From NCBI GenBank assembly GCA_028554795.2, contig CM068831.1, positions 30,991,659 to 31,055,658 on the forward strand: 64,000 bases of DNA, read 5' to 3'. The DNA comes from Sinohyriopsis cumingii. Its lineage: Eukaryota; Mollusca; Bivalvia; Unionida; Unionidae. The position numbers were made by a program, and so were the translations under genes. Shown here one piece after another: positions 1 through 64,000 of the stretch. Numbering within the stretch: the first letter of the stretch is position 1; every line of letters begins with the position of its first letter. Under the pieces are notes generated by a model, which was given only the letters and a program-made list of their open reading frames with translations, was not told the origin of the DNA and made no database searches.

Positions 1-414
1 TATCCAGTGTACCGAGGGGTTGCTCGACAACGAGGACACGGTTTAGGAGATATGTTAAAATCGGCCTTTCGTTCGGTGGCCCCGGTGTTGAAACCGATGG
101 TGACACGCGGATTGCACGCCTTGAAAGATGCAGCACTGACGCAAGGCAAAGAATTTCTCCAAAATGTCATCATGGACAAACAAAACCCTAAAGAAGCCTT
201 CATGAGGGCAGGCAAAAATGTCTTGCTGCAAACGGGCAAAGACATTTTAAGCCGACGAGACACACCTATAAATGCCCTGCACGCTACCGAGTCAGGCATT
301 CAGCAAGGACAAGGCAGAAAGAGACGACGAAGAAAACACCCTTTCACCAGACTTCAAGCTAGAAAGGCCAAGAAAAGAAGAACCGTTCGAGACTTAGACG
401 TTTTCGATTATTGA
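1..414 (+). CDS. Basic core/minor virion-like protein (5' partial)
   Basis: This is a reading frame open from the window edge, so its true start is probably upstream. The visible part (about 137 residues) begins with a Gly-rich segment (HGLGDMLKSAF) followed by an amphipathic helical region, and ends in a strongly basic tail with RKRRRRK and KAKKRR. The same layout, Gly-rich start, amphipathic helices and basic end, is seen in the small protein at 48595-48879 of the inner Polinton and recalls adenovirus pVI/pX-type core proteins. A DNA-binding or membrane-active virion role is inferred from layout only. It sits 18 bp before the capsid-like gene. Confidence 0.5.
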   Translation, partial: YPVYRGVARQRGHGLGDMLKSAFRSVAPVLKPMVTRGLHALKDAALTQGKEFLQNVIMDKQNPKEAFMRAGKNVLLQTGKDILSRRDTPINALHATESGIQQGQGRKRRRRKHPFTRLQARKAKKRRTVRDLDVFDY

Positions 415-432
415 GAAAGAACAGAACAAAAA

Positions 433-1779
433 ATGATGCACCGAGAGTCTTGCGCCTGTTCCAAGACGGAACTGGATCTGTTTGCCATGCCCCCCACCAT
501 GATGACGATGCAAGAATCCCAATGGGTGGAATTTCACCCCGTCTCCTCATTGGCCGATTCTGCTCCCATCGAGTTTGAAATCAAGGGACAGCCCGAAGAT
601 TACATCGATCTGAATAGCAGTTACTTGTACTTGAAAGTCAAAGTTCTAGATAAGGGAGGAGATTCTATAAGCGGCGAAGAGAAAGTAGCTCCCGTCAACA
701 ATTTCATGCATTCCTTGTTCAGCTCAGTGGACTTGTACTTGAATAACAAACTGGTCAGCAGCAGCATGGATACTTACCCTTACCGTGCCTACCTGGAAAA
801 TCTCTTGACGTACGGAATAGATGCCAAGGATACTCATCTCAATGCCTGTGTGCTGTGGGAACCTGACGAAGCGGGCGAATTTAATGAAAAAGGTCTTGAA
901 GCTGACCCCAAAACAAAAACAACCACCAATGAGGGATTTGTAGAACGAAGAAACAAAATCAAAGGACCCGACAAGAGTTTAGAACTGATGGATCGTTTGC
1001 ATTTGGACATGTGGTTGCAAGAGAAATATTTGCTGAACGTTGTCAATGTCCGCTTGAGACTGAATCGCAGTAGTGCCGCTTTCCATTTGTTGGCTGATGG
1101 TGATGCTACTACTGGTGGCAATCCTAAAACCAAAATCGAGGAGGCCAAACTCTACGTACGATGCGTGGAAGTGTTACCTAAAGTAGGTAACGACATCAGT
1201 CAAACGTTGAGCAGAACGACCGCCAAGTATCCCATACGTCGCGTGGAAGTGAAAACGTTCACCATTCCCGCTAACCATCATTCCATGATCGAAGATCATC
1301 TGTTTCAAGGACAGCTACCCAAACGTTTAATCCTTGGTATGGTCGAGAATTCAGCCTTCAACGGAGCCTTCGCTGAAAATCCTTTCAACTTTCAACACTT
1401 CAACGTGAAGAAAATCGAAGTCAGTCGCGATGGCAAGACCTTGTGTACCCGACCTTTCGAACCTGACTTTGATCCCGAAAAAATGAATTACTTGAGATCG
1501 TACTTGTCCCTGTACGAAGCCACCGGCCAGTTAGGAACCAACACCAGTCACGGCATTACGTACGAATATTATGCAGGAGGCTATGCTTTGTGGGCTTTCG
1601 ATTTCACTCCAAACCAAGGCAGCGACGAGGGACATTTCCACCCTATAAAACCAGGCCAGATTCGTGTGGAACTTCAGTTTGCAAATAAACTGCCAGAGAC
1701 AGTGAACGTCATCCTGTATGCAGAATTCGATAATACGATAGAAATCAACAGTTTGAGAGAAGTCATTCTAGATTACTAG
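433..1779 (+). CDS. Capsid-like protein, F54H12.2-like family
   Basis: This 448-residue protein starts at ATG 433 and ends at TAG. It has the features of the invertebrate family usually labelled 'uncharacterized protein F54H12.2-like': an early YIDLNSSYLYLKVKV strand, then VNNFMHSLFSSVDLYLNN, then YPYRAYLENLLTYG, and a beta-rich C-terminal half ending near EFDNTIEIN. These proteins occur in many invertebrate genomes beside Polinton-type integrases and are interpreted here as jelly-roll capsid proteins; the fold is an inference. It lies between a basic core-like gene and an adenain-like protease region, which fits a structural block. The frame is open throughout. Confidence 0.65.
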   Translation: MMHRESCACSKTELDLFAMPPTMMTMQESQWVEFHPVSSLADSAPIEFEIKGQPEDYIDLNSSYLYLKVKVLDKGGDSISGEEKVAPVNNFMHSLFSSVDLYLNNKLVSSSMDTYPYRAYLENLLTYGIDAKDTHLNACVLWEPDEAGEFNEKGLEADPKTKTTTNEGFVERRNKIKGPDKSLELMDRLHLDMWLQEKYLLNVVNVRLRLNRSSAAFHLLADGDATTGGNPKTKIEEAKLYVRCVEVLPKVGNDISQTLSRTTAKYPIRRVEVKTFTIPANHHSMIEDHLFQGQLPKRLILGMVENSAFNGAFAENPFNFQHFNVKKIEVSRDGKTLCTRPFEPDFDPEKMNYLRSYLSLYEATGQLGTNTSHGITYEYYAGGYALWAFDFTPNQGSDEGHFHPIKPGQIRVELQFANKLPETVNVILYAEFDNTIEINSLREVILDY

Positions 1780-1784
1780 AAACC

Positions 1785-2273
1785 ATGGAAGACTGTTGTC
1801 CCTCTTTACCTAGTGGAGAAACTTTGGACATGGAACGTGAGGAGACCGTGGAAAAAGAAGAAGAAGTGATCATGATGAAGTCGAGATGGCCAGAACAAGA
1901 AGCCCATTTAGTCTTCTGTTTTGCCAAACACTTGGTCGAAAAAATGACGGAATTGATCAAGAAAAATTGCTATGGATGTCAAAACGATCATCCCAGTCAA
2001 ATTCAACACGATAAATGCCTGATGTTAAGTCAAGAAGAAAAATTGGACGAATATCTAGACGAAGCTTGGAGTCTCATCTCGAACAAAGACGTGTTGCATC
2101 AGTGGTATAAAGACTTGCGTGAACATTCTTGTCCACCATTAACCACTCAAGAGATCCATCGTATCGAAGCTCTCCTGAATCAGAGTGAGGAGACGAAAAG
2201 AAGAAACGGTTACTTGTCAGACATTTTCAAGCAAAAAGTCAGGATCGAATTGACGACTTATTATTATCTGTGA
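1785..2273 (+). CDS. Unknown acidic/helical protein of capsid element
   Basis: This is a 162-residue protein starting at ATG 1785, only 5 bp after the capsid-like gene. It is rich in Glu and Lys, with an acidic N-terminus (EETVEKEEEV), a central CYGCQNDHPSQIQHDKC segment carrying three Cys and two His that could bind a metal, and a helical C-terminal half. No transmembrane segment is seen. I do not recognise the family. Its position between capsid and protease suggests a structural or assembly role, but this is only context. Confidence 0.45.
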   Translation: MEDCCPSLPSGETLDMEREETVEKEEEVIMMKSRWPEQEAHLVFCFAKHLVEKMTELIKKNCYGCQNDHPSQIQHDKCLMLSQEEKLDEYLDEAWSLISNKDVLHQWYKDLREHSCPPLTTQEIHRIEALLNQSEETKRRNGYLSDIFKQKVRIELTTYYYL

Positions 2274-2299
2274 AGAAGAAAAAAAACAGACACAAATCA

Positions 2300-2769
2300 A
2301 TGGATACCTGGGAACTTTATTACCTTTTGATCCACAGTTCGTATACGGCTTCTTGGAATCCTGTCGTCTGTGCTAAAGATGAACTCCCTCATCGCAAACC
2401 TAAAGACCATCTAGCTTACGTGATCAACACGGACGACAGTCATCTCCCAGGAACCCACTGGGTAGCCGTTTACTTTCCTCAAGAAGGATGTGTGGAATAT
2501 TTCGATTCGTACGGATTGCCCCCTTTGGAAGACGATATCATTGACTTTATGAGAAGAAATGCTCAGACCACCCGATTCAATAATGTGAAATTACAAGGCA
2601 CAGATTCCTCGCCTTGAAAAACGATGTGAAAGTAGATCGATGGTTTTGTGACCATTATGCTTATCTTTTGTCTCAAGCTAGGAAACGTAGTGTCCATCAA
2701 TGGCCTAATGATTTCCAACAGTGGAAATCACAATTTCATTCACAACGTTGTCAGCCCTGTTTAAAGTAG
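2300..2769 (+). pseudogene. Adenain-like cysteine protease region (fossil)
   Basis: The region begins at ATG 2300 with MDTWELYYLL. It shows the typical adenovirus/Polinton maturation-protease signature: GTHWVAVYF around the catalytic His, then EYFDSYGLPPLEDD with the acidic residue of the triad. A downstream stretch resembles the family's C-terminal part. Such proteases process capsid and core precursors during virion maturation. The inner Polinton has a counterpart at 46088-46426. The region is treated as a fossil and looks broken. Confidence 0.65.
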
Positions 2770-2879
2770 ATTGTCAATTGAGAAAAAAATGTTGGTGATT
2801 TGAAAAAATTGTTTGATGTTATAGTGTTGGATTATTGTTAAAAATGTTAGAGTTGTTGTTTAGTGTTAAGTGATTTTTG

Positions 2880-2885
2880 AATAAA
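2880..2885 (+). terminator. Poly(A) signal AATAAA after structural block
   Basis: AATAAA lies about 110 bp after the protease region in AT- and GT-rich DNA (TGTTGTGTTTTG follows, like a GU-rich downstream element). This suggests that the structural genes end in ordinary polyadenylation, in contrast to the three downstream genes with histone-type ends. Confidence 0.55.
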
Positions 2886-3011
2886 AATGTTGTGTTTTGA
2901 AAACAATGCCTTTGTCTTTTGTTTAGCTATAAGAATGTTGGATTGATGCTCTTTCATTTCTTACTATCCCTCTCATGACACTCACTGAACGTTGCGACTC
3001 GAAAATCGTGT

Positions 3012-3050
3012 GGGGGATGTTTTCCTTCACGTCCGCGCTTTGACTTTAAG
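3012..3050 (+). promoter_or_regulatory. Repeated promoter module, copy 1
   Basis: GGGGGATGTTTTCCTTCACG followed by TCCGCGCTTTG and a TATA-like ACTTTAAG at 3043-3050. The same block precedes the genes at 3948 and 4748. A short CAGTCTAACC about 20 bp after the TATA-like box is a possible initiator. The ATG of the gene follows at 3105. Confidence 0.65.
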
Positions 3051-3104
3051 AACCGGGGTTGTTTCCAGTCTAACCATCCATTGTCGACTCATCCTCCTAC
3101 GAAG

Positions 3105-3458
3105 ATGTGCTCCAAACTAGCTAAACTCAACGAAGCCTACGTGAATTTGCATAGGGTCAGACACAGTCTGATACCGAAGCCAGAAGAAATAGAGAATGTG
3201 AGAATGTTAAAAATCACTGAAGACCTGATAGAAGAATTCTTCAGAGAAGAAATGAACAGGGAAAAAGAAGAATGGACAGAGAAGTACAGACTTCAGAGAC
3301 AGCAGCAACAGCAGCAACAACAACAGCAGCAGCAACCTGAACCTGACAGAGGCTTTGTCGATTGCCGTATCGACACCAAAGAGTTCTTCTCTTTCCGAAG
3401 AAGCAGACCTATCGCCAGAAAGTCTATCCTCAGAGGACATCGCATTCTTAGAAACTAA
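3105..3458 (+). CDS. Coiled-coil protein 1 with polyQ, histone-type 3' end
   Basis: The first ATG after the promoter module is at 3105 and gives about 117 residues. The N-terminal third is a heptad-like helix (KLAKLNEAYVNLHRVRHSL). A charged E/K/R stretch leads into a run of about 13 glutamines (near 3301-3337), and the C-terminus is basic. The N-terminal helix resembles those of the genes at 3948 and 4748, so the three look like diverged paralogues. No known domain is recognised; a DNA- or protein-binding accessory role is possible. A histone-type stem-loop follows 28 bp after the stop. Confidence 0.55.
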   Translation: MCSKLAKLNEAYVNLHRVRHSLIPKPEEIENVRMLKITEDLIEEFFREEMNREKEEWTEKYRLQRQQQQQQQQQQQQPEPDRGFVDCRIDTKEFFSFRRSRPIARKSILRGHRILRN

Positions 3459-3486
3459 AAAAGAATGCCATAGCAAACAAAAAAAC

Positions 3487-3525
3487 AGCCCTTTTCAGGG
3501 CTACCCAATACTCTAGAAAAGAAAT
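3487..3525 (+). terminator. Histone-type 3' stem-loop + U7-like element, copy 1
   Basis: AGCCCT (3487-3492), loop TTTC, AGGGCT (3497-3502), then ACCCA. This matches the metazoan replication-dependent histone mRNA hairpin: 6-bp stem, four-base loop, ACCCA flank and A-rich 5' flank. TAGAAAAGAAATA about 10 bases downstream resembles the purine-rich histone downstream element that pairs with U7 snRNA. Seen directly; function is inferred from the histone paradigm. Confidence 0.8.
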
Positions 3526-3670
3526 AACGATCAATTTGCCAATGTGTGTAGGTAGAGTAGTGTGAATATAAACACTAACTCTTTATTGATAGTGAGAGTG
3601 TATGTGTTTGTGTGTTTGTAAGTGCTCACGTAAGTTGGTGTGGATAGTAGATTAAAATCATGTTTTTTTG
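3508..3670 (+). repeat. Conserved 3' block, direct copy at 4383-4540
   Basis: The DNA after the first stem-loop (ATCAATTTGCCAATGTGT, TAGAGTAGTGTGAATATAAA, CACTAACTCTTT, TGTATGTGTTTGTG, CACGTAAGTT) recurs in the same order after the second stem-loop at about 4404-4540. It shows that gene, 3' end and promoter were duplicated as one unit of roughly 0.8-0.9 kb. Confidence 0.7.
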
Positions 3671-3796
3671 GTGTTTGAGGTGTATATTTGGGGTTAGATT
3701 GGATTGCTTTGCGTATGTGGATAGTCTATTGAAGTGGTTAATAAAAAAATTTTAAAATAGTGAGGGGCAGCATAAAAAAGTGAGTGAGTGTTTCTT

Positions 3797-3895
3797 TTAG
3801 GTCCGCGCGTTGTTGTTTTTGGTCATGATCTAGGTAAGATCAATTTTATGTTTTTAGGGGGATGTTTTCCATCACGTCCGCGCTTTCAATATAAA
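3797..3895 (+). promoter_or_regulatory. Composite promoter module, copy 2
   Basis: A partial GTCCGCGCGTTGTTG box at about 3800, then GGTCATGATCTAGGTAAGAT and a full GGGGGATGTTTTCC...CACGTCCGCGC block from 3857, then TATAAA at 3890-3895. GATCTAGGTAAGATC is an imperfect palindrome that could bind a dimeric factor. The transcription start is probably near CAGTCTAGC at about 3911, and the ATG is at 3948. Confidence 0.65.
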
Positions 3896-3947
3896 TTGAA
3901 ACTCGCTCGGCAGTCTAGCTACCCTTGTTGATTGATCAACACCAAAA

Positions 3948-4325
3948 ATGAACACGAGACTGGAGAAACTGTTGGAACTTCATGTGCATCTGGAATATGC
4001 CAGGCGCATATTAAATGAACTGGCCGCGGAAGCCATTGTGGAGGAGGGAAGGATAAGAGAGGAGGAGGAAAGAAGAAACAAAGAAGAGGAGGAGAGAAGA
4101 TATAAAGAAGAAGAGGAAAGAAGATACAAAGAGGAGGAGAGAAGATACAAAGAAGAGGAGGAGGAGGAGGAAAAGGAGAGAAGAAGAAATTTCAGAATCC
4201 CAGAAACCGAAAATTGGGATTCTGAAGCCACATATCCTGCCTCTGCTCTCTCCCCCAAAAAGGTAAAAAGTAACTGGGGGACAAGATGTGTATGTGGCGC
4301 CAGGCCTGGAAGGTGTCACCATTAA
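3948..4325 (+). CDS. Coiled-coil protein 2 with E/R-rich repeats
   Basis: This is a 125-residue protein from ATG 3948. The N-terminal helix LEKLLELHVHLEYARRIL is heptad-like and resembles the flanking paralogues. The middle is a low-complexity charged helix of repeated RRYKEEEE-type units that probably grew by slippage (codons for Glu, Arg, Lys and Tyr repeated), followed by a short S/P-containing tail. The long single helix is predicted to be extended. Function is unknown. It has its own promoter module upstream and a histone-type stem-loop 36 bp after the stop. Confidence 0.55.
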   Translation: MNTRLEKLLELHVHLEYARRILNELAAEAIVEEGRIREEEERRNKEEEERRYKEEEERRYKEEERRYKEEEEEEEKERRRNFRIPETENWDSEATYPASALSPKKVKSNWGTRCVCGARPGRCHH

Positions 4326-4361
4326 CCAGGTGTCCATGAAGTTCAAAAAAAAAAAAAAAAC

Positions 4362-4402
4362 AGCCCTTTTCAGGGCTACCCCAATACTCTAGAAAAGAAA
4401 TA
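4362..4402 (+). terminator. Histone-type 3' stem-loop + U7-like element, copy 2
   Basis: AGCCCT, TTTC, AGGGCT at 4362-4377, then ACCCC. It is preceded by a run of A and followed by AGAAAAGAAATAAC (from 4391). The arrangement and spacing are the same as in copy 1. Confidence 0.8.
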
Positions 4403-4592
4403 ACTATTAATTTGCCAATGTGTATAGGTAGAGTAGTGTGAATATAAACACTAACTCTTTTTTTAAAAAATGTGAGTGTATGTGTTTGTGTTTGTAACCG
4501 TTCACGTAAGTTTGTGTGAATGGTAGATTATGGGTTTCTTAGCGTATGTGGAGAGTATAGTTTGGGTTTTATTATATGAAATGAGAAAAGTA

Positions 4593-4707
4593 GGGGGATG
4601 TTTTCCTTCACGTCCGCGCGTTGTTGTTTCTTTGGTCATGATCTAGGTAAGATCAATTTTATGTTTTAGGGGGATGTTTTCCTTCACGTCCGCGCTTTCA
4701 CTATAAG
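4593..4707 (+). promoter_or_regulatory. Composite promoter module, copy 3 (double GC block)
   Basis: Two full copies of GGGGGATGTTTTCCTTCACG + TCCGCGC start at 4593 and 4669, 76 bp apart. Between them is the same TTGGTCATGATCTAGGTAAG block seen in copy 2. TATAAG lies at 4702-4707, 41 bp before the ATG at 4748. Confidence 0.65.
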
Positions 4708-4747
4708 AACCCACAGTATTCGTCGTTCAAACCATTCTACAAAGAAG

Positions 4748-5137
4748 ATGGCTTCTAACCAAATGGACAAAATACAAACATTGCAAGACGTTTTAGACAA
4801 CTTAGGAATGATGGAGCAGATGTTAATAAGACTCGTTGAAGACCATTATTCCTATAGTCCCCATCGTGTAAAGATGGAAATTAATAACTTAAAAAAGGTA
4901 AAGGACAAGATTAGTGGTGTCATGAAAGAGATAAAGGAGGAGAAGGAGGATGAAGAGGAGAGAATAAGAATAAGCAAATGGAACGAAAAAAATGAAAAAG
5001 AAGAAGAAAATGAGAAGAGGAAGAAAGAAGAGGAGGAAGAGAAGAAGAAAGAAGAGCAGGAGAAAATAAAGAAAGAGAAGAAGAGAAAGAGTGTAGGAGA
5101 TAAAATAAGAACTTGGTGGAGAAAAAGAAGAAATTAG
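4748..5137 (+). CDS. Coiled-coil protein 3, E/K-rich, basic tail
   Basis: This is a 129-residue protein from ATG 4748. The N-terminal 50 residues form heptad-like helices (KIQTLQDVLDNLGMMEQML); the middle is a long E/K-rich single-helix-like stretch; the end (KKRKSVGDKIRTWWRKRRN) is basic and aromatic and could serve in DNA binding or nuclear targeting. It is the third diverged paralogue of the tandem set. Despite the histone-like 3' end it lacks a histone fold or H1 composition. Function is unknown. Confidence 0.55.
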   Translation: MASNQMDKIQTLQDVLDNLGMMEQMLIRLVEDHYSYSPHRVKMEINNLKKVKDKISGVMKEIKEEKEDEEERIRISKWNEKNEKEEENEKRKKEEEEEKKKEEQEKIKKEKKRKSVGDKIRTWWRKRRN

Positions 5138-5162
5138 AAGCAGAAGAAGAAGAAAACCCAAA

Positions 5163-5203
5163 GGCCCTTTTCAGGGCCAGCCATATTTCTCGAAAAGAGA
5201 TAG
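5163..5203 (+). terminator. Histone-type 3' stem-loop + U7-like element, copy 3
   Basis: GGCCCT, TTTC, AGGGCC (5163-5178) then AGCCA. The stem differs from copies 1 and 2 by a compensating base-pair change (outer A-T becomes G-C), which supports selection on the hairpin. CGAAAAGAGATAG follows; AAAAGAG is the core that pairs with CUCUUUU of U7 snRNA. Confidence 0.85.
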
Positions 5204-5249
5204 CCTTTCAATTGCCTACCCCTTTTTTAAAAAAATTTAAAAAAAAAAA

Positions 5250-5466
5250 CCATGTTCAATTCCCTTTGAGGCTAGAGTGACCCAAGACTTTTTTCCATGT
5301 TCAATTCCCCTTGAGGCTAGATTGTCCCACGATTTTTTTTCTCCATGTTAAATTTCCCTTGTCGCCAGAGTGTCCCACGATTTTTCTCCATGTTAATTTT
5401 CCATTGTCGCCAGAGTGTCCCAGGGGTCTCTGTAATGCTAATTCCCATTGTCGCTAGGGTATCCCA
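5250..5466 (+). repeat. Tandem array of ~45-bp units
   Basis: Five imperfect copies begin near 5250, 5295, 5343, 5388 and 5434, each CCATGTTMAATTYCC followed by TTGWSGCYAGAGTGTCCCA and a T-run. It lies just after the last gene of the capsid-bearing element and may mark its terminal region or be a host minisatellite. Confidence 0.7.
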
Positions 5467-5469
5467 CTT

Positions 5470-6845
5470 TACTACTCATATGCTTGCATCCTCCATGTTT
5501 AATTATTGTAGCATTTGTTGTAAATTGAATAGGTGTTGGTGTAGTACCTGATGTTGTTGTGAATACACTAGTTTTGTGATAAGCTCACCAGTGAAGACAA
5601 TCGTCGTTTTCTGTGTATCCAAGCCAACCGTCTGTCCAGTTTGAGAATCCGTTCTAAAGAATGCCATTGGTGCATAATGGGGATATACTTTCATGGGGTT
5701 GGTTGGTATGGCCTGGGGGTTGGATGGGAGGGATTGTCTTCCAACCTCTCACAAGAATTGGGGGGTACGATATTCACGTTTTCGTCCACCCAATACACTT
5801 TCATTTCCACTATGTAATTTAAGTACAAGTCGACTTAAATTGATGAAATTGGGTGTATATTACTAGAGAGCATGATGTGTACCACACCGCGGGTTTTAGT
5901 TTCACAGTCATGATCATGGGTTGGCATTTTCCGTGTATGTTTCTAACAGTTATCTACAGAAATTTGAGATCTACATGTGTAAGTCAGATGGATGAAGTTC
6001 AGTTTACTTATGTCATTTTTAGGCATCACATTAAAGACAGTGTCATCAACGTAAATATCACAGAACAATGATTGGGACATTTTCTCTTCACCTTTGTAAA
6101 TTTGAAGCCATCTCAGACACAGGATAAAACTTGATACTTATATCGGTATGTAGTTCTACGAAGAAATCAGTTTAGTGCCATTTTCGGAGTGGTAAAGGTC
6201 ACATGAATTCACCAAATTATTCACAACCCACGAAACCAGAATGCATGTCACTTGTATCTTTAAAATAAGTTTACTTTCTTGCAACATTCTCATGACTGTA
6301 TATATGCTGTAACCATTTATGCTTATTTATGAAAATATTCTTAACCATTCACAAAGAATGATTAGAGGGCAGTTGACAGAACAGAAAGTGACTCTTAAGT
6401 GCGTTATTAATACTTGCATATTATACTCTTTATAATCTCTCAACACAGCTACCGGAGCGGTCGATACTCAAAAATAATTTGGAATAGAGTCGTCGCCACT
6501 GAAGTCAACCTCGCTGTACATAATAAGTACACATGCCCCAAATACTCTAAGTACGAAGGCGTGGTAGTCAATGCACGTAAAGAAAAAGGAATTATATAAT
6601 TTCAACAACTTTCGAGAAAACGGCGAATATATCTTTTCATAGTCTGGAGAAAGTCTTACTTAAGTTGAAAAATACAAACTTAACCACAAATCATGAGTCT
6701 TACGTGGGTAAAGATAAGAGATACTTATCATAGAGTGTATCTGTTAAAAAGTAAACATATATCCCGTAAAATAAAATAAAAGTAGATTTATTTACTATTT
6801 TTCTTCTTTTTCCAAGTTTAAATATTTGTCGTGTGTAATGCTATG
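5470..6845. other. No supported gene; possible decayed fragment near 5500-5830
   Basis: AT-rich DNA without a convincing gene. A minus-strand stretch at about 5500-5830 has short protein-like runs that might be a very old structural-gene remnant, but I cannot place it. The rest shows no repeat or exon signal. Confidence 0.4.
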
Positions 6846-6847
6846 CA

Positions 6848-7142
6848 CAATACCGCTCAGATGACATAGTCATGTGAGCATTCGTCTCCTATGCGCTGGT
6901 CGTGGGTTCGAACCCTGGCAGAGTCATACCAAAGACTTATAAAAATGGTACTAGCACCTGCCTCGCTTGGTGCTCAGCATTGAGAGGTTAGGGCTAGGAC
7001 TGGTCGGCCTGGTGTCAGGATAACGTGACTGTGTGGGACATAATGCTACATGTTTGTGGCATAATGCACCAGTGCTAGACGTCACTCTAAACTCTCACAC
7101 TGCAGACATCGTATCCATATGACTGAATTTTTTTTTTTTTTT
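6848..7142 (+). mobile_element. tRNA-derived SINE with conserved central core
   Basis: A tRNA-like head carries a clear B box (GGTTCGAACCC at about 6905). It is followed by a central block containing CTCGCTTGGTGCTCAGCATT and CTAGGACTGGTCGGCCTGGT, which I recognise as the core shared by many molluscan and cnidarian SINEs. It ends in a run of T at about 7128-7142. Plus orientation. Confidence 0.8.
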
Positions 7143-7812
7143 TAAATATTAAAGCTACGTTAAAAATCCAAACACACACGCACATACACATCTATGCAAA
7201 AAGTATTGGAATGGCCCGTTACGGGTGTTGGATGGCGGCCATGGTGGAGAAAATGAACTTAAAAGTAAAAGATAAATAGCTTGATAGGAGAACTCTGCCT
7301 CTCCTCACATCAAAATTTTCGGGTCTTAGGAACCTACTACCGATGTTGTGATTTAATAAGATCTGTAAATAAATTTTTCGAACACATTGTGCAGCATATC
7401 TTTACAACAAGAGATCTTGGTAAATATTCTAGCCAATAAATAAATAAATAAGCAAAGAAGAAAAAATCCAGATAGACGGAAAGATAGCTTACTGTACATA
7501 AACATTGGAGCTATAAATGAGTATGTTCATTTATTCTCCCCTTTTCTGAAAATCAAAATGATGTACTGCGTACACTGATTATCTCATTTTCAGTCGATCA
7601 AATGAACTGGGCAGTATTCAATTTGGTGCGTTGCACAAGTGGGCGAAATTACACCCACGTCAAGCGATAACATTGGAAATTAGGCTAGGATTCCTTAAAA
7701 ATGCGATAGCGATTCAAACCTGTTGCATGTCTATATTGTCGAATATTTGAACTAGACAATCAGTGATAAATTATTACATTATGAGAAGTTTAGCTTGAAA
7801 TATCAGTGTTGA

Positions 7813-7898
<86 letters not shown>

Positions 7899-8900
7899 TT
7901 ATCTACACTGAAAGCAAGCTTACAAGCCCCAGCTGTATACACTACGTTACACAACCTGTCACAAAATTGTTTAGAGTATATGCATTAACAACATTCTGAT
8001 ATGCATTAAATCGTGAGCCCAGTGAAAAGTGGCAATAACTCGAATATATTGCTGGAGCGTTGTGATTCGTCGATATTCGCATCTAAAGGTAATTGTTTAT
8101 AAATTTTTGAGGAAATCCATCAAAAACTGTAGAACTAGTTTCCAAAAAAATACTTACCATATAATTGCTTCGAGGGTGGAGGCAGGGCTTAAACCTTTAC
8201 GAGAAAAAAATTCCGGCCCAAAAATTGCTTGAAAAATATTATTGCTCTTTATTACTAGAAGAAAATGAAACCTATTATATCCAGTTGCATTAGCTGAGCA
8301 ATTATCATGAGATAAGAAATCAGATAAAGATATCCTGGTTCGAGTGAAAATGACAGCCTCCACCCCCCCACCCCCCCGCAGAAAATTAATGGCCGGTCCC
8401 TAATGAGACTACGTGTCAAACATAAGGATTAAAGGGCCGTCCATTTAGTACGTACGCATGGAGGGGATAGTGGGTTAACCCAAATGTATACGCTTATGTA
8501 TGGGGCGAAGGGTCTACTGATAATGTACATACGCATGGGAAACGGGGTGGCTGGGTGGCTGGGTGGTGTGAAACCTCGATAATAAACTGCCTAATACGTA
8601 ACCTGTTCTGCTGGGTTCAGTCGGCGTTTGAATTTTAGCGGACACTAGACAAACCTTTTAAAGTTACGCAGCTTATTTCTTTGATGCAGCCAAACATTCA
8701 ATGTCGGTGGACTATATGTTTTATTAAACACGTTAATATTATTAATCCTTGGTCGTTTCTGCGTAGATTAAATATAATCCGTTCTATAGAATTCGGGGGG
8801 AGGGGGAGGTGCATCAAGCGTACGTACACAGGTGTGGTGTGTGTGTAAAGAAGTACGCATGTGTACAGTTGGGGGGAATGAGTCACGTTTTGTATGTATT
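7143..8900. other. Non-coding host DNA
   Basis: No gene is supported. It contains the (TA)n tract at 7818-7894, a C-rich homopolymer patch at about 8360-8380 and repeated TGGGTGG at about 8545. The short open frames look random. Confidence 0.5.
7818..7894. repeat. (TA)n microsatellite
   Basis: About 75 bp of uninterrupted TA dinucleotides. Confidence 0.95.
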
Positions 8901-9209
8901 AGGATGAAGTTTGCACTAAAACGAGGTATATACTAGGATACGGTACTAATGTTAGAATGAGGTATATATTAGGATACGGTATTGTATGCTAGAATGAGTT
9001 ATATACTAGCATACGGTATTGTTTACTGGAGTTAAGTACATACTTGGATACGATATTAATGGTCGAATGAGGTATACAACAGGATACGGTATTATATATA
9101 TATATGGTATTTTATAATAGAATGATGTATATACTAAGATAACGCATTATGTGTTAGAATGAGGTATATACTAGGATACGGTGTTATCTACTAGAGTGAG
9201 GTATATACT
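8901..9209 (+). repeat. ~36-40-bp minisatellite
   Basis: About eight imperfect units of AGGATACGGTATTNTNTNCT plus AGAATGAGGTATATACT. One unit is interrupted by a short TA run near 9100. No coding signal is seen. Confidence 0.8.
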
Positions 9210-10350
9210 ATGTTGCTTATGCTACGTGTTTAGGTTCTAATAAACAGTAACAAAATAATGAGTGAAAACAATAAGCTTTGAAAAATGTAACAAATAATTT
9301 ATTTCCCTGAAAAAATCTCTGTACAAATTGGAGAAAAAAATAAGAACTTACGGTTTTAAGAATGAAATCCAAAAATAATCCAAAAATAATCCACGAATTA
9401 AATTTTACAAGTCATAGTAATGAAATGTTCTAATGAATTCAAGTTCGAGTTCCGACGAAAAGATCTAAAATAGAAGGCGATGACGTATACTGTAGCCTTT
9501 ATGGTGCTGTATCGTCTATATTTCTTTGTTATTCCACAGTCAATAATATTCCGGTGTTTGAATGTCCGAATATAATTTTTTAAAATGTCTTTGTCCAATA
9601 GTTCTGTATGAGCACTCAAATATTTTCAGGAAAAAAAGATTAATCTTTTCAGAAATCCAAATAATTTGAATAAAACTTAAAATATAACTCCTAACTGATC
9701 ACAACAAAAAAAAAACACATTTACGTCCCAGTGTTTAGAAACTAAATTCAAGGTGATTGTCTTGGGTAAAAACGTTTTGAAAGATTTGTATTCGAAATCT
9801 CCCATGTTATGAATATTCTCTTTCCAGGATAAAAAGTTAACTACCTTTCATTAGCACACATAATTCAATTGCATCATCGTCTGAAGTATGTTATAATAGA
9901 CTCAAAACAAAAACTGAGAAAACTATACTTACAGTTATTGCCAATATTTATTTTGCATGACTAAATGAAGAAACATCTCATATGAACGTGTGCGAATAAA
10001 ATATTTTATTGACGAATGAATGCATATTCATAGAACCAATGATTTTTTTTTTACCAACATCAATGAAGATTGAATGGTTATGGTTGTGTTTGTTTTAAAT
10101 TTATCATGCTCGTTTTTATGTTTGGGTCAAAAGGTAAGATATTCAACGCAGTTATAAGTGGAAAAGAGACTTTAGAGTTGGTGATAATACAACCGAACAT
10201 TATGAATTATCCAGCACCAATTAACAGCGTCTTGTGAAAATGATATCATTATATTATGACCTAAACAGAAGCAGTTGATATCGTCTTGATAGCATACATT
10301 ACCAGGCGATATTAAATGGTATAATACAAAAAAAATTTCTTGCTGCAGTA
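9210..10350. other. Non-coding host DNA
   Basis: AT-rich, without an identifiable gene, RNA or repeat family. Confidence 0.45.
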
Positions 10351-10605
10351 AACGAAGGGTTAGACATGAACAAGGCCGGATTAAAAGTGGAGCAAATAGA
10401 ACAGACACACTGTTCGATAGACATGGAAAAAGACAGACTTAAGCTAGAACATATGGAAATGTAAAATCCTTTGTTAGACATGAACAAGTCCTTATTAAAG
10501 GTGGAGCAAATAGACATGGAAAAAGACAGATTTGAGCTAGAGAAGATGGAAATGTAAAACCCTTCGTTAGACATGAACAAGGCCGGATTAAAAGTTATGC
10601 AACGG
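10351..10605 (+). repeat. Three-unit direct repeat (~92-122 bp), formerly coding-like
   Basis: Units start at about 10351, 10474 and 10566, each GTTAGACATGAACAAGKCCK, then a block reading GTGGAGCAAATAGACATGGA and AAAAGACAGAYTTGAGCTAG; the third is partial. On the plus strand each unit translates as a charged helix (MNKAGLKVEQ..., MEKDRFELEKMEM) and then meets a stop, so the array looks like a duplicated piece of a coiled-coil coding sequence rather than a live gene. Confidence 0.65.
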
Positions 10606-12294
10606 AACTCATGCAATGCAAGTGTTTGAGTTTCGTTTGCGGGGTCGTTTTTGTTCTATTTAGTTTTTGTTTTGCTATAGTCCGGTGCTGGAAATGAATA
10701 ATTGTATGTCAGTCTATATATTTGCCGCTGTATGTATTGGTGCGTGTAGATTTACATTCGAATGTTGAACAATAGATGAAAATATCACGTACTTTAGAGG
10801 GGCGTATTCAAGAAACGGCGTAGTTTACATGTATCAGTTGACATACATAAGATCTAGTATTTACGTGTAGAAAAGAAACTGTGTAGTTTACGTATATCAG
10901 TTTACAAAAGTGTAAAATATACATACATATTAGTATGTACGTGCAAAATCTGCATATTTTGTATAGTAATAAGAAGTAGGATAAATCAAATTTGCACGAG
11001 TAATTTTCAAGGAAAGCAAATTACGCCATGTGAGCACACCTTTATGAATTACTACTGGTTTATATTTTATTTGTTTTTTTATATTTTTTATTTAATTTTT
11101 TCTTCTTTAATTTAGACCAGAAGTTGAACGGCGATTATTCTTTTTTTAATAACTTTAGATAAGTTTGGTCAATGTATTTCTTTTTACATAGCCTGTGAGT
11201 CACGGCAGCCACTGTGTATACTTGCACTCGTTTCTAAATGATTGTGTGTCCGTCTTATGACGTTTTGTGTCATTGCATATAGTACAGACGAAAGGATATA
11301 TTATTGAGTGGATGTGAATGAATATTTTTGCATCCATGTATATATGTCCACTTTTGTTTTATCTACCGATACTGATGATAATGACGATGACAGTTGTCAT
11401 CTTTAATGTTGTCGTTTACAGCAAAAGCAATCTTTCAGTAACATATCTTCACATATTATAGCAATATTTTGTGACCCGTAATATTCAGGTTTGTTCTTAA
11501 ATATATCTAACTTGTATATCTTTTTTAAACCAATTTAAATAGCAAATTGCATATTTGCTAATACATATGTGTGTATTTTTGCATCGGTGACATATTTGCA
11601 CAGGTACAAGTATAATCACCCGGTGCAACTTTGGTGTATGAGAACAAGGTAAGAATTTACACGATAGGTGCGTTACCTACGGCCCATCCTAACAGTATTC
11701 CTAAGTGCAATCCTGCAAGTTTCATCAAACGATAATTACCTTTAACCAATCTGTGTCTTCTGTTTTATCATTTATGACGAGAGGACTTCCTTGTATTGCA
11801 CGAACGATTATGCATTTTTATTCAAGTAAACTTATGTAAGCTCGATCATTTGGTAACCTGACAGAGTCAAGCGATGAGTTGTAAGTTTTATGTGGTTGAA
11901 CCAGTCTTAATTTTGATTATTCTTCATTTTCTCAATATATATATAGTTCAGGCGGGAATTTTTTTCTTCTTTGCGGCTGTTTTTTTTTTCATCTTATTTC
12001 ACTTACTCATAAAAGATAAAAGCAACGGGTACAGTGTTTCCACGAAACTTATATTTGTGAAGGGGTTGGGGATGTGAAGGGGAGGATCATTGATATAAAA
12101 ACTGTTCTTTGTACCAAATTTAGGAGATCCCCGGCACCTCAAACCCTCGTAGTACGTATCACAGTACTTGTTTACTCTACCGGTACGTCAATAATTATTG
12201 TTAGCAAGGAATTTACACACATTCTAATTAATTTTGTTGATATTAACAGCAAGTTTACATTTTTCGTTACAAAATATTTTAAAAATTATTATTA

Positions 12295-12325
<31 letters not shown>

Positions 12326-13186
12326 CATTTGCTTCACAAAGAATTGTGTTTGTCACAAATTAATTTTAAATATTACAAATTTAATCATAATTAAAATCCT
12401 TCAATTACATGTTTAACACAAGTCGCGTATGTGTACGTGTTGGTTAAATGAGATGCTGTGAAAATGTTCTGGCAAAATCGAACTGTAGGGAAAATGGGAA
12501 TATTGCAAGTGTAATTATATTTACAATCCTTTGATCACATGTTTGACTCGTGCCCTATGTCAATGGAATGTTGTGAAAGATACGCGGGCCAAATCCAATT
12601 GTTAGAGATATAAATTCCGAATAATTACGCTATAATTAAGTTATATACTGACGTGTGTTAATGTGTTAAGTACGCGTAATTTTTTGCAACACTGCGAATC
12701 AAAGATTTCCAGGACAGCAGTCCTTTTATATTTTAGTTTCATATAATTTCCGGCAAATATTTTCTCGATTGTTGAATAAGTGCGTTTTATGTTTTACTGG
12801 CCCTCATTGATAAACACCGTGCATGGGTGTTGGCATCCCGCTCAAAGTTTGTCTGCCTAGTGTAACATGTTAAATGAGAGCTTCATTGTCAACACTTCCT
12901 TCTTGTATGAACAAGCTATATATAGTCAGCACAGTCTCTCCACTTTAGTTACGGTTTTAAGAATACAAATTTAACAATAATTAGCATACACATCGCAAAG
13001 TCGTCTGCTTTACGGTACTGACCAATTAATATTCGCTTGTTGTGGAACTATTTTCATTTGGGCTGTGATATTGCTTTTTATTTTAATAGAAAGTTAATCT
13101 TTTTTTTTCTTCTTCAAATTATTTAATTTCTTCTTAATTTAATTTTCTTTCTATCTTTCTCACTAATTGATACAGACCTAAACTAC
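10606..13186. other. Intergenic DNA upstream of Ly6 gene 1
   Basis: No gene is supported. There is a TA-rich/ATT repeat at about 12285-12325. The segment just before 13187 is T-rich and may hold the promoter or 5' UTR of the Ly6 gene; no clear TATA box stands out. Confidence 0.45.
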
Positions 13187-13262
13187 ATGGATTTGCATGA
13201 TGTAATTACAGGTACAGCAGTCATTTTGGCAGTCTTAGTCTGCGGACTAGTTTCAAGAGCTG
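13187..13262 (+). CDS. Ly6-like gene 1, exon 1 (signal peptide)
   Basis: ATG at 13187 opens 25 codons plus one base and ends at a strong donor (GTAAGT at 13263). The peptide MDLHDVITGTAVILAVLVCG, continuing LVSRA, has a short polar start and a hydrophobic core, so it is a signal peptide. The exon ends in phase 1, matching the phase of the acceptor at 16258. An alternative start by splicing at the internal TTACAG/GTACAG is less likely because it would lose the ATG. Confidence 0.7.
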
Positions 13263-16257
13263 GTAAGTGAGAGAAATATTTATTTCTCAAATAATAATTT
13301 ACATTTTACTTCATTTTGAAACAGTTTACTATTTTGTTTAAAATTCCATATAATGTCAGTTTTATGGCTTACGTTGGTGTTGATCGAATCTCCTATCCCT
13401 ACTTATTTAACTGTCCTGATTCTTAAAAAGTGCCACTGAACTATACGATCTTGATACTTGAAATAGTACTTTTCGTATTTCGTTTTTACGAAGAATCCGT
13501 ATTTTATTGATTACACATATGTACCAGTGTTGTCGTAAAATGACACACAATATACAGATTTCTTTCTACTCTTATCAAGGTATATGGTCGCTATCTTTTT
13601 CTCATATCTGTATGGTTATCTTATAGCAGATGACATAGTTTAACGGAATACAATCCATGTCTTGCCATGTCATTTCTCAACACATCCAACAATAATGACA
13701 CCACCAGCAATAATCTTGTTTTATGTTATATTATCCCGAGTCTCGTTACGCGAAGCAACGGAAGGCTACGCTTACAATTTTAATATGTTTCAAGCTTAAG
13801 AATAGCTCACGCTGTTTTGTAAGTATGTTTCACAAAGGTCTCCTCTGATAAGTTCGTACATCTGAGGAAAACGTTGTGTGAGCTACTCTTTTGTGTGGGA
13901 GGCAGGTAAAAAGTCGGTAAAATATAAAAGGGCACCCACAGTATACCTGTGAAGGACGGCGACGAATATGACAAAATAACAACAAAAATAGACACTCAAT
14001 GACCCCCACAAAATACATATAGGGCAACAATGCCTTGACCTATTGGCTATTTTGAATTAAATATTTAAATATAGGTTTCTTTTTCATTACAGAAGGCATG
14101 GTACGTGTGTGTGTGTGGGTGGGGGGGATAGGTAGGTGGGTGGGTGCTATGACAAATTTATGATTTTACCAACCTAGACACTGTCAGAGCTGCAGCATTC
14201 CCCTTCTTTCCCCGGCCCAAAACAAAGCCTTAAAACCAGAGGCTTTAAAGACCTTTACGTCTTTAAATGATGGCAACATTTAACATGATCATGTTTAAAA
14301 CAGAATAAACAACTTTTTCTTAACAAAACCGGATTTTCATACATTAAAATCTGCCGCCGCTGAATTTTGCCGCCCTAGGCATCTGGCTTGTAACCCGCTC
14401 TCTGACTCTAAGTCTCCAATCAGAGATTTACTAGCAAACGTTGCACATTTGCCCGTCTTGAACTTGTATTAAAAAGTAGGCAAAACAGCAAGAGAAACAT
14501 ACGAAATACGTACGCAATTCTGATTAGTGAATCACCCATAATCACGTACGAAAGTAGTATGCAAGAACTTAGAAAGATCTTGGGCATGTGTTGCTTTGTA
14601 ACACGGTGTCCGGTACCGGTTCATGTTCATATCTCTTGGACAAATTGAAAAATGAAAATAAATAATGTTGATAAATAATGTTAACCTTAACATAAGTATT
14701 AAAATGTAATAGTTTTCTCGCAAATTGCCCTTTTTAGTTTCAGTAAATAGGCATTGTTATGATTACAAGATACAGACAGATTGCAGAGCGTGACATGTTT
14801 CAGTTGACTTTCAGTGTGATATGAATATGTAAAAGATTGCAGTCTTGATAGCCCAGTCATAGATGTGTAGTTTGTGACTGAATTTTGTGTAGCTTTTGTT
14901 CGTTGTTTATGTGTTGTTTTGGTAAAGGCGATGGGTGATTATGTTTTATCTTTAGCTTCATGGAGAGTGGCGGATCTAGGGGATATGACCCATTGAATCT
15001 AAGTCAGGTTTGTAATCATGTTTGGGAATCACGAATCGGGTTATTAGTGATTAGTGACCACAGATATGACGTTTACTTGAGGAGTGATATTCGGCGGTGT
15101 GCATTAAACCTAAGGATCTGCCATTTGTTTTTACGCCCATCTTTATAGCTTTGTTAGATTTTAGCGATTGGGGGGCCCCGAGTGGCCGATTGGTCTAAAG
15201 CGCTTTCCGTTACGGATCACTGCTATCTCACCTCTTTCTGCGTGGGTTCGAGTCTCGGATTCAGCCAATGTGGGTATGTGAGAAAGCTTGCCAGTAGCTT
15301 CTCGTGGGTCGGTGGTTCTTTCCCGGGTTTTCCGGGGTTCTTCCTCCACCATTAATACTAGCCACCATGTATAGCCTATCTTGTGCTGAGAAATGGCGTT
15401 AAACCCAACAACAACAACAACTTTTAGTGATTGTTTATTAAACATGATGAGTCAGTATAGGGAAGGTATTTCTCAACTCTAGCATTTAGCCAATTTCTAT
15501 AAGTAAGCGTCATAATGTACAGTATTCAAGAGGCTTTACGACAGCATGAATTTGTTTTGGACCCTCTTAAAATTATTATCATAGTGAATTATCCGAGTAT
15601 ATTTTCACCTATTCGTGTTAGGTAATTTTGTGTGATCGGAATAATTCTTTATATTACGTTTTTGGGTCGTATTTTGTATTGCATGGCATGAAATACTTAT
15701 ATTTGGCTTACAGATAAGTCATACTTATATGACAGTAGAGAGAACATGCAGTGTAAAATTAGAGTTTGATGATGTGAAGTCATTAGGGGATTAGAGGATT
15801 TGTAGCAATTGCGCGTTTATGAACCCATAGTTGAGAACGATTATTGTCTTGAAGTCTCTTAAAAAGGGAACAACAACCGGCCATAAGCTAGACTCACGCA
15901 CGTGTTAGATTCTCTCAGTAAATAGATCCCTTCCGTATAAAAGTATATTTCACGTCAGTTCGTTCCACATGATACAGTGCTTGTACGTGGTTTGGCTGCC
16001 AATATGTAAAAATGGGCTAGGTTGTTATCTGATGAGCGAAGTAAGATTACGTTTCATCAAGGTGGGACATTTTGAGAATTTTGTTAGTCATACTCAACGC
16101 CATTGTCTTAGATATCACTGGCTATTAAGATAATTCACCATAAAGTAACCACTCATTGTATAGTGTTTTAATCATTACTCGCAGATCAAAACAGTTCACT
16201 AAAATTGTTGTCAAAGATAACCACGTCGTTTGCTTTTTTTCTGTTTGTAAATTTCAG
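13263..16257 (+). other. Intron 1 of Ly6-like gene 1
   Basis: The 3.0-kb intron holds a SINE at 15171-15421 and GT-rich runs near 14106. No other gene is seen. Confidence 0.6.
15171..15421 (+). mobile_element. tRNA-derived SINE with (CAA)n tail, copy A
   Basis: The head CCCCGAGTGGCCGATTGGTC... and B box GGGTTCGAGTCTCGG are followed by a conserved body (AATGTGGGTATGTGAGAAAG, TAGCTTCTCGTGGGTCGGTG) and an (AAC)n tail. It is flanked by a 12-bp target duplication, TTTTAGCGATTG (15159-15170) and TTTTAGTGATTG (15422-15433), with one mismatch. Copies B (28340, minus) and C (52296) belong to the same family. Confidence 0.9.
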
Positions 16258-16337
16258 ATTCTATCAAATGCCTTAGTTGCAGAGAGGCTGCTAGACCACG
16301 TGATTGTCAATACGTACAGGAATGTGGCAGTCATGAG
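16258..16337 (+). CDS. Ly6-like gene 1, exon 2
   Basis: The acceptor AATTTCAG precedes 16258, and two bases complete the phase-1 codon from exon 1. The exon encodes D-SIKCLSCREAARPRDCQYV-QECGSHE, with the first four cysteines in the CxxC...C...C spacing typical of the start of Ly6/uPAR three-finger domains. It ends in phase 0 before GTACCA, a weaker donor. The matching part of gene 2 (LLCYACEQ...DKC...LC) has the same pattern. Confidence 0.75.
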
Positions 16338-17247
16338 GTACCATACAACTGACCAAAATTCTAGGCGTCTTTTGTTGTCGGTTATACGTATGTAAAGAGT
16401 AACCAAGCCAATTGTTTGGATATCAGATAAAAACTGTTTTGGCTGTTGAAAGTTCTAAATTTAAAACAAGCAGTTTATACAGCAAGAGTGCCCCCTCCCC
16501 CGGAAAACGAAGAAGAAGAAGAAGCAAAAATGAAAACCAAAAACAAACACAAAATGGTTTACATATTTTCGTACCACATCCTAAAGAAACATTGCCTTTT
16601 CCCTCTAAACTTTAAAGTCATATTCATTAAAACTTCTGACACTTTAGGCTACAAGGAAATTGCTACTAGGCAAAACAGTACTGAATAACAATAATCTTCT
16701 CATAAAACGATAAAGGAAATACGTTTCCCATTTTCCTGTCAAAATCAATTGTCTTATGAACGTCACATTACCCGAGTCATCACATCATCTCATTAAAATT
16801 ATATACCACACCACACCATGACAAAAATATCTTAGCAACTGTATATAGCAAATTAATTATCCAGACTCTGTTTTTTAAAACACCAGCCATTCTTCCTTTG
16901 GATTTCCTTACTTTCATTCATTATACTCTCTAGTTTTATGCAAGCATCTACAAAACTTGATGCAATACGTTTCCCACGGTGTAAAGTGGCACAACACGTA
17001 TCTAGTTTCTAGCTTAGACCTCTGCCTGAGACCTGGCGGAGAGAGCAAAATATCAGAAACAGTTCCAGTATTAATGCAGTATATTTAAATGAAATTGTGT
17101 ACATAGGGGTAACAATCGTGGCTCCGAATTTTAAGATAATGCTTCTACGTTCGACAAGGCCTTCCTGTGAGATTCATTTCTCTCCCACCCCCGCTCCATT
17201 GTTTTGTGGATCAACACCTGGAAATGATTGAGATGCTCATACTACAG

Positions 17248-17311
<64 letters not shown>

Positions 17312-19353
17312 CTAGGTTGCTGCAATTATATTGGAAAATATGAACTATGATTATTAATTAATACTGTACGACCTTGTGCATGCTAATATTAATAAACAAC
17401 TTTTGAGATTATTGTAAAGTATTTTAGTCTAATTTTAAGAATTTTAATTTTATGGTTGGCATTGCTTTGCAGACAAACTTATATAGGTAATAATGTAATC
17501 GTGACTAAATAAAATAAGCAAAAGTTAATACTAAATCTTAGTTAGCACTCCCTTTTGCAACTAAATGTTACATTTGAAATCTTACTAACAGTTACTTTTC
17601 GTAACATTTAGTTACTTTTAGGCGCTCTTTTTCATGCATTTTAAATCTACATTCCTAAGCAGCGTCCTTATTACATTCACTCAGCAAGAAATATGTGGAA
17701 TTTAAGAATCCATCTGAAAAATAAAATATCCAACAGGCATATATAAATGCAGTTTACCGCAAAAGCTTTCGCTGGCCATAAGGAACGTAATCCCCATTAT
17801 ATTACAGCATGAATTCAAAACCGAGATGGATGAAAGCCTTGCAGACATTGAAAACAGAGTAAGAGTAACAATCTAGGAAACATTCAAAGTATTTTTAACG
17901 AATGAAAAACTTAGTATTGGAAACAAACTTGATGATGTAGTACATTCGTTATTGAACAGATTTGTCACTTTACACATATGAAAGAAATCATAAAAAAATT
18001 GATAATGTCAGGTGGAGGAGAAAGAGCAGACAAGGAATTAATCACTTCGCTTTCAGTTTTTAATTCTATCTTTAACCCATCATTTTCCGGATAGAGGCAT
18101 TGACAACGACCCCAAAAATATATAAAAAATAAAGGGACTGCTGAATAGAATAACAAATGAAAAGCAGTACATAAAATTTGTTTCATGAAAAAGAAAACCA
18201 TGTGAGAAATTTAGAAATATCTGTTCGATTTGAGACTGTGTCCAAACGATTAAAACCATCAACATAGTTCTTTTTTGATGGCTATCAATCTGATTGAACG
18301 TCGTCTATTTTACAAACGTAAGTATTCTCCTTGTCCAGTTCAGTAAATCAGCTTTGTGCTTTGCTTTGCAGACATTTGATAACAAATCGGCATCATTTGT
18401 ACACAATATAAATACCCTCATACCAAGGTACTTTGTCCAATTCATTTATGTGCTGCTTGAGAAGCTGTTGTAACGGTTTATCTGTATTTAGTAAAAGCGA
18501 CTACATTTGATGAAGATAAATAAAATGTGAAGCAATTTAAAACTAACTTTGAGAGAATTGGGTCCAGTTTGGTTAAATTTTGTTCAGTTGCCTATCAGAA
18601 GAAATGTTTTTAAATGTACTTTAAATAACTGCAGCGACATTTCATTTTGACGTCGCAGCCGTTTCACATATATAAATTGTAGAGGTTTTATGTGAGGGTG
18701 TTTTCTATCAATTTCAACAGAATTAGGTTTAGGAGGTTTTGCAAAGCAGTCGTTTGATTGTTTTTCTATTCTATTTACACATATTGCATTTTAAAAGGCA
18801 TTTACTTGATCTTTTCCTTAAATCTGGTTAACGTCATTTAGCGTTTTTGAAAAACGTGCTGTTTAAAGGTTTCCTAATTTTAGTGACGGCGGCCATATTT
18901 GATAGCGAATATGCAGCGGTTCTATACAACGAGAAAGCTATATATCAAGATGCTGTCTGCCATGTTTGGTTTCCGAGTTGAAAATATAAATTGTTGACAG
19001 TAAACGGATGATTCACGCCGATTGTGATAGATGGAATCTCATACTAGTAGTAACAGGACACACAAACACACACACACACAAACACACACAATTCGTGTTA
19101 ATTGGAAACTTTTTTGCATCATTCACAAATGTAAATATCATGCGTTTTGGACTATCATATATGAAACAAGTGCTCATTGTAAACAAAAGTATTTTATTCA
19201 CATATACGAAACTCGAAGCTCGTGTTTATAACACATATAAGAAATGCGTTAAATAATGAAATATACAAAGTTTGGAAGCTGCTTTTAACAAAATGCACCA
19301 GTCATCTCGTTGCATAATTTTTTTAAGTTAATAATAGCTTTTCTTTTCTCCAG
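16338..19353 (+). other. Intron 2 of Ly6-like gene 1
   Basis: The 3.0-kb intron has a (CA)n tract at 17249-17308 and a short (CA)n run at about 19060-19091. No further gene is seen. Confidence 0.6.
17249..17308. repeat. (CA)n microsatellite
   Basis: About 60 bp of CA dinucleotides inside intron 2. Confidence 0.95.
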
Positions 19354-19425
19354 AAATGTTCCGTAGCATCCTATGTGACAGTATCGGGTGATATTCGATA
19401 CAATGTTGACTGTATGGATGGATAT
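19354..19425 (+). CDS. Ly6-like gene 1, exon 3
   Basis: Acceptor TTCTCCAG and donor GTAAGT bound 24 codons in phase 0: KCSVASYVTVSGDIRYNVDC followed by MDGY. This is the middle beta-hairpin part of the three-finger domain with two cysteines. The counterpart in gene 2 (29650-29718, 23 codons) has the same phase and the same C...C layout. Confidence 0.75.
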
Positions 19426-20149
19426 GTAAGTATAGTCTACGTTTAAACTGTTATTTTCTCTGAAGTAAATACATTTTGCATACTGATTTGTAATAGTCTT
19501 GATTGCAATAATGTTCTTCGGAATTCTATTTTGTCTCTAAGATATCGTTTGTTCCGACAAACGCGACACTTTGAGTGGGATCCGATAAACTCCAACAGAG
19601 ACAAGAGCAGTTTTTAAAAACAACACATAAAAGGAAGCCAGGAAGAATATTTTGGTCATATTTGAAGTATGGTTCGATCCAAGCCCGTTGAAGAGATGCA
19701 AAATGCTTCATTATCACTTTGCAAGACATACCGCTATGCAAAGAGAGAGAGAGATGTATTTTTTGCATAAACCTTTCCTTTTCTTAACAAGAAAGGTGTT
19801 GCTTATTTGTTCAACCTGTGACTATCATAAAAGATGTACCTTTCCTTTTGTACAATATGTGAACATATGAGAATATTTATTTTCCTTACTTTTCAATGTA
19901 TTTCAATCAGATATCACGTGCCGGTTCTTTTTATAGTTAGAGCACGTAGGAGGACATTAGGGTTTCTGATCTGCTTTATCAGGTGTCTGATTTATAAAAG
20001 TTGTGCCATATTGAAATTTGGAAATACTCGTGAGAGACTGAGATGTAATTTTACCAAAACAGCTTAAAGGATGACTCACTGACAAATGATAATTTGTGCG
20101 TCAAGGAATAAACATCATCTATTTGAGCAGCATTTTCCAAAGTTTCCTT

Positions 20150-20830
20150 TTTTTCTCATCAGTATTGATCTTGACGACACTGTGGAGGCACTTCTTAAAC
20201 TCTTCAGTTAATATGTTCTGTCAGTGTCTAACGTAATCTTATAATCCTTCTTGGATGAGCTCCATCTATTCGCTAGTTATTCTTTTCCCATGCAAATACG
20301 ACACGTTTTTGTCCAGTGTCTATTTAAACGTTTTAAACCTCGATACGCTTCAGGTAACCACTCAAACCCTTCAAGATATATTCTTTAACTGCATCATAAA
20401 AGTAGTCTGTTTTACTGTCAGCAAAGTATATACATCACCAGCTTTGCCAATTAATACACTTTGTAATAATGAAGTCCACTGCTCTCTTACCCATTTCAAG
20501 CTTTCAGCAATTTTCTGAAAGTAAAAAAGTATCTACTTCTTTCTTCTGAAAAGAGATACTAATTTCATATTTCTGGTAACACCAAAGCCGGAACATGTCT
20601 GTAAAGTGGAGGGTTGAGGAGAATGTTTTGCATGGAAGTTCTAATTATTTTAATCTGTATTGCAATTCCATTTTGTCTCTTTACATTTACATTTGTACTA
20701 TCTCTCTACATTTCCTTCCCCTCCTGTTTCTGTCTTTCCGCAGTTGCTTCTACGTTTCCTCTCCCTGAATTTCTCTTCTCTCTGTATTTGCATTTCCATC
20801 ATATCATGCAGAAGGTGAAGCTGTCTTAGT
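20150..20830 (-). mobile_element. Decayed Ty3/Gypsy-like gag fragment (LTR fossil)
   Basis: The minus strand carries recognisable pieces of the SCAN-like gag of animal Ty3/Gypsy elements: FQKIAESLKWVREQW, then LLQSVLIGKAGDVYTLL, and further on LTEEFKKCL, preceded by an E/R-rich helical stretch. No LTR, protease or reverse transcriptase is seen next to it. It is clearly old and broken many times. Confidence 0.65.
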
Positions 20831-22481
20831 TCCAGTTCCACCTGAAATTGTGCTCTAATTCGTTTCGTTTTCTATCAAAACCAGTTTCATACCTACCAAT
20901 CGAACCCAAAGCACTATTATCTAAATTTCTGTCCTCACTATTACTGAATCACAGTAGTTTTTATCTCTTGCTTAGTTATAAATGCCTTCGCTTCAGGAAC
21001 ACCAGAACGTCTGGAAAGCTCAAGTAACTCATATTTTTTATCGATTCTAACCCATCATGGGTTGGATTTGAAACAGAGCCTCGACATTCAAAATGTGAAC
21101 GTTATCTGATTTTGCTAATGATTTTTCAAATTTGTGGTATCAAAATAGTTACTCTGGAAACTGAAAATTCCGAAACAAAGCCAATTTACTTTCTAAGGCA
21201 ATTTTCAGCATTGCTGGTATGTTTTAAAGACATTTATGTCCCAGACGAGCCACCAGTTTCTGTAATAAATCTGTGTCTTAAAATAAATGACAGAAAAATC
21301 AAACCATTGTAAGCAAAATCATCAAGCAATTTATTTCTCTTAAATACAAATTAATAATTCAAACGACAAAACGAGTATTGATGAATGAATCTCAAATAAC
21401 CATATATGTTCTATTAAGCATCCTATTGTATAGAATGTTCCTTATCAATTCCAATAAGCTTGAATGACCTTCTGTAATACAATTATTTTGTCCAAAATGT
21501 GTTAGAATTATTTCACAATATAACCAACTGTGTTAATCCAAAGTCAATGAGCACTATACTATTTCCCAGGAATATTTTATATAACACACTGTAGATTCCG
21601 ATCACAGATGGATTCCAACAGAATCATCTCCATATTTATACAAATGTTCCATTCATCTAGATATGATTCATTCCCAGGGAAACTTCTACTAATTATAAAC
21701 AAGACTGAGCATAGAATGTTCCAAACTCAAATGTTTTATAAACTTCCTATTTGAAATTTGTATCATGGACAAATTTAGTTATGTAAACATTGTGTTTACA
21801 AATGATCAATATCTGAAAGTACATTCTACGATTATTGACCGACATTAAGCACACAACATACATGTACCTAAATGTGTGTGTCACCATGTTTCTGATAGCA
21901 ATTGCGATGGGCGTATCTGTGAATGAAATGTCAGAACGGCTTAAAGTTCAACGGGCGTTTATATACCGCCAAGAAGGCAAAACGGCATGCCAAAGCATAC
22001 AAACTTTCTAAGTCCTGTTTATGTAGGATTGTTCTCACTTACATATCTTGCATAGTTCATGGTGTCTACAATGGATTCTCTCTAAAACCTTTAGGCTCAC
22101 AGTTTCGCTATTATTTATCATTTTTTTCTGAGACATCCACAGATAAAACAAAACTATGACAATAAGGCCATATTACAGTACTCGGGTAATGCCAATGGTA
22201 TATTACAGTACCAGGCCAAACTATAGTAATAATATATATTACATCACCATAATATGCTACAGTACCAAGGTATATTACATTGTCAGGAAGTTGGAAACAA
22301 GATGGCCACTATCGCTTAACCGGCTTGAAGCAGCTGTTCCGTTTTTTAGTGACGTTTTCATGATATTTGTGCTTGTTGCCTGTTTTCATCTTCGTTATTG
22401 TGTTCATTATGTATTGGCTGTTAAATTCTTATGTGTTTCTTATTTGAGCGGCAACCATTAGCAGCATTTTAACCTGTCTCT

Positions 22482-24247
22482 ATGGATTTCGTACGTACAA
22501 TCGTGATGAAGAAAGCACCAAAGTCATGTGAGTTTGATCCAATTCCAACATCACTGCCGCTTGAGTGCTTAGATCCAGTATTGCCTTCACTAACTGATGT
22601 TATTAATACCTCTCTCTCATCTGGGGAATTCCCATCATTTTTTAAAACTGCCATTGTAAAGCCTGTGCTGAAGAAACCAACACTAGACCATAACGATTTA
22701 AAGAACTACCGCCCAGTTTCTAATCTCCCATTCATTTAAAAAATCTTAGAAAAGGTTGTTCTATCCCAGCTTGTATCTCATCTAAATTCAACTAGTCTTT
22801 TTAGCAATGTACAATCTGCATATCGCCCTTGCCACAGTACTGAAACTACTCTTCTAAAAGTAGTTAATGACATTCTCTCTGCTTTGGATAGCGGAAAGAT
22901 TACATACCTCACCCTCCTTGAAGTATCTGCAGCATTTGACACAATAGACCATGATATATTACATCACCATCTCCAGCATGTATTTGGCATTTATGATCCA
23001 GCCTTACTGTGGTTCTAGTCCTACTTGGTCAACAGGACACAAATTGTATCTGCAAATGGAATAAACTCCAGCCCAGTTGATCTATGTTGTGGTGTTCGAC
23101 AGGGGTCTGTTCTTGGACCTGTTCTGTTCATTCTGTACACTCAGTCGCTCTCAAGTGTCCTAGATCATCATCCAGTTCCTCACCAATTGTACGCTGATGA
23201 CACACAAATATACAAATCTAGCCACCCAACTGAAGTCGATGCTACCATCCAAGGTGTAGAGAGGTGCATTTCTGATGTGAAATCATGGATGACTTGTAAC
23301 AAGCTGCAGATGAATGATGATAAAACTGAGGCCATTCTGATCAGAGCACAAAGAGTTTCTCATTCACATCCTTTACATCAAACAATAAATATCAGCAACG
23401 CCAACATTAAATTCATATGATCAGTACGAAACCTAGGTGTTACTCTAGACAGTACTTTCACATTGCACCAACATATCATGAATATATGCAAGACTGCATA
23501 TCTTGAGCTGAGACGCATCAGCTCAATTCACAAATATCTTTCAGTTGATGCCATTAAAACACTTGTGTGTTCATTAGTACTTTCAAGACTGGACAATTGT
23601 AACTCAATTATGTCTAGTTCATCTCAATATCTACTCCAAAAACTTCAAAAAGTTCAAAACACAGCTGCTCAGATCATACTTAGATACCACGATCAGAGCA
23701 CACATTCCCGCTGCTCTATACCCTTCATTGGCTATCCATTCGATCCAGAATCAAACACAAAATTTGTTATCTGTGCTACATTTCACTGTCGGACTCTAGT
23801 TCAACATACCTATCTGACCTCACCGATGTGTACACACCAGCAAGACACTTACGCTCCTCTTCTGACAATCATATACTCATTATTTCCACTATGAAAACAA
23901 AGTCATATGGACAGCGTTCTTTTGTATACCAGGGCCCAGCAACGTGGAATGAATTGCCCACTGAACTTAGACACAAAGACACAGTGATCACATTCAAGAG
24001 GGCTCTCAAAACTCACTTATTTGGACTGCAAGAACACACTTAAAGACCTGATACTGTTTCATACCTTAAATATTCTCAGCATGTTTTTTTATGTTTTCTA
24101 ATTTCATGGGTTTTGTTTGTAATCATATCATTATATATGTTTTTTATTTTATAGGTGTTGTCTAATGTTGCGAAGCGCTTAGATCTTCTAAAGATTAGGC
24201 GCTATACAAAGTCGTTATTATTATTTATTATTATTACTACTATTATT
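22482..24247 (+). mobile_element. 5'-truncated CR1/L2-type LINE
   Basis: The reverse transcriptase begins inside the domain (KSCEFDPIPTSLPLE..., then KNYRPVSNLPF), continues through SAYRPCHSTET and GVRQGSVLGPVLF to the catalytic YADDTQIY (about 23188), then WMTCNKLQMNDDKTEA. The C-terminal part ends with FVYQGPATWNELPTELR and FKRALKTHLF. The 3' end, GCGCTTAGA...AGGCGCTATACAAAG followed by (ATT)n, is typical of the CR1/L2 group. In-frame stops (for example TAA at 22737, TAG at about 23017 and TGA at about 23418) and at least one frame change show that it is dead. It lacks the 5' UTR, ORF1 and endonuclease. Confidence 0.85.
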
Positions 24248-25779
24248 ATATACAAATGTGAGTGTGACCATTTTTATTTCAGTGAACATTTATAGCACGT
24301 TCAATTAAAACCACCTTTCACTTCCCTTAGCAGTTTTTCGCTGTTATATAACTATCAAAGAATGGAAAAGAAGATTTATTGGAAAGAAAATCATTATTCA
24401 AAACCAGAAGATCTTAAACAGGAGTTTCGTATTGCAAGTGGAAAATGAACACAGAGATATCCAGTAAATTGTACATGTGACACATCGAATTTGATGAAGG
24501 AAAAACCCCAAGAAGACACAATAACTTAAAAGGCCATAGTTACTGTCATATGTAATTAATAACTAGCAAATTTCTTCCAATCTATATTTTGTATTGTTAC
24601 AACATGACCAGAAATAGAATTAATGAACATGTTTAGCATTAGGTTGTATATCGTATTCTTTAATTGACTTTTCTCATTTAGTTTTTGGTTACATCTTTAT
24701 GCACTGAATGCAAATGAGATACAATTTAGACGTGTCAGGGTTCAAAAGACAATGAAAGACAGAAAGTTAAGTGTCAAAGACGTCTAGTGTATCACCAATA
24801 AAAGCAGTTTGTCTGTTATTGAAGGTCAGAAAGATCGACATAAGTATATTTTTTCTTATGTTTTGAAAATATTCCATTATGTTTGTCAAAACATATTCTC
24901 TCTTTTAATGTCTATTTGTCTTTGATGACACTAATTTCTCACCACCCACAAAACAGTTTTGATTTAAATTTACTGGTATTTTCCATTATGGGGTATATCC
25001 AATACACTACTTTCATCCCCTATAATATTTGATGCACATTTACATATGTATTCATATAATTTCCAATTTTTTTGTTCCCCCAAAGTTTTGCTACATATCG
25101 TTTAAACCAATGATTGTATGTATCGAACTTGTATGTTAATGGTCTACATTATGATCGATTTAATACACGTTCAAGAGCATGCAAGAAGGGTATACAAATT
25201 GTATTCTTTAACGTTAATACAGGTCTTTTAATCATGTCAATGCAAACTTGTGTAAGCTTTTCAGAGCAGAGTTGCAACGTTCAATATTTCCGTCATGTCA
25301 AATATCCGTTTTGTACTTTTTATTGTATGTCCATATTTGGGATGTAAGGTGCAAAATATACTTTAAATTACTTTATTAAGTTCAGTTCGGTTCATTGTGT
25401 TTGTAAACCTTGTCTTGAGGTATAAGTTTGAATACACAACTCGCTCTGTCACCAGGGTGACGTATTCTGAAGCCTGATTATTCAATCTAGCTGTAAGTTT
25501 TCAGAACAAAAGTTGTTGAGATTTTTTCAATCGCTGGTTCATTGTCATTGATATCTTCGTACAAATATAAAATAAATCTACAATATATTTGTCACACCGT
25601 TGCATTTTCTTCTAAGTAATTTTTACTACCTCAACAAAAATACAACATTTTCTGTGAGGAATTATCTTTAGTTTTGACAAGCGATTGTCATATGGAGAAT
25701 TTTGTTTTAAACAGAAACCGTTTGATATACTTTCCTCAGCGTATTATAAGATAAAGATGACCAGAAAAGACAATATGTT

Positions 25780-26115
25780 ATGTATGTATGTATGTATGTA
25801 TGTATGTATGTATGTATGTATGTATGTATGTATGTACGTATGTATGTATGTGTGTGTGTGTGTGTGTATGTATGTATGAATGTACGTATATATGTGTGTG
25901 TGTATGTATGCATGTATGCATGCATGCATGTATGTATGTGTGTCTGTCTGTATGTATGAATGTATGTATGTATGTATGTATGTATGTGTGTGTATGTATG
26001 TATGTGTGTGTATGTGCACATACGTACGTATGTATGTGTGTGTACGTATGTATGTGTATGTGTGTGTACATATGTATGTGTATGTGTGCATCTTTCTGTG
26101 TGGATGTATGTGTCC
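25780..26115. repeat. TATG/TGTA microsatellite with variants
   Basis: A long array of TATG units interspersed with TGTG, CATG and TACG variants. It produces open frames in all registers (Met-Tyr-Val-Cys and His-Thr-Tyr-Ile repeats) that are not genes. Confidence 0.95.
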
Positions 26116-27346
26116 ATGCATAAAATGGTTACAACATATATACATTTTATCTTGTGCGCCCCCGCCCTCTCATCTCTCCTTTTGTCTTCCTCTTTGTTCT
26201 CTGTCTATAATGTAACCAATATTAAAATCTGTATTGTGTTTAGAATTAGAATGTAATACTATATACTAATATTAAACATGATTCCCTATAAAGTAACGTG
26301 TACTTAAAAGGAATTGTGAGGTAGTCAGTGGGATGGTTCCCCGATCCACTTCTACCAATTACGGGGACCAATAAAATAAAAACATTAGCCCTCCCCCTCA
26401 AAAAATTAATTACCTGAAGCTTCATGAGTTCCTTCAATTGAATGGAGAAAAAAACTCCAATAATATTAGCAAATTTTACATGGTGGATGTACATTGGTTA
26501 AATTTTAACCCTGTGCCTTAAGAAGTTTCTGACCCTTTTATTTGTTTTGAAATCATTATCATATTTACTGCCATCAATAATCCACTTCACTGTGCCGTTC
26601 AGTTAAAAGGAACTCCCAAAGAAACTGACAAACCAATAGGGGTAGGTTTAAATAAGTTGGTAAACAAAAGAGTGGACGTAAGAAGAAAAGGAGAAGAAAC
26701 AAATGTACGAGAGGGAACAATTAGGAGAATAAATATGTGAATTTACACATTTTCATTTTTATAAAATGCAGAGATAGTGCTAGCACTCCAGGAAAAGCAC
26801 AGGAAAAGAAAAAGGCAGAAAGTGTGCTGTCTTTATCATAAGATGTCATTCTGACTTTTGTATAAATTGCAATTTTGAAAATAGAAATTAAAAGAGCATT
26901 TTAACTGGAACATCACCATGTGATGCATATCATAGCAACCAAGTTCACTCTATTATCCATCTCTTACAACAAGGGATTATTGACCCCATCCGCAACCAAC
27001 AAATTTCCAAACCATATGACTTTAATGCAAGGCCTAGTGGAATCCAAGAAAGATTTTATAATGGTTGACTTAGAAAACAACAAGAGACTAAATAAAGCAA
27101 AACAACCTAACAGATCCAGAATATTAATTATGTAATGCATGCTTTAAAGTCACTGTTAGTTGTTAAAAAGTTATAAACCTGTACATGCCATACTGTAGAA
27201 GTTTGCCAAAGTAATGTTCCCTAAAATGAATAAAGTATTAAAACATAAAGTATTAGTTGTAAGTTTTGTGAAACTTTTGTTACGTTATTTCTCTGGAAGT
27301 AATACTGGCTTTCACGACTAATGGTAAAATTTGACTACTGTTCCAG

Positions 27347-27553
27347 AAATGCGCGGCTGCTGGAAGAAAAAGAAATATTCTTAACGCCACTGTCCTCAAC
27401 GAGATCCAACAAACAAATGACTTTGGTGCAGTTCCGGAGGAGCAATCGGATCAAACAAATATGATAGTGTGTAGTGTGTGCTGTGATACGGAACTATGTA
27501 ATATCAAGGGATGTGGTGAAGAAGGTGAGGACTACCTCGTTCTATCGAAATAA
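27347..27553 (+). CDS. Ly6-like gene 1, exon 4 (last)
   Basis: The acceptor GTTCCAG precedes 27347. In phase 0 the exon reads KCAAAGRKRNILNATVLNEI and ends with the diagnostic three-finger signature CSVCCDTELCN, followed by a further cysteine (KGCGEEG). Read straight on, it ends EDYLVLSK-TAA at 27551-27553, giving a secreted protein of about 144 residues with one Ly6 domain and no GPI-type tail. Alternatively GTGAGG at 27525 could be a phase-1 donor. The TAA lies inside AATAAA, which favours a terminal exon. Confidence 0.75.
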   Translation, partial: KCAAAGRKRNILNATVLNEIQQTNDFGAVPEEQSDQTNMIVCSVCCDTELCNIKGCGEEGEDYLVLSK

Positions 27554-27554
27554 A
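27549..27554 (+). terminator. AATAAA overlapping the stop codon
   Basis: AATAAA covers the TAA stop of the last Ly6 exon. A short 3' UTR is implied if it is used. Confidence 0.45.
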
Positions 27555-28979
27555 GAATGTATACTTGATAGGTCAAAGTTTGAATTTCTCCTGATGGGCT
27601 AGTTGTTTCGTACGACTATAAGTACGTTGCATACGACAGACCAATCAAATTGGCATACAGTTAGATATGGTGTAGATTAAATATTAATGTAATGAAGATG
27701 AAATCTTTTTATATTCTGTAGAATTTCTTCCATCGTTTTAATTAGCTTAGAATACGTTTCCTTCTGTTTCTAGACTATTGAAAGATGACCACGTAGAAAT
27801 TAGTTTCATATTTGTGGCTATATTTACGCGTACAGAAATAGTATATTTCGTCAAAGCCGTCAAGTATAATCTGTTTTAAAATTGCAAGTGTTTCTGTTCC
27901 GAAACAAAGACCTTGGCAAGTGTTGTGGAAGCATTGTTAGAAGTCTAGCCTAATATTTATACGACGTATCTCAACCCGCAAACAAAATTTTAAACACAGT
28001 TGGTGTCTTAGACTCTTAGAGACAAATATAAACATAGAAACAACGGAAAGGTGAGTATCTAACCATTAATTTAACGCATAAATCTAAACAAAATGTGCTC
28101 GTTATTTTCATTGTCATTACGTATCGATCTGACAGTCTCGATATTTCTACACTAAAACACGTACTTATTTATGTGCATGTAATTTTCATCTGTGACCCGA
28201 TGTGTGTGCATCGTTAAAAAATCCATAGACAGTAATAAGACAATTATTTCACTTACTGAAATGATTGTTTCCAGACTGGACGGGATATAATTTATAATTC
28301 TAACTTTGCCAGAATCTAATGCATACACTGATAATATGTCGTTGTTGCTTTTGGGGCTTTAACTCCATTTCTCAGATAGGCTATATATGGTGGCCGGTCT
28401 GACTGGTGGAGGAAGAACCCGGGGAGAAACCCTGTAAGAACCAAAGACCCACGAGAAGCTACTGACAGCTTTGCCGTTTGCCCACATTGGCCCAGTTCGA
28501 GAGTCGAACCCACGGATTCAGACGTGACATGGTAGTGATCAGCAAAGGGGAGCGCTTTAGACTACTCGAACTCGGCCACTAGGGCCCCTGAGATATTTTT
28601 GCAGAGTAATGATACGAATCCACTTAGTAACAAGCTTAGCTTGTTCAGACCTGTTAGTCTAGTGATACGAGACAGAAGAATATGGTTTATTTTCCCGACC
28701 GCGAAAGTTTGACTTTGTTCCTCCTCCCATCACATTTGGGTTCTTTTTCGATTCTAAGTAACTGGTAGCCCGGTTTAGAATGGCTTTCGATAGCTTTGAA
28801 AAGTGAATCTGTACGACATTTGCGGATGAATGCCAAGGTAAAACATGGAACTGTAGCGGCCTAGGTTTATGAGATGACGTTCTAACTACCTTTACTGGTC
28901 TTGATGTTTTAGTCCAATGACAGGTGTGCCCTAGTGAAAGATAGACGAACTGAATTCTATTCATGACTGCGACAGTTAG
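27555..28979. other. Intergenic spacer between Ly6 genes
   Basis: This 1.4-kb spacer contains SINE copy B (28340-28588, minus). No WSxWS or other exon is seen that could extend gene 1. The promoter of gene 2 should lie here, but no clear element is visible. Confidence 0.5.
28340..28588 (-). mobile_element. tRNA-derived SINE, copy B
   Basis: Reverse complement of the family at 15171 and 52296: a (GTTGTT) tail complement at its low-coordinate end, then TGGTGGAGGAAGAACCCGGG, ACCCACGAGAAGCTACTG, B-box complement GAGTCGAACCC and head ending GGGCCCC. Target duplications are not clear. Confidence 0.85.
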
Positions 28980-29123
28980 ATGATGTGTCCTCTTCCGTTA
29001 CAGTACATATTCTTCTTGGCGTTTATAGGGTTGCCGCCAAACAGTGGACTACTATGTTATGCATGCGAACAAGACGTTGCTCCGGACAAATGTAACAAAA
29101 TTGAACTATGCAGCATAGACTCC
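28980..29123 (+). CDS. Ly6-TSP1 gene 2, exon 1
   Basis: Tandem ATGs at 28980 and 28983 open 48 codons ending at donor GTAAGT (29124). The first ~23 residues (MMCPLPLQYIFFLAFIGLPP...) form a signal peptide, followed directly by LLCYACEQDVAPDKCNKIEL-CSIDS, the first four cysteines of a Ly6/uPAR domain. In gene 1 the same two pieces are split by an intron. Gene 1 exon 4 could not splice in here, because its phase (1) does not fit this frame, so this is a separate gene start. Confidence 0.75.
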
Positions 29124-29649
29124 GTAAGTAGTCATCTCTTCGACCAAATAGGTATCTTCATATCTTATATACTTTTGTTACAAATTATAATATGCGTCAG
29201 GACGTTTCATTATGACAGTATGCAACATGAACAGCACGTGCGTAGGTCAAGGACGAACTGAAAGATATCCGTTAAGAGACATATAATAAAAAATAAACGA
29301 ATCTGAAAAACAAACAACCAAAAACGAAGGTTACAGTTTCACATTAGAACGTTTCTAGTCTATGGGATCAGGGATTTCTTTTCAAGTATATCGGTGTATA
29401 TTACTTATTTCGGTGTAAACCTTGATACAATAAATGTAGAAATGCACTTTCTTCTTCCATAACAAGCTTTGATTTTCTTTAGGAATTTACTAAATATGCA
29501 ATTGATACAACGATAATTATTTTTCTCGTGTTACATTCATATTTATAGTATGGAACATGAAAGTGAATAACTCCAAAAGAACATATAACAACGGTTTGAT
29601 GTATAAATTAACATTCTATTCCTGTTTTTTGCGTGTGTTTTTCTCATAG

Positions 29650-29718
29650 TCTTGTCATCTTTCAACGCTGTATGTCGGATTGGATGTTATTTATAGTAGC
29701 AGCTGTATACCTACAAAC
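29650..29718 (+). CDS. Ly6-TSP1 gene 2, exon 2
   Basis: The acceptor TCTCATAG and donor GTAAGT bound 23 phase-0 codons: SCHLSTLYVGLDVIYSSSC followed by IPTN. It has two cysteines and matches exon 3 of gene 1 in length, phase and pattern. The intron that follows is 28.1 kb, because two nested Polintons lie in it. Confidence 0.75.
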
Positions 29719-30052
29719 GTAAGTACATTCTCTATATTCTCCTACTTCCGTGAACTAATCACGTGATTTTCCTACAGCTGCCCTTTGAACTTATCATATT
29801 TTCCTATTGATTTTGTTTAAAAACTATTTGTTAATCATTTTATAAAATTTAACTTTTATGAAATGCTGCCTATCCTATATTAAAATCAATACTTAGATAC
29901 GACTCCATAAGTGTTGATTCACTTCAGTGACGATTATTCTCTACTTAGTGTGATGTGCTTATTTAGGCTTTGTTGAGACCATCGAAGACATCAATAAAAA
30001 TAATCTCTCACCACATTCGCACACCAATCAAGGCACATGGAAGTTAATATAA

Positions 30053-30266
<214 letters not shown>

Positions 30267-30289
<23 letters not shown>

Positions 30290-30700
30290 GTTTATGAGTT
30301 TCACGTTCCCTTATAATGCCTTTCAGCGCGCCTCCAATAGAAGTTCCTTTTTTGCTTTTGAGAAGAATGACCCAGGAGTATTTACTGAACACATCGATGA
30401 TCGTCATGTGACAGTGGAAATCTTTATTGTGTGCGCTGTAATCGCTCATGTCTACGAGACATGTGGACCATAAATCGTCTGCCGTGTCTGCGATGACTCT
30501 GCGTCGTGGACAATGCTTGCGTGCGTGTTTATGTAGCTCTTCTGTGAGTTCCTCTGACATGATTAACACCCAGCATATGTTTGGAGCCAATGATGCCACG
30601 CAGCAGAGCTCCATCTTCACGTTCTCTGAATGTTTTAGGCTTGAGTTCTTTTAAGTCCCTCAGCATGACTGGATCACATCCTGTTTCATCGTCTGGATGA
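30267..30700 (-). pseudogene. Outer Polinton integrase remnant
   Basis: The minus-strand translation contains DDLWSTCLVDMSDYS and FHCHMTIIDVFSKYSWVILL, the first half of the rve-type catalytic core found in Polinton integrases, with the upstream zinc-binding-like region (ELHKHARKHCPRR) nearby. It lies next to the left terminus. Fossil, broken. Confidence 0.75.
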
Positions 30701-30749
30701 TCATCGCGCTGACGGTCTCGACGGGGGATTGTTCATCGTGTTATCTCTG

Positions 30750-31090
30750 ATCTCTCGACGTTGTAGCGAGTTGTGAACAGCCCTTGTGTGCGCTGTGTGC
30801 AGGTAATGAACTACTTCATCAGGAGGAGGTAAACCAAGTGGGATGTGATCTTGTCATGCTGAGGAACTTAAAAGAACTCAAATATATTAGTCTTAAGCCT
30901 AAGAGGGTCTCGACGGGGCATAGTTCATCGTGTTATCTCTGATCTCTCGACTTTGTAATCCTTGTGTGCGCTGTGTGTAGATAATGCACTACTTCATCAG
31001 GAGGAGGTAAACCAAACAAACCGAAATATTCCACGTCGCTACACTGGGGATAGTTGACAAGAGCGACCCAATGAGTGTCAGGTCCATCCT
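30750..31090 (-). pseudogene. Outer Polinton adenain-like protease remnant
   Basis: The minus strand reads near THWVALVNYP and then VEYFGLFGLPPPDEVV, the family signature also seen at 2300 and 46088. Part of the stretch is present twice in tandem. Fossil, broken. Confidence 0.65.
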
Positions 31091-31099
31091 AATAATTTT

Positions 31100-31780
31100 C
31101 AAGATTAATAACCTATCTTTCGTCAGGCATGATGTGTTTGTGAAGTTGATATTTTGAATATACGCTTTGGAAATGTGGAATGCTAGATCCGAAGAGGTAC
31201 TTAATGTCGAATTTATTTAAAATCGTTATTTTTTTTTCTGCTGCCTATATCATGCGTAGTTCGCGGCAGCTAAAGTCTTTTTCCGGGGCCGAGCAGTGCG
31301 GAAATTAACGATCCAGTGATCCCTGCTAACGGAGGTCCGATCAATCCTCCTTATTTCGACAGCCGAACTGAGGAATAATTCAGAACTACACCTAATCTAA
31401 CAGCCTTATGTTTGGTGACAGAAGTCGCTTGACAATGCATCAGCATGATCTGATCGGGTCCCGTGAGTGCTGACTCTTTCGGCCTGACCGATTCAGGTCT
31501 TTTATGTGCAGCTGCCACAGCAATGCTTTTCTTCTGCTACGGTGACAGCGTGACTTCGTCTGGAATATACGACGACATGATGTTATATGAAATATTATTA
31601 TAATTGCAATTGCCTCCAGTAATGCCTCCCGTGGCTGCAGCCAGTCCTAATGATGCAAGGGGGGCTGAAGCAAATAATTTAGGGGCCATGGGCATGACAA
31701 AAGGAATGATCTCATCAACCATTTCCTGACCATCGCATGTCTGCAATGTCATGATTTTTGTGGGCATATTGGTTTATACA
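31100..31780 (-). pseudogene. Outer Polinton small core-like gene region
   Basis: A minus-strand frame at 31537-31767 is Ala/Gly-rich and hydrophobic (KLFASAPLASLGLAAATGG). It resembles the Gly/Ala-rich core-like protein beside the capsid gene of the inner element (46480-46938) and holds the same place in the gene order. Weak, context-based call. Confidence 0.45.
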
Positions 31781-31789
31781 AGGATGTTC

Positions 31790-33290
31790 ATTTTTCAATT
31801 AAGCACGTCCATCGTCTTAGATCTGTCTGAGATCAGCATCGCGTGGAGCAGTGGTGGTCGCCGCGTGGAAACATAGTCAATCGGATCTCCATGTCAGCGG
31901 ATGGAATCTTTGAGACGTTCGGAATGTTTGGAGACATCGAAGTCGAAGATGGGATACAAGTTAGCGACATTATCCAGCAAAATCTGCGTACCCTTCTCCA
32001 CATCTTTGTACTTCTGCATGTTTTCCAGCAGCATCATATTTGCGTTCGACTAATTTCGGGAGCCTACGGCGAGGTGGCATTCGAGTTCTCGCTCTGGATA
32101 CAGTCAAGAGTGACGAGGACGTGAATGCGAGATGGACCGAGATGGTTAAACATATGCTTGTTTCCGGTTTGTTCTGTACGCTGATTTGCCAGCTGAATTA
32201 CTACGGAGATGTGTCTGGGAAGTTCTCTACCTAGATTGGTGGCGACTCTCCACCACACGGTGGACTGAGCTTCTGTAAACTGATGAATGTACATGCGGTG
32301 TCGCTCAAAGTACAGTTTCTTGGTGAATATAGCTAACGTCGGTTCCAGCTCGAGCATGTGCGAAGTAGAGGCAGTGATAGTGATATTGGGCAGTCACAGC
32401 ACCAACCACATCATGTTTAATTGTCCATCGTCAGCTGCAGCTGCTCTGTAAGGTATTGAACGGGTAAGTCTCTCTTCAGCATCAGCGTATGATTGACGCC
32501 TCCGAAGACGGTAGGTATATCTCGACACAAACCAAAGATGCTGCGGAGAAGAAGCATCAACCAGATTTCGTGACTGGTATCGGTGACAGCACGTCGTGCT
32601 GAAAATCCCACATTGAAGTCAGCATTACGTTCAAAAGCAAAATTGGCTCTGACATCGCCTCCGTTGACCACAGTGGCATCCGCCACGCCTTCCACTGGAA
32701 GCAGGTCTGCTGTTGTAGGAAATTTAGTGCTGACTGCAGCTCCAATCGATGTATCTCTGGAATGTCTCCGGAATGTTCTCCTAAGTTATTTCTCGCAGCA
32801 ATCGCACCGGTTGTTGCTGAGTCGATTTGAACGTGTCATGCAGCTGATAGTACTGATCACACCTCACAAGATCGCTTATAGTCTTTGCTGTACATGATCA
32901 AGTTTAGGATTGTGCTTGATTGAAGGAAATAGCAATTGATTTGATCCACAATCTGGTCATTCAGTTGGTACTTAGCCGACTTGAATACATACCTTCCGTG
33001 GTTTTGGAGTGTGCCTTGCACATTTGCGGCATAGTTATTAAACAACGTAGTTGCATTTGCCGCGAAATTCCGATAAGGTTTTATGGGAAGCAGGTAAACA
33101 TCTTTGTCACGTGTCTCTATTTTTCGATGCGTACTCGCGTTAAGGTTAGTTATGTTGGTGTCCTGGTACTCAACGTACTCTTACTCGGTCTGCGAGTCAT
33201 CCACTGGAGGGTCATCGTTCAGACGAAGGTAGTCGGGAGTAAACATCGAATAGTTGATGCTATGCTATAATAGTGTAATAAAATTTACCT
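31790..33290 (-). pseudogene. Outer Polinton major capsid protein remnant
   Basis: Minus-strand segments align by eye with the inner capsid protein: FNVGFSARRA...LLRSIFGLCRDIP followed by VFGGVNHTLML corresponds to LGFTTRKSML...IIFGFCRHF and IYGAKHTVTF. Position and length fit a double-jelly-roll major capsid gene. Decayed, many breaks. Confidence 0.75.
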
Positions 33291-33299
33291 TAATATTTT

Positions 33300-34720
33300 T
33301 AATCCATACCCGGATATGATACTACTCAGAGAGGTTTGTGCATCAACCTTTCTCTCCAGGTCTTGTACAATTCTTTTGGATCTATCGCTGAGGACTTCTG
33401 AGGGGTTTTAAGAGCCTGTTTAGCCTGCATGGAGAGATTGGGTAATTGAAGGTGTTGATAGCTTCGATAATGGAGTAGAAGACATGACTTTGTTTACTAA
33501 TTTTGCCCCACTTCCTCTTCAGCGGCAGAGGCTGCTTTGATGACCGCGCTTAGGCTGCCTTAAGGGCAATCGGTGCGGCTTTGTAGGCAAAGTGTGGAAC
33601 TGCTGCCGGAAGGGGGAAAAAAACAGCGTGGATAAAAACCCACCCGCGATTTTACATCGTGGTACCCGTGAGGGTCTCACGGTTGCTTAGTTTATCTGTT
33701 AAGAGTTTTTACGTTTTGCGTTTGACATGAAGATAATAGGCGAGTCTTTCATTACCTGACTGATAGGTAAGTCTTTAGGATGGGTAATAAATGAGGGCAT
33801 TAGGACAAATCTGCATCCGTGAGCCAGAGGGAAAGTTAATCTACGTGGAATAAATCATGATGGAAGAAAACCTGCCGATGACAACGATCCCTGAGCGATC
33901 AAGCAGTTGACGAGGACACTGTTCACATTATTGGACTCGGTTGCCATCCAAGACGGTGGCTGCTCTAAATCCAAGAATGAAACGTTCGACTGGGCAATGT
34001 CAATTTCAACGCAATACCTACCCAAGAGCATGATTTGAGTACACAACGTATATTATTTGGGTTTGATTTTGATGTTGTCAGAGGTGTGTCCGTTGTTGGT
34101 GATCAGCCGGAGTATTTCTGTGGTGATGTCGGTGATGTTGTACGAATCTGGAGAGATCGTATCGTTTGTCTTAGAGCGGATGTCCAGTACGAAAACTGAT
34201 TGCTGTTCACGGTGACGTTGAAGTCGGTGGAGATCAACGCGATTTCTTGGGACGACTGCTGGTCGAATACTAACGGAGTTTGACACCTCACTGTGCAAGT
34301 GAATAACCGCAACTCGAATAGCAACGTGGTATCGTCGAGTGTCATGTCTGTATCAAGTCCTCGTACAAACTACTATACCAATCCGACGTCAGTATATTTT
34401 GATTCACAAGATGATTGAGGATTTCTACCAATCTTGATATCGACGTCCACACCATTTCCTGTTTGTTTGGAAGCGATCACTAACTTGAGTCGATATCGTG
34501 AGGGGGTATGATAGTACCGGATGCCTTCTCGTCATTTGCCCTTTGGTGCTCTCGAGTGAGCATCATTCGTTTTTCTACAGGATTTTTTCTGGCTGTTCTG
34601 GGCGTTGTGCTATTTTCATCAACTTTTCAGATGTCAGTGTGTCTCTTTCCTCTTCAGATGTCAATGTGTCTTTCATCTCCTGAGTACATGATACTTTAGA
34701 TGTAATTCACCATCTTTTGT
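33300..34720 (-). pseudogene. Outer Polinton minor-virion gene region
   Basis: Minus-strand frames at 33855-34345 contain runs such as VRCQTPLVFDQQSSQEIALI and PDSYNITDITTEILRLI, which resemble the N-terminal part of Polinton minor capsid (penton-like) proteins and sit in the expected order after the capsid gene. 33300-33840 probably held a further small virion gene. Fossil. Confidence 0.5.
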
Positions 34721-35780
34721 AATACTCCTTCTTTCATCTTCCGTCGATTTTTCACGTAGTGCTATTTCATCCTCCATCAAAAGACAGTTGATCTAATAAC
34801 CAAGTAATATTTGTTATTCTGGGATGGACCCCGTTGCAGGAAGACTCGCTGATGTATCTGACTGCGCGATGGGAAAGTCTAGGTCGTGCATGGGAAACAT
34901 GGGCCTGGCTCCTGTGTGAAAGACTTTTGTCCTGACTTTGAGTTCCTCTCCCACCACCTTATTGTAGATTTTGGACCCCAAAAGCAGCTTGGTCAGATCC
35001 TCATTTTCGTTTTTGTCTTGTTTTGCATGATCCAGGGTTCATTCTCTCGGTTAACGTGAGTTATCAATGCACGTTCAGCTACCGCTTGATAGTAATTTTG
35101 CTCGGCAGATGATGCTGACGACCCACTCTCTTTGATTTCTGGAATAGTGTCTGTCACGAAGTCCTTCAACCATTCTTTGCTTAAAGTAGATTGACGATTA
35201 AAACCGATTTCAAATATAAGTTCACTTATTGCTTCTCAGACTTTCATATTTTTGGGCTAATTCCTCTGTCGAATACTCTTTTTTAACTTTTCTTTTTCCT
35301 GCTTAATTCTTTTGTCCTCTTTCTTCAGCGATTCTAGGCTGGCTTCTGTTTTTCCTTCTCTGTTTTCAACTGCTGAAGTGATGCCGCTGCATCTTTTTGA
35401 TTCCGTCTCAATTTTCTTTTATAGTTCAGCCTTTCTAGCTTCTCCTTTTTGTTCAGCTTCCGCTCGTCTCGACATCTCAAAGATGTCACTTTCGGGAGTC
35501 TTCGGAATGTTCTGCTGCATTATTTCTCTACGCAATCGCACCGGTTGTTGCTGAGTCGATTTGAACGTGTCATGCAACTGATCGTGCTGACATCGTACAT
35601 TGTTTTGGCTTCGTCGAGTTCGGTCTCCAGCCACATCGCGTTGAAACGTCAACTGGACTACTTTGTCCAGAACGCGCTGTCGTAAGGCTGCTCACTGATC
35701 GATAAAGGTCTTGAGAACAAGCTGACGACGAGTGGCTGTCATTTCGAACTACATGTCTATACTAATCAAGAAGGCAAAAT
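34721..35780 (-). pseudogene. Outer Polinton unknown charged-helix gene remnant
   Basis: The minus strand encodes K/E/Q-rich helical pieces (SRRAEAEQKGEARKAEL and flanking). The inner element has a charged protein at 49581-50633 in a roughly corresponding place. Function unknown; fossil. Confidence 0.35.
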
Positions 35781-35929
35781 TTGTCAGAGCCTTTGCGAAA
35801 ACAGCACAAAGCATCACGTGTTTCGTCAGATGCATTTAGGATATTAGTACGTTGATTGAGATAAATACTATTTCAGCGCTTGTGTCACGACAACGAAATA
35901 TACTAGCATATTTTATTCATGTTCTCGCG

Positions 35930-36071
35930 ATCGATTTTAATGTGGATCGTGTGGTATTTGTCTTGGTGAAGATTGAACGTGTAAAACATCACGCGATTGT
36001 TCTTGAGCATGTTATTGAGGAGCATGTTTAGAAGGAGATTGGTTTTACTCCGTTCAGTAGGACCCACAATC
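35930..36071 (-). pseudogene. Outer Polinton packaging ATPase, P-loop part
   Basis: Minus-strand IVGPT...KTNLLLNML is the P-loop of the FtsK/HerA-type packaging ATPase. The inner Polinton is inserted exactly here; the start of this gene lies beyond it, near 50930-51003 (MHIINFDTKEKTREH...). Fossil. Confidence 0.75.
36066..36071 (+). repeat. Target-site duplication ACAATC, left
   Basis: ACAATC directly precedes the AG terminus at 36072 and recurs directly after the CT terminus at 50924-50929. Six bp is the Polinton rule. One extra base (C) matches on the outer side. Confidence 0.85.
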
Positions 36072-36293
36072 AGCAGCAGGGAAGTTCTACAGACCAGACG
36101 TTCCAGACCAAATAAAGCCTCCTACGAGAACTTTCTCCGTAGAAGCCTCAGATTTCAAAAATAAGCCTTCCCACGAAAATTAATTTCCTTAAATTCGTCC
36201 CCGATTGCAATTTTTGTGTGCAAAATCGATGATTCTGGACAAGTAAAAAACAAAGATTTTTTGGGGGGGGGGGGGAAATTTATTCTGGTGTCG
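36072..36293 (+). repeat. Left terminal inverted repeat, inner Polinton
   Basis: Matches the complement of 50705-50922 with few differences, all in the inner half. It contains an imperfect hairpin CTACGAGAA/TTCTCCGTAG at about 36123-36144 and a G-run at about 36263-36275. Weak similarity continues to about 36320. Confidence 0.95.
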
Positions 36294-36323
36294 ACGAAGT
36301 TTGCGAAGATTTGGCTGCAAGTC

Positions 36324-36989
36324 TCATGAATAAATTTGATCGAGACCGATTCGATATCTACTACGCGGATCATGAAGATTAATCGTGATGAAACCATGCG
36401 GTGTTGCCTGGGCGCGGCTGAAGAAATTTTTGAATTTGTTTATGTCAATGTCGCCGTTACACCAAGTCTGATGAATATTTCTCAACGTGTGAGTATCAAC
36501 GCCATTGAAAACCGATAAGATATTGCAATTGTCCCTAATTACCTTTGGAATTTGCGTATATCGCTGCGTCACGTAAATAACATCGCTGTTCTTGTGTCGG
36601 CCACGCGAAAATATCCTAGCCGGATTAGTTTGCTTATCCAGCATAACATCATCGAATACGACAAGATTATTAACATCGCCATCTAAATTTTCCACTGATG
36701 GAGCTTCATTGATGTCTGTGATGAATTCGATTGTGCCTTCGTCGGTATTGTCGCTAAATTCCTTTAGTACTTGATAACAACGCTGATCATCAACGGACGG
36801 TGCAACCAAATACAACTTATCCCATTTTAGCCATCGCATTATCAAATTTAGCAACAACTGCGTCTTTCCAGAACCAGACGGGCCAATAATTATCATCCTT
36901 ATCGAATTCGGTAACACCGCGTTGTGTTTCACCTGCTCGCGTCGCTTCGTGGCTGAAAAATCAATTACATTCATGTTACTAGAATACAT
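36324..36989 (-). CDS. Packaging ATPase (FtsK/HerA, A32-like)
   Basis: Two possible starts, ATG at 36989 (MYSSNMNV...) or 36974 (MNVIDFSATK), give about 217-222 residues, usual for Polinton ATPases. The Walker A motif is IIIGPSGSGKTQLLLNL, the Walker B region LVVFDDVM, and a sensor-like stretch VIYVTQRYTQIP follows. The enzyme is expected to drive DNA into capsids. It lies at the left end and diverges from the zinc-ribbon gene: the upstream ATG overlaps that gene's ATG as CATG. The frame is open throughout. Confidence 0.85.
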   Translation of the reverse strand: MYSSNMNVIDFSATKRREQVKHNAVLPNSIRMIIIGPSGSGKTQLLLNLIMRWLKWDKLYLVAPSVDDQRCYQVLKEFSDNTDEGTIEFITDINEAPSVENLDGDVNNLVVFDDVMLDKQTNPARIFSRGRHKNSDVIYVTQRYTQIPKVIRDNCNILSVFNGVDTHTLRNIHQTWCNGDIDINKFKNFFSRAQATPHGFITINLHDPRSRYRIGLDQIYS

Positions 36990-37164
36990 GGATCTATATT
37001 GTGTTAAGTGTCGCACGCGCACAGCTACGATAAATCCAATCGAAATTGTCACACGCAATAACAGGAACGCAATTGCAGGAGAATGCGATATTTGTAAGAC
37101 ACGCAAGTTCAGATTTGTAAAAAAAAAAATAGAAGAACCGGAGGAGACATTACCGCCTCCATGA
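36988..37164 (+). CDS. DUF5679-like zinc-ribbon protein
   Basis: This is a 58-residue protein, MDLYCVKCRTRT...GECDICKTRKFRFVKK. The two CxxC knuckles about 30 residues apart match the small DUF5679 zinc-ribbon family found in large DNA viruses and other virus-like elements. A role in DNA or RNA binding, perhaps transcription, is inferred. I start it at ATG 36988 because an upstream in-frame ATG would place a poorly conserved extension over the ATPase start. Its stop overlaps the start of the PLA2 gene (ATGA). Confidence 0.75.
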   Translation: MDLYCVKCRTRTATINPIEIVTRNNRNAIAGECDICKTRKFRFVKKKIEEPEETLPPP

Positions 37165-37496
37165 AAAATCTACCCGGGTTGCCCTGGGCGAAATATCCCG
37201 GAGAAAAGCATCTACCAGGATACAATTACTGCGGACCTGGTACGAGGCTCGATATAAGACTCAACGATAATAATCAACCAAATCCCGGCGAAGATCCAGT
37301 AAACGCCATCGATAACGCGTGTTACTATCACGATCTTGCGTATCGTAGCGGGGATTTACAACAAAGACATCTCGCTGATATTAGGCTAATTCATGCAATA
37401 GACGCGATTCCTGACAAAAGTTTCAAAGAAAAATTGGCAACTTGGTTGATAAAAGGCGCAATGAAAGGTAAATTAGTATTCGGTGCTAATAAATAA
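37161..37496 (+). CDS. Parvovirus-type phospholipase A2
   Basis: This is a 111-residue protein. It has the calcium-binding loop YNYCGPGT near residue 22 and the catalytic helix NAIDNACYYHDLAYRSG around residues 50-66, with the His-Asp pair. This is the secreted-PLA2 type known from the unique N-terminus of parvovirus VP1, where it breaches endosomal membranes; here it is a separate gene. LPGYNYCGPGT preceded by GLPWAKYPGEKH is the classic lead-in. The ATG overlaps the stop of the zinc-ribbon gene, and the integrase starts 2 bp after its stop. Confidence 0.85.
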   Translation: MKNLPGLPWAKYPGEKHLPGYNYCGPGTRLDIRLNDNNQPNPGEDPVNAIDNACYYHDLAYRSGDLQQRHLADIRLIHAIDAIPDKSFKEKLATWLIKGAMKGKLVFGANK

Positions 37497-37498
37497 TA

Positions 37499-38449
37499 AT
37501 GGAGCAGATATATTATTCTCCGCGAGGATTCTGGCGAGGAAAATCAGCAATTGCCAAACTCGCTAAAGCCGCTAAAGTAAAACAATCCACCGCTGAATCG
37601 TGGTTATCGAAACAGGCAGTCTGGCAAATATATCTTCCTCCGCCTAAGAAAATACCATATGCAAGTTTCACCGTCAGTGTCCCTAATGAAGTCCATCAGG
37701 CTGATTTAATGTTTCTTCCTTACGATACCGTCGACGGAGTCACATATAAATATGTCTTGACAGTCGTTGATATCGCCAGCAGGTATAAAGAAGCCGAGCC
37801 GTTATCGAATAAAACAGCAACGGAGATCGCTAAGGCGTTTAGCGAAATTTATTCACGATCTCCATTAACATGGCCGAAGCTTCTCCAGGTTGATCCAGGT
37901 CGAGAATTTCTTGGCGCGGTTACTTCACTGATGAAAAAGAATAATGTTAAAATCCGTCGCGGTATTGTAGGTGTTCATCACAATCAAGCTATCGTTGAGA
38001 GATTCAACAAAACTCTTGCAGAACGATTATTCGGATACCAATACGCGCGTGAATTTATTCAAGATAATCGATCTCATGATTGGGTATCAAGATTGCCTCA
38101 TGTGATTAACGCGTTAAATAACGAAGTAACTCGAACAATAGCAATGAAACCCGCAATTGCAATTACAAAATCGAATATACCTCTAAAGCGAGATTCCACA
38201 ATTCCGCCTGTGCTAGGTAGCGTCACTGTCAGGTATTTATATAAAGAAGGCGAGGCCGAAGGAGGAAGAAAAAGAGCAACCGATCCAAATTGGAGCGTTA
38301 CAACACATAAAATATCAGCCGTAACAAGATCGTCAGGGAGACCAGCAATTTATTTTCTAGATTCGCTAGCGCCACAACGCGGATTTACCAAAGAAGAATT
38401 ACAAATAATACCGAAAGATACTCAACTACCGCCAGCGTCATTAATGTGA
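37499..38449 (+). CDS. Polinton integrase (rve, DDE)
   Basis: This 316-residue protein has an N-terminal helix-turn-helix-like part, and the catalytic core shows D69 (HQADLMFLPYD), D132 (LLQVDPGREFLG) and E167 (HHNQAIVERFNKTL), a D,D(35)E arrangement. The family is often labelled 'F54H12.3-like transposon-derived protein' in animal genomes. It inserts the linear element DNA at 6-bp staggered sites, consistent with the ACAATC duplication. A C-terminal basic beta-rich region (YLYKEGEAEGGRKR...) may be chromodomain-like. It converges on the polymerase-helicase gene with a 28-bp tail-to-tail overlap. Confidence 0.9.
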   Translation: MEQIYYSPRGFWRGKSAIAKLAKAAKVKQSTAESWLSKQAVWQIYLPPPKKIPYASFTVSVPNEVHQADLMFLPYDTVDGVTYKYVLTVVDIASRYKEAEPLSNKTATEIAKAFSEIYSRSPLTWPKLLQVDPGREFLGAVTSLMKKNNVKIRRGIVGVHHNQAIVERFNKTLAERLFGYQYAREFIQDNRSHDWVSRLPHVINALNNEVTRTIAMKPAIAITKSNIPLKRDSTIPPVLGSVTVRYLYKEGEAEGGRKRATDPNWSVTTHKISAVTRSSGRPAIYFLDSLAPQRGFTKEELQIIPKDTQLPPASLM

Positions 38450-41412
38450 TTTACTCGAATTCTACCTAACTGAGATAATTTTCTTACTCTCGACACAGCT
38501 AAATATACTAAATTTGACCAGGAAATTCTATCATCGACGATCCAAACTTGGCCATCCACGGTTAATCCCTGCGACGAGTGTATCGTTGTTGCGTATCCAA
38601 GTTTCCATGGCGATCTTTCTGCGTTTATCGCGTCATTGACAAGATTAATATCAACAAGAATAATATCATTCAAGACTAAAATCTTTTCCTCTCCGCAGGG
38701 TAAAGTAACACTGATATTTTGTTTCCTGGTATCAGCGGGCCTGTAACATAACGGCACCTGCAATGTTGGAAATTTCTCACAATGAAGTTTGAATAACATA
38801 TCCTGAATAATATCGCGAACAATTTTCCTACTAGCAACAATCAGATGATCTGGACGCCACAAATTTAGAAAAATATCCATCGGAGTCTCGTCGATTATTC
38901 TTCTCATCACATCGCATTGAAACTTATTCGGTTGTAATCGAATTATTTTCTTAAATTCGGTCAGTAAAATATCATCGGATCTATAATCGGCGTCGATTTC
39001 CTCATAATAGTCAACGAAGTTCCTGAGCCACTCATGAGGAGATTCACCATCAATAGGATCAGGCTGGCCGTGATCTCCGCACATTACCACGGCGGTATTT
39101 TTCTCCTCCAGCCAGATCAGGAACGATTTTAATACAACTAAATTTACTGTGCAAATTTCATCAAATATTATAATTCTGTTGATATATTTATTTCCCATGC
39201 GAGCCGAATCCCATAATCCACCGCTGTATTTGAAATAACTGTGATACGTGCAAGAATCAACGCCGCGTTGCCTTATTTCTCGCGCTAATCTGTGAGTTGG
39301 AGTCAACACTATCATATCAGATTTCGCAAATAAATTTATCGCTCGCGTTGTTTTACCGCTACCACCAGGACCATTCATGTAAACGAATTTACTACGTGAA
39401 ATCGGGTCAAATGCAGATGCAGCCGTCGATATTTCCTCAAATTTATCTCGATGAAATTTATCGCAATCTTCGACATCGGCGTCCTCACAGTAATCTAGGA
39501 TATCCTCGTTTTTTATCCTCCAAGTTCCCCAAGAACCATCGGCGATTAAATTATCCAGCCTATACTGGTATTTCTTATCGATATAAAACGAGTCCGTTGC
39601 GACCCTTACCGCGATATCAGAAAATTTATTTATCATCGACAGTAAATTTATACTCACATAAGCGAGCATCGATGATCTCAAATGCGTATACTGCGCTGAT
39701 TCTCCATCGAGATAGCTAATTACGGTACCTAATTTTTCTCCGTCAATAATAATATTCTCTCTGTTGCAGAATATTCCACGCGATACCGTATCGGCAATAA
39801 TAAAGTCCATTTCGGCGTCGTTGATAAATAACCTAGCGTGTCGATGTTTATGATCAACGGATCCTCCTTGAGTAAATTTGCCAATTATTTTTCTTCCGAT
39901 ATCTTTCGCGTTTTCACAATCCGTCGGCAACCACACTTCAGTTTGTTTTCTATACGATATAATCGCCTCGCTCACCGTCAACGATATTAACATTGACGAA
40001 TCCAGCATATATCTCAACAACACCGTAGGAACCCATCTGCGTTGAGATAAATGCCGACCAAACCAAATATAACAAATTTTATGTAAATTTTCAGCAAACT
40101 CGAATGAAGTAACATAAGCGAATCCGGTCATAACAAAATCTGGCAACGGCCCGTTAATTGCAACTCTCGTCATCTCGTTGGTGGGATGGCCAAATTTAGC
40201 AAAATAATCTGCACAATCGCCATATCCAAGGAAACTTCCAGGATACCACGCGCTCATGTCAACGGATATCATATCTTCGAAATAATATTTGGTATTCCAC
40301 AATCCGCCATGGCCATACTCGATACAGCTAAGTTGAATATCAGTGAGGTATTCGTTCCTTGTAGGTTTCCACGAATTTCTTTCTCTGGCGGCGTGAGCGG
40401 CAACAGATGGAACAGTAAAACAATTCGTTAATAACTGATCAGGATTTGACGAATATTTCACCGCGATATTTCTCATCGATTCATGCAATTTTTCATCGCG
40501 GTAAATATCTCCTCGCGGCAATATAAACTGATCGTATTTTTCTTCGCTCGAGAATAACCAAACCGATATCGGATCAGATGCGGCTAATATTTTGATAAAT
40601 CTGAACATAGCATCGGAATTGTCCTTTGCACCATCCGCAGATTTACTATCTGTGGGATAAAATTTAACAACACGATCTCGCAGAAATATCATTACCGATT
40701 GCGACCACGCATGTGAATTATGATCAATAATTTCGATTGGAACTCCTCGAGATCTATACGGCGACGAATATAATATTTCTCCTGATAGCGTTTTCACGGT
40801 AATAGGAAATTTAAGTTTCTTGCTCAACACAGCAACATCGTCAATCCATGCGCCATCAACAACAGTCTTCGCCCATGAATTAATTTTATTCAATCTCAAC
40901 TGGGTCAATCCAGATCCACGACGAGCGTTTTTCATATGCTCGATAACGCGCTCGGCAACGCAATTTATCATCGGAGATTCTTTCATCGCAGGTAGATTTT
41001 TCATGTCAGGATTATTATTTAGCCGATAAATTCCATAAACAACTGCACTAGATGGATATGCCCTGGCATAATAAGGACCGTCAATTCCCAATAATAATCC
41101 TGGCTTCGAATTTTTATCAAGAACAACATTTTTCTTACCGCCACGCACGGGATCTCGTTTATCGCGAATAATCCAAGTGTCGTCAGGCATTTGTGCAATA
41201 ATTTTTATTCCAAAGATAAATCGTTCTTCCTTGTGTTCGGATTTTATGTGCTCGATTATCTTCTTGGCCCGTTCCAGATTCATCGTAGCATCAGCAGAGT
41301 TAGTTTTCCATGTCGACCAAGTGTGAATCGCCCCATCATCGAAAAATTCCTTCTTGGCGCGATCAACCTCAGGTATAATATATTCTGCCTCATCAAGATC
41401 AAATGCATCCAT
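38422..41412 (-). CDS. Family-B-like DNA polymerase fused to SF1 helicase
   Basis: A single 996-residue frame. The N-terminal ~360 residues have no clear domain (possibly exonuclease- or priming-related). Then come polymerase-like motifs: EYGHGGLW (~365), SVDMSAWYPG (~384, motif A), LRSSMLAYVSINLLS (~578, motif B region) and RVATDSFYID (~603, motif C). After a short acidic linker the last ~320 residues form an SF1 helicase of the Pif1/RecD type: NGPGGSGKTT (~680), IIIFDE (~747), CGDHGQPDP (~778), TIHSSQGLTVDG (~943) and AVSRV (~972). Ordinary Polintons have an unfused protein-primed polymerase, so this gene is notable. It would replicate the element. It diverges from the zinc-finger gene by only 31 bp. 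Confidence 0.8.
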   Translation of the reverse strand: MDAFDLDEAEYIIPEVDRAKKEFFDDGAIHTWSTWKTNSADATMNLERAKKIIEHIKSEHKEERFIFGIKIIAQMPDDTWIIRDKRDPVRGGKKNVVLDKNSKPGLLLGIDGPYYARAYPSSAVVYGIYRLNNNPDMKNLPAMKESPMINCVAERVIEHMKNARRGSGLTQLRLNKINSWAKTVVDGAWIDDVAVLSKKLKFPITVKTLSGEILYSSPYRSRGVPIEIIDHNSHAWSQSVMIFLRDRVVKFYPTDSKSADGAKDNSDAMFRFIKILAASDPISVWLFSSEEKYDQFILPRGDIYRDEKLHESMRNIAVKYSSNPDQLLTNCFTVPSVAAHAARERNSWKPTRNEYLTDIQLSCIEYGHGGLWNTKYYFEDMISVDMSAWYPGSFLGYGDCADYFAKFGHPTNEMTRVAINGPLPDFVMTGFAYVTSFEFAENLHKICYIWFGRHLSQRRWVPTVLLRYMLDSSMLISLTVSEAIISYRKQTEVWLPTDCENAKDIGRKIIGKFTQGGSVDHKHRHARLFINDAEMDFIIADTVSRGIFCNRENIIIDGEKLGTVISYLDGESAQYTHLRSSMLAYVSINLLSMINKFSDIAVRVATDSFYIDKKYQYRLDNLIADGSWGTWRIKNEDILDYCEDADVEDCDKFHRDKFEEISTAASAFDPISRSKFVYMNGPGGSGKTTRAINLFAKSDMIVLTPTHRLAREIRQRGVDSCTYHSYFKYSGGLWDSARMGNKYINRIIIFDEICTVNLVVLKSFLIWLEEKNTAVVMCGDHGQPDPIDGESPHEWLRNFVDYYEEIDADYRSDDILLTEFKKIIRLQPNKFQCDVMRRIIDETPMDIFLNLWRPDHLIVASRKIVRDIIQDMLFKLHCEKFPTLQVPLCYRPADTRKQNISVTLPCGEEKILVLNDIILVDINLVNDAINAERSPWKLGYATTIHSSQGLTVDGQVWIVDDRISWSNLVYLAVSRVRKLSQLGRIRVNHINDAGGS

Positions 41413-41443
41413 TATTATATTTTAGACAAATATCTAAATTATA
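41413..41443. promoter_or_regulatory. Bidirectional promoter gap
   Basis: 31 bp of A/T between the divergent ATGs of the polymerase-helicase and the zinc-finger gene (TTATATTTTAGACAAATATC). Any promoter must overlap this gap or the coding starts. Confidence 0.4.
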
Positions 41444-41794
41444 ATGAATAAATGTTCGTGGATACCAATCGGATCAACAAAATCATGCGACAAATCCTGC
41501 AGAGGCGATTATTGTGGCGCTCATATATATGCGATTCGACGAGGCAGTAAAGGACCACAGCGGTGCTTAGTTTGTCAAGTTGGCACTCGAGGAAAGACCC
41601 GATTGTGTTTATCCTGTGGAGGGAAAAATTATCGAGAATTGCTCAGATATTACAAAAAGAAATCTTCCTCGATAATAACCTGCGAAGAAGATGATATTAA
41701 TCGATTCAAGGCAAATTACGATTTAAACAAACAGAATATTGTATATGGAACTGAAATCAACGATTCCTCCAGCAACAATCACATACGAGTTTAG
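41444..41794 (+). CDS. Cys-rich zinc-finger-like protein
   Basis: This is a 116-residue protein with Cys pairs CDKSCRGDYC, CLVCQVG and LCLSCGG, followed by a basic helix (RELLRYYKKK) and a polar tail. The pattern suggests two or three zinc knuckles and nucleic-acid binding. I do not recognise a named family. Its end overlaps the start of the HNH gene by about 50 bp in another frame. Confidence 0.55.
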   Translation: MNKCSWIPIGSTKSCDKSCRGDYCGAHIYAIRRGSKGPQRCLVCQVGTRGKTRLCLSCGGKNYRELLRYYKKKSSSIITCEEDDINRFKANYDLNKQNIVYGTEINDSSSNNHIRV

Positions 41795-42299
41795 ATTACA
41801 TCCAACCATCGAGGGTTACGAGGCTTCATCGGATGGTATCGTTAGAAATATCAAAACGAAAAATCATGTCGGTAGTGTTAATGGATTTGGATATCTCAAA
41901 ATTACCGTCGGTAATGATAAAAAACGAAGATGTACGACTTATTTCTGTCACAGGTTCGTATTCGAAGTTTTCCACGGACCAATAAAAATCGGTCTTGTTA
42001 TAGACCATATTGACGGAAATAAACTTAACAACAAACTATCCAATCTTCGCGCGGTAACTCAAAGTGTAAATTGTAAATTTAATGGCGGATATCGATCAGC
42101 TAAGGCGGTAAAATCATTAAATCGAGAAACAAATGAAGAAATTGTATTCACGTCGATGAACGCCGCCGCAAAATATTTTAGTATTAATCCAGCATCGGTG
42201 AATCGTGCAACAGAAAAAACAATCAACGCAACATTCTCCCACAAATTCGGCGAGTGGATCGAGTTTTACTATATTCCGATAATATCCGAAGAAAATTAA
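41745..42299 (+). CDS. HNH homing-type endonuclease (NUMOD4-HNH)
   Basis: Starts at ATG 41745 (MELKSTIPP...), giving 184 residues. NUMOD4-like start (EGYEASSDGIVRN), then the HNH nuclease core: CHRFVFEVFHG, VIDHIDGNKLNNKLSNLRAV and TQSVN. The C-terminal part (EEIVFTSMNAAAKYFSINP) looks like the NUMOD1 helix-turn-helix DNA-binding module. Such proteins are typical of phages and large DNA viruses, where they cut a specific site and promote their own spread. No intron is apparent around it, so it would be free-standing. Confidence 0.85.
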   Translation: MELKSTIPPATITYEFRLHPTIEGYEASSDGIVRNIKTKNHVGSVNGFGYLKITVGNDKKRRCTTYFCHRFVFEVFHGPIKIGLVIDHIDGNKLNNKLSNLRAVTQSVNCKFNGGYRSAKAVKSLNRETNEEIVFTSMNAAAKYFSINPASVNRATEKTINATFSHKFGEWIEFYYIPIISEEN

Positions 42300-42325
42300 A
42301 TTGAATATTACAAAATCTATATAAT

Positions 42326-42547
42326 ATGGACGAAGAAAATATAAATAACATCATCGAAGCCATCGATGATCTGAGAAAGAAAAAAATAAATCTTCCATCG
42401 GATCTAGACACGAATAAAATCCGATCCGAATTCGAGACGATTGTTCAGGGGAAACTCGAATACAAATACACGCTGCCGTCAGAGTACAAATTAATAAAAA
42501 AAGATCCAAATTGCCATGTATCAATCACTTGCGACTGTCAGCGATGA
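42326..42547 (+). CDS. Small unknown protein (73 aa)
   Basis: ATG at 42326. It is charged and helical, with N-terminal DEENINNIIEAIDDLRKKK and a C-terminal CHVSITCDCQR. No family is recognised. Its end overlaps the next small frame by 32 bp. Confidence 0.4.
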   Translation: MDEENINNIIEAIDDLRKKKINLPSDLDTNKIRSEFETIVQGKLEYKYTLPSEYKLIKKDPNCHVSITCDCQR

Positions 42548-42704
42548 TCAAATCGAGGATTTTGTTAAATTATCTACGCTAGTGGAAAAAGCTAGATTGA
42601 TTTTATCAGAAGCATATGAATCAAGAAAAATTACAAGTTCACGCGTCAGACAGCTGAAAAAACTTGTCGATGAGAGCAAGGCCAAGGAAATTTCTGATCC
42701 TTGA
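42516..42704 (+). CDS. Small unknown helical protein (62 aa)
   Basis: ATG at 42516. It is composed of two amphipathic helices (EDFVKLSTLVEKARLILSEA and SRVRQLKKLVDESKAKE). No family is recognised. It is the last plus-strand gene before the convergent structural block. Confidence 0.4.
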   Translation: MYQSLATVSDDQIEDFVKLSTLVEKARLILSEAYESRKITSSRVRQLKKLVDESKAKEISDP

Positions 42705-42840
42705 ATTTTCCTGAAGATTTCCGCAAACAAAAAAAAAACAAAAATTAAAAAAATCTTCCAATTTTGAAAATTTCCTCGGTTTTTATTTATTTTTTTGGCC
42801 CATTTTTCCCTGGTGTACAGATTCAAAAAATCTGCGATTC
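42705..42840. terminator. Convergent 3' region with minus-strand poly(A) signals
   Basis: A/T-rich spacer between convergent blocks. TTTATTTATT at 42782-42791 reads AATAAATAAA on the minus strand and could end the long structural transcript. The plus strand has A-runs but no clear AATAAA. Confidence 0.5.
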
Positions 42841-44390
42841 TCACGATTTTACCAGCAGATTGATACTTATCGTTTCCCCGCGTATATCAAGCAAATTTCC
42901 TTTCTGATCCGTTAGTTTGAAATTTATCCTTGACAACAATCGATTATGACATCTTAGGTAAAACGGATTCACTGGCTCCTTTATTATCAAATAACCAGGA
43001 GAGGCGCTAGGTGAAAACGAATACAATATAAATCCCTGCTGCGCCTGATTTGACTCTGACGAATCAACATTGTAGCTACCCTCGACAACATCCGCGTGAA
43101 GATAAATCGCGATAACTTCCGTTATGTTAACGATACCTGGCGAGATATGCCGCCCCTGCCCGGCGAGATCGTTATTGTGTTTGAGAATCGATTCTGATTG
43201 TATTTTTTTAGTCCACGCGGCATGTAACTTCGGAAATAAATCATCGATGGTATCAGTAAAAGATTTTCTCATTTTATCAACATCATAATCGGGAAATTTG
43301 AAATTTGGTAGCGTTTCCTCGGTTAAACCAAATACTCTCATGAATTTTTGTTTTTCTCCTGAATTTCTGATCAACGTGAATTTGCTAATAGGAAGAACAT
43401 AATCGGCAATTGATATATCGTCGACTATCGCCTGAATAAACATACCATGATAATATTCAACATCATTCGCGAGTTGATTTAAAATTTTCACGCGTCCGAT
43501 AATTTCGCTACATGAGCCTGATTTATTTAAGATGCATTCATGAAAGGATTCCCGCAATAAATTTAAATGTAATTTATGTTCTTGATTAAATTCGTTGATG
43601 GTTCTTCTTATCGAGATGCCTTCTATGGGGAATATTTTCCTGTTAATGTGGGTAGCGTCGAAGATTTCCACGCCGGGGGAATTTTGGGAAGAGCCAACCA
43701 CGAGAGAACTTTTTCGTCCCTAAAAGTAAAAGCGAACATTAACATGTTAAATTTGTGGATGTTCACGAAGCTGATGGCAGTGTGGATTAGAGACTTGTGT
43801 TTGATATCTCCGTACCATCCTTCGTCGGTGGTAAAATCTTCTTTTTTTGGTTCCGGTTGCTCTGGAGGAGCTTCCTCGTACCAACCTGGAATAATAAAAT
43901 CAGATTTTTCTGGTTTTGCCAGAGGTGCGATTTCAGGCCAACCTAATATGGTCCTAATCGATGATTGGTAAATATCTACCATGTACGGTGATTTCACTTC
44001 TATCATCGATGACAGTGTTGGATCGTGCGCAGATATCTTTATTCCCGGAGTAGCATCGCCGGTTATATTTGATATTCTACTGGTAAATTCCTTACCTAGT
44101 TGCTCAATTTCGTAACTGCCTGTTGGTATACCGACATGTATCCAATCAGGTGTTCCATCAGGTTTGTTTTTGTTGGCAAAAACAAGCGAATTGTTTGATA
44201 ATAATTTGCCAAATGATTTCGATCTAACATTAGGCCAACTGTTGTAGACACGCAATTGTGTTAGTGCAATTTCTTTGACGCTGATTGGTGTTGAAAAATT
44301 AATGCTAAATTCTGGCTTGGTTGAGTTTAACGATATTAGTGTTGTTGTCGGCGGTGTCGTGTTTGTCACGATCTGGGCTAGTTCGGACAT
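42841..44390 (-). CDS. Minor capsid (penton-like) region
   Basis: The region starts at ATG 44390 (MSELAQIVTNTTPP). The early part has EFSINFSTPISVKEIALTQL and VYNSWPNV, typical of the N-terminus of Polinton minor capsid proteins. The late part ends with RINFKLTDQKGNLLDIRGE and ISINLLVKS, the family's C-terminal signature. These proteins form the vertex penton with a single jelly-roll. The region follows the membrane-protein gene with an overlapping start. It is treated as a fossil part and may not be fully intact. Confidence 0.7.
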
Positions 44391-44835
44391 TATTAATATT
44401 CATTTGTTCAATCTCCGAGTAAATACTGATCATTGCCGAAAATTCTGGATCGGAGATAACACCATCGTTGAGACTTTCAGAAAGAAGCGATGATAATCTC
44501 GAATACGCGTCGTTGACCTGGGATAGTTTACTCGTGTACAGGAATAATTTCTCACTTGTGCACGAGGAGATTTTTTTCGCTACGATATTGAGAACACCAG
44601 CGATTGTCGTTGTTGACGAGATTATTATCGTTGCTGCGATCGGTGCTATCGTTGTTACCGCGGATAAAATTATTCCAGCACCAGCGACTACAGCGGATAC
44701 CGCGTACACGGCGACGTCAATGATAACTAATCTACGCTGGTATTTCTTTATTTTTATCTGATACTCGTCGAGGAGTTTTTTTAACGAATCCTGCCATGAT
44801 CGCGCCTGATTGTAACGGTAGTCAGATGCGGTCAT
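44305..44835 (-). CDS. Membrane-hairpin protein
   Basis: This is a 176-residue protein from ATG 44835. A helical N-terminus (SWQDSLKKLLDEYQIKIKKY) is followed by two closely spaced hydrophobic segments (VIIDVAVYAVSAVVAGAGII and IAPIAATIIISSTTTIAGVL), then a long helical C-terminal half. A two-helix membrane hairpin between helices could serve virion membrane interaction. Similar proteins occur in other Polintons, but I know no function. Its end overlaps the minor capsid start by 86 bp. Confidence 0.55.
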   Translation of the reverse strand: MTASDYRYNQARSWQDSLKKLLDEYQIKIKKYQRRLVIIDVAVYAVSAVVAGAGIILSAVTTIAPIAATIIISSTTTIAGVLNIVAKKISSCTSEKLFLYTSKLSQVNDAYSRLSSLLSESLNDGVISDPEFSAMISIYSEIEQMNINNVRTSPDRDKHDTADNNTNIVKLNQARI

Positions 44836-44865
44836 TTATTAATTAATTTACCTGACTAATTGGAT

Positions 44866-46095
44866 TCAATGTGATAAATATTCGAATATTACATAATAAG
44901 ACGTTGGTCCCATGGTGGTTCTGTTTTGTGGTTCTAGTGTGAAATTTGCGATGGTACCTTCATTTAACGAAATAATGAAAAATCCAGGATAATATTCATG
45001 AATTTCATAAAAAGTCGAATTTATATTGAATTTTATATTGGATATAACATAAACTCGATATACACCCCGAATTGGCGCGGTAAAGTTAAAAGAATTATTC
45101 TCGGGTGTCCAAGTGAGAAATAATTTTTTAACAACAAATGTCATATCGAAGGGTATTCTCTCTGTTATCACCTGATCTGGTATCGAAATACGCATCAACG
45201 TAGGAATATCCAACGATGATACTTCTACGCTAATTTCTTGAATTTTTGTAGTTGCGTCGAGAAGTTTCGTGTTTAAATCTCGAATTTCTCCGCCGTACAC
45301 TGATGTATCGATCTTTTGACGCGCTAATTCACGTACCACGTTAATTTCATAGTTGATTTTTTTTATTTTCTCATCTATCGATTCACGTATCGCGTTAACC
45401 CCCTTGGCAAATTCGGGAGCAACAACATCGCTGAGTTTATTAATTTCCTCGCTGATTTTTTTGTTGAGATCGTCGATTGTTGTTCTCTGACCCAACGAGA
45501 TATTTACTTCGATAATTTCGGCAAGAATATTAGTAATTTCCTCGTTGATGGATTTTACTCTCTCGATGAGATCGCTGTGTGTAGTTGAGGAGGTATCGAT
45601 GAACTTTTTTATATCCTCGTCGAGTTTTTTACTGAGATTTTTTGATACCTCCTCGAGTTTTTTAAGATCATTATTTAGCTTGTTAAATCTTTTTGTTATT
45701 TTTTCCTGGAAATCATCCTGTGATGCCTTATCGGACATTAGAAGCATCGCCGCTGATAACTCGCTATTTTTTTGTTTTATATCCACGAGATCGGCTGGAA
45801 ACTCCGCGATGATATCGGTAATATCAGCAATAGATTTTAATACCATCTCCGATTGACGAGTAAATTGACTGATATGATCATTATATTCTTCTCGCTTGAT
45901 TATATCAGTTATTTTCACGTTGCTGGTGTGTAATCTTCCCTCGGTATTTTGAAAAACAGCAACTTCGCCAGGATCTACTTCTGACAGCGATAGAAGATTG
46001 TTAATATCGCTCTTGGTTGCGAAATTTGATGTATCGATGTCAGTCACTTCTGCTTTTTCCTTCCTAAAGAGCGATCTACCGTAAATGTCAACCAT
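44866..46095 (-). CDS. Coiled-coil fibre-like protein with C1q-like head
   Basis: This 409-residue protein starts at ATG 46095. Residues ~15-300 are long heptad-rich stretches (LNNDLKKLEEVSKNLSKKL, ELARQKIDTSVYGGEIRDL and others). The last ~110 residues are beta-rich, with NSFNFTAPIRGVYRVYVIS and a final SYYVIFEYL, resembling the C1q/TNF-like jelly-roll head. A trimeric stalk with a C1q-like knob would be the receptor-binding fibre. The head assignment is by motif only. The ATG overlaps the protease stop by 8 bp. Confidence 0.65.
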   Translation of the reverse strand: MVDIYGRSLFRKEKAEVTDIDTSNFATKSDINNLLSLSEVDPGEVAVFQNTEGRLHTSNVKITDIIKREEYNDHISQFTRQSEMVLKSIADITDIIAEFPADLVDIKQKNSELSAAMLLMSDKASQDDFQEKITKRFNKLNNDLKKLEEVSKNLSKKLDEDIKKFIDTSSTTHSDLIERVKSINEEITNILAEIIEVNISLGQRTTIDDLNKKISEEINKLSDVVAPEFAKGVNAIRESIDEKIKKINYEINVVRELARQKIDTSVYGGEIRDLNTKLLDATTKIQEISVEVSSLDIPTLMRISIPDQVITERIPFDMTFVVKKLFLTWTPENNSFNFTAPIRGVYRVYVISNIKFNINSTFYEIHEYYPGFFIISLNEGTIANFTLEPQNRTTMGPTSYYVIFEYLSH

Positions 46096-46426
46096 GATAT
46101 TTATCTACGGCGTATTCAAATACAATTTTATGATACGGACCGGATGATTTTGAAATTGCGTCAAGAACATTAATTGACTCTGGACCGCATATTGGTGGAT
46201 CCGCTAATGTTTGTGTTGGAAGAGTCGAATACCAAACCGGAAGTCTCAGCGAAGACACGTAGTTGATAAATTCTTTCGGTGGTGCTAATCCATATGAGTC
46301 AAAGTAAATAACTTCGCGAGGATTAATCGCGTAGGCAACCCAATGCGTGCCAGGGCCGGTATTTTTATCGAGATTTATTATTCCTGTCTCGGTAGGGTTT
46401 GGTTTGTCTGGTAGTTGATCCCGCAT
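46088..46426 (-). CDS. Adenain-like maturation protease
   Basis: ATG 46426, 112 residues. The catalytic layout of adenovirus-type proteases is visible: GTHWVAYAI (His), VIYFDSYGLAPP (Asp), LPTQTLADPPICG (Gln and Cys). It is expected to process core and capsid precursors. It is rather short, but all family landmarks are present. It sits between the fibre-like gene and the core-like gene. Confidence 0.85.
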   Translation of the reverse strand: MRDQLPDKPNPTETGIINLDKNTGPGTHWVAYAINPREVIYFDSYGLAPPKEFINYVSSLRLPVWYSTLPTQTLADPPICGPESINVLDAISKSSGPYHKIVFEYAVDKYHG

Positions 46427-46479
46427 AAATACGCCTCTGAAAAATTTTATTTTTTTATTCTTTGCTTCGCTAAGTAGAT

Positions 46480-46938
46480 CTAAATTTGAATAGGCCGTGC
46501 TAATCTTAGGCCGGATCCGTATGGGGGGCGTCTTAGATAAAGGCCGTTTCCCTTTTTTTTACCGTATCTCCCTCCGGTAATTTTACTTGTTAATGCGGAA
46601 CCTAATTGGGAACCTATCCCTCCGAGCGCGCCTAATCCTAGTGCCTTTCCAATCGCCGGAAGAGCCATTTTCACTAGCCCCAATAGAGGAAGAAATCCGC
46701 CTGTTTTGACCATGTCTCTGATGGCGCCTATGGAAAGGCTCACATGAACACCGGAATTTGCTGATTTGGCCTTGGAAAACCGTTCACGTTGACCTTTAGT
46801 TAGCGACAGTTTGTTAGGTCCACCGTGAATTTGATCGTTTTTCAGTGTTAATTTCATACCGCATCGCTTTGATATCGCTGATTGGAGCTTTTTTATCTGA
46901 CCCGGGGTCAGAGTTACACTGACGTGCTCGTATGGCAT
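46480..46938 (-). CDS. Gly/Ala-rich core-like protein
   Basis: ATG 46938, 152 residues. An N-terminal part (VSVTLTPGQIKKLQSAISK) is followed by a hydrophobic Gly/Ala-rich stretch (LGLVKMALPAIGKALGLGAL) and a basic C-terminus (GGRYGKKKGNGLYLRRPP). Proteins of this layout are common in Polintons and resemble adenovirus core/pVI-type precursors with protease-cleavable Gly-rich sites. A membrane-lytic or DNA-binding virion role is inferred. Confidence 0.6.
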   Translation of the reverse strand: MPYEHVSVTLTPGQIKKLQSAISKRCGMKLTLKNDQIHGGPNKLSLTKGQRERFSKAKSANSGVHVSLSIGAIRDMVKTGGFLPLLGLVKMALPAIGKALGLGALGGIGSQLGSALTSKITGGRYGKKKGNGLYLRRPPYGSGLRLARPIQI

Positions 46939-46971
46939 ATTAATAACCGCTTAATCTAAATTTGGAATTTG

Positions 46972-48390
46972 TCACATGTTCTCGACAGGAGCGTCAATAA
47001 TTCTCATTCTGCCGCTGATGCCTTCCAATATCATTGTTCTATCACTGAGAATTACCGCGATCACTTTGTGATTAAGTCCAGCTGTGTTAATTCTGGCTTT
47101 GAAATGGATATCAACAACAGATTGTTTTACCAAATCGAGATGCTCCAGGGAAAAGTAATAGATAGGATAATGAGTATTAAAATCTAGCTGCGATATTTGC
47201 AATCCCGTATCGATATTTTGATCGCGACCCATGAAACTTAACAAGCGATGATACGCACGAGCCGTCGAATGATTTTCAAAATCAATTGATATTTCCTCGG
47301 ATGGTTCTTGTTGACCATTTACTCTCAACGACACATTTGTCGCTCCAATGTGATCAAATATCATATGACTGTATAATTGATGATACCTATTGGCACGCAA
47401 AAACGCGATAAAGATATGCCTAGGTGCAGAGGTACCCTGCTGCGATGCAATACGCCAGGTAAAATCACCATTAATATTGGTAGTTGTGGAATCTGTTGTT
47501 GTTGTCAGCCATGACATGACAGATTTACCGCCTTGGTTCATAAATGACAATAATTTTTCTTCTTCGATTATTGACGGGGTTATCGCTGGCATCCACAAGG
47601 TAAATTTTAGTAATCTTACTATGCCGTTATTATTCGCGGCATCATTGGGACCTATCACGCCAGTAGCGTAATCGACGGCACCTTCTCGCCAGATAGCATC
47701 GTTGCTATTTTCCTTTCTGACAAATGTTACGGTGTGTTTTGCTCCGTAGATAATTTTCCTGAAATGTCTGCAAAATCCGAATATAATGGATAACGGGATA
47801 GCACAAGCGAATCTTCTGTTACCTGGTGATAGCATGGACTTTCGCGTGGTAAATCCGAGATTATAATCAGGATAAGGTTTAATGATCATATCTTCGATAC
47901 CAGCGGGAACAGCAGGATTGGCGCGATCGTTGGGTTGTCTAATATTGAACGGCCTACTTTCGGGACGATCAGTATTATCCTTGGCAAACATCATACTAGG
48001 GCCAGCTGATCTAGTAAAATCATCCGAGTATCTAGCTAGGCCTATTATCGTTGTTGCTAAGTCAATATCGTTGGTAATTGACTCAATCTCTCTTCCATCA
48101 ATCATGTAAGTTGCGCTCTTGAATAACGCCATAATACCGTTGTTAACAAATCCGACTCTAAAATCTGCTGCATAGGCGGTATTATCCGCTTTAACAACTT
48201 CCCCGGTAACTTCGATATATGCCTCAGATGGAAGAAAATATCTTGTTGTATCGTGAACTTGAATTTCCAAGCGATTAGATGTATTTGGTTCAACTGCATC
48301 GTACGAGAAATACTGGAAATCTCGCACGGATGTGTCTCTACCTACGGGCTCGTCCATGTCGAACACTTCATTTGACACTTGTGCGAACAT
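46972..48390 (-). CDS. Major capsid protein (double jelly-roll)
   Basis: ATG 48390, 472 residues, the usual size for Polinton major capsid proteins. It is beta-rich throughout: LEIQVHDTTRYFLPSEAYIE near the start, GFVNNGIMALFKSATYMIDG, SIIFGFCRHFRKIIYGAKHT in the middle, and a C-terminal QSVVDIHFKARINTAG. The family forms trimeric capsomers of icosahedral virions. It is homologous by eye to the decayed capsid gene at 31790-33290 of the outer element. The frame is open. Confidence 0.85.
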   Translation of the reverse strand: MFAQVSNEVFDMDEPVGRDTSVRDFQYFSYDAVEPNTSNRLEIQVHDTTRYFLPSEAYIEVTGEVVKADNTAYAADFRVGFVNNGIMALFKSATYMIDGREIESITNDIDLATTIIGLARYSDDFTRSAGPSMMFAKDNTDRPESRPFNIRQPNDRANPAVPAGIEDMIIKPYPDYNLGFTTRKSMLSPGNRRFACAIPLSIIFGFCRHFRKIIYGAKHTVTFVRKENSNDAIWREGAVDYATGVIGPNDAANNNGIVRLLKFTLWMPAITPSIIEEEKLLSFMNQGGKSVMSWLTTTTDSTTTNINGDFTWRIASQQGTSAPRHIFIAFLRANRYHQLYSHMIFDHIGATNVSLRVNGQQEPSEEISIDFENHSTARAYHRLLSFMGRDQNIDTGLQISQLDFNTHYPIYYFSLEHLDLVKQSVVDIHFKARINTAGLNHKVIAVILSDRTMILEGISGRMRIIDAPVENM

Positions 48391-48405
48391 TTATTATTAA
48401 GAATA

Positions 48406-48576
48406 TCATCTAAAACGAAGACCACTGCCTGAAATAAAACTTGTATTAGCAACTTCATTTGCGAGATTTGTCTTAGCAACTTCCTGCGCTAAATTTGTCT
48501 TAGCAACTTCCTGCGCTAGATCGTTTATTTTTTTATTTGCCGCGTCGTTTATGGCTTTGCTGATTTCGGGTGGCAT
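48406..48576 (-). CDS. Small protein with AQEVAKTNL repeats (56 aa)
   Basis: The ATG is at 48576 (MPPEISKAINDAANKKINDL). Three consecutive near-identical 10-residue units (AQEVAKTNL, AQEVAKTNL, ANEVANTSF) follow, then FISGSGLRFR. The repeats lie in DNA repeats of about 30 bp. Its short Gly-Arg tail recalls virion precursor cleavage sites. It lies between the capsid gene and the 94-residue core-like gene. Function unknown. Confidence 0.5.
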   Translation of the reverse strand: MPPEISKAINDAANKKINDLAQEVAKTNLAQEVAKTNLANEVANTSFISGSGLRFR

Positions 48577-48594
48577 TTCTCTGGTGCTAGGTAA

Positions 48595-48879
48595 TTAGAC
48601 GGGTTGTTTTTTGCGCATTAAATTTAATATTTTACTTTTGACAGCATTGAAGCCCTTGCTGGCCAAATTACCGATACCAGAAATGGCAGTCTCGCCGATC
48701 TTTCCTATTGCTTTTAACCCGAACTGTTTGATCACGGGTCCGATTTTAGGTATTATTCGCGTAACGAGACTTCCAATGATATCGCCGAATCCATTGCCGT
48801 GTATATATTTGTACACGGGCAATCTAGAGTTTACTATGCGGACCTGTTTGGGTCTGCGCTGATGTTTGTGAACAATCAT
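48595..48879 (-). CDS. Basic amphipathic core-like protein (94 aa)
   Basis: ATG 48879. A basic N-terminus (HKHQRRPKQVR) is followed by GNGFGDIIGSLVTRIIPKIG, amphipathic helices and a basic end (LNLMRKKQPV). It has the same layout as the protein at 1-414 of the first element and as small basic virion proteins of adenoviruses. A role in DNA condensation or membrane disruption is inferred. Confidence 0.6.
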   Translation of the reverse strand: MIVHKHQRRPKQVRIVNSRLPVYKYIHGNGFGDIIGSLVTRIIPKIGPVIKQFGLKAIGKIGETAISGIGNLASKGFNAVKSKILNLMRKKQPV

Positions 48880-48899
48880 GTTATTTCAATTGTGTTGTT

Positions 48900-49577
48900 T
48901 TAATCGATGAGCTCATCGACAAGTTCCTTGTAAATGTGAGAATTAATGATGCCACCGCGGAATAACCGCTGACAAATATCTGAGGCTTCGTTGATTACTT
49001 CGCGAGAGTTATTTCCGGCTCGTTTTCCTCCGATTAATACCTCGAGGCGAGATACATCGTTGACAACACTGTCAGGGCAAATGGTATATCCGCTACCTGA
49101 CTTTGGTTCTGTTTCATCTGACGATGGACCTGGCGAATCAGACGTCATTGGTGAATATATTTCTGGTGAAGTTTCGGGGGAACCCCTAAGTGCCTTACCC
49201 TCTGGATGAATACCCCATCTTAATTTGGGGGAAAGTACGGGACCCTTCCAGTTTGTCGGGCTATACGGTTTTGAAAGGGGGTGGTAAAAGGGGTCGCGGG
49301 GGGGTGATGGTTCTGACGGGAGGGGGGGGGTGATGGGTCTGATTAACGTATAAACATCTCTCGTAGATGGTCTTTTTGCCGCTGCCGCTTTTGTTAATTT
49401 GTATTGATCAACCTTCAATAAAAATTTTGCAAAATTTTCATCATTGTAAACTATCGGTTTTCCTAAACTACCAAAATAAATTATCGCCTGCCAATCAATT
49501 TCTCCGACTTTATCAGCAATATTTTTTTTCAAAAATAAATTTTTAGTTTCCGGAGAATCATCCGCAGCAACTACCAT
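48900..49577 (-). CDS. Unknown Pro-rich virion-block protein (225 aa)
   Basis: ATG 49577. N-terminal globular part (ADKVGEIDWQAIIYFGSLGK), a long Pro/Ser-rich middle (PPLPSEPSPPRDP...), and a C-terminal helical domain containing LIGGKRAGNNSREVINEASD-type sequence, which I have seen at the ends of other Polinton proteins without a known function. It starts 3 bp after the stop of the upstream gene. Confidence 0.5.
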   Translation of the reverse strand: MVVAADDSPETKNLFLKKNIADKVGEIDWQAIIYFGSLGKPIVYNDENFAKFLLKVDQYKLTKAAAAKRPSTRDVYTLIRPITPPLPSEPSPPRDPFYHPLSKPYSPTNWKGPVLSPKLRWGIHPEGKALRGSPETSPEIYSPMTSDSPGPSSDETEPKSGSGYTICPDSVVNDVSRLEVLIGGKRAGNNSREVINEASDICQRLFRGGIINSHIYKELVDELID

Positions 49578-49580
49578 TTT

Positions 49581-50633
49581 TTAAATATCGTCATCGATTA
49601 AATCCATATATTCTTTGTTCAAATAATTATCTGCGGGTAATTTAGGATCAATTATTAATGAGCCATTGTACACAGATGGTTTATATTCGCTTGGTTGAGT
49701 TACTGGTTCCTGATCACTCTGATCTTTTTTCTTTTTTGATTTTCTCTCCCTTTTCTGAGGTGGAATTTTTTCTTTTGGTCTAGCTCCTAATTCCTCTAGT
49801 TGAATATCTTCTTCCTGTGGTTGAATTATTGGTTCCTGTGGTTGAATATCTTCCTGTGGTATTACTTTTCTCCTTCGTGTTTTAGCTTTTTCTTCCTTCT
49901 CCTGTTGTTTTCTTTCCTTCGCTTGCTGTTTTATATCTTCCGCTAGTTGCTTATTATAATTATATCTATCGTCTGCTGCTTCTAAAAATCTTCTAAAAAA
50001 TGGATCCCTTTCACTCGCCTGTGTTTTTTCCGCATAAACTTTATATAACATACCATACCAACTATTACGGGTTTTATATTTTCCCTTTCCTATTTCAGTC
50101 AAATATTCATTTCGAACACTAAACATATCTTCCGCAAATTGACCAATTCGATCTATGGTATACAGTGTCGAGAGCGGTCGTGATATTATTTCCCATCCCT
50201 CATCGGTGAAATTTTCTCTTAAATTCTCGATATTAAACTTCCCTTTTTTTACTCCCGGTTTTCCTACTACGGTTTTTCCCTTACTACCTATTTTATAAGC
50301 AATTGCAGGTTGTCGCCCTTGTTGTGCTGCAATTGCTAATCGCTCGGGTAATGTTCGTGATTGTTCCTCAATACCTTTCAACATGGGAAAAATTCCCTTT
50401 TTCTTAGTATCCGGATCTTTTTCGTCGCCAAATACAACTTGCTCGATTGTTCCGGTAACTGGCTTCAACCATTTCGATGATACCTCGGAGATTCCATGTT
50501 GTACATCTTCGTAACCACGAACATTTCTCTTAAATAATTGTTTTGTCGGGATAAGCTTCTTTAATGCCGCTAATTGCTCTCGCGCTAATCTGGCAGAATG
50601 AGGCTCTCCAACTGTGCTAGCTTTCGGACTCAT
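49581..50633 (-). CDS. Unknown charged protein (350 aa)
   Basis: ATG 50633, the first gene of the minus-strand structural block. The N-terminal ~230 residues may be globular (LKKLIPTKQLFKRNVRGYED, FTDEGWEIISRPLSTLYTID); the rest is K/E/Q-rich with PQEEDIQ-type repeats and KRERKSKKKK, so probably disordered and nucleic-acid-interacting. I do not recognise the family. It starts about 72 bp inside the right inverted repeat, so its promoter must overlap that repeat. Confidence 0.5.
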   Translation of the reverse strand: MSPKASTVGEPHSARLAREQLAALKKLIPTKQLFKRNVRGYEDVQHGISEVSSKWLKPVTGTIEQVVFGDEKDPDTKKKGIFPMLKGIEEQSRTLPERLAIAAQQGRQPAIAYKIGSKGKTVVGKPGVKKGKFNIENLRENFTDEGWEIISRPLSTLYTIDRIGQFAEDMFSVRNEYLTEIGKGKYKTRNSWYGMLYKVYAEKTQASERDPFFRRFLEAADDRYNYNKQLAEDIKQQAKERKQQEKEEKAKTRRRKVIPQEDIQPQEPIIQPQEEDIQLEELGARPKEKIPPQKRERKSKKKKDQSDQEPVTQPSEYKPSVYNGSLIIDPKLPADNYLNKEYMDLIDDDI

Positions 50634-50704
50634 ATTATTTTCAAGTATATTGTTTTAATGCGAGGTAAAATTAGGATCAGCAGCCAAATCCTGACAAACG
50701 TCCA

Positions 50705-50922
50705 CGACACCAGAATAAATTTCCCCCCCCCCTAAAATCTTCGTTTTTTCTTTGTCCAGAATCATTGATTTTGCACACAAAAATTGCACTCGGTGACGAA
50801 TTTACGCAAATTAATTTTCGTGGGAAGGCTTATTTTTGAAATCTGAGGCTTCTACGGAGAAAGTTCTCGTAGGAGGCTTTATTTGGTCTGGAACGTCTGG
50901 TCTGTAGAACTTCCCTGCTGCT
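50705..50922 (-). repeat. Right terminal inverted repeat, inner Polinton
   Basis: Complement of 36072-36293. It ends ...CTTCCCTGCTGCT at 50922 and is followed by the second ACAATC (50924-50929). Confidence 0.95.
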
Positions 50923-50923
50923 C

Positions 50924-50929
50924 ACAATC
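50924..50929 (+). repeat. Target-site duplication ACAATC, right
   Basis: Second copy of the duplication at 36066-36071; a matching C precedes each copy. Confidence 0.8.
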
Positions 50930-51003
50930 ATATAATGGTAATCAAACATAAAAAATGATGCGGATGCTCTCTTGTTTTCTCCTTAGTGTCAAAGTTAATG
51001 ATG
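50930..51003 (-). pseudogene. Outer Polinton packaging ATPase, start part
   Basis: The minus strand reads MHIINFDTKEKTREHPHHF from about 51003 towards the insertion point, the typical N-terminal lead-in to the P-loop seen at 36050-36071. Fossil. Confidence 0.6.
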
Positions 51004-52295
51004 TGCATTATCTATATAGTACGAATATGTCGTACACGTCCTTTGGTAGACGCGACGGGTCGGGCAGCAGTACTTCGTACGGGGACAAAAATGCCAACCG
51101 TGCTGGAGATTCTATGTAGGGGGATCTCAACATGAGTGGTCACATTCTCGCTAATCTTGAAAACTTCAGTTATTCCCTCAGAACGCCAGTGCGCACGATG
51201 GTCTCACGTCAGTAGACTAGTGCAGACCAAATGATCGTTGACCGGTGCAACTTTGACAGATCTCGAGGAATCACTTGCTGAAATACGATAAAATAGGAGG
51301 TACGGTCAGTGGAAATGTTGCGATCACTGGAATGTTGTCCGTAGCTGGTCAGATACTAGCGATTTGCTGATGTTCTCTCCAACTTCTGGAAGCACGTCTC
51401 AAAATCCCAGACGTGTGGGGTGTACACCAGACTGGACACGAGCGACCATGGTGGTGTATCATTTTAGAACTTCAGATCGTTCCATTTGGATCGATAGAGA
51501 GGCTAATCGGAATTACACGCCCATCACCGTTCAAACGGTAGAAAGATTTCACGTCAACAACTCAAGTTACTACTCTTTCGTAGAGATCAATGATATCCAA
51601 TTTAATCTTTACAGAACCAGGTCGATGCAAAACCAAAAACTATACGGAATTCCTACCACGTGGCCGATTACCGATAACACTCGCGATTTCATATTCTATG
51701 GTCAGTATTTCGCTTGGAAATACTAAATTATTCACGAAGGAAGGGAGCGATCACCATGTCCGGAAACAGCATCAAAGGTCTTCCCACGATCACATCATCG
51801 AACGATGATACCAAAAACGTTGTGCAGTCAGCAAAAGCAGTGATACGGTAACGGACGATGTGTTTTTTACTACAGGGGCACGATTGATGATCACCGACTA
51901 TCCTACAGTACTCGACACCGAGGCCTCACAAAAACAGTACGTGGACAAACAGCGCGTCAGAATAACAATGGTCACATTCCCGTGTTGCCCTCAGAGACTG
52001 GAAATCGATGTGGATTTTCTGTCTGTGCGTCCTCAGAGTTTGATGCCTATCACACAGTGTCACGAAAACGCTTTGGTGGCAAATGATTACTGCGATGATC
52101 TATAGACAAACGTAATTGTCAGCAGGTAGGTCTGGAGTACGAGGATTTAGATACGACTCTGATGGTGATGGCACTCGACGAACACTCTGCAGCCGGTGAT
52201 AGCGACGGTGATGATCCATCAGCTTTTGACCTAAAAAAAAAGGCAAGAGAGGCCCTGTTTATTATTCACTGTATGCAGAGTACGACAAAAGAGTG
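51004..52295 (+). pseudogene. Outer Polinton unknown plus-strand gene remnant
   Basis: Plus-strand frames at 51364-51726 (VERFHVNNSSYYSFVEINDI, RDFIFYGQYFAWKY) and about 51860-52105 (TEASQKQYVDKQRVRITMVT) look protein-coding but match no family I know. They lie between the ATPase start and the polymerase. Fossil. Confidence 0.4.
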
Positions 52296-52562
52296 GAAGG
52301 GGCCCGGAGTGGCTGAATGGTATAAAGCGATGTCCGTTACGGATCACTGCCATCTCACCTCTGCCGTCGCGGGTTAGAGTCTCGGATTCAGCCAATGTGG
52401 GTATGTGAGAAAGTTTGCCAGTAGCTTCTCGTGGGTCGGTGGTTCTTTCCGGAGTGTTCCCGGGTTCTTCCTCCACCATTAATACTGGCTACCATATATA
52501 GTCTATCGTGTGCTGAAAAAGAGCGTTAAACCCTACAACAACAACAACAACAGCAACAACAG
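52296..52562 (+). mobile_element. tRNA-derived SINE, copy C, inside outer Polinton
   Basis: Same family as copies A and B: GGGGCCCGGAGTGGCTGAAT head, AATGTGGGTATGTGAGAAAG body and (CAA)n tail. A short duplication, AAGAGTG at 52289-52295 and 52563-52569, flanks it. It inserted after the outer Polinton did. Confidence 0.85.
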
Positions 52563-54240
52563 AAGAGTGCATACCAACTTTGTGGCAGCATCATATCACT
52601 ATATTCAATGTCTAAAAAAGATTCCCATTATGATTTCTTCTTAGAACAAGTCTGCAGAGTAAATAGAGGAAAGGAGTTTTTACAGATTACCCTGTGCAGA
52701 TCCATTAACAAAAATGGTCATCGAAAACAAAACCTTTACGATAGATAGATATGATTCTATCATGCAAGAAAACGAAGTCCTTCTGGATGAAATTCTTGAT
52801 CATGAAAGGATGTACATAAACGTGGTAAGAGTTGGCGTGACATTTTACCTTCTTTACAGATACCAACATAATTTCGATACCGATCCATTAACGGTGATGT
52901 TTGCGTACACATATCTGGAGGCGATGAATTTTCAGGCATCAGTAACCATTGACGATCTTGTTAAACTGAATCAGTTGACCTCAATAGATACTTCCCCACT
53001 GAATCTCACGAGGTATCATTGGTTAGTGAAATGTCTGAGGGTATCAAAAATAAAATATTAAGTGTGAAAAAATATATGAAAACGTTGGAGTATCATTTGA
53101 TTGATCTTAAGGCATTGTTCCAGAATTTAGTGGAATTAAGCCCATCCTCGACTTAAACATAATCGACGAAAACGTAACGGTGGAGCAGCGTCGCGAACTA
53201 GAATTGTATTACTGCTATAACCACAGACAAATAGCCAACCCCATGATATTGATTTTATCTGGTGCTGGACCGGCCAAGAAGACCTGATGAAATGCCTCGA
53301 ACCGCGAATGGAGGCCAACAAAAATATCACCAAGCAGACCATACTGTCCTATCAGAAAATGCTCAATAAAATCTGATCTTATCTGCGCGGAGCTCCATTT
53401 GACAATTCCTGTCTGATTCACGAGACGAGGACTGTCGACGATCTCATTGTGGACATGGTAGGAAACCAGTGCGAGCTGATGAAACTAAGTCGATTCGAAA
53501 AGTATTACGACCAAAAATATGAAACCTAATCCTATAAAAGATGTTGACGGCGACGATATATTAAATATTATGATACAATAACAAGCAATTAATGAAATTA
53601 ACAACGGGATTATATTATTAACATCTCTATTGTTGCAGGGAGAGACTAGAGCCTTGCCTAGTATCAATGGAATCGCATATGGAAGATCCAGGAATGAGTT
53701 TATTCTGTGGCATGATATTGCTTGTCGACTTAGGAGCATCGCTAGATTGATGCAGGGTGTCCACATGCACTATCTCAGATCGTATGACTTAATAGAACGA
53801 GTAAGAGGAGAGCTCAAGGTGATGCCCCATAAACATCCTGCGCCTCGCACGCTCGTCTACGACTAAAAAACACTGGCAGGACGAGAAATTCTCACCACGC
53901 AGCAGTACCAAAAACAACTGTGAGAAAAATACAAAGCGCTCACTGGAAAAACTGCTAAGCCTTCCAAACTCATTCGATTTCAGAATGAAACCATGAGCTG
54001 CTCGCTACAAATTGACATCGAGAAAAGACTAAGCAAAGGCGATCTACAAGCCTTTTTGAAGGACAACGCGATAAAATGACGCGTCTACCACAACCCCGAC
54101 TCGCTGAAAAAGCATATGAAGTTGCTGACAAAGGATTTATTTGCTATCACAGGCTTGAGCAAGGAGTCGATAACAAACTCATGCAGCGCATTCTACACCA
54201 TACAGTAGAGGAAGTTCTGCGTGCATCAAACTTGGAGCAG
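52563..54240 (+). pseudogene. Outer Polinton plus-strand remnants upstream of polymerase
   Basis: A frame at 52714-53061 (YDSIMQENEVLLDEILDHER, FYLLYRYQHNF) and pieces to about 54100 look like former coding sequence, possibly another early gene or the N-terminal region of the polymerase. I cannot name it. Fossil. Confidence 0.35.
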
Positions 54241-57200
54241 CTCTCAACGTTGATCTTGTGCGGCAACACAAGATCACCGAGGTGTGGATCAGAATCAGAT
54301 TGCTGTCTGTTATCGCTGTGATCATTTCAGTTACATCATCGACATTTTTTGGTTCTTTATACAGCTTCTCATCCGACGTCAGGATCGGCATCGGACTTTT
54401 CCGGAGTCAATTCTCTCTCGTTTCAAACTTCCAAGTCATACAGTTCCGTGGTAGCAAGTACCTAACTCTTCCCAAATCCATCGTTGCCACCAACGCATGC
54501 ATCAGTGTCAAGAACAACGACGACTACTGTCTCTTATGGGGTATCCTTTCCGCATTGCATCCCGCAGAGGATAATGCCGAACGCGTCTCCAAGTACAAGC
54601 CATATTTTAATACTCCATGCCATCGGGATTACCTTTTCAGCAGCCGTTAAAGACGTTCCCAAACTAGAAGCGCTCAAAGAGGGACTCTCCAACAACGTGT
54701 TTGTAATCGATGACAAAAAGGCTGGCAATAAGCAATTCGTGGTCTATTCGCTTATGATCTCCAAAACAGCCGCACTGAGCAGCATCAGTCTATTGTATTA
54801 CCATCACCATTTCGAGTACATCAAATACTTTAGTCGGTTATGTCGATCTCAGTATACACGACATAAGAATCACGACTAATTATGTTATCGCTGCTTGCAA
54901 TGGTTTCATCAACCGCGTCTAGCCGGGATACTGTTTGGAACTACAAAACGTACAGATGCCAAGCGAGGGGACACCACGGTTCGAATACCACTACAAAAAA
55001 TACGCACACGTGTTTTGCATCGTCTCTGGCTCGGAAGCAATCCATGAAAAGGTGCAAGGAACCTCTCCTGATCCGATCGATTCTTTCACTCAAATGGAAC
55101 ACAAGTACATCCCGTTCGCGATAGGCTATGAAACCTGCCGTTCCGTTGATGATCTTTTGTCTTCTCTTTATCGACAGCAGCGAGGTGAGGATTGCGTAGC
55201 TTGGTTCTTTATGCAACTTACCGCTAAATGAAAACTCGTCAGTGACCTCCAAAAAAATCCAACTCCTAGCATCTCCCCACCTCGTAACAACTGCGACAGC
55301 ACACGTCGTCGACTCAATGCCACATATGTAAAGAACACTTTAAACCTCATGATAAAAATACAGAGATTGCTGTCACTGCACACTGTCAAGGAGCTGCTTA
55401 TGTGGATTGTAATCTACAATTCAAAGATCCAGACTTCCTTCTATGACGGTCATAATATATGAAGCTACTATGGGACACTTCATCATTGCAGCACTCGGTC
55501 ATCCGCGCTTTAAAACACATCTCGCTGAGGTGGGTTCATGTCCTATCAAATGGATTCCTAACAAACGACAAAAATATCTTTCGTTTTCGATTGGTCCTTT
55601 TCAATTCATCGATTCGTTCCAGTTTGTGGAGTCGTCGCCAGAAGAATACCCTGGAACCAGTTCTAAATTCACACCCTTGAAAAACCAATTTGGAGCTCAT
55701 GTCACTCTACTCCAGCGGAAAGGTGTTTATCCCTTAGAATGCATCGATGCGTTGCCGAGATCAGATGAAACCTCGTTGCCATCCTTAGACGCCTTCTATT
55801 CTCACTTACATCTCTCCCACATCACCACTGAGGAATATTATGCGAAGAAGATATGGAATGACCTAGACTGTCACACTCCTGGCGATTATCACGACCTTTA
55901 CCTGAAAACTGACATACTTCTACTAATGAATGTCTTCGAAAAGTTCAGACGCATGTGCCATGATCATTATCAACTGAATTCACTCTGGTATTTCTCCTCA
56001 CAGAGCCTCTCCTGGGATGCCCTCTTCTAGACGAGTCAGGTCCAGCTTGAGCTCTTCACCGATTCAGACATGTTAATTTTCACAAAACACATGATTCGCG
56101 ATGTACATATAGCCGTCATCCAAAAACAAGCCTTGGCTAATAACAAATACGTAAAACATTACAATCCTACCCAACCCTTTTCCTACATCCTCTATTTTTA
56201 TACCAATAATCTCTATGGTTGAGCCAAATCACAACACATTCCTGTGGGTGATTTTCACTGTATCACCAGAAATGAGGTCGTTTTTGAAAGAACAGCGGGA
56301 TACAATGAGGATCATGACTGTTTCATCGCAGTCGATATCCTTTATCCCTCTCATCTCCATGCCGTTCATAACGATTAACCCTTCTGCGCTGAACCACTCC
56401 TCATCGCGAACTCGATGCTTTATCCACAACAACTGGAGTAAAACCACCAATTCGGAATCAGTGATGGCAAGTTAAAAATTGGTACAACCACAAAACGCGA
56501 TACAAAATACATCATCGACTACTAAAATATACTCTCCAACACGGACGCGTTCTTGACAAAGTTCCTCGAGCTCTGAAGTTTAAACAATATCCATGGATGA
56601 AATCCTACGTCGACTTGAACACCCAACAACGACCTAAAGCCACTACAGACTTCGGTTAAAATTTCCTCAGTCTCAAGAACAACAAAGAAAAGACCATGGA
56701 AATCATTAGATTCGGAAAGAAATTCTAAATCATTAAGAACCAAGGACGACGAGATAAACGTGTGACCAACGATGTCTTAGTTAGCATCAAAATATTTGAC
56801 GAAGAGATCGTTGCCATTGAATCCAGAAAAACATCACATACTAGATAAACCCATCTTCGTCGGTCCAGCTGTTCTGAACCTTTCCAAAATGCTCGTGCTC
56901 TAGATTCATTACGACTTCATCCAACGCAAAAATGGAGATAAAGCAAGACTACTAATGACCGATACAGATTTACTCATCTATGAAATTCATACCGACGACG
57001 TCTAAGAGGATCTCCGTCAACATTCAGGCCTCTTTGATCTTAATGCTTATCCTGAAACAAGTCCATTTCACTGCAAAGATAATAAAAGGAAACTTGGAAA
57101 GTTCAAAGATGAAACTTATTCGATACCCAGCACATAATTCATAGGACTTAGATCCAAAATGTATTGTCTCACGCTCAATGATGATATCATCAAGAAACAA

Positions 57201-57360
57201 GCCAAATGAGTAAAAAATATGTCAACAGTCGCATCGATCGTTAAGACAGCCATTACAGGGGCATCTACGTTACTACTTCATGAGAACTTTCCGATCACAG
57301 AGACATCATTTCCTCACCATGGTCATCGAAAAAAATGGACTATGCTTCTTCGACGATAAA
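54241..57360 (+). pseudogene. Outer Polinton protein-primed DNA polymerase B remnant
   Basis: Plus-strand pieces match the Polinton pPolB layout in order: KNNDDYCLLWGILSALHP (N-terminal region), a zinc-finger-like and FEYHYKKYAHVFCIV stretch, PIKWIPNKRQKYLSFSIG, the exonuclease-end motif YHDLYLKTDILLLMNVFEKF at about 55890-55950, a FYTNNLYG-like motif A region, and KFKDETYSIP near the end. Broken in many places. Confidence 0.75.
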
Positions 57361-57489
57361 CGTTACTCCACTGATGGTATTCACACATTCCCACATGGAT
57401 AATACCCCAAGTAAAAGCGAGACAGAACCCAGTAGTAGATAGACAGGGAAATATCTTTTTTTTATCACGCAGTGAGCCAGAATCACCGT

Positions 57490-57608
57490 TTCTATCTAAG
57501 GAGTGCAGTGAGCCAAACCCAGTGGTAGATTTAATGGGGTAGAGGAGACGCTCACCCAGATCACGCATTGAGCTGGGTGAATCAGAACCCTCACTACACA
57601 CTGCTACT
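57490..57608 (-). repeat. Right terminal inverted repeat, outer Polinton
   Basis: Complement of 30162-30289, imperfect. Inside it (57405-57490) CAGTGAGCCA/ACCCAGTRGTAGAT words recur as subterminal direct repeats. Confidence 0.8.
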
Positions 57609-57738
<130 letters not shown>

Positions 57739-57827
57739 GTACGTATTAAAACTTTCTGTATATATGCAGGATTCTTTGCTGAATGGTGCTTGAGTAGTCT
57801 TCAATTTAATTTTTGTTTCTTTCAAAG

Positions 57828-58035
57828 GCATGCCACCATCTAGGTGTTCTTGATATAAGAGCTTACCAACTTGTAGGCCGAAGAGGCGTTGATATGATTA
57901 GCAGATTCCAAAGGGGCACAAATTGCAACAAATGCTGCTCCAAAAGCCTATGTAACTCGGACAATTGTACTTCCGTAATAACTGTATCCGTAACAGCAGC
58001 AACTACGACACAGGCAAGCACAACATCAGCAACAG
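57828..58035 (+). CDS. Ly6-TSP1 gene 2, exon 3
   Basis: The acceptor TTTCAAAG precedes 57828; phase 0 from exon 2. It encodes ACHHLGVLDIRAYQLVGRRG and then NCNKCCSKSLCNSDNC, the CC....CN signature that closes a Ly6/uPAR domain. A Thr/Ser/Ala-rich linker follows (TAATTTQASTTSATG), probably O-glycosylated. The exon ends in phase 1 before GTATAT. It is the counterpart of exon 4 of gene 1, but leads into a thrombospondin repeat instead of a stop. Confidence 0.8.
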
Positions 58036-60159
58036 GTATATTTTAGGTCTATTTGAGAATCATTTGGATATTTGAGACAGGAATTTCTTTGTAAAGTAGA
58101 GTTTACGAATATGTTTTCATTGGATTGCAGTTAATATAAGCTATATCTTCTTTCGCCATGTCTTTCTAGTTTTCGTCATGTCTTTCTTCTTTCTTTCTCT
58201 TCTTACATTCTACCCATTCATCATTAAAATCGTCATCATCGTTATCGGTTTTGTTCCTACAATATTAAAGGACAGAACTATTTTGCTATAATTTAACTAT
58301 ATTTGTTTTTAAACAAGTGCAGACATAGCGACCTATGTACCTTAGGAAATAATTATTTATTGTTATATTCTGTGACCTAGACACCCGATTGGACGTTTAA
58401 TCGTTGTATACAACATTATTTGGAATTTTGGCATAGTCTCACGATTATCCTTAATATTGATGGCTTTTATCGTGGAACAGGTTTTACCTTAAAAAGCATC
58501 TTGTCCAAATTGCAGATTTTAAGTAGAACACATATTGGAACTTATATACATAAAACGGGAACCAGCGAAGTAGCATCGCGCACGTAACCGTTTATTTTTG
58601 TTGTTGAAAACTCTTATATGAAATAAAACTTTAAATAAATTAATAATGAGCTGGTGATTTAAAAGATATGAAGTATTGCACCTTATTTTTGTATTCAGCA
58701 TCGTTCAATAATATATTTCAGACACAAATAATGCGCATATTTAAAAAAAGAAAACTATATTTATTGACGACAAAATTTATTTATAATGCAATGAGCATTT
58801 TGGATAATTACACTTTTAAATTATGGCAATGAAAAAAACATCGGTCACTGTATGGATTTTTGGCCTAGTCAAGTTGACTGGGCAGTATGAACGGCACGAT
58901 CAAGAGACGGAATATCTTACAGGCATTTATTAAATCAAGTGATACCACATGTATTGACACTTAGTTTCGATATGAAAATCGTTGTCTGAAGTCTTAGTGC
59001 GATTATCTGATAACCAAGCTTTTAATTTCAACAAACAATAATATTTATATAAAAAATAAATATAAACGTAATCTGTGATAACTGTAATATTACTTCGTAT
59101 CGTGAATGAAATCGTCCAGTTACTTTGGTTAAATATGTTTAAGGATTTACTTAACATTAGCTTTAAATAAGCAGACGTTCATGAATCCCCATTAACTAAA
59201 TAACGAGTGAGCAATGAATTCGTATATGACAACCGTATTCTACATTTAAGCGATCCCTTAAAATCATTAGTCCCAGCTACTAAAGAAATTTTAAATAAGA
59301 GTATTCGAAAGCAGATGACTGAATTTGGAGGATACAGCAATAGAAAATAAAAAATGAGAGAACAGGTAGACAAAGAATTAACAGAGTACCGTATACGAAT
59401 AATAAATTTGAAGCGTTACAAAGCCAAATTGGTGATAAAAAGATAATATTGTTAAAAACCTGGACAATAACAAAACGAAAAATAACAACAAAAATAAAAT
59501 CATATATTGATGTATTCGAAACTGATACGAAATTATTAAATGAAATTGTTAAAAAATATTTAGTGAAACAGAGATGAAACTATTACAGACTTAAAATAAT
59601 GAAATTCAACAACACAGATTAGGCAATTTGAAGAAAATTGCACAACTATGGTTTATAGCTGCTGTAGTACACGTGTAAGAAATGATGACTGCTAGCGCTA
59701 GCTAGAGTTTGCAGGTGCAAAAATGAAAAAATAATCCGGAAAATTCGTAGACTGATCACTCAGCATGTATTATTCACACGTGTATAAAATGAAGTAACCG
59801 TAGACAAAGGTATGATAACAATATCAGTACTCATATATTAATCAGCATTGCTTTTGGCTTGATTTTTAAGACAATACAAAACAGATTCATATGTTGGCTT
59901 GTTTTTGTCTTGTCGATGATGCAATAGGTTAATGGCATAGTGTTTTCTAGGTCACTTTATATAATAAAATGAATTTTCATTTGGTGATAGTGGTATTTAA
60001 ATTGAACAGAACAATTTTCAGGCCTTGCATCTATTACGTTATCTATTGTAATGCGTCACCTTACTTGTTCTTGTAGTGATTATTCAAAATAAAAGTAACT
60101 CCAAAACTTTGAACTGCAAGATAATCTATATTATTCTCGCATATATTGCTCACTTGCAG
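58036..60159 (+). other. Intron 3 of Ly6-TSP1 gene 2
   Basis: 2.1 kb of AT-rich intron; no repeat family or gene identified. Confidence 0.6.
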
Positions 60160-60330
60160 TGAACGGTGGATGGAGTACTTGGTCTCATTGGAATTATTGC
60201 AGCCTGACCTGTGGTGGAGGCAATCATTTCCGGGTTCGCTTTTGTAACAATCCTTCTCCCGCTTTTGGTGGAGCTTCGTGTAGTGGTTCAAACAAAGAAA
60301 CGCAAACTTGCAATAATCAACCATGCACAG
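60160..60330 (+). CDS. Ly6-TSP1 gene 2, exon 4 (thrombospondin type-1 repeat)
   Basis: Acceptor CACTTGCAG and donor GTAAGG bound a symmetric phase 1-1 exon of 57 codons. It encodes one complete TSP1 repeat: GGWSTWSHWNYCSLTCGGG, then FRVRFCNNPSPAFGGASC and ETQTCNNQPC, with the WSxWS tryptophans, the arginines and all six cysteines. Such exons are often tandemly repeated, so more TSP1 repeats probably lie beyond the window. The protein would be secreted or extracellular, binding glycans or other matrix proteins. Confidence 0.9.
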
Positions 60331-63300
60331 GTAAGGGACAAAGTATGTTTGGTCCAGATACTTATAGTTTGCTCCCCAGAATTTGTGTATACATTTAAGT
60401 GTTCCGGTTATGTTATTAGCTGTCCCTTTCTTTTTCCTCTTCTTTCAGGTTTTCGTGAACTGCATTGAACTGACTTTGGGATAAAGACGTTATTCTTTCA
60501 TTTCTTTCTTCTTTTTCTGTACCATTTTGTCAGAATAATCTCGGCCATCTGAAAATGAAAGGTTTAAGTAGTGTAATATAACACTGGATAATATGTCTTA
60601 AAGAGAGCATCCCATCCATAGTGATGGATGTTATCAATGCATTTGGTTGACCTAAACAAGATTTTAGACTTGTTCCTACCAAATTGACACGTGTAGTGGT
60701 AACTAGCTTTGAAGCATATATACTGTTCACAAGAAAAGACACACATCACTCTCTTAAAATATATTGTTTCAATACATACTTCAGAGAAAGGTCGAGTCCT
60801 ACCCGGAGACAAAATGTTTACACTAAAGGTGCATGTTGGTGGAAGAATACCATGACCCAATGTAGAAATAACCACACTCTAAATCATACAAAATCAAAGA
60901 TTTAATAATTCTGGTATTTGTTGCAATTATTTTGAAGTGAGTTTTAATATTTAGTTTTCATTGTGAATTACAACGATAAATGATAGAAAATGCTACTACT
61001 CTTATAAGGTCTTGAATTGGTGTATATTACATATAGTGACAGTCATCCGGTGTCGAACTATTGAGCCGAATGCCCATCAGTCATTCTGTGTAGCTATACT
61101 TTTGTAATGCTCCAAACGCTTTGCAATTAAGCAAGTGTTAGTTAGCGTTTGACAGGTAACATCATATGCCAGTTTGACTGACACGTGGTTATCACTTAAC
61201 TTGCAACGAACATTCAGATGTTTCTATTACTATGCCTTTAATCTAGGTCCAGTTTATAATGAACTAGAAGACATATTTTTCAAAGTACAAACATGAACGG
61301 TATGTTAGGGAAGTTCAAATCCATCTCTTGCGAAATAAAACCTTTAGTGCAGTTATGACTAAATGTGGCACTATCGTATATTCCTTGCTCACTTTGTATA
61401 AACTTATCTTGAAAACTATACTTTATTCATGTCATAACATACTATTCCATTGTTATGAAATGAAGCGAGTATTAAATATATATCAATATGCTATCTGAGT
61501 TTACTGCTTGGGCGTTTAAATTAAGAAATAGGTAAATATTTACTAGTAGCATAAAAGTAGATAAGGTACAACAAGTTTGAAACAATGGAACACATTTTCA
61601 CATTGAAAAGTGTTATTTCCAGACCTGTACATTGTACATTACTTTAAATATTACTATATAATTTGACTTGAGTATTTCGCAAATCAAAAAAAGCAAAATA
61701 CATAGAACCACACATTAGTTAATTGATATCAAGTAAAATTAAACAAAATAGCACAGCTACTCTGCACTGTTAGTTAGCATAGCAAGATATATGGCCCAAA
61801 ACATAATCAATTAACGTCTTTTAAACCTTTCGCTGTGAAAAGTCATATTCATTAATTACTGATGTGCGTTTCAGTGCAGATATGTTTCCAATTGTTCCAT
61901 AAAAATAGTATTTTATAGTAATGTTAAATAGGATAACCGCAGTGAATGTTTATTTTTGCTACTGCACAACTGACCTTCGCATAGGCCTCCCAGCGAGTTA
62001 TACTAGTAAAGACCGTATAAGAGAAAATAATGTCTGTTTCTTTAATGAGGAAGAGCAAATACAAATATAGTTTTATACTAGCCGCAATATGTTGAAAAAA
62101 ATCTATAACAGGAAATAGGGTATATTAGCTGAAACGTTCACTTTAATACTTTTCTTTATAGCATTTGTAAATTAGTTTGCAAATCTGCCTTCACCGTCAG
62201 TATGATCTGCGAAACAGTAGTAGTTGAGACATAAACCTGAATTTTTACATAACCGTGGTAATATACCTGATAATCTGTTAAATATGCAGCCTATCCAGTT
62301 GCAGGACTCTGATTTGCGAGAAATTACAAGCCGTTTGGCCATTTTTGTCAACTTCAGTTGTGGATATTTCCTCACAGGTCACATGGAATCGAAAAAGTCT
62401 AAAGAGGCCCAGTCTTAGAAAATGCCCAAATTGTTAAATTCACCCAAATTGATTTTTGTTTGTTGGATTGCTGGGGAAATGAAATATTCAAAACGGCCAG
62501 CCCCCATTTTCTGGTTGGGCGTTTGCTAATACGTATGCCTGAAGGTCATGCAATATATTTGTTCATATCTATGCAATTAGTGATCAAATATTTATTGTTT
62601 ACACAAATCAAAGTGAAGACTACTACTTTCAGAGACATGTATCATAACAAGATGATAATAAATACAACCATCCTTGATAGATGTTGAAGCTATGAAATAT
62701 AGAGTTTAAACATAATCCGGACGAAAAGACTCAGGCATCCACTTACCAATGAATACAAGTTTTAAGTCGACATCAATCTAGATAGGTCTGATTTTTCAAG
62801 TGAACTGAACCATTCATGTTTCAAACAACACATGGGGTTAAAGGCCCAGTGTTATACTTGTTCCAGAAGACAAGCCAATAAAGACCCAGATGTCGGTACT
62901 GTGAAGAATCACGTCCTCTGAAGAATCTATCTAAGGCTCATATTTTCTACCACAATTTGCCCCCTTCCCTCCCCACTCCCCATAAAAGCTGCAGCAATCT
63001 CTGCCTTATGTATACATCTTCTCATGACGATTTGGATCAGGGTGGCCATGCATGGCCTTTCTATTAGCAGATAATATGACGTTAAGCCATAGAGCTAAAA
63101 TATCAATTAAATATTAATTAGGTAGTACGATCAGTCTCACTTGACCAATCTGATACAATGGACCTACCCGGCAGAGCTTCTCCTGGTATAGTCCACATTC
63201 CTCACAGGAATGTAAAATTTCAGTAGATGCACTGGACTTGATTTCTTCAAAATGAAGTAGTTAAATAAACCTGTTCACAAAATATTTTCTGAATGTTTCA

Positions 63301-64000
63301 AGTTCTTCTCTGGTTATACAAGTTGTTTATGATCGATTGTGTTTGATAAGGGATAAAAATGCTTCCTCAAATTTAATTGTCACTTTTAAAAAAATCACCA
63401 ATCTCGGTCAAGTACCAATTTACATATTACTTATGTTTTCATTAAAAGCAACACTTCGATTTCGAATAACTTTTGCCATTTTCATTTGCTTGGTTTTGAA
63501 TTCCTAATAGAAATGGTATCGGTACTGTTTGACTTTATGTCATAAACATAATTGTCTTTTATGTGATTTAATGAATAGGATTCGGGGTGTTGAAATACAT
63601 ATTTGATTTCTTGTTACACTTGTTTTAATATCTAGACATTTTAATTTTCAATAGCAGCTGCTGTTAAAACTGAAATTTAAGTCATCTGTGAACATTGTCT
63701 ATACTATATATGTTTTTGATATCTCTTCAAGAAAATACGTTTCACTATATGTGACAAATTAAGGTTAAATGGTATGTAATTATTTTCATAATACTGAAAT
63801 TTCAAAATAGCAAGAAACGACACATAAAGTGATAACGTAAGATCAGTATAATTATGTATGATTTGATGCCTGTCTCTTGAAGATAAAATAAACTAAACCA
63901 AATATATGCCTTCATAAAAGTTTTCAATGCAACACGTTTTTCTTCTTTTGGATGTATTAAACGAATTTGAAGAAGATGCATTTTTCTATAATTGTCGTGC
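60331..64000 (+). other. Intron of Ly6-TSP1 gene 2, to window end
   Basis: 3.7 kb without a further exon, RNA gene or recognisable repeat. There is a short C-rich patch near 62960-62985. The next exon should lie to the right of the window. Confidence 0.5.

What the first reader, a model, noticed from the sequence alone, without database searches (positions are those of the whole stretch)
3487..5203. Three virus-like-element genes end in histone-type 3' stem-loops
Each of the three coiled-coil genes is followed within about 26-37 bp of its stop by a 16-nt hairpin identical in form to the replication-dependent histone mRNA 3' end: 6-bp stem, TTTC loop, purine-rich flank, and an AAAAGA(G) element about 10-13 nt downstream as needed for U7 snRNA. 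Copy 3 keeps the stem by a paired change. The proteins are not histones. If used, the element would make non-polyadenylated mRNAs stabilised by SLBP and tied to host S phase, which would suit a DNA element needing replication. I know of no described Polinton/adintovirus-like element with this.
Basis: partly seen in the sequence, partly recalled or inferred. Interest (0 to 1): 0.95.

Follow-up and report, generated by a model that had tools for sequence, protein, structure and literature searches.

The report
Virus-like genes dressed as histone genes
A virus-like mobile element, present in roughly ten thousand copies in this animal genome, gives several of its own non-histone genes the on-switch and the mRNA ending of the host's histone genes, so it probably makes those proteins mainly while the host cell copies its DNA.

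Summary
The three hairpins (3487-3502, 4362-4377, 5163-5178) and their downstream AGAAAAGA/CGAAAAGA elements match the 3' ends of the host's own histone genes. Host H2B ends in the same 16 nt as gene 3. Genes 1 and 2 carry a paired A-U for G-C change at the stem base. Their promoters are histone-type too: the longest exact words shared with the host histone repeat are 24 nt of the H2B promoter, 21 nt of the H4 promoter and 17 nt at the H2B hairpin. The carrier is a 12.9-kb, internally deleted Polinton (TIRs, 6-bp TSD, rve+chromo integrase). Its family has about 10^4 copies; complete copies carry five hairpin-ended genes. In 8 elements chosen by capsid gene, not by hairpin, 23 of 23 hairpins found were fully paired and 21 of 23 had the downstream element. 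Gene 2, 3, C and E proteins are under purifying selection (dN/dS 0.05-0.19). A second Polinton in the window has neither signal. Most likely these genes use the host SLBP/U7 3'-end pathway and S-phase histone transcription. No RNA data were at hand, and host U7 and SLBP were not found. Four literature searches listed no such case.

The parts
1..5476 (+). Right part of a 12,901-bp internally deleted Polinton copy; its left end lies outside the window at C8:30984234
   Evidence: TIR and TSD comparison with L071
52..414 (+). Basic core-like protein gene, no hairpin after it (label recalled)
   Evidence: no Pfam match
433..1779 (+). Capsid-like gene (label recalled, F54H12.2-like); 94 scored genome matches, itself included, are at least 89% identical; no hairpin after it
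   Evidence: no Pfam or PHROG match and no convincing PDB match; structure prediction not available
2300..2617 (+). Cysteine protease gene piece (frame interrupted), no hairpin after it
   Evidence: S273R protease E=0.0015; second element's protease E=8e-11
2880..2885 (+). AATAAA after the structural gene block: possible ordinary poly(A) signal, in contrast to the hairpin genes
3016..3038 (+). Histone H1/H2B-type promoter box of gene 1 (TTTAAG at 3045-3050)
3105..3458 (+). Gene 1, 117 aa, coiled-coil/charged protein, not a histone by Pfam
3487..3502 (+). Histone-type stem-loop 1 (AGCCCTTTTCAGGGCT)
3515..3522 (+). Histone downstream element 1 (AGAAAAGA)
3791..3811 (+). Histone H4-type promoter box, 21 nt identical to the host H4 promoter
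3861..3884 (+). Histone H2B-type promoter box of gene 2, 24 nt identical to the host H2B promoter (TATAAA at 3890-3895)
3948..4325 (+). Gene 2, 125 aa, coiled-coil/charged protein
   Evidence: dN/dS 0.15 against the L026 copy
4362..4377 (+). Histone-type stem-loop 2 (AGCCCTTTTCAGGGCT)
4391..4398 (+). Histone downstream element 2 (AGAAAAGA)
4597..4619 (+). Distal histone-type promoter box upstream of gene 3
4673..4695 (+). Proximal histone-type promoter box of gene 3 (TATAAG at 4702-4707)
4748..5137 (+). Gene 3, 129 aa, coiled-coil/charged protein
   Evidence: 150 of 150 scored genome matches (itself included) at least 98% identical, 148 without stop; dN/dS 0.08 and 0.19 for this copy against two others
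5163..5178 (+). Histone-type stem-loop 3 (GGCCCTTTTCAGGGCC), identical to that of host H2B, inside the right TIR
5191..5198 (+). Histone downstream element 3 (CGAAAAGA)
5155..5476 (+). Right terminal inverted repeat, 95.6% identical to the left one over a 338-column match
5477..5482 (.). 6-bp target-site duplication CATATG (other copy at L071 2229-2234)

Best explanation
This is a family of Polinton elements whose outer accessory genes are built like the host's replication-dependent histone genes at both ends. SHOWN: histone-type promoter boxes plus a TATA-like word in front of genes 1-3, and a histone stem-loop plus purine-rich downstream element behind genes 1-3, behind gene family C (which takes gene 3's place in some copies), and behind the divergent pair D/E at the other end. 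INFERRED: transcription is switched on in S phase by the host factors that act on histone promoters (HiNF-P/NPAT type, histone locus body). The nascent RNA is cut after the stem-loop by SLBP and U7 snRNP. The short, intronless, non-polyadenylated mRNA is stable and translated in S phase and destroyed when replication ends. The capsid, protease and replication genes have no such ends, so the element would have an S-phase (early, replication-licensing) class of genes and an ordinary class.
For: Host histone repeat L068: H3, H4, H2B, H2A and H1 all end in this kind of stem-loop and downstream element; Rfam scores host 35.0-39.4, element D 41.2, E, gene-3 type and C 35.6, gene-2 type 31.0. Longest words shared by window 2601-5300 and the host repeat: 24 nt H2B promoter, 21 nt H4 promoter, 17 nt H2B stem-loop; the rest of the window reaches 14 and the reversed host repeat 15. 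Genome counts: stem-loop core 56,197, H2B-type box 30,227, H4-type box 9,240, reversed controls 0, 0, 0. 39 of 49 boxes have a same-strand stem-loop 406-843 bp downstream, 0 of 49 an opposite-strand one within 1,200. Capsid-chosen sample of 8 elements: 23 of 23 hairpins found fully paired, 21 of 23 with downstream element, 7 of 8 elements with all three. Gene-3-chosen sample: stem-loop intact in 19 of 20, downstream element in 18 of 20. Pair test: 96 of 96 cells paired, 2 pairs with change on both sides, covariation 0.171 against 0.096 in shuffles, 0 of 500 as high. dN/dS 0.05-0.19 for genes 2, 3, C, E. A second Polinton in the window has no such stem-loop and no exact box.
Against: No RNA data: cleavage, lack of poly(A) and S-phase timing are not shown. 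Host U7 was not found and SLBP gave 0 with 14 candidates scored; the tool says these answers do not show absence. Copies 1 and 2 score below the Rfam cut-off. The promoter box is not universal: in 20 gene-3 copies the proximal box is CGTCCGCG in 6, CGTACGCG in 13, unrelated in 1; in 8 capsid-chosen elements 23 of the 29 box-like sites listed keep CGTCCGC or GGTCCGC. The D/E promoter has no such box. 25 of 49 boxes also have a same-strand stem-loop within 1,200 bp upstream, as expected of neighbouring genes. Gene 1's 3' region holds ATTAAA and AATAAA further down (3651, 3740). Stem-loops of E and gene 3 lie inside the TIRs, so repeat homogenisation explains part of their sameness. One of 23 hairpins has a changed loop (TTCC).
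Confidence: 0.85

Rival explanations
1. Germline and early-embryo expression rather than S-phase coupling: the histone format is used because oocytes and cleavage embryos store and translate stem-loop mRNAs in bulk, giving the element expression where new insertions are inherited.
For: A 2026 preprint treats SLBP-independent control of maternal histone mRNA (PMC12803260, seen only as title and abstract start in the listing). High copy number needs germline activity. Not exclusive with the best explanation.
Against: Nothing here tests tissue or stage.
Confidence: 0.3
2. Fossil capture: a piece of a host histone gene was picked up by an ancestral element and spread passively with no function.
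For: Long exact words shared with host H2B and H4 fit descent by capture; copies number thousands.
Against: Signals sit at the right places in several different genes whose proteins are unlike histones; the stem is kept by paired change (97 of the first 100 listed genome copies paired at its base); 23 of 23 paired in a sample chosen without regard to the hairpin; the first 36 nt after the stem stay 69-100% alike while the next 100 nt fall to 36-92% (stem-loop identity there is partly by construction).
Confidence: 0.05
3. The hairpin works as a viral 3'-end or termination signal of its own, like the unspecific hairpins of giant viruses and virophages (recalled), or as a DNA structure for replication or packaging.
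For: It has a perfect 6-bp stem, two copies lie in the TIRs, and Polintons are related to virophages (abstract of PMC11071308).
Against: Sequence, loop (mostly TTTC, sometimes TTTA, both also in host genes), 5' flank, spacing and downstream element match host histone genes; interior copies lie after genes 1, 2 and D on the sense strand; histone promoter boxes come with it.
Confidence: 0.04
4. Decoy: thousands of transcripts soak up SLBP/U7 or histone-promoter factors and starve the host of histones.
For: Copy number far above host histone genes (662 first-look candidates, 150 scored; 56,197 stem-loops).
Against: Open reading frames are kept by selection (dN/dS 0.05-0.19), so the proteins matter; no expression data.
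Confidence: 0.03

Closest known systems
Polintons/Mavericks (Polintoviricetes), including adintoviruses
   Same: TIRs, 6-bp target-site duplication, rve integrase with chromodomain, adenovirus-type protease, capsid-like gene
   Different: No member with histone-type promoters or histone 3' ends appeared in the listings of searches (20 of 41 listed; 15 of 113 listed); the main text of PMC11071308 holds 0 'histone' and PMC11071296 0 'stem-loop'
Metazoan replication-dependent histone genes
   Same: Stem-loop, downstream element, short open gene of histone size, shared promoter box, TATA
   Different: Encoded proteins are not histones by Pfam and sit in a mobile element
Viruses that encode histone-like proteins (bracovirus H4, nudivirus ORF1, 'Histoid' of adomaviruses)
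   Same: A DNA virus borrows from host histone biology (passages of PMC11728702 and PMC11071296)
   Different: They mimic the protein; here the gene control is copied and the protein is not
Adomavirus of a Tegillarca clam with Histoid gene and adintovirus-like virion proteins (PMC11071296, passage)
   Same: Adintovirus-like virion genes in a bivalve dataset
   Different: No stem-loop is reported in that text (0 occurrences)

Membership tests
Histone 3' UTR stem-loop (Rfam RF00032) | Score over the curated cut-off of 34 bits | tested here: inconclusive
   Gene 3 35.6 met; genes 1 and 2 31.0 and 29.3 not met; element D 41.2, E 35.6, C 35.6 met; host genes 35.0-39.4
Histone 3' UTR stem-loop (Rfam RF00032) | 6-bp stem with 4-nt U-rich loop, kept by paired changes | tested here: met
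   96 of 96 cells paired, 2 pairs changed on both sides
Replication-dependent histone gene | Purine-rich downstream element for U7 at the host spacing | tested here: met
   Alignment of 16 ends; 21 of 23 in capsid-chosen elements; pairing with host U7 not testable, U7 not found
Replication-dependent histone gene | Encodes a histone | tested here: not met
   No histone match in Pfam for genes 1-3, D, or E and C. Gene 3 has a sub-cut-off match to TAF4 (E 0.00068, 19.9 against 33 bits) and gene 2 to MAP7 (E 0.00063), which I take for coiled-coil composition
Replication-dependent histone gene | Histone promoter box shared with the host's H1, H2B, H2A, H4 | tested here: met
   Genes 1-3; absent from the D/E promoter; changed core in 13 of 20 gene-3 copies
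Replication-dependent histone gene | mRNA ends after the stem-loop without poly(A) | not testable with these tools
   No RNA data
Polinton/Maverick | TIRs and 6-bp target-site duplication | tested here: met
   95.6% over 338 columns, CATATG on both sides
Polinton/Maverick | Retroviral-type (rve) integrase | tested here: met
   rve 2.4e-13 and Chromo 1.2e-7
Polinton/Maverick | Protein-primed DNA polymerase B | tested here: inconclusive
   N-terminal PolB-like frames recognised from recall only; no Pfam polymerase match in the pieces; this copy is internally deleted
Polinton/Maverick | Double jelly-roll major capsid protein | tested here: inconclusive
   No Pfam or PHROG match and only a chance-level PDB match (E 0.34); BLASTP against the second element's capsid E 0.09; no structure prediction
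Polinton/Maverick | Adenovirus-type cysteine protease | tested here: met
   S273R E=0.0015, second element's protease E=8e-11

The most novel reading that the evidence does not exclude
A Polinton lineage runs a two-class gene programme in which an early class of five non-histone genes copies the host histone expression system, from histone-locus-body promoter to SLBP/U7 3' end. Its proteins would then appear only during host S phase, tying element replication to host DNA replication.
Probability: 0.6. Interest if true: 0.95.

Novelty: new variant of a known kind. Interest (0 to 1): 0.92.

Why it matters
Histone stem-loop ends are taught as near-exclusive to histone genes. A virus-like element that copied both the promoter and the 3' end for unrelated proteins would be a new way for DNA parasites to time themselves to host replication. 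It would also give a natural, many-copy test of which parts of the histone signals are enough for S-phase expression, and suggest how a Polinton reached about 10^4 copies in one genome.

Tried and rejected
Chance hairpins: rejected. Relatives in IMG/VR by capsid peptide: none; in phage records: none. IMG/VR scans for hairpin plus AAAGA gave 1 and 5 stretches (one of them already known); the five new ones had no Histone3 match at E up to 0.05. Host U7: RF00066 gave 0 (65 of 801,960 candidates scored); my first guessed pattern gave 19 against 26 in the reversed control, none with a convincing U7 layout; of its 19 loci 6 went to Rfam and none matched U7. My second pattern gave 23 against 42; 20 of 23 were fetched, best Rfam U7 score 21.0 bits, below the cut-off of 34. 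So U7 is not identified. SLBP PF15247: 0, uninformative. Host phylum by PF14830: 0, uninformative. Structure of the capsid protein: tool unavailable or job interrupted. Rival of virophage-type hairpins: PMC11464507 holds none of the terms sought, so that comparison is from recall. HiNF-P consensus is recalled; PMC5706932 passages say HiNF-P acts on H4 promoters but I saw no sequence there. Searches for a printed box sequence or mollusc histone promoters gave none that I could use.

Caveat on samples: loci L026-L033 were picked by an exact stem-loop, so the 100% stem-loop identity is partly by construction (in family E, the L029 copy reads GGTCCTTTTCAGGGCC, and its two pairs were left out). The samples were not chosen by it, though holds only close copies (98% identical proteins).
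Full report
OBSERVATION. Rfam places the Histone3 model on all three, one above its curated cut-off and two a little below it. The window holds only these three within two mismatches, and 100 shuffles hold none. The hairpin core does turn up by chance in a large collection: 20 IMG/VR stretches. Histone3 matched none of the 18 of 20 scanned at the cut-off and none of the 14 of 20 scanned at E up to 0.05; 1 of 20 has a downstream-element-like word. What counts is therefore the whole block: flank, stem-loop, spacing and downstream element.

THE HOST CHECK. The window's own genome (2.9 Gb, unnamed) can be searched. Its canonical histone genes lie in repeats about 8.3 kb apart, in the order H3, H4, H2B, H2A, H1 (L068). 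All five end in this kind of stem-loop followed by a GAAAAG-type element, AGAAAAGA in four of them. H2B carries the same 16 nt as gene 3. H2A has a TTTA loop, and three of the element stem-loops have that loop too. H1 has its own paired change in the stem. A separate H2B variant array (L036) also has the same 16 nt. Rfam scores of host ends (35.0-39.4) and element ends (31.0-41.2, 29.3-35.6 in the window) overlap.

THE PROMOTERS. The repeat found in front of the three genes is a host histone promoter box. Host H2B and H1 carry it in the same orientation and H2A in the opposite one, and host H4 has a related box; I saw none in front of H3. The longest exact words (13 nt or more, simple sequence left out) shared by the element's gene region and the whole host repeat are 24 nt from the H2B promoter, 21 nt from the H4 promoter and 17 nt at the H2B stem-loop, all on the sense strand and in the corresponding place; the other 58.7 kb of the window reach 14, and the host repeat read backwards reaches 15. 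The core GTCCGC resembles the HiNF-P site of vertebrate H4 promoters (recalled). The 23-nt H2B-type box occurs 30,227 times in the genome and the 21-nt H4-type box 9,240 times, with reversed controls at 0.

THE CARRIER. Left of the window lies the rest of the element (L071): a divergent gene pair D/E with a stem-loop at each outer end, N-terminal PolB-like frames (recalled label), and an integrase with rve and Chromo domains. The element ends at L071 2235 and window 5476 (12,901 bp), with TIRs 95.6% alike and the 6-bp duplication CATATG. It is a Polinton copy with an internal deletion (inferred from its PolB-like frames and from the 16-21 kb of other copies) and a broken protease frame. Its capsid-like gene has 94 scored matches, itself included, all at least 89% identical, among 28,367 first-look candidates.

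FAMILY ARCHITECTURE. Of the first 100 stem-loops listed on contig C1, 62 have G-C at the stem base, 35 A-T, 3 A/C and 0 G/T. There are 18 D/E pairs in this stretch; 15 of 18 have further stem-loops 16-21 kb away in the expected orientation, and 9 of 18 show the complete series of five. No stem-loop of the searched form is listed between D and the right-hand group in those nine. Of 49 H2B-type boxes there, 39 have a same-strand stem-loop 406-843 bp downstream and none an opposite-strand one within 1,200 bp; 25 also have a same-strand one upstream, as expected of neighbouring genes. Dividing 56,197 stem-loops by five suggests about 10^4 elements (inference).

TESTS NOT CHOSEN BY THE HAIRPIN. Eight elements picked by their capsid gene, out of 94: the first scan found 22 hairpins and a laxer look at the two incomplete elements one more, with a TTCC loop. 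Seven of eight carry all three right-hand hairpins and one (L136) carries two; 23 of 23 are fully paired, 21 of 23 have the downstream element, and 0 were seen on the other strand. Twenty gene-3 copies out of 150 scored: 19 have the intact stem-loop, one a stem mismatch, and 18 of 20 the downstream element. On 16 distinct host and element ends, 96 of 96 stem cells are paired, with two pairs changed on both sides.

SELECTION. dN/dS is 0.05-0.19 for gene 3, 0.15 for gene 2, 0.14 for C (two of three pairs; the third could not be computed) and 0.08-0.16 for E; D is weaker at 0.34-0.44. Gene 1 was not tested. Synonymous sites of gene 2 differ at 61%, yet its interior stem-loop, which was not used to pick the locus, is identical. 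The flanks of that pair are also 78% alike, so this pair alone is not decisive. The C pairs are clearer: 69-86% in the 36 nt after the stem against 36-50% in the next 100 nt.

AGAINST. No RNA evidence exists here. U7 and SLBP were not found, though the searches cannot show absence. The promoter box is changed in a large gene-3 subfamily (13 of 20 CGTACGCG) and absent from the D/E promoter, which has GGATTGG (CCAAT) motifs and TATAAATA instead. TIR homogenisation can account for part of the similarity of the two outermost ends. Gene 3 has a sub-cut-off Pfam match to TAF4 and gene 2 to MAP7, which I read as coiled-coil composition.

READING. The most likely account is that these genes are expressed as replication-dependent histone genes are: S-phase transcription, cleavage after the stem-loop, no poly(A) tail, decay at the end of S phase. 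The pathway is described in PMC5706932 (passages), PMC12775136 (passages) and, for a cnidarian, PMC5011920 (passages); histone genes of a bivalve carry the palindrome too (PMC6210712, one passage). The capsid and protease block lacks the stem-loop and has an AATAAA at 2880, while no AATAAA or ATTAAA follows gene 2 up to 4747 or gene 3 up to 5800, so the element would have two classes of transcripts.

NOVELTY. Searches (23 listed; 7 listed; 15 of 113 listed; 13 listed) combined histone stem-loop, SLBP, virus, transposable element and Polinton terms over the held library. By title and start of abstract none of the listed papers describes a virus or mobile element with histone-type ends on non-histone genes; most subscription papers are not held. 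Known viruses mimic histone proteins (passages), not histone gene control. I file it as a new variant of a known kind: the carrier is a Polinton, and the gene control is histone-type.

Noticed in passing
window 36324-50633: A second, different Polinton-like element with DJR-like capsid (PF21738), A32-type ATPase and rve integrase; it has no histone stem-loop and no exact promoter box.
   Followed up: partly
L036 (G000:C1:5072500-5079500): Tandem array of an H2B variant gene, about 1,851-bp spacing, with the histone stem-loop and a promoter box very like the element's.
   Followed up: partly
L029 1792-2208 (-); L071 3911-4489 (-): A gene with two CCHC zinc-knuckle matches on the strand opposite to the PolB-like frames, next to gene D: gag-like knuckles in a Polinton.
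   Followed up: no
L030 840-1474, L031 1538-2107, L032 1544-2140: Gene family C (up to about 198 aa; L030 is in two frames) takes the place of gene 3 in some elements and also ends in the histone stem-loop: the cassette between fixed histone-type ends is exchanged.
   Followed up: partly
L037 504-519 (+): A lone stem-loop GGCTCTTTTCAGGGCC with downstream element whose gene was not identified.
   Followed up: no
G000:C16:30337497-31470754: A run of 11 capsid gene copies, each with an in-frame TAG, about 80-165 kb apart, as if a segment holding the element was duplicated in tandem.
   Followed up: no
window 5244-5466: Four to five 45-48-bp repeats make up much of the TIR.
   Followed up: no
L027 2103-2323, L029 693-895, L033 2102-2322: The bidirectional D/E promoter has GGATTGG (CCAAT) motifs, TATAAATA and a TGACGTCA site; its layout resembles divergent H2A/H2B promoters (recalled).
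   Followed up: no
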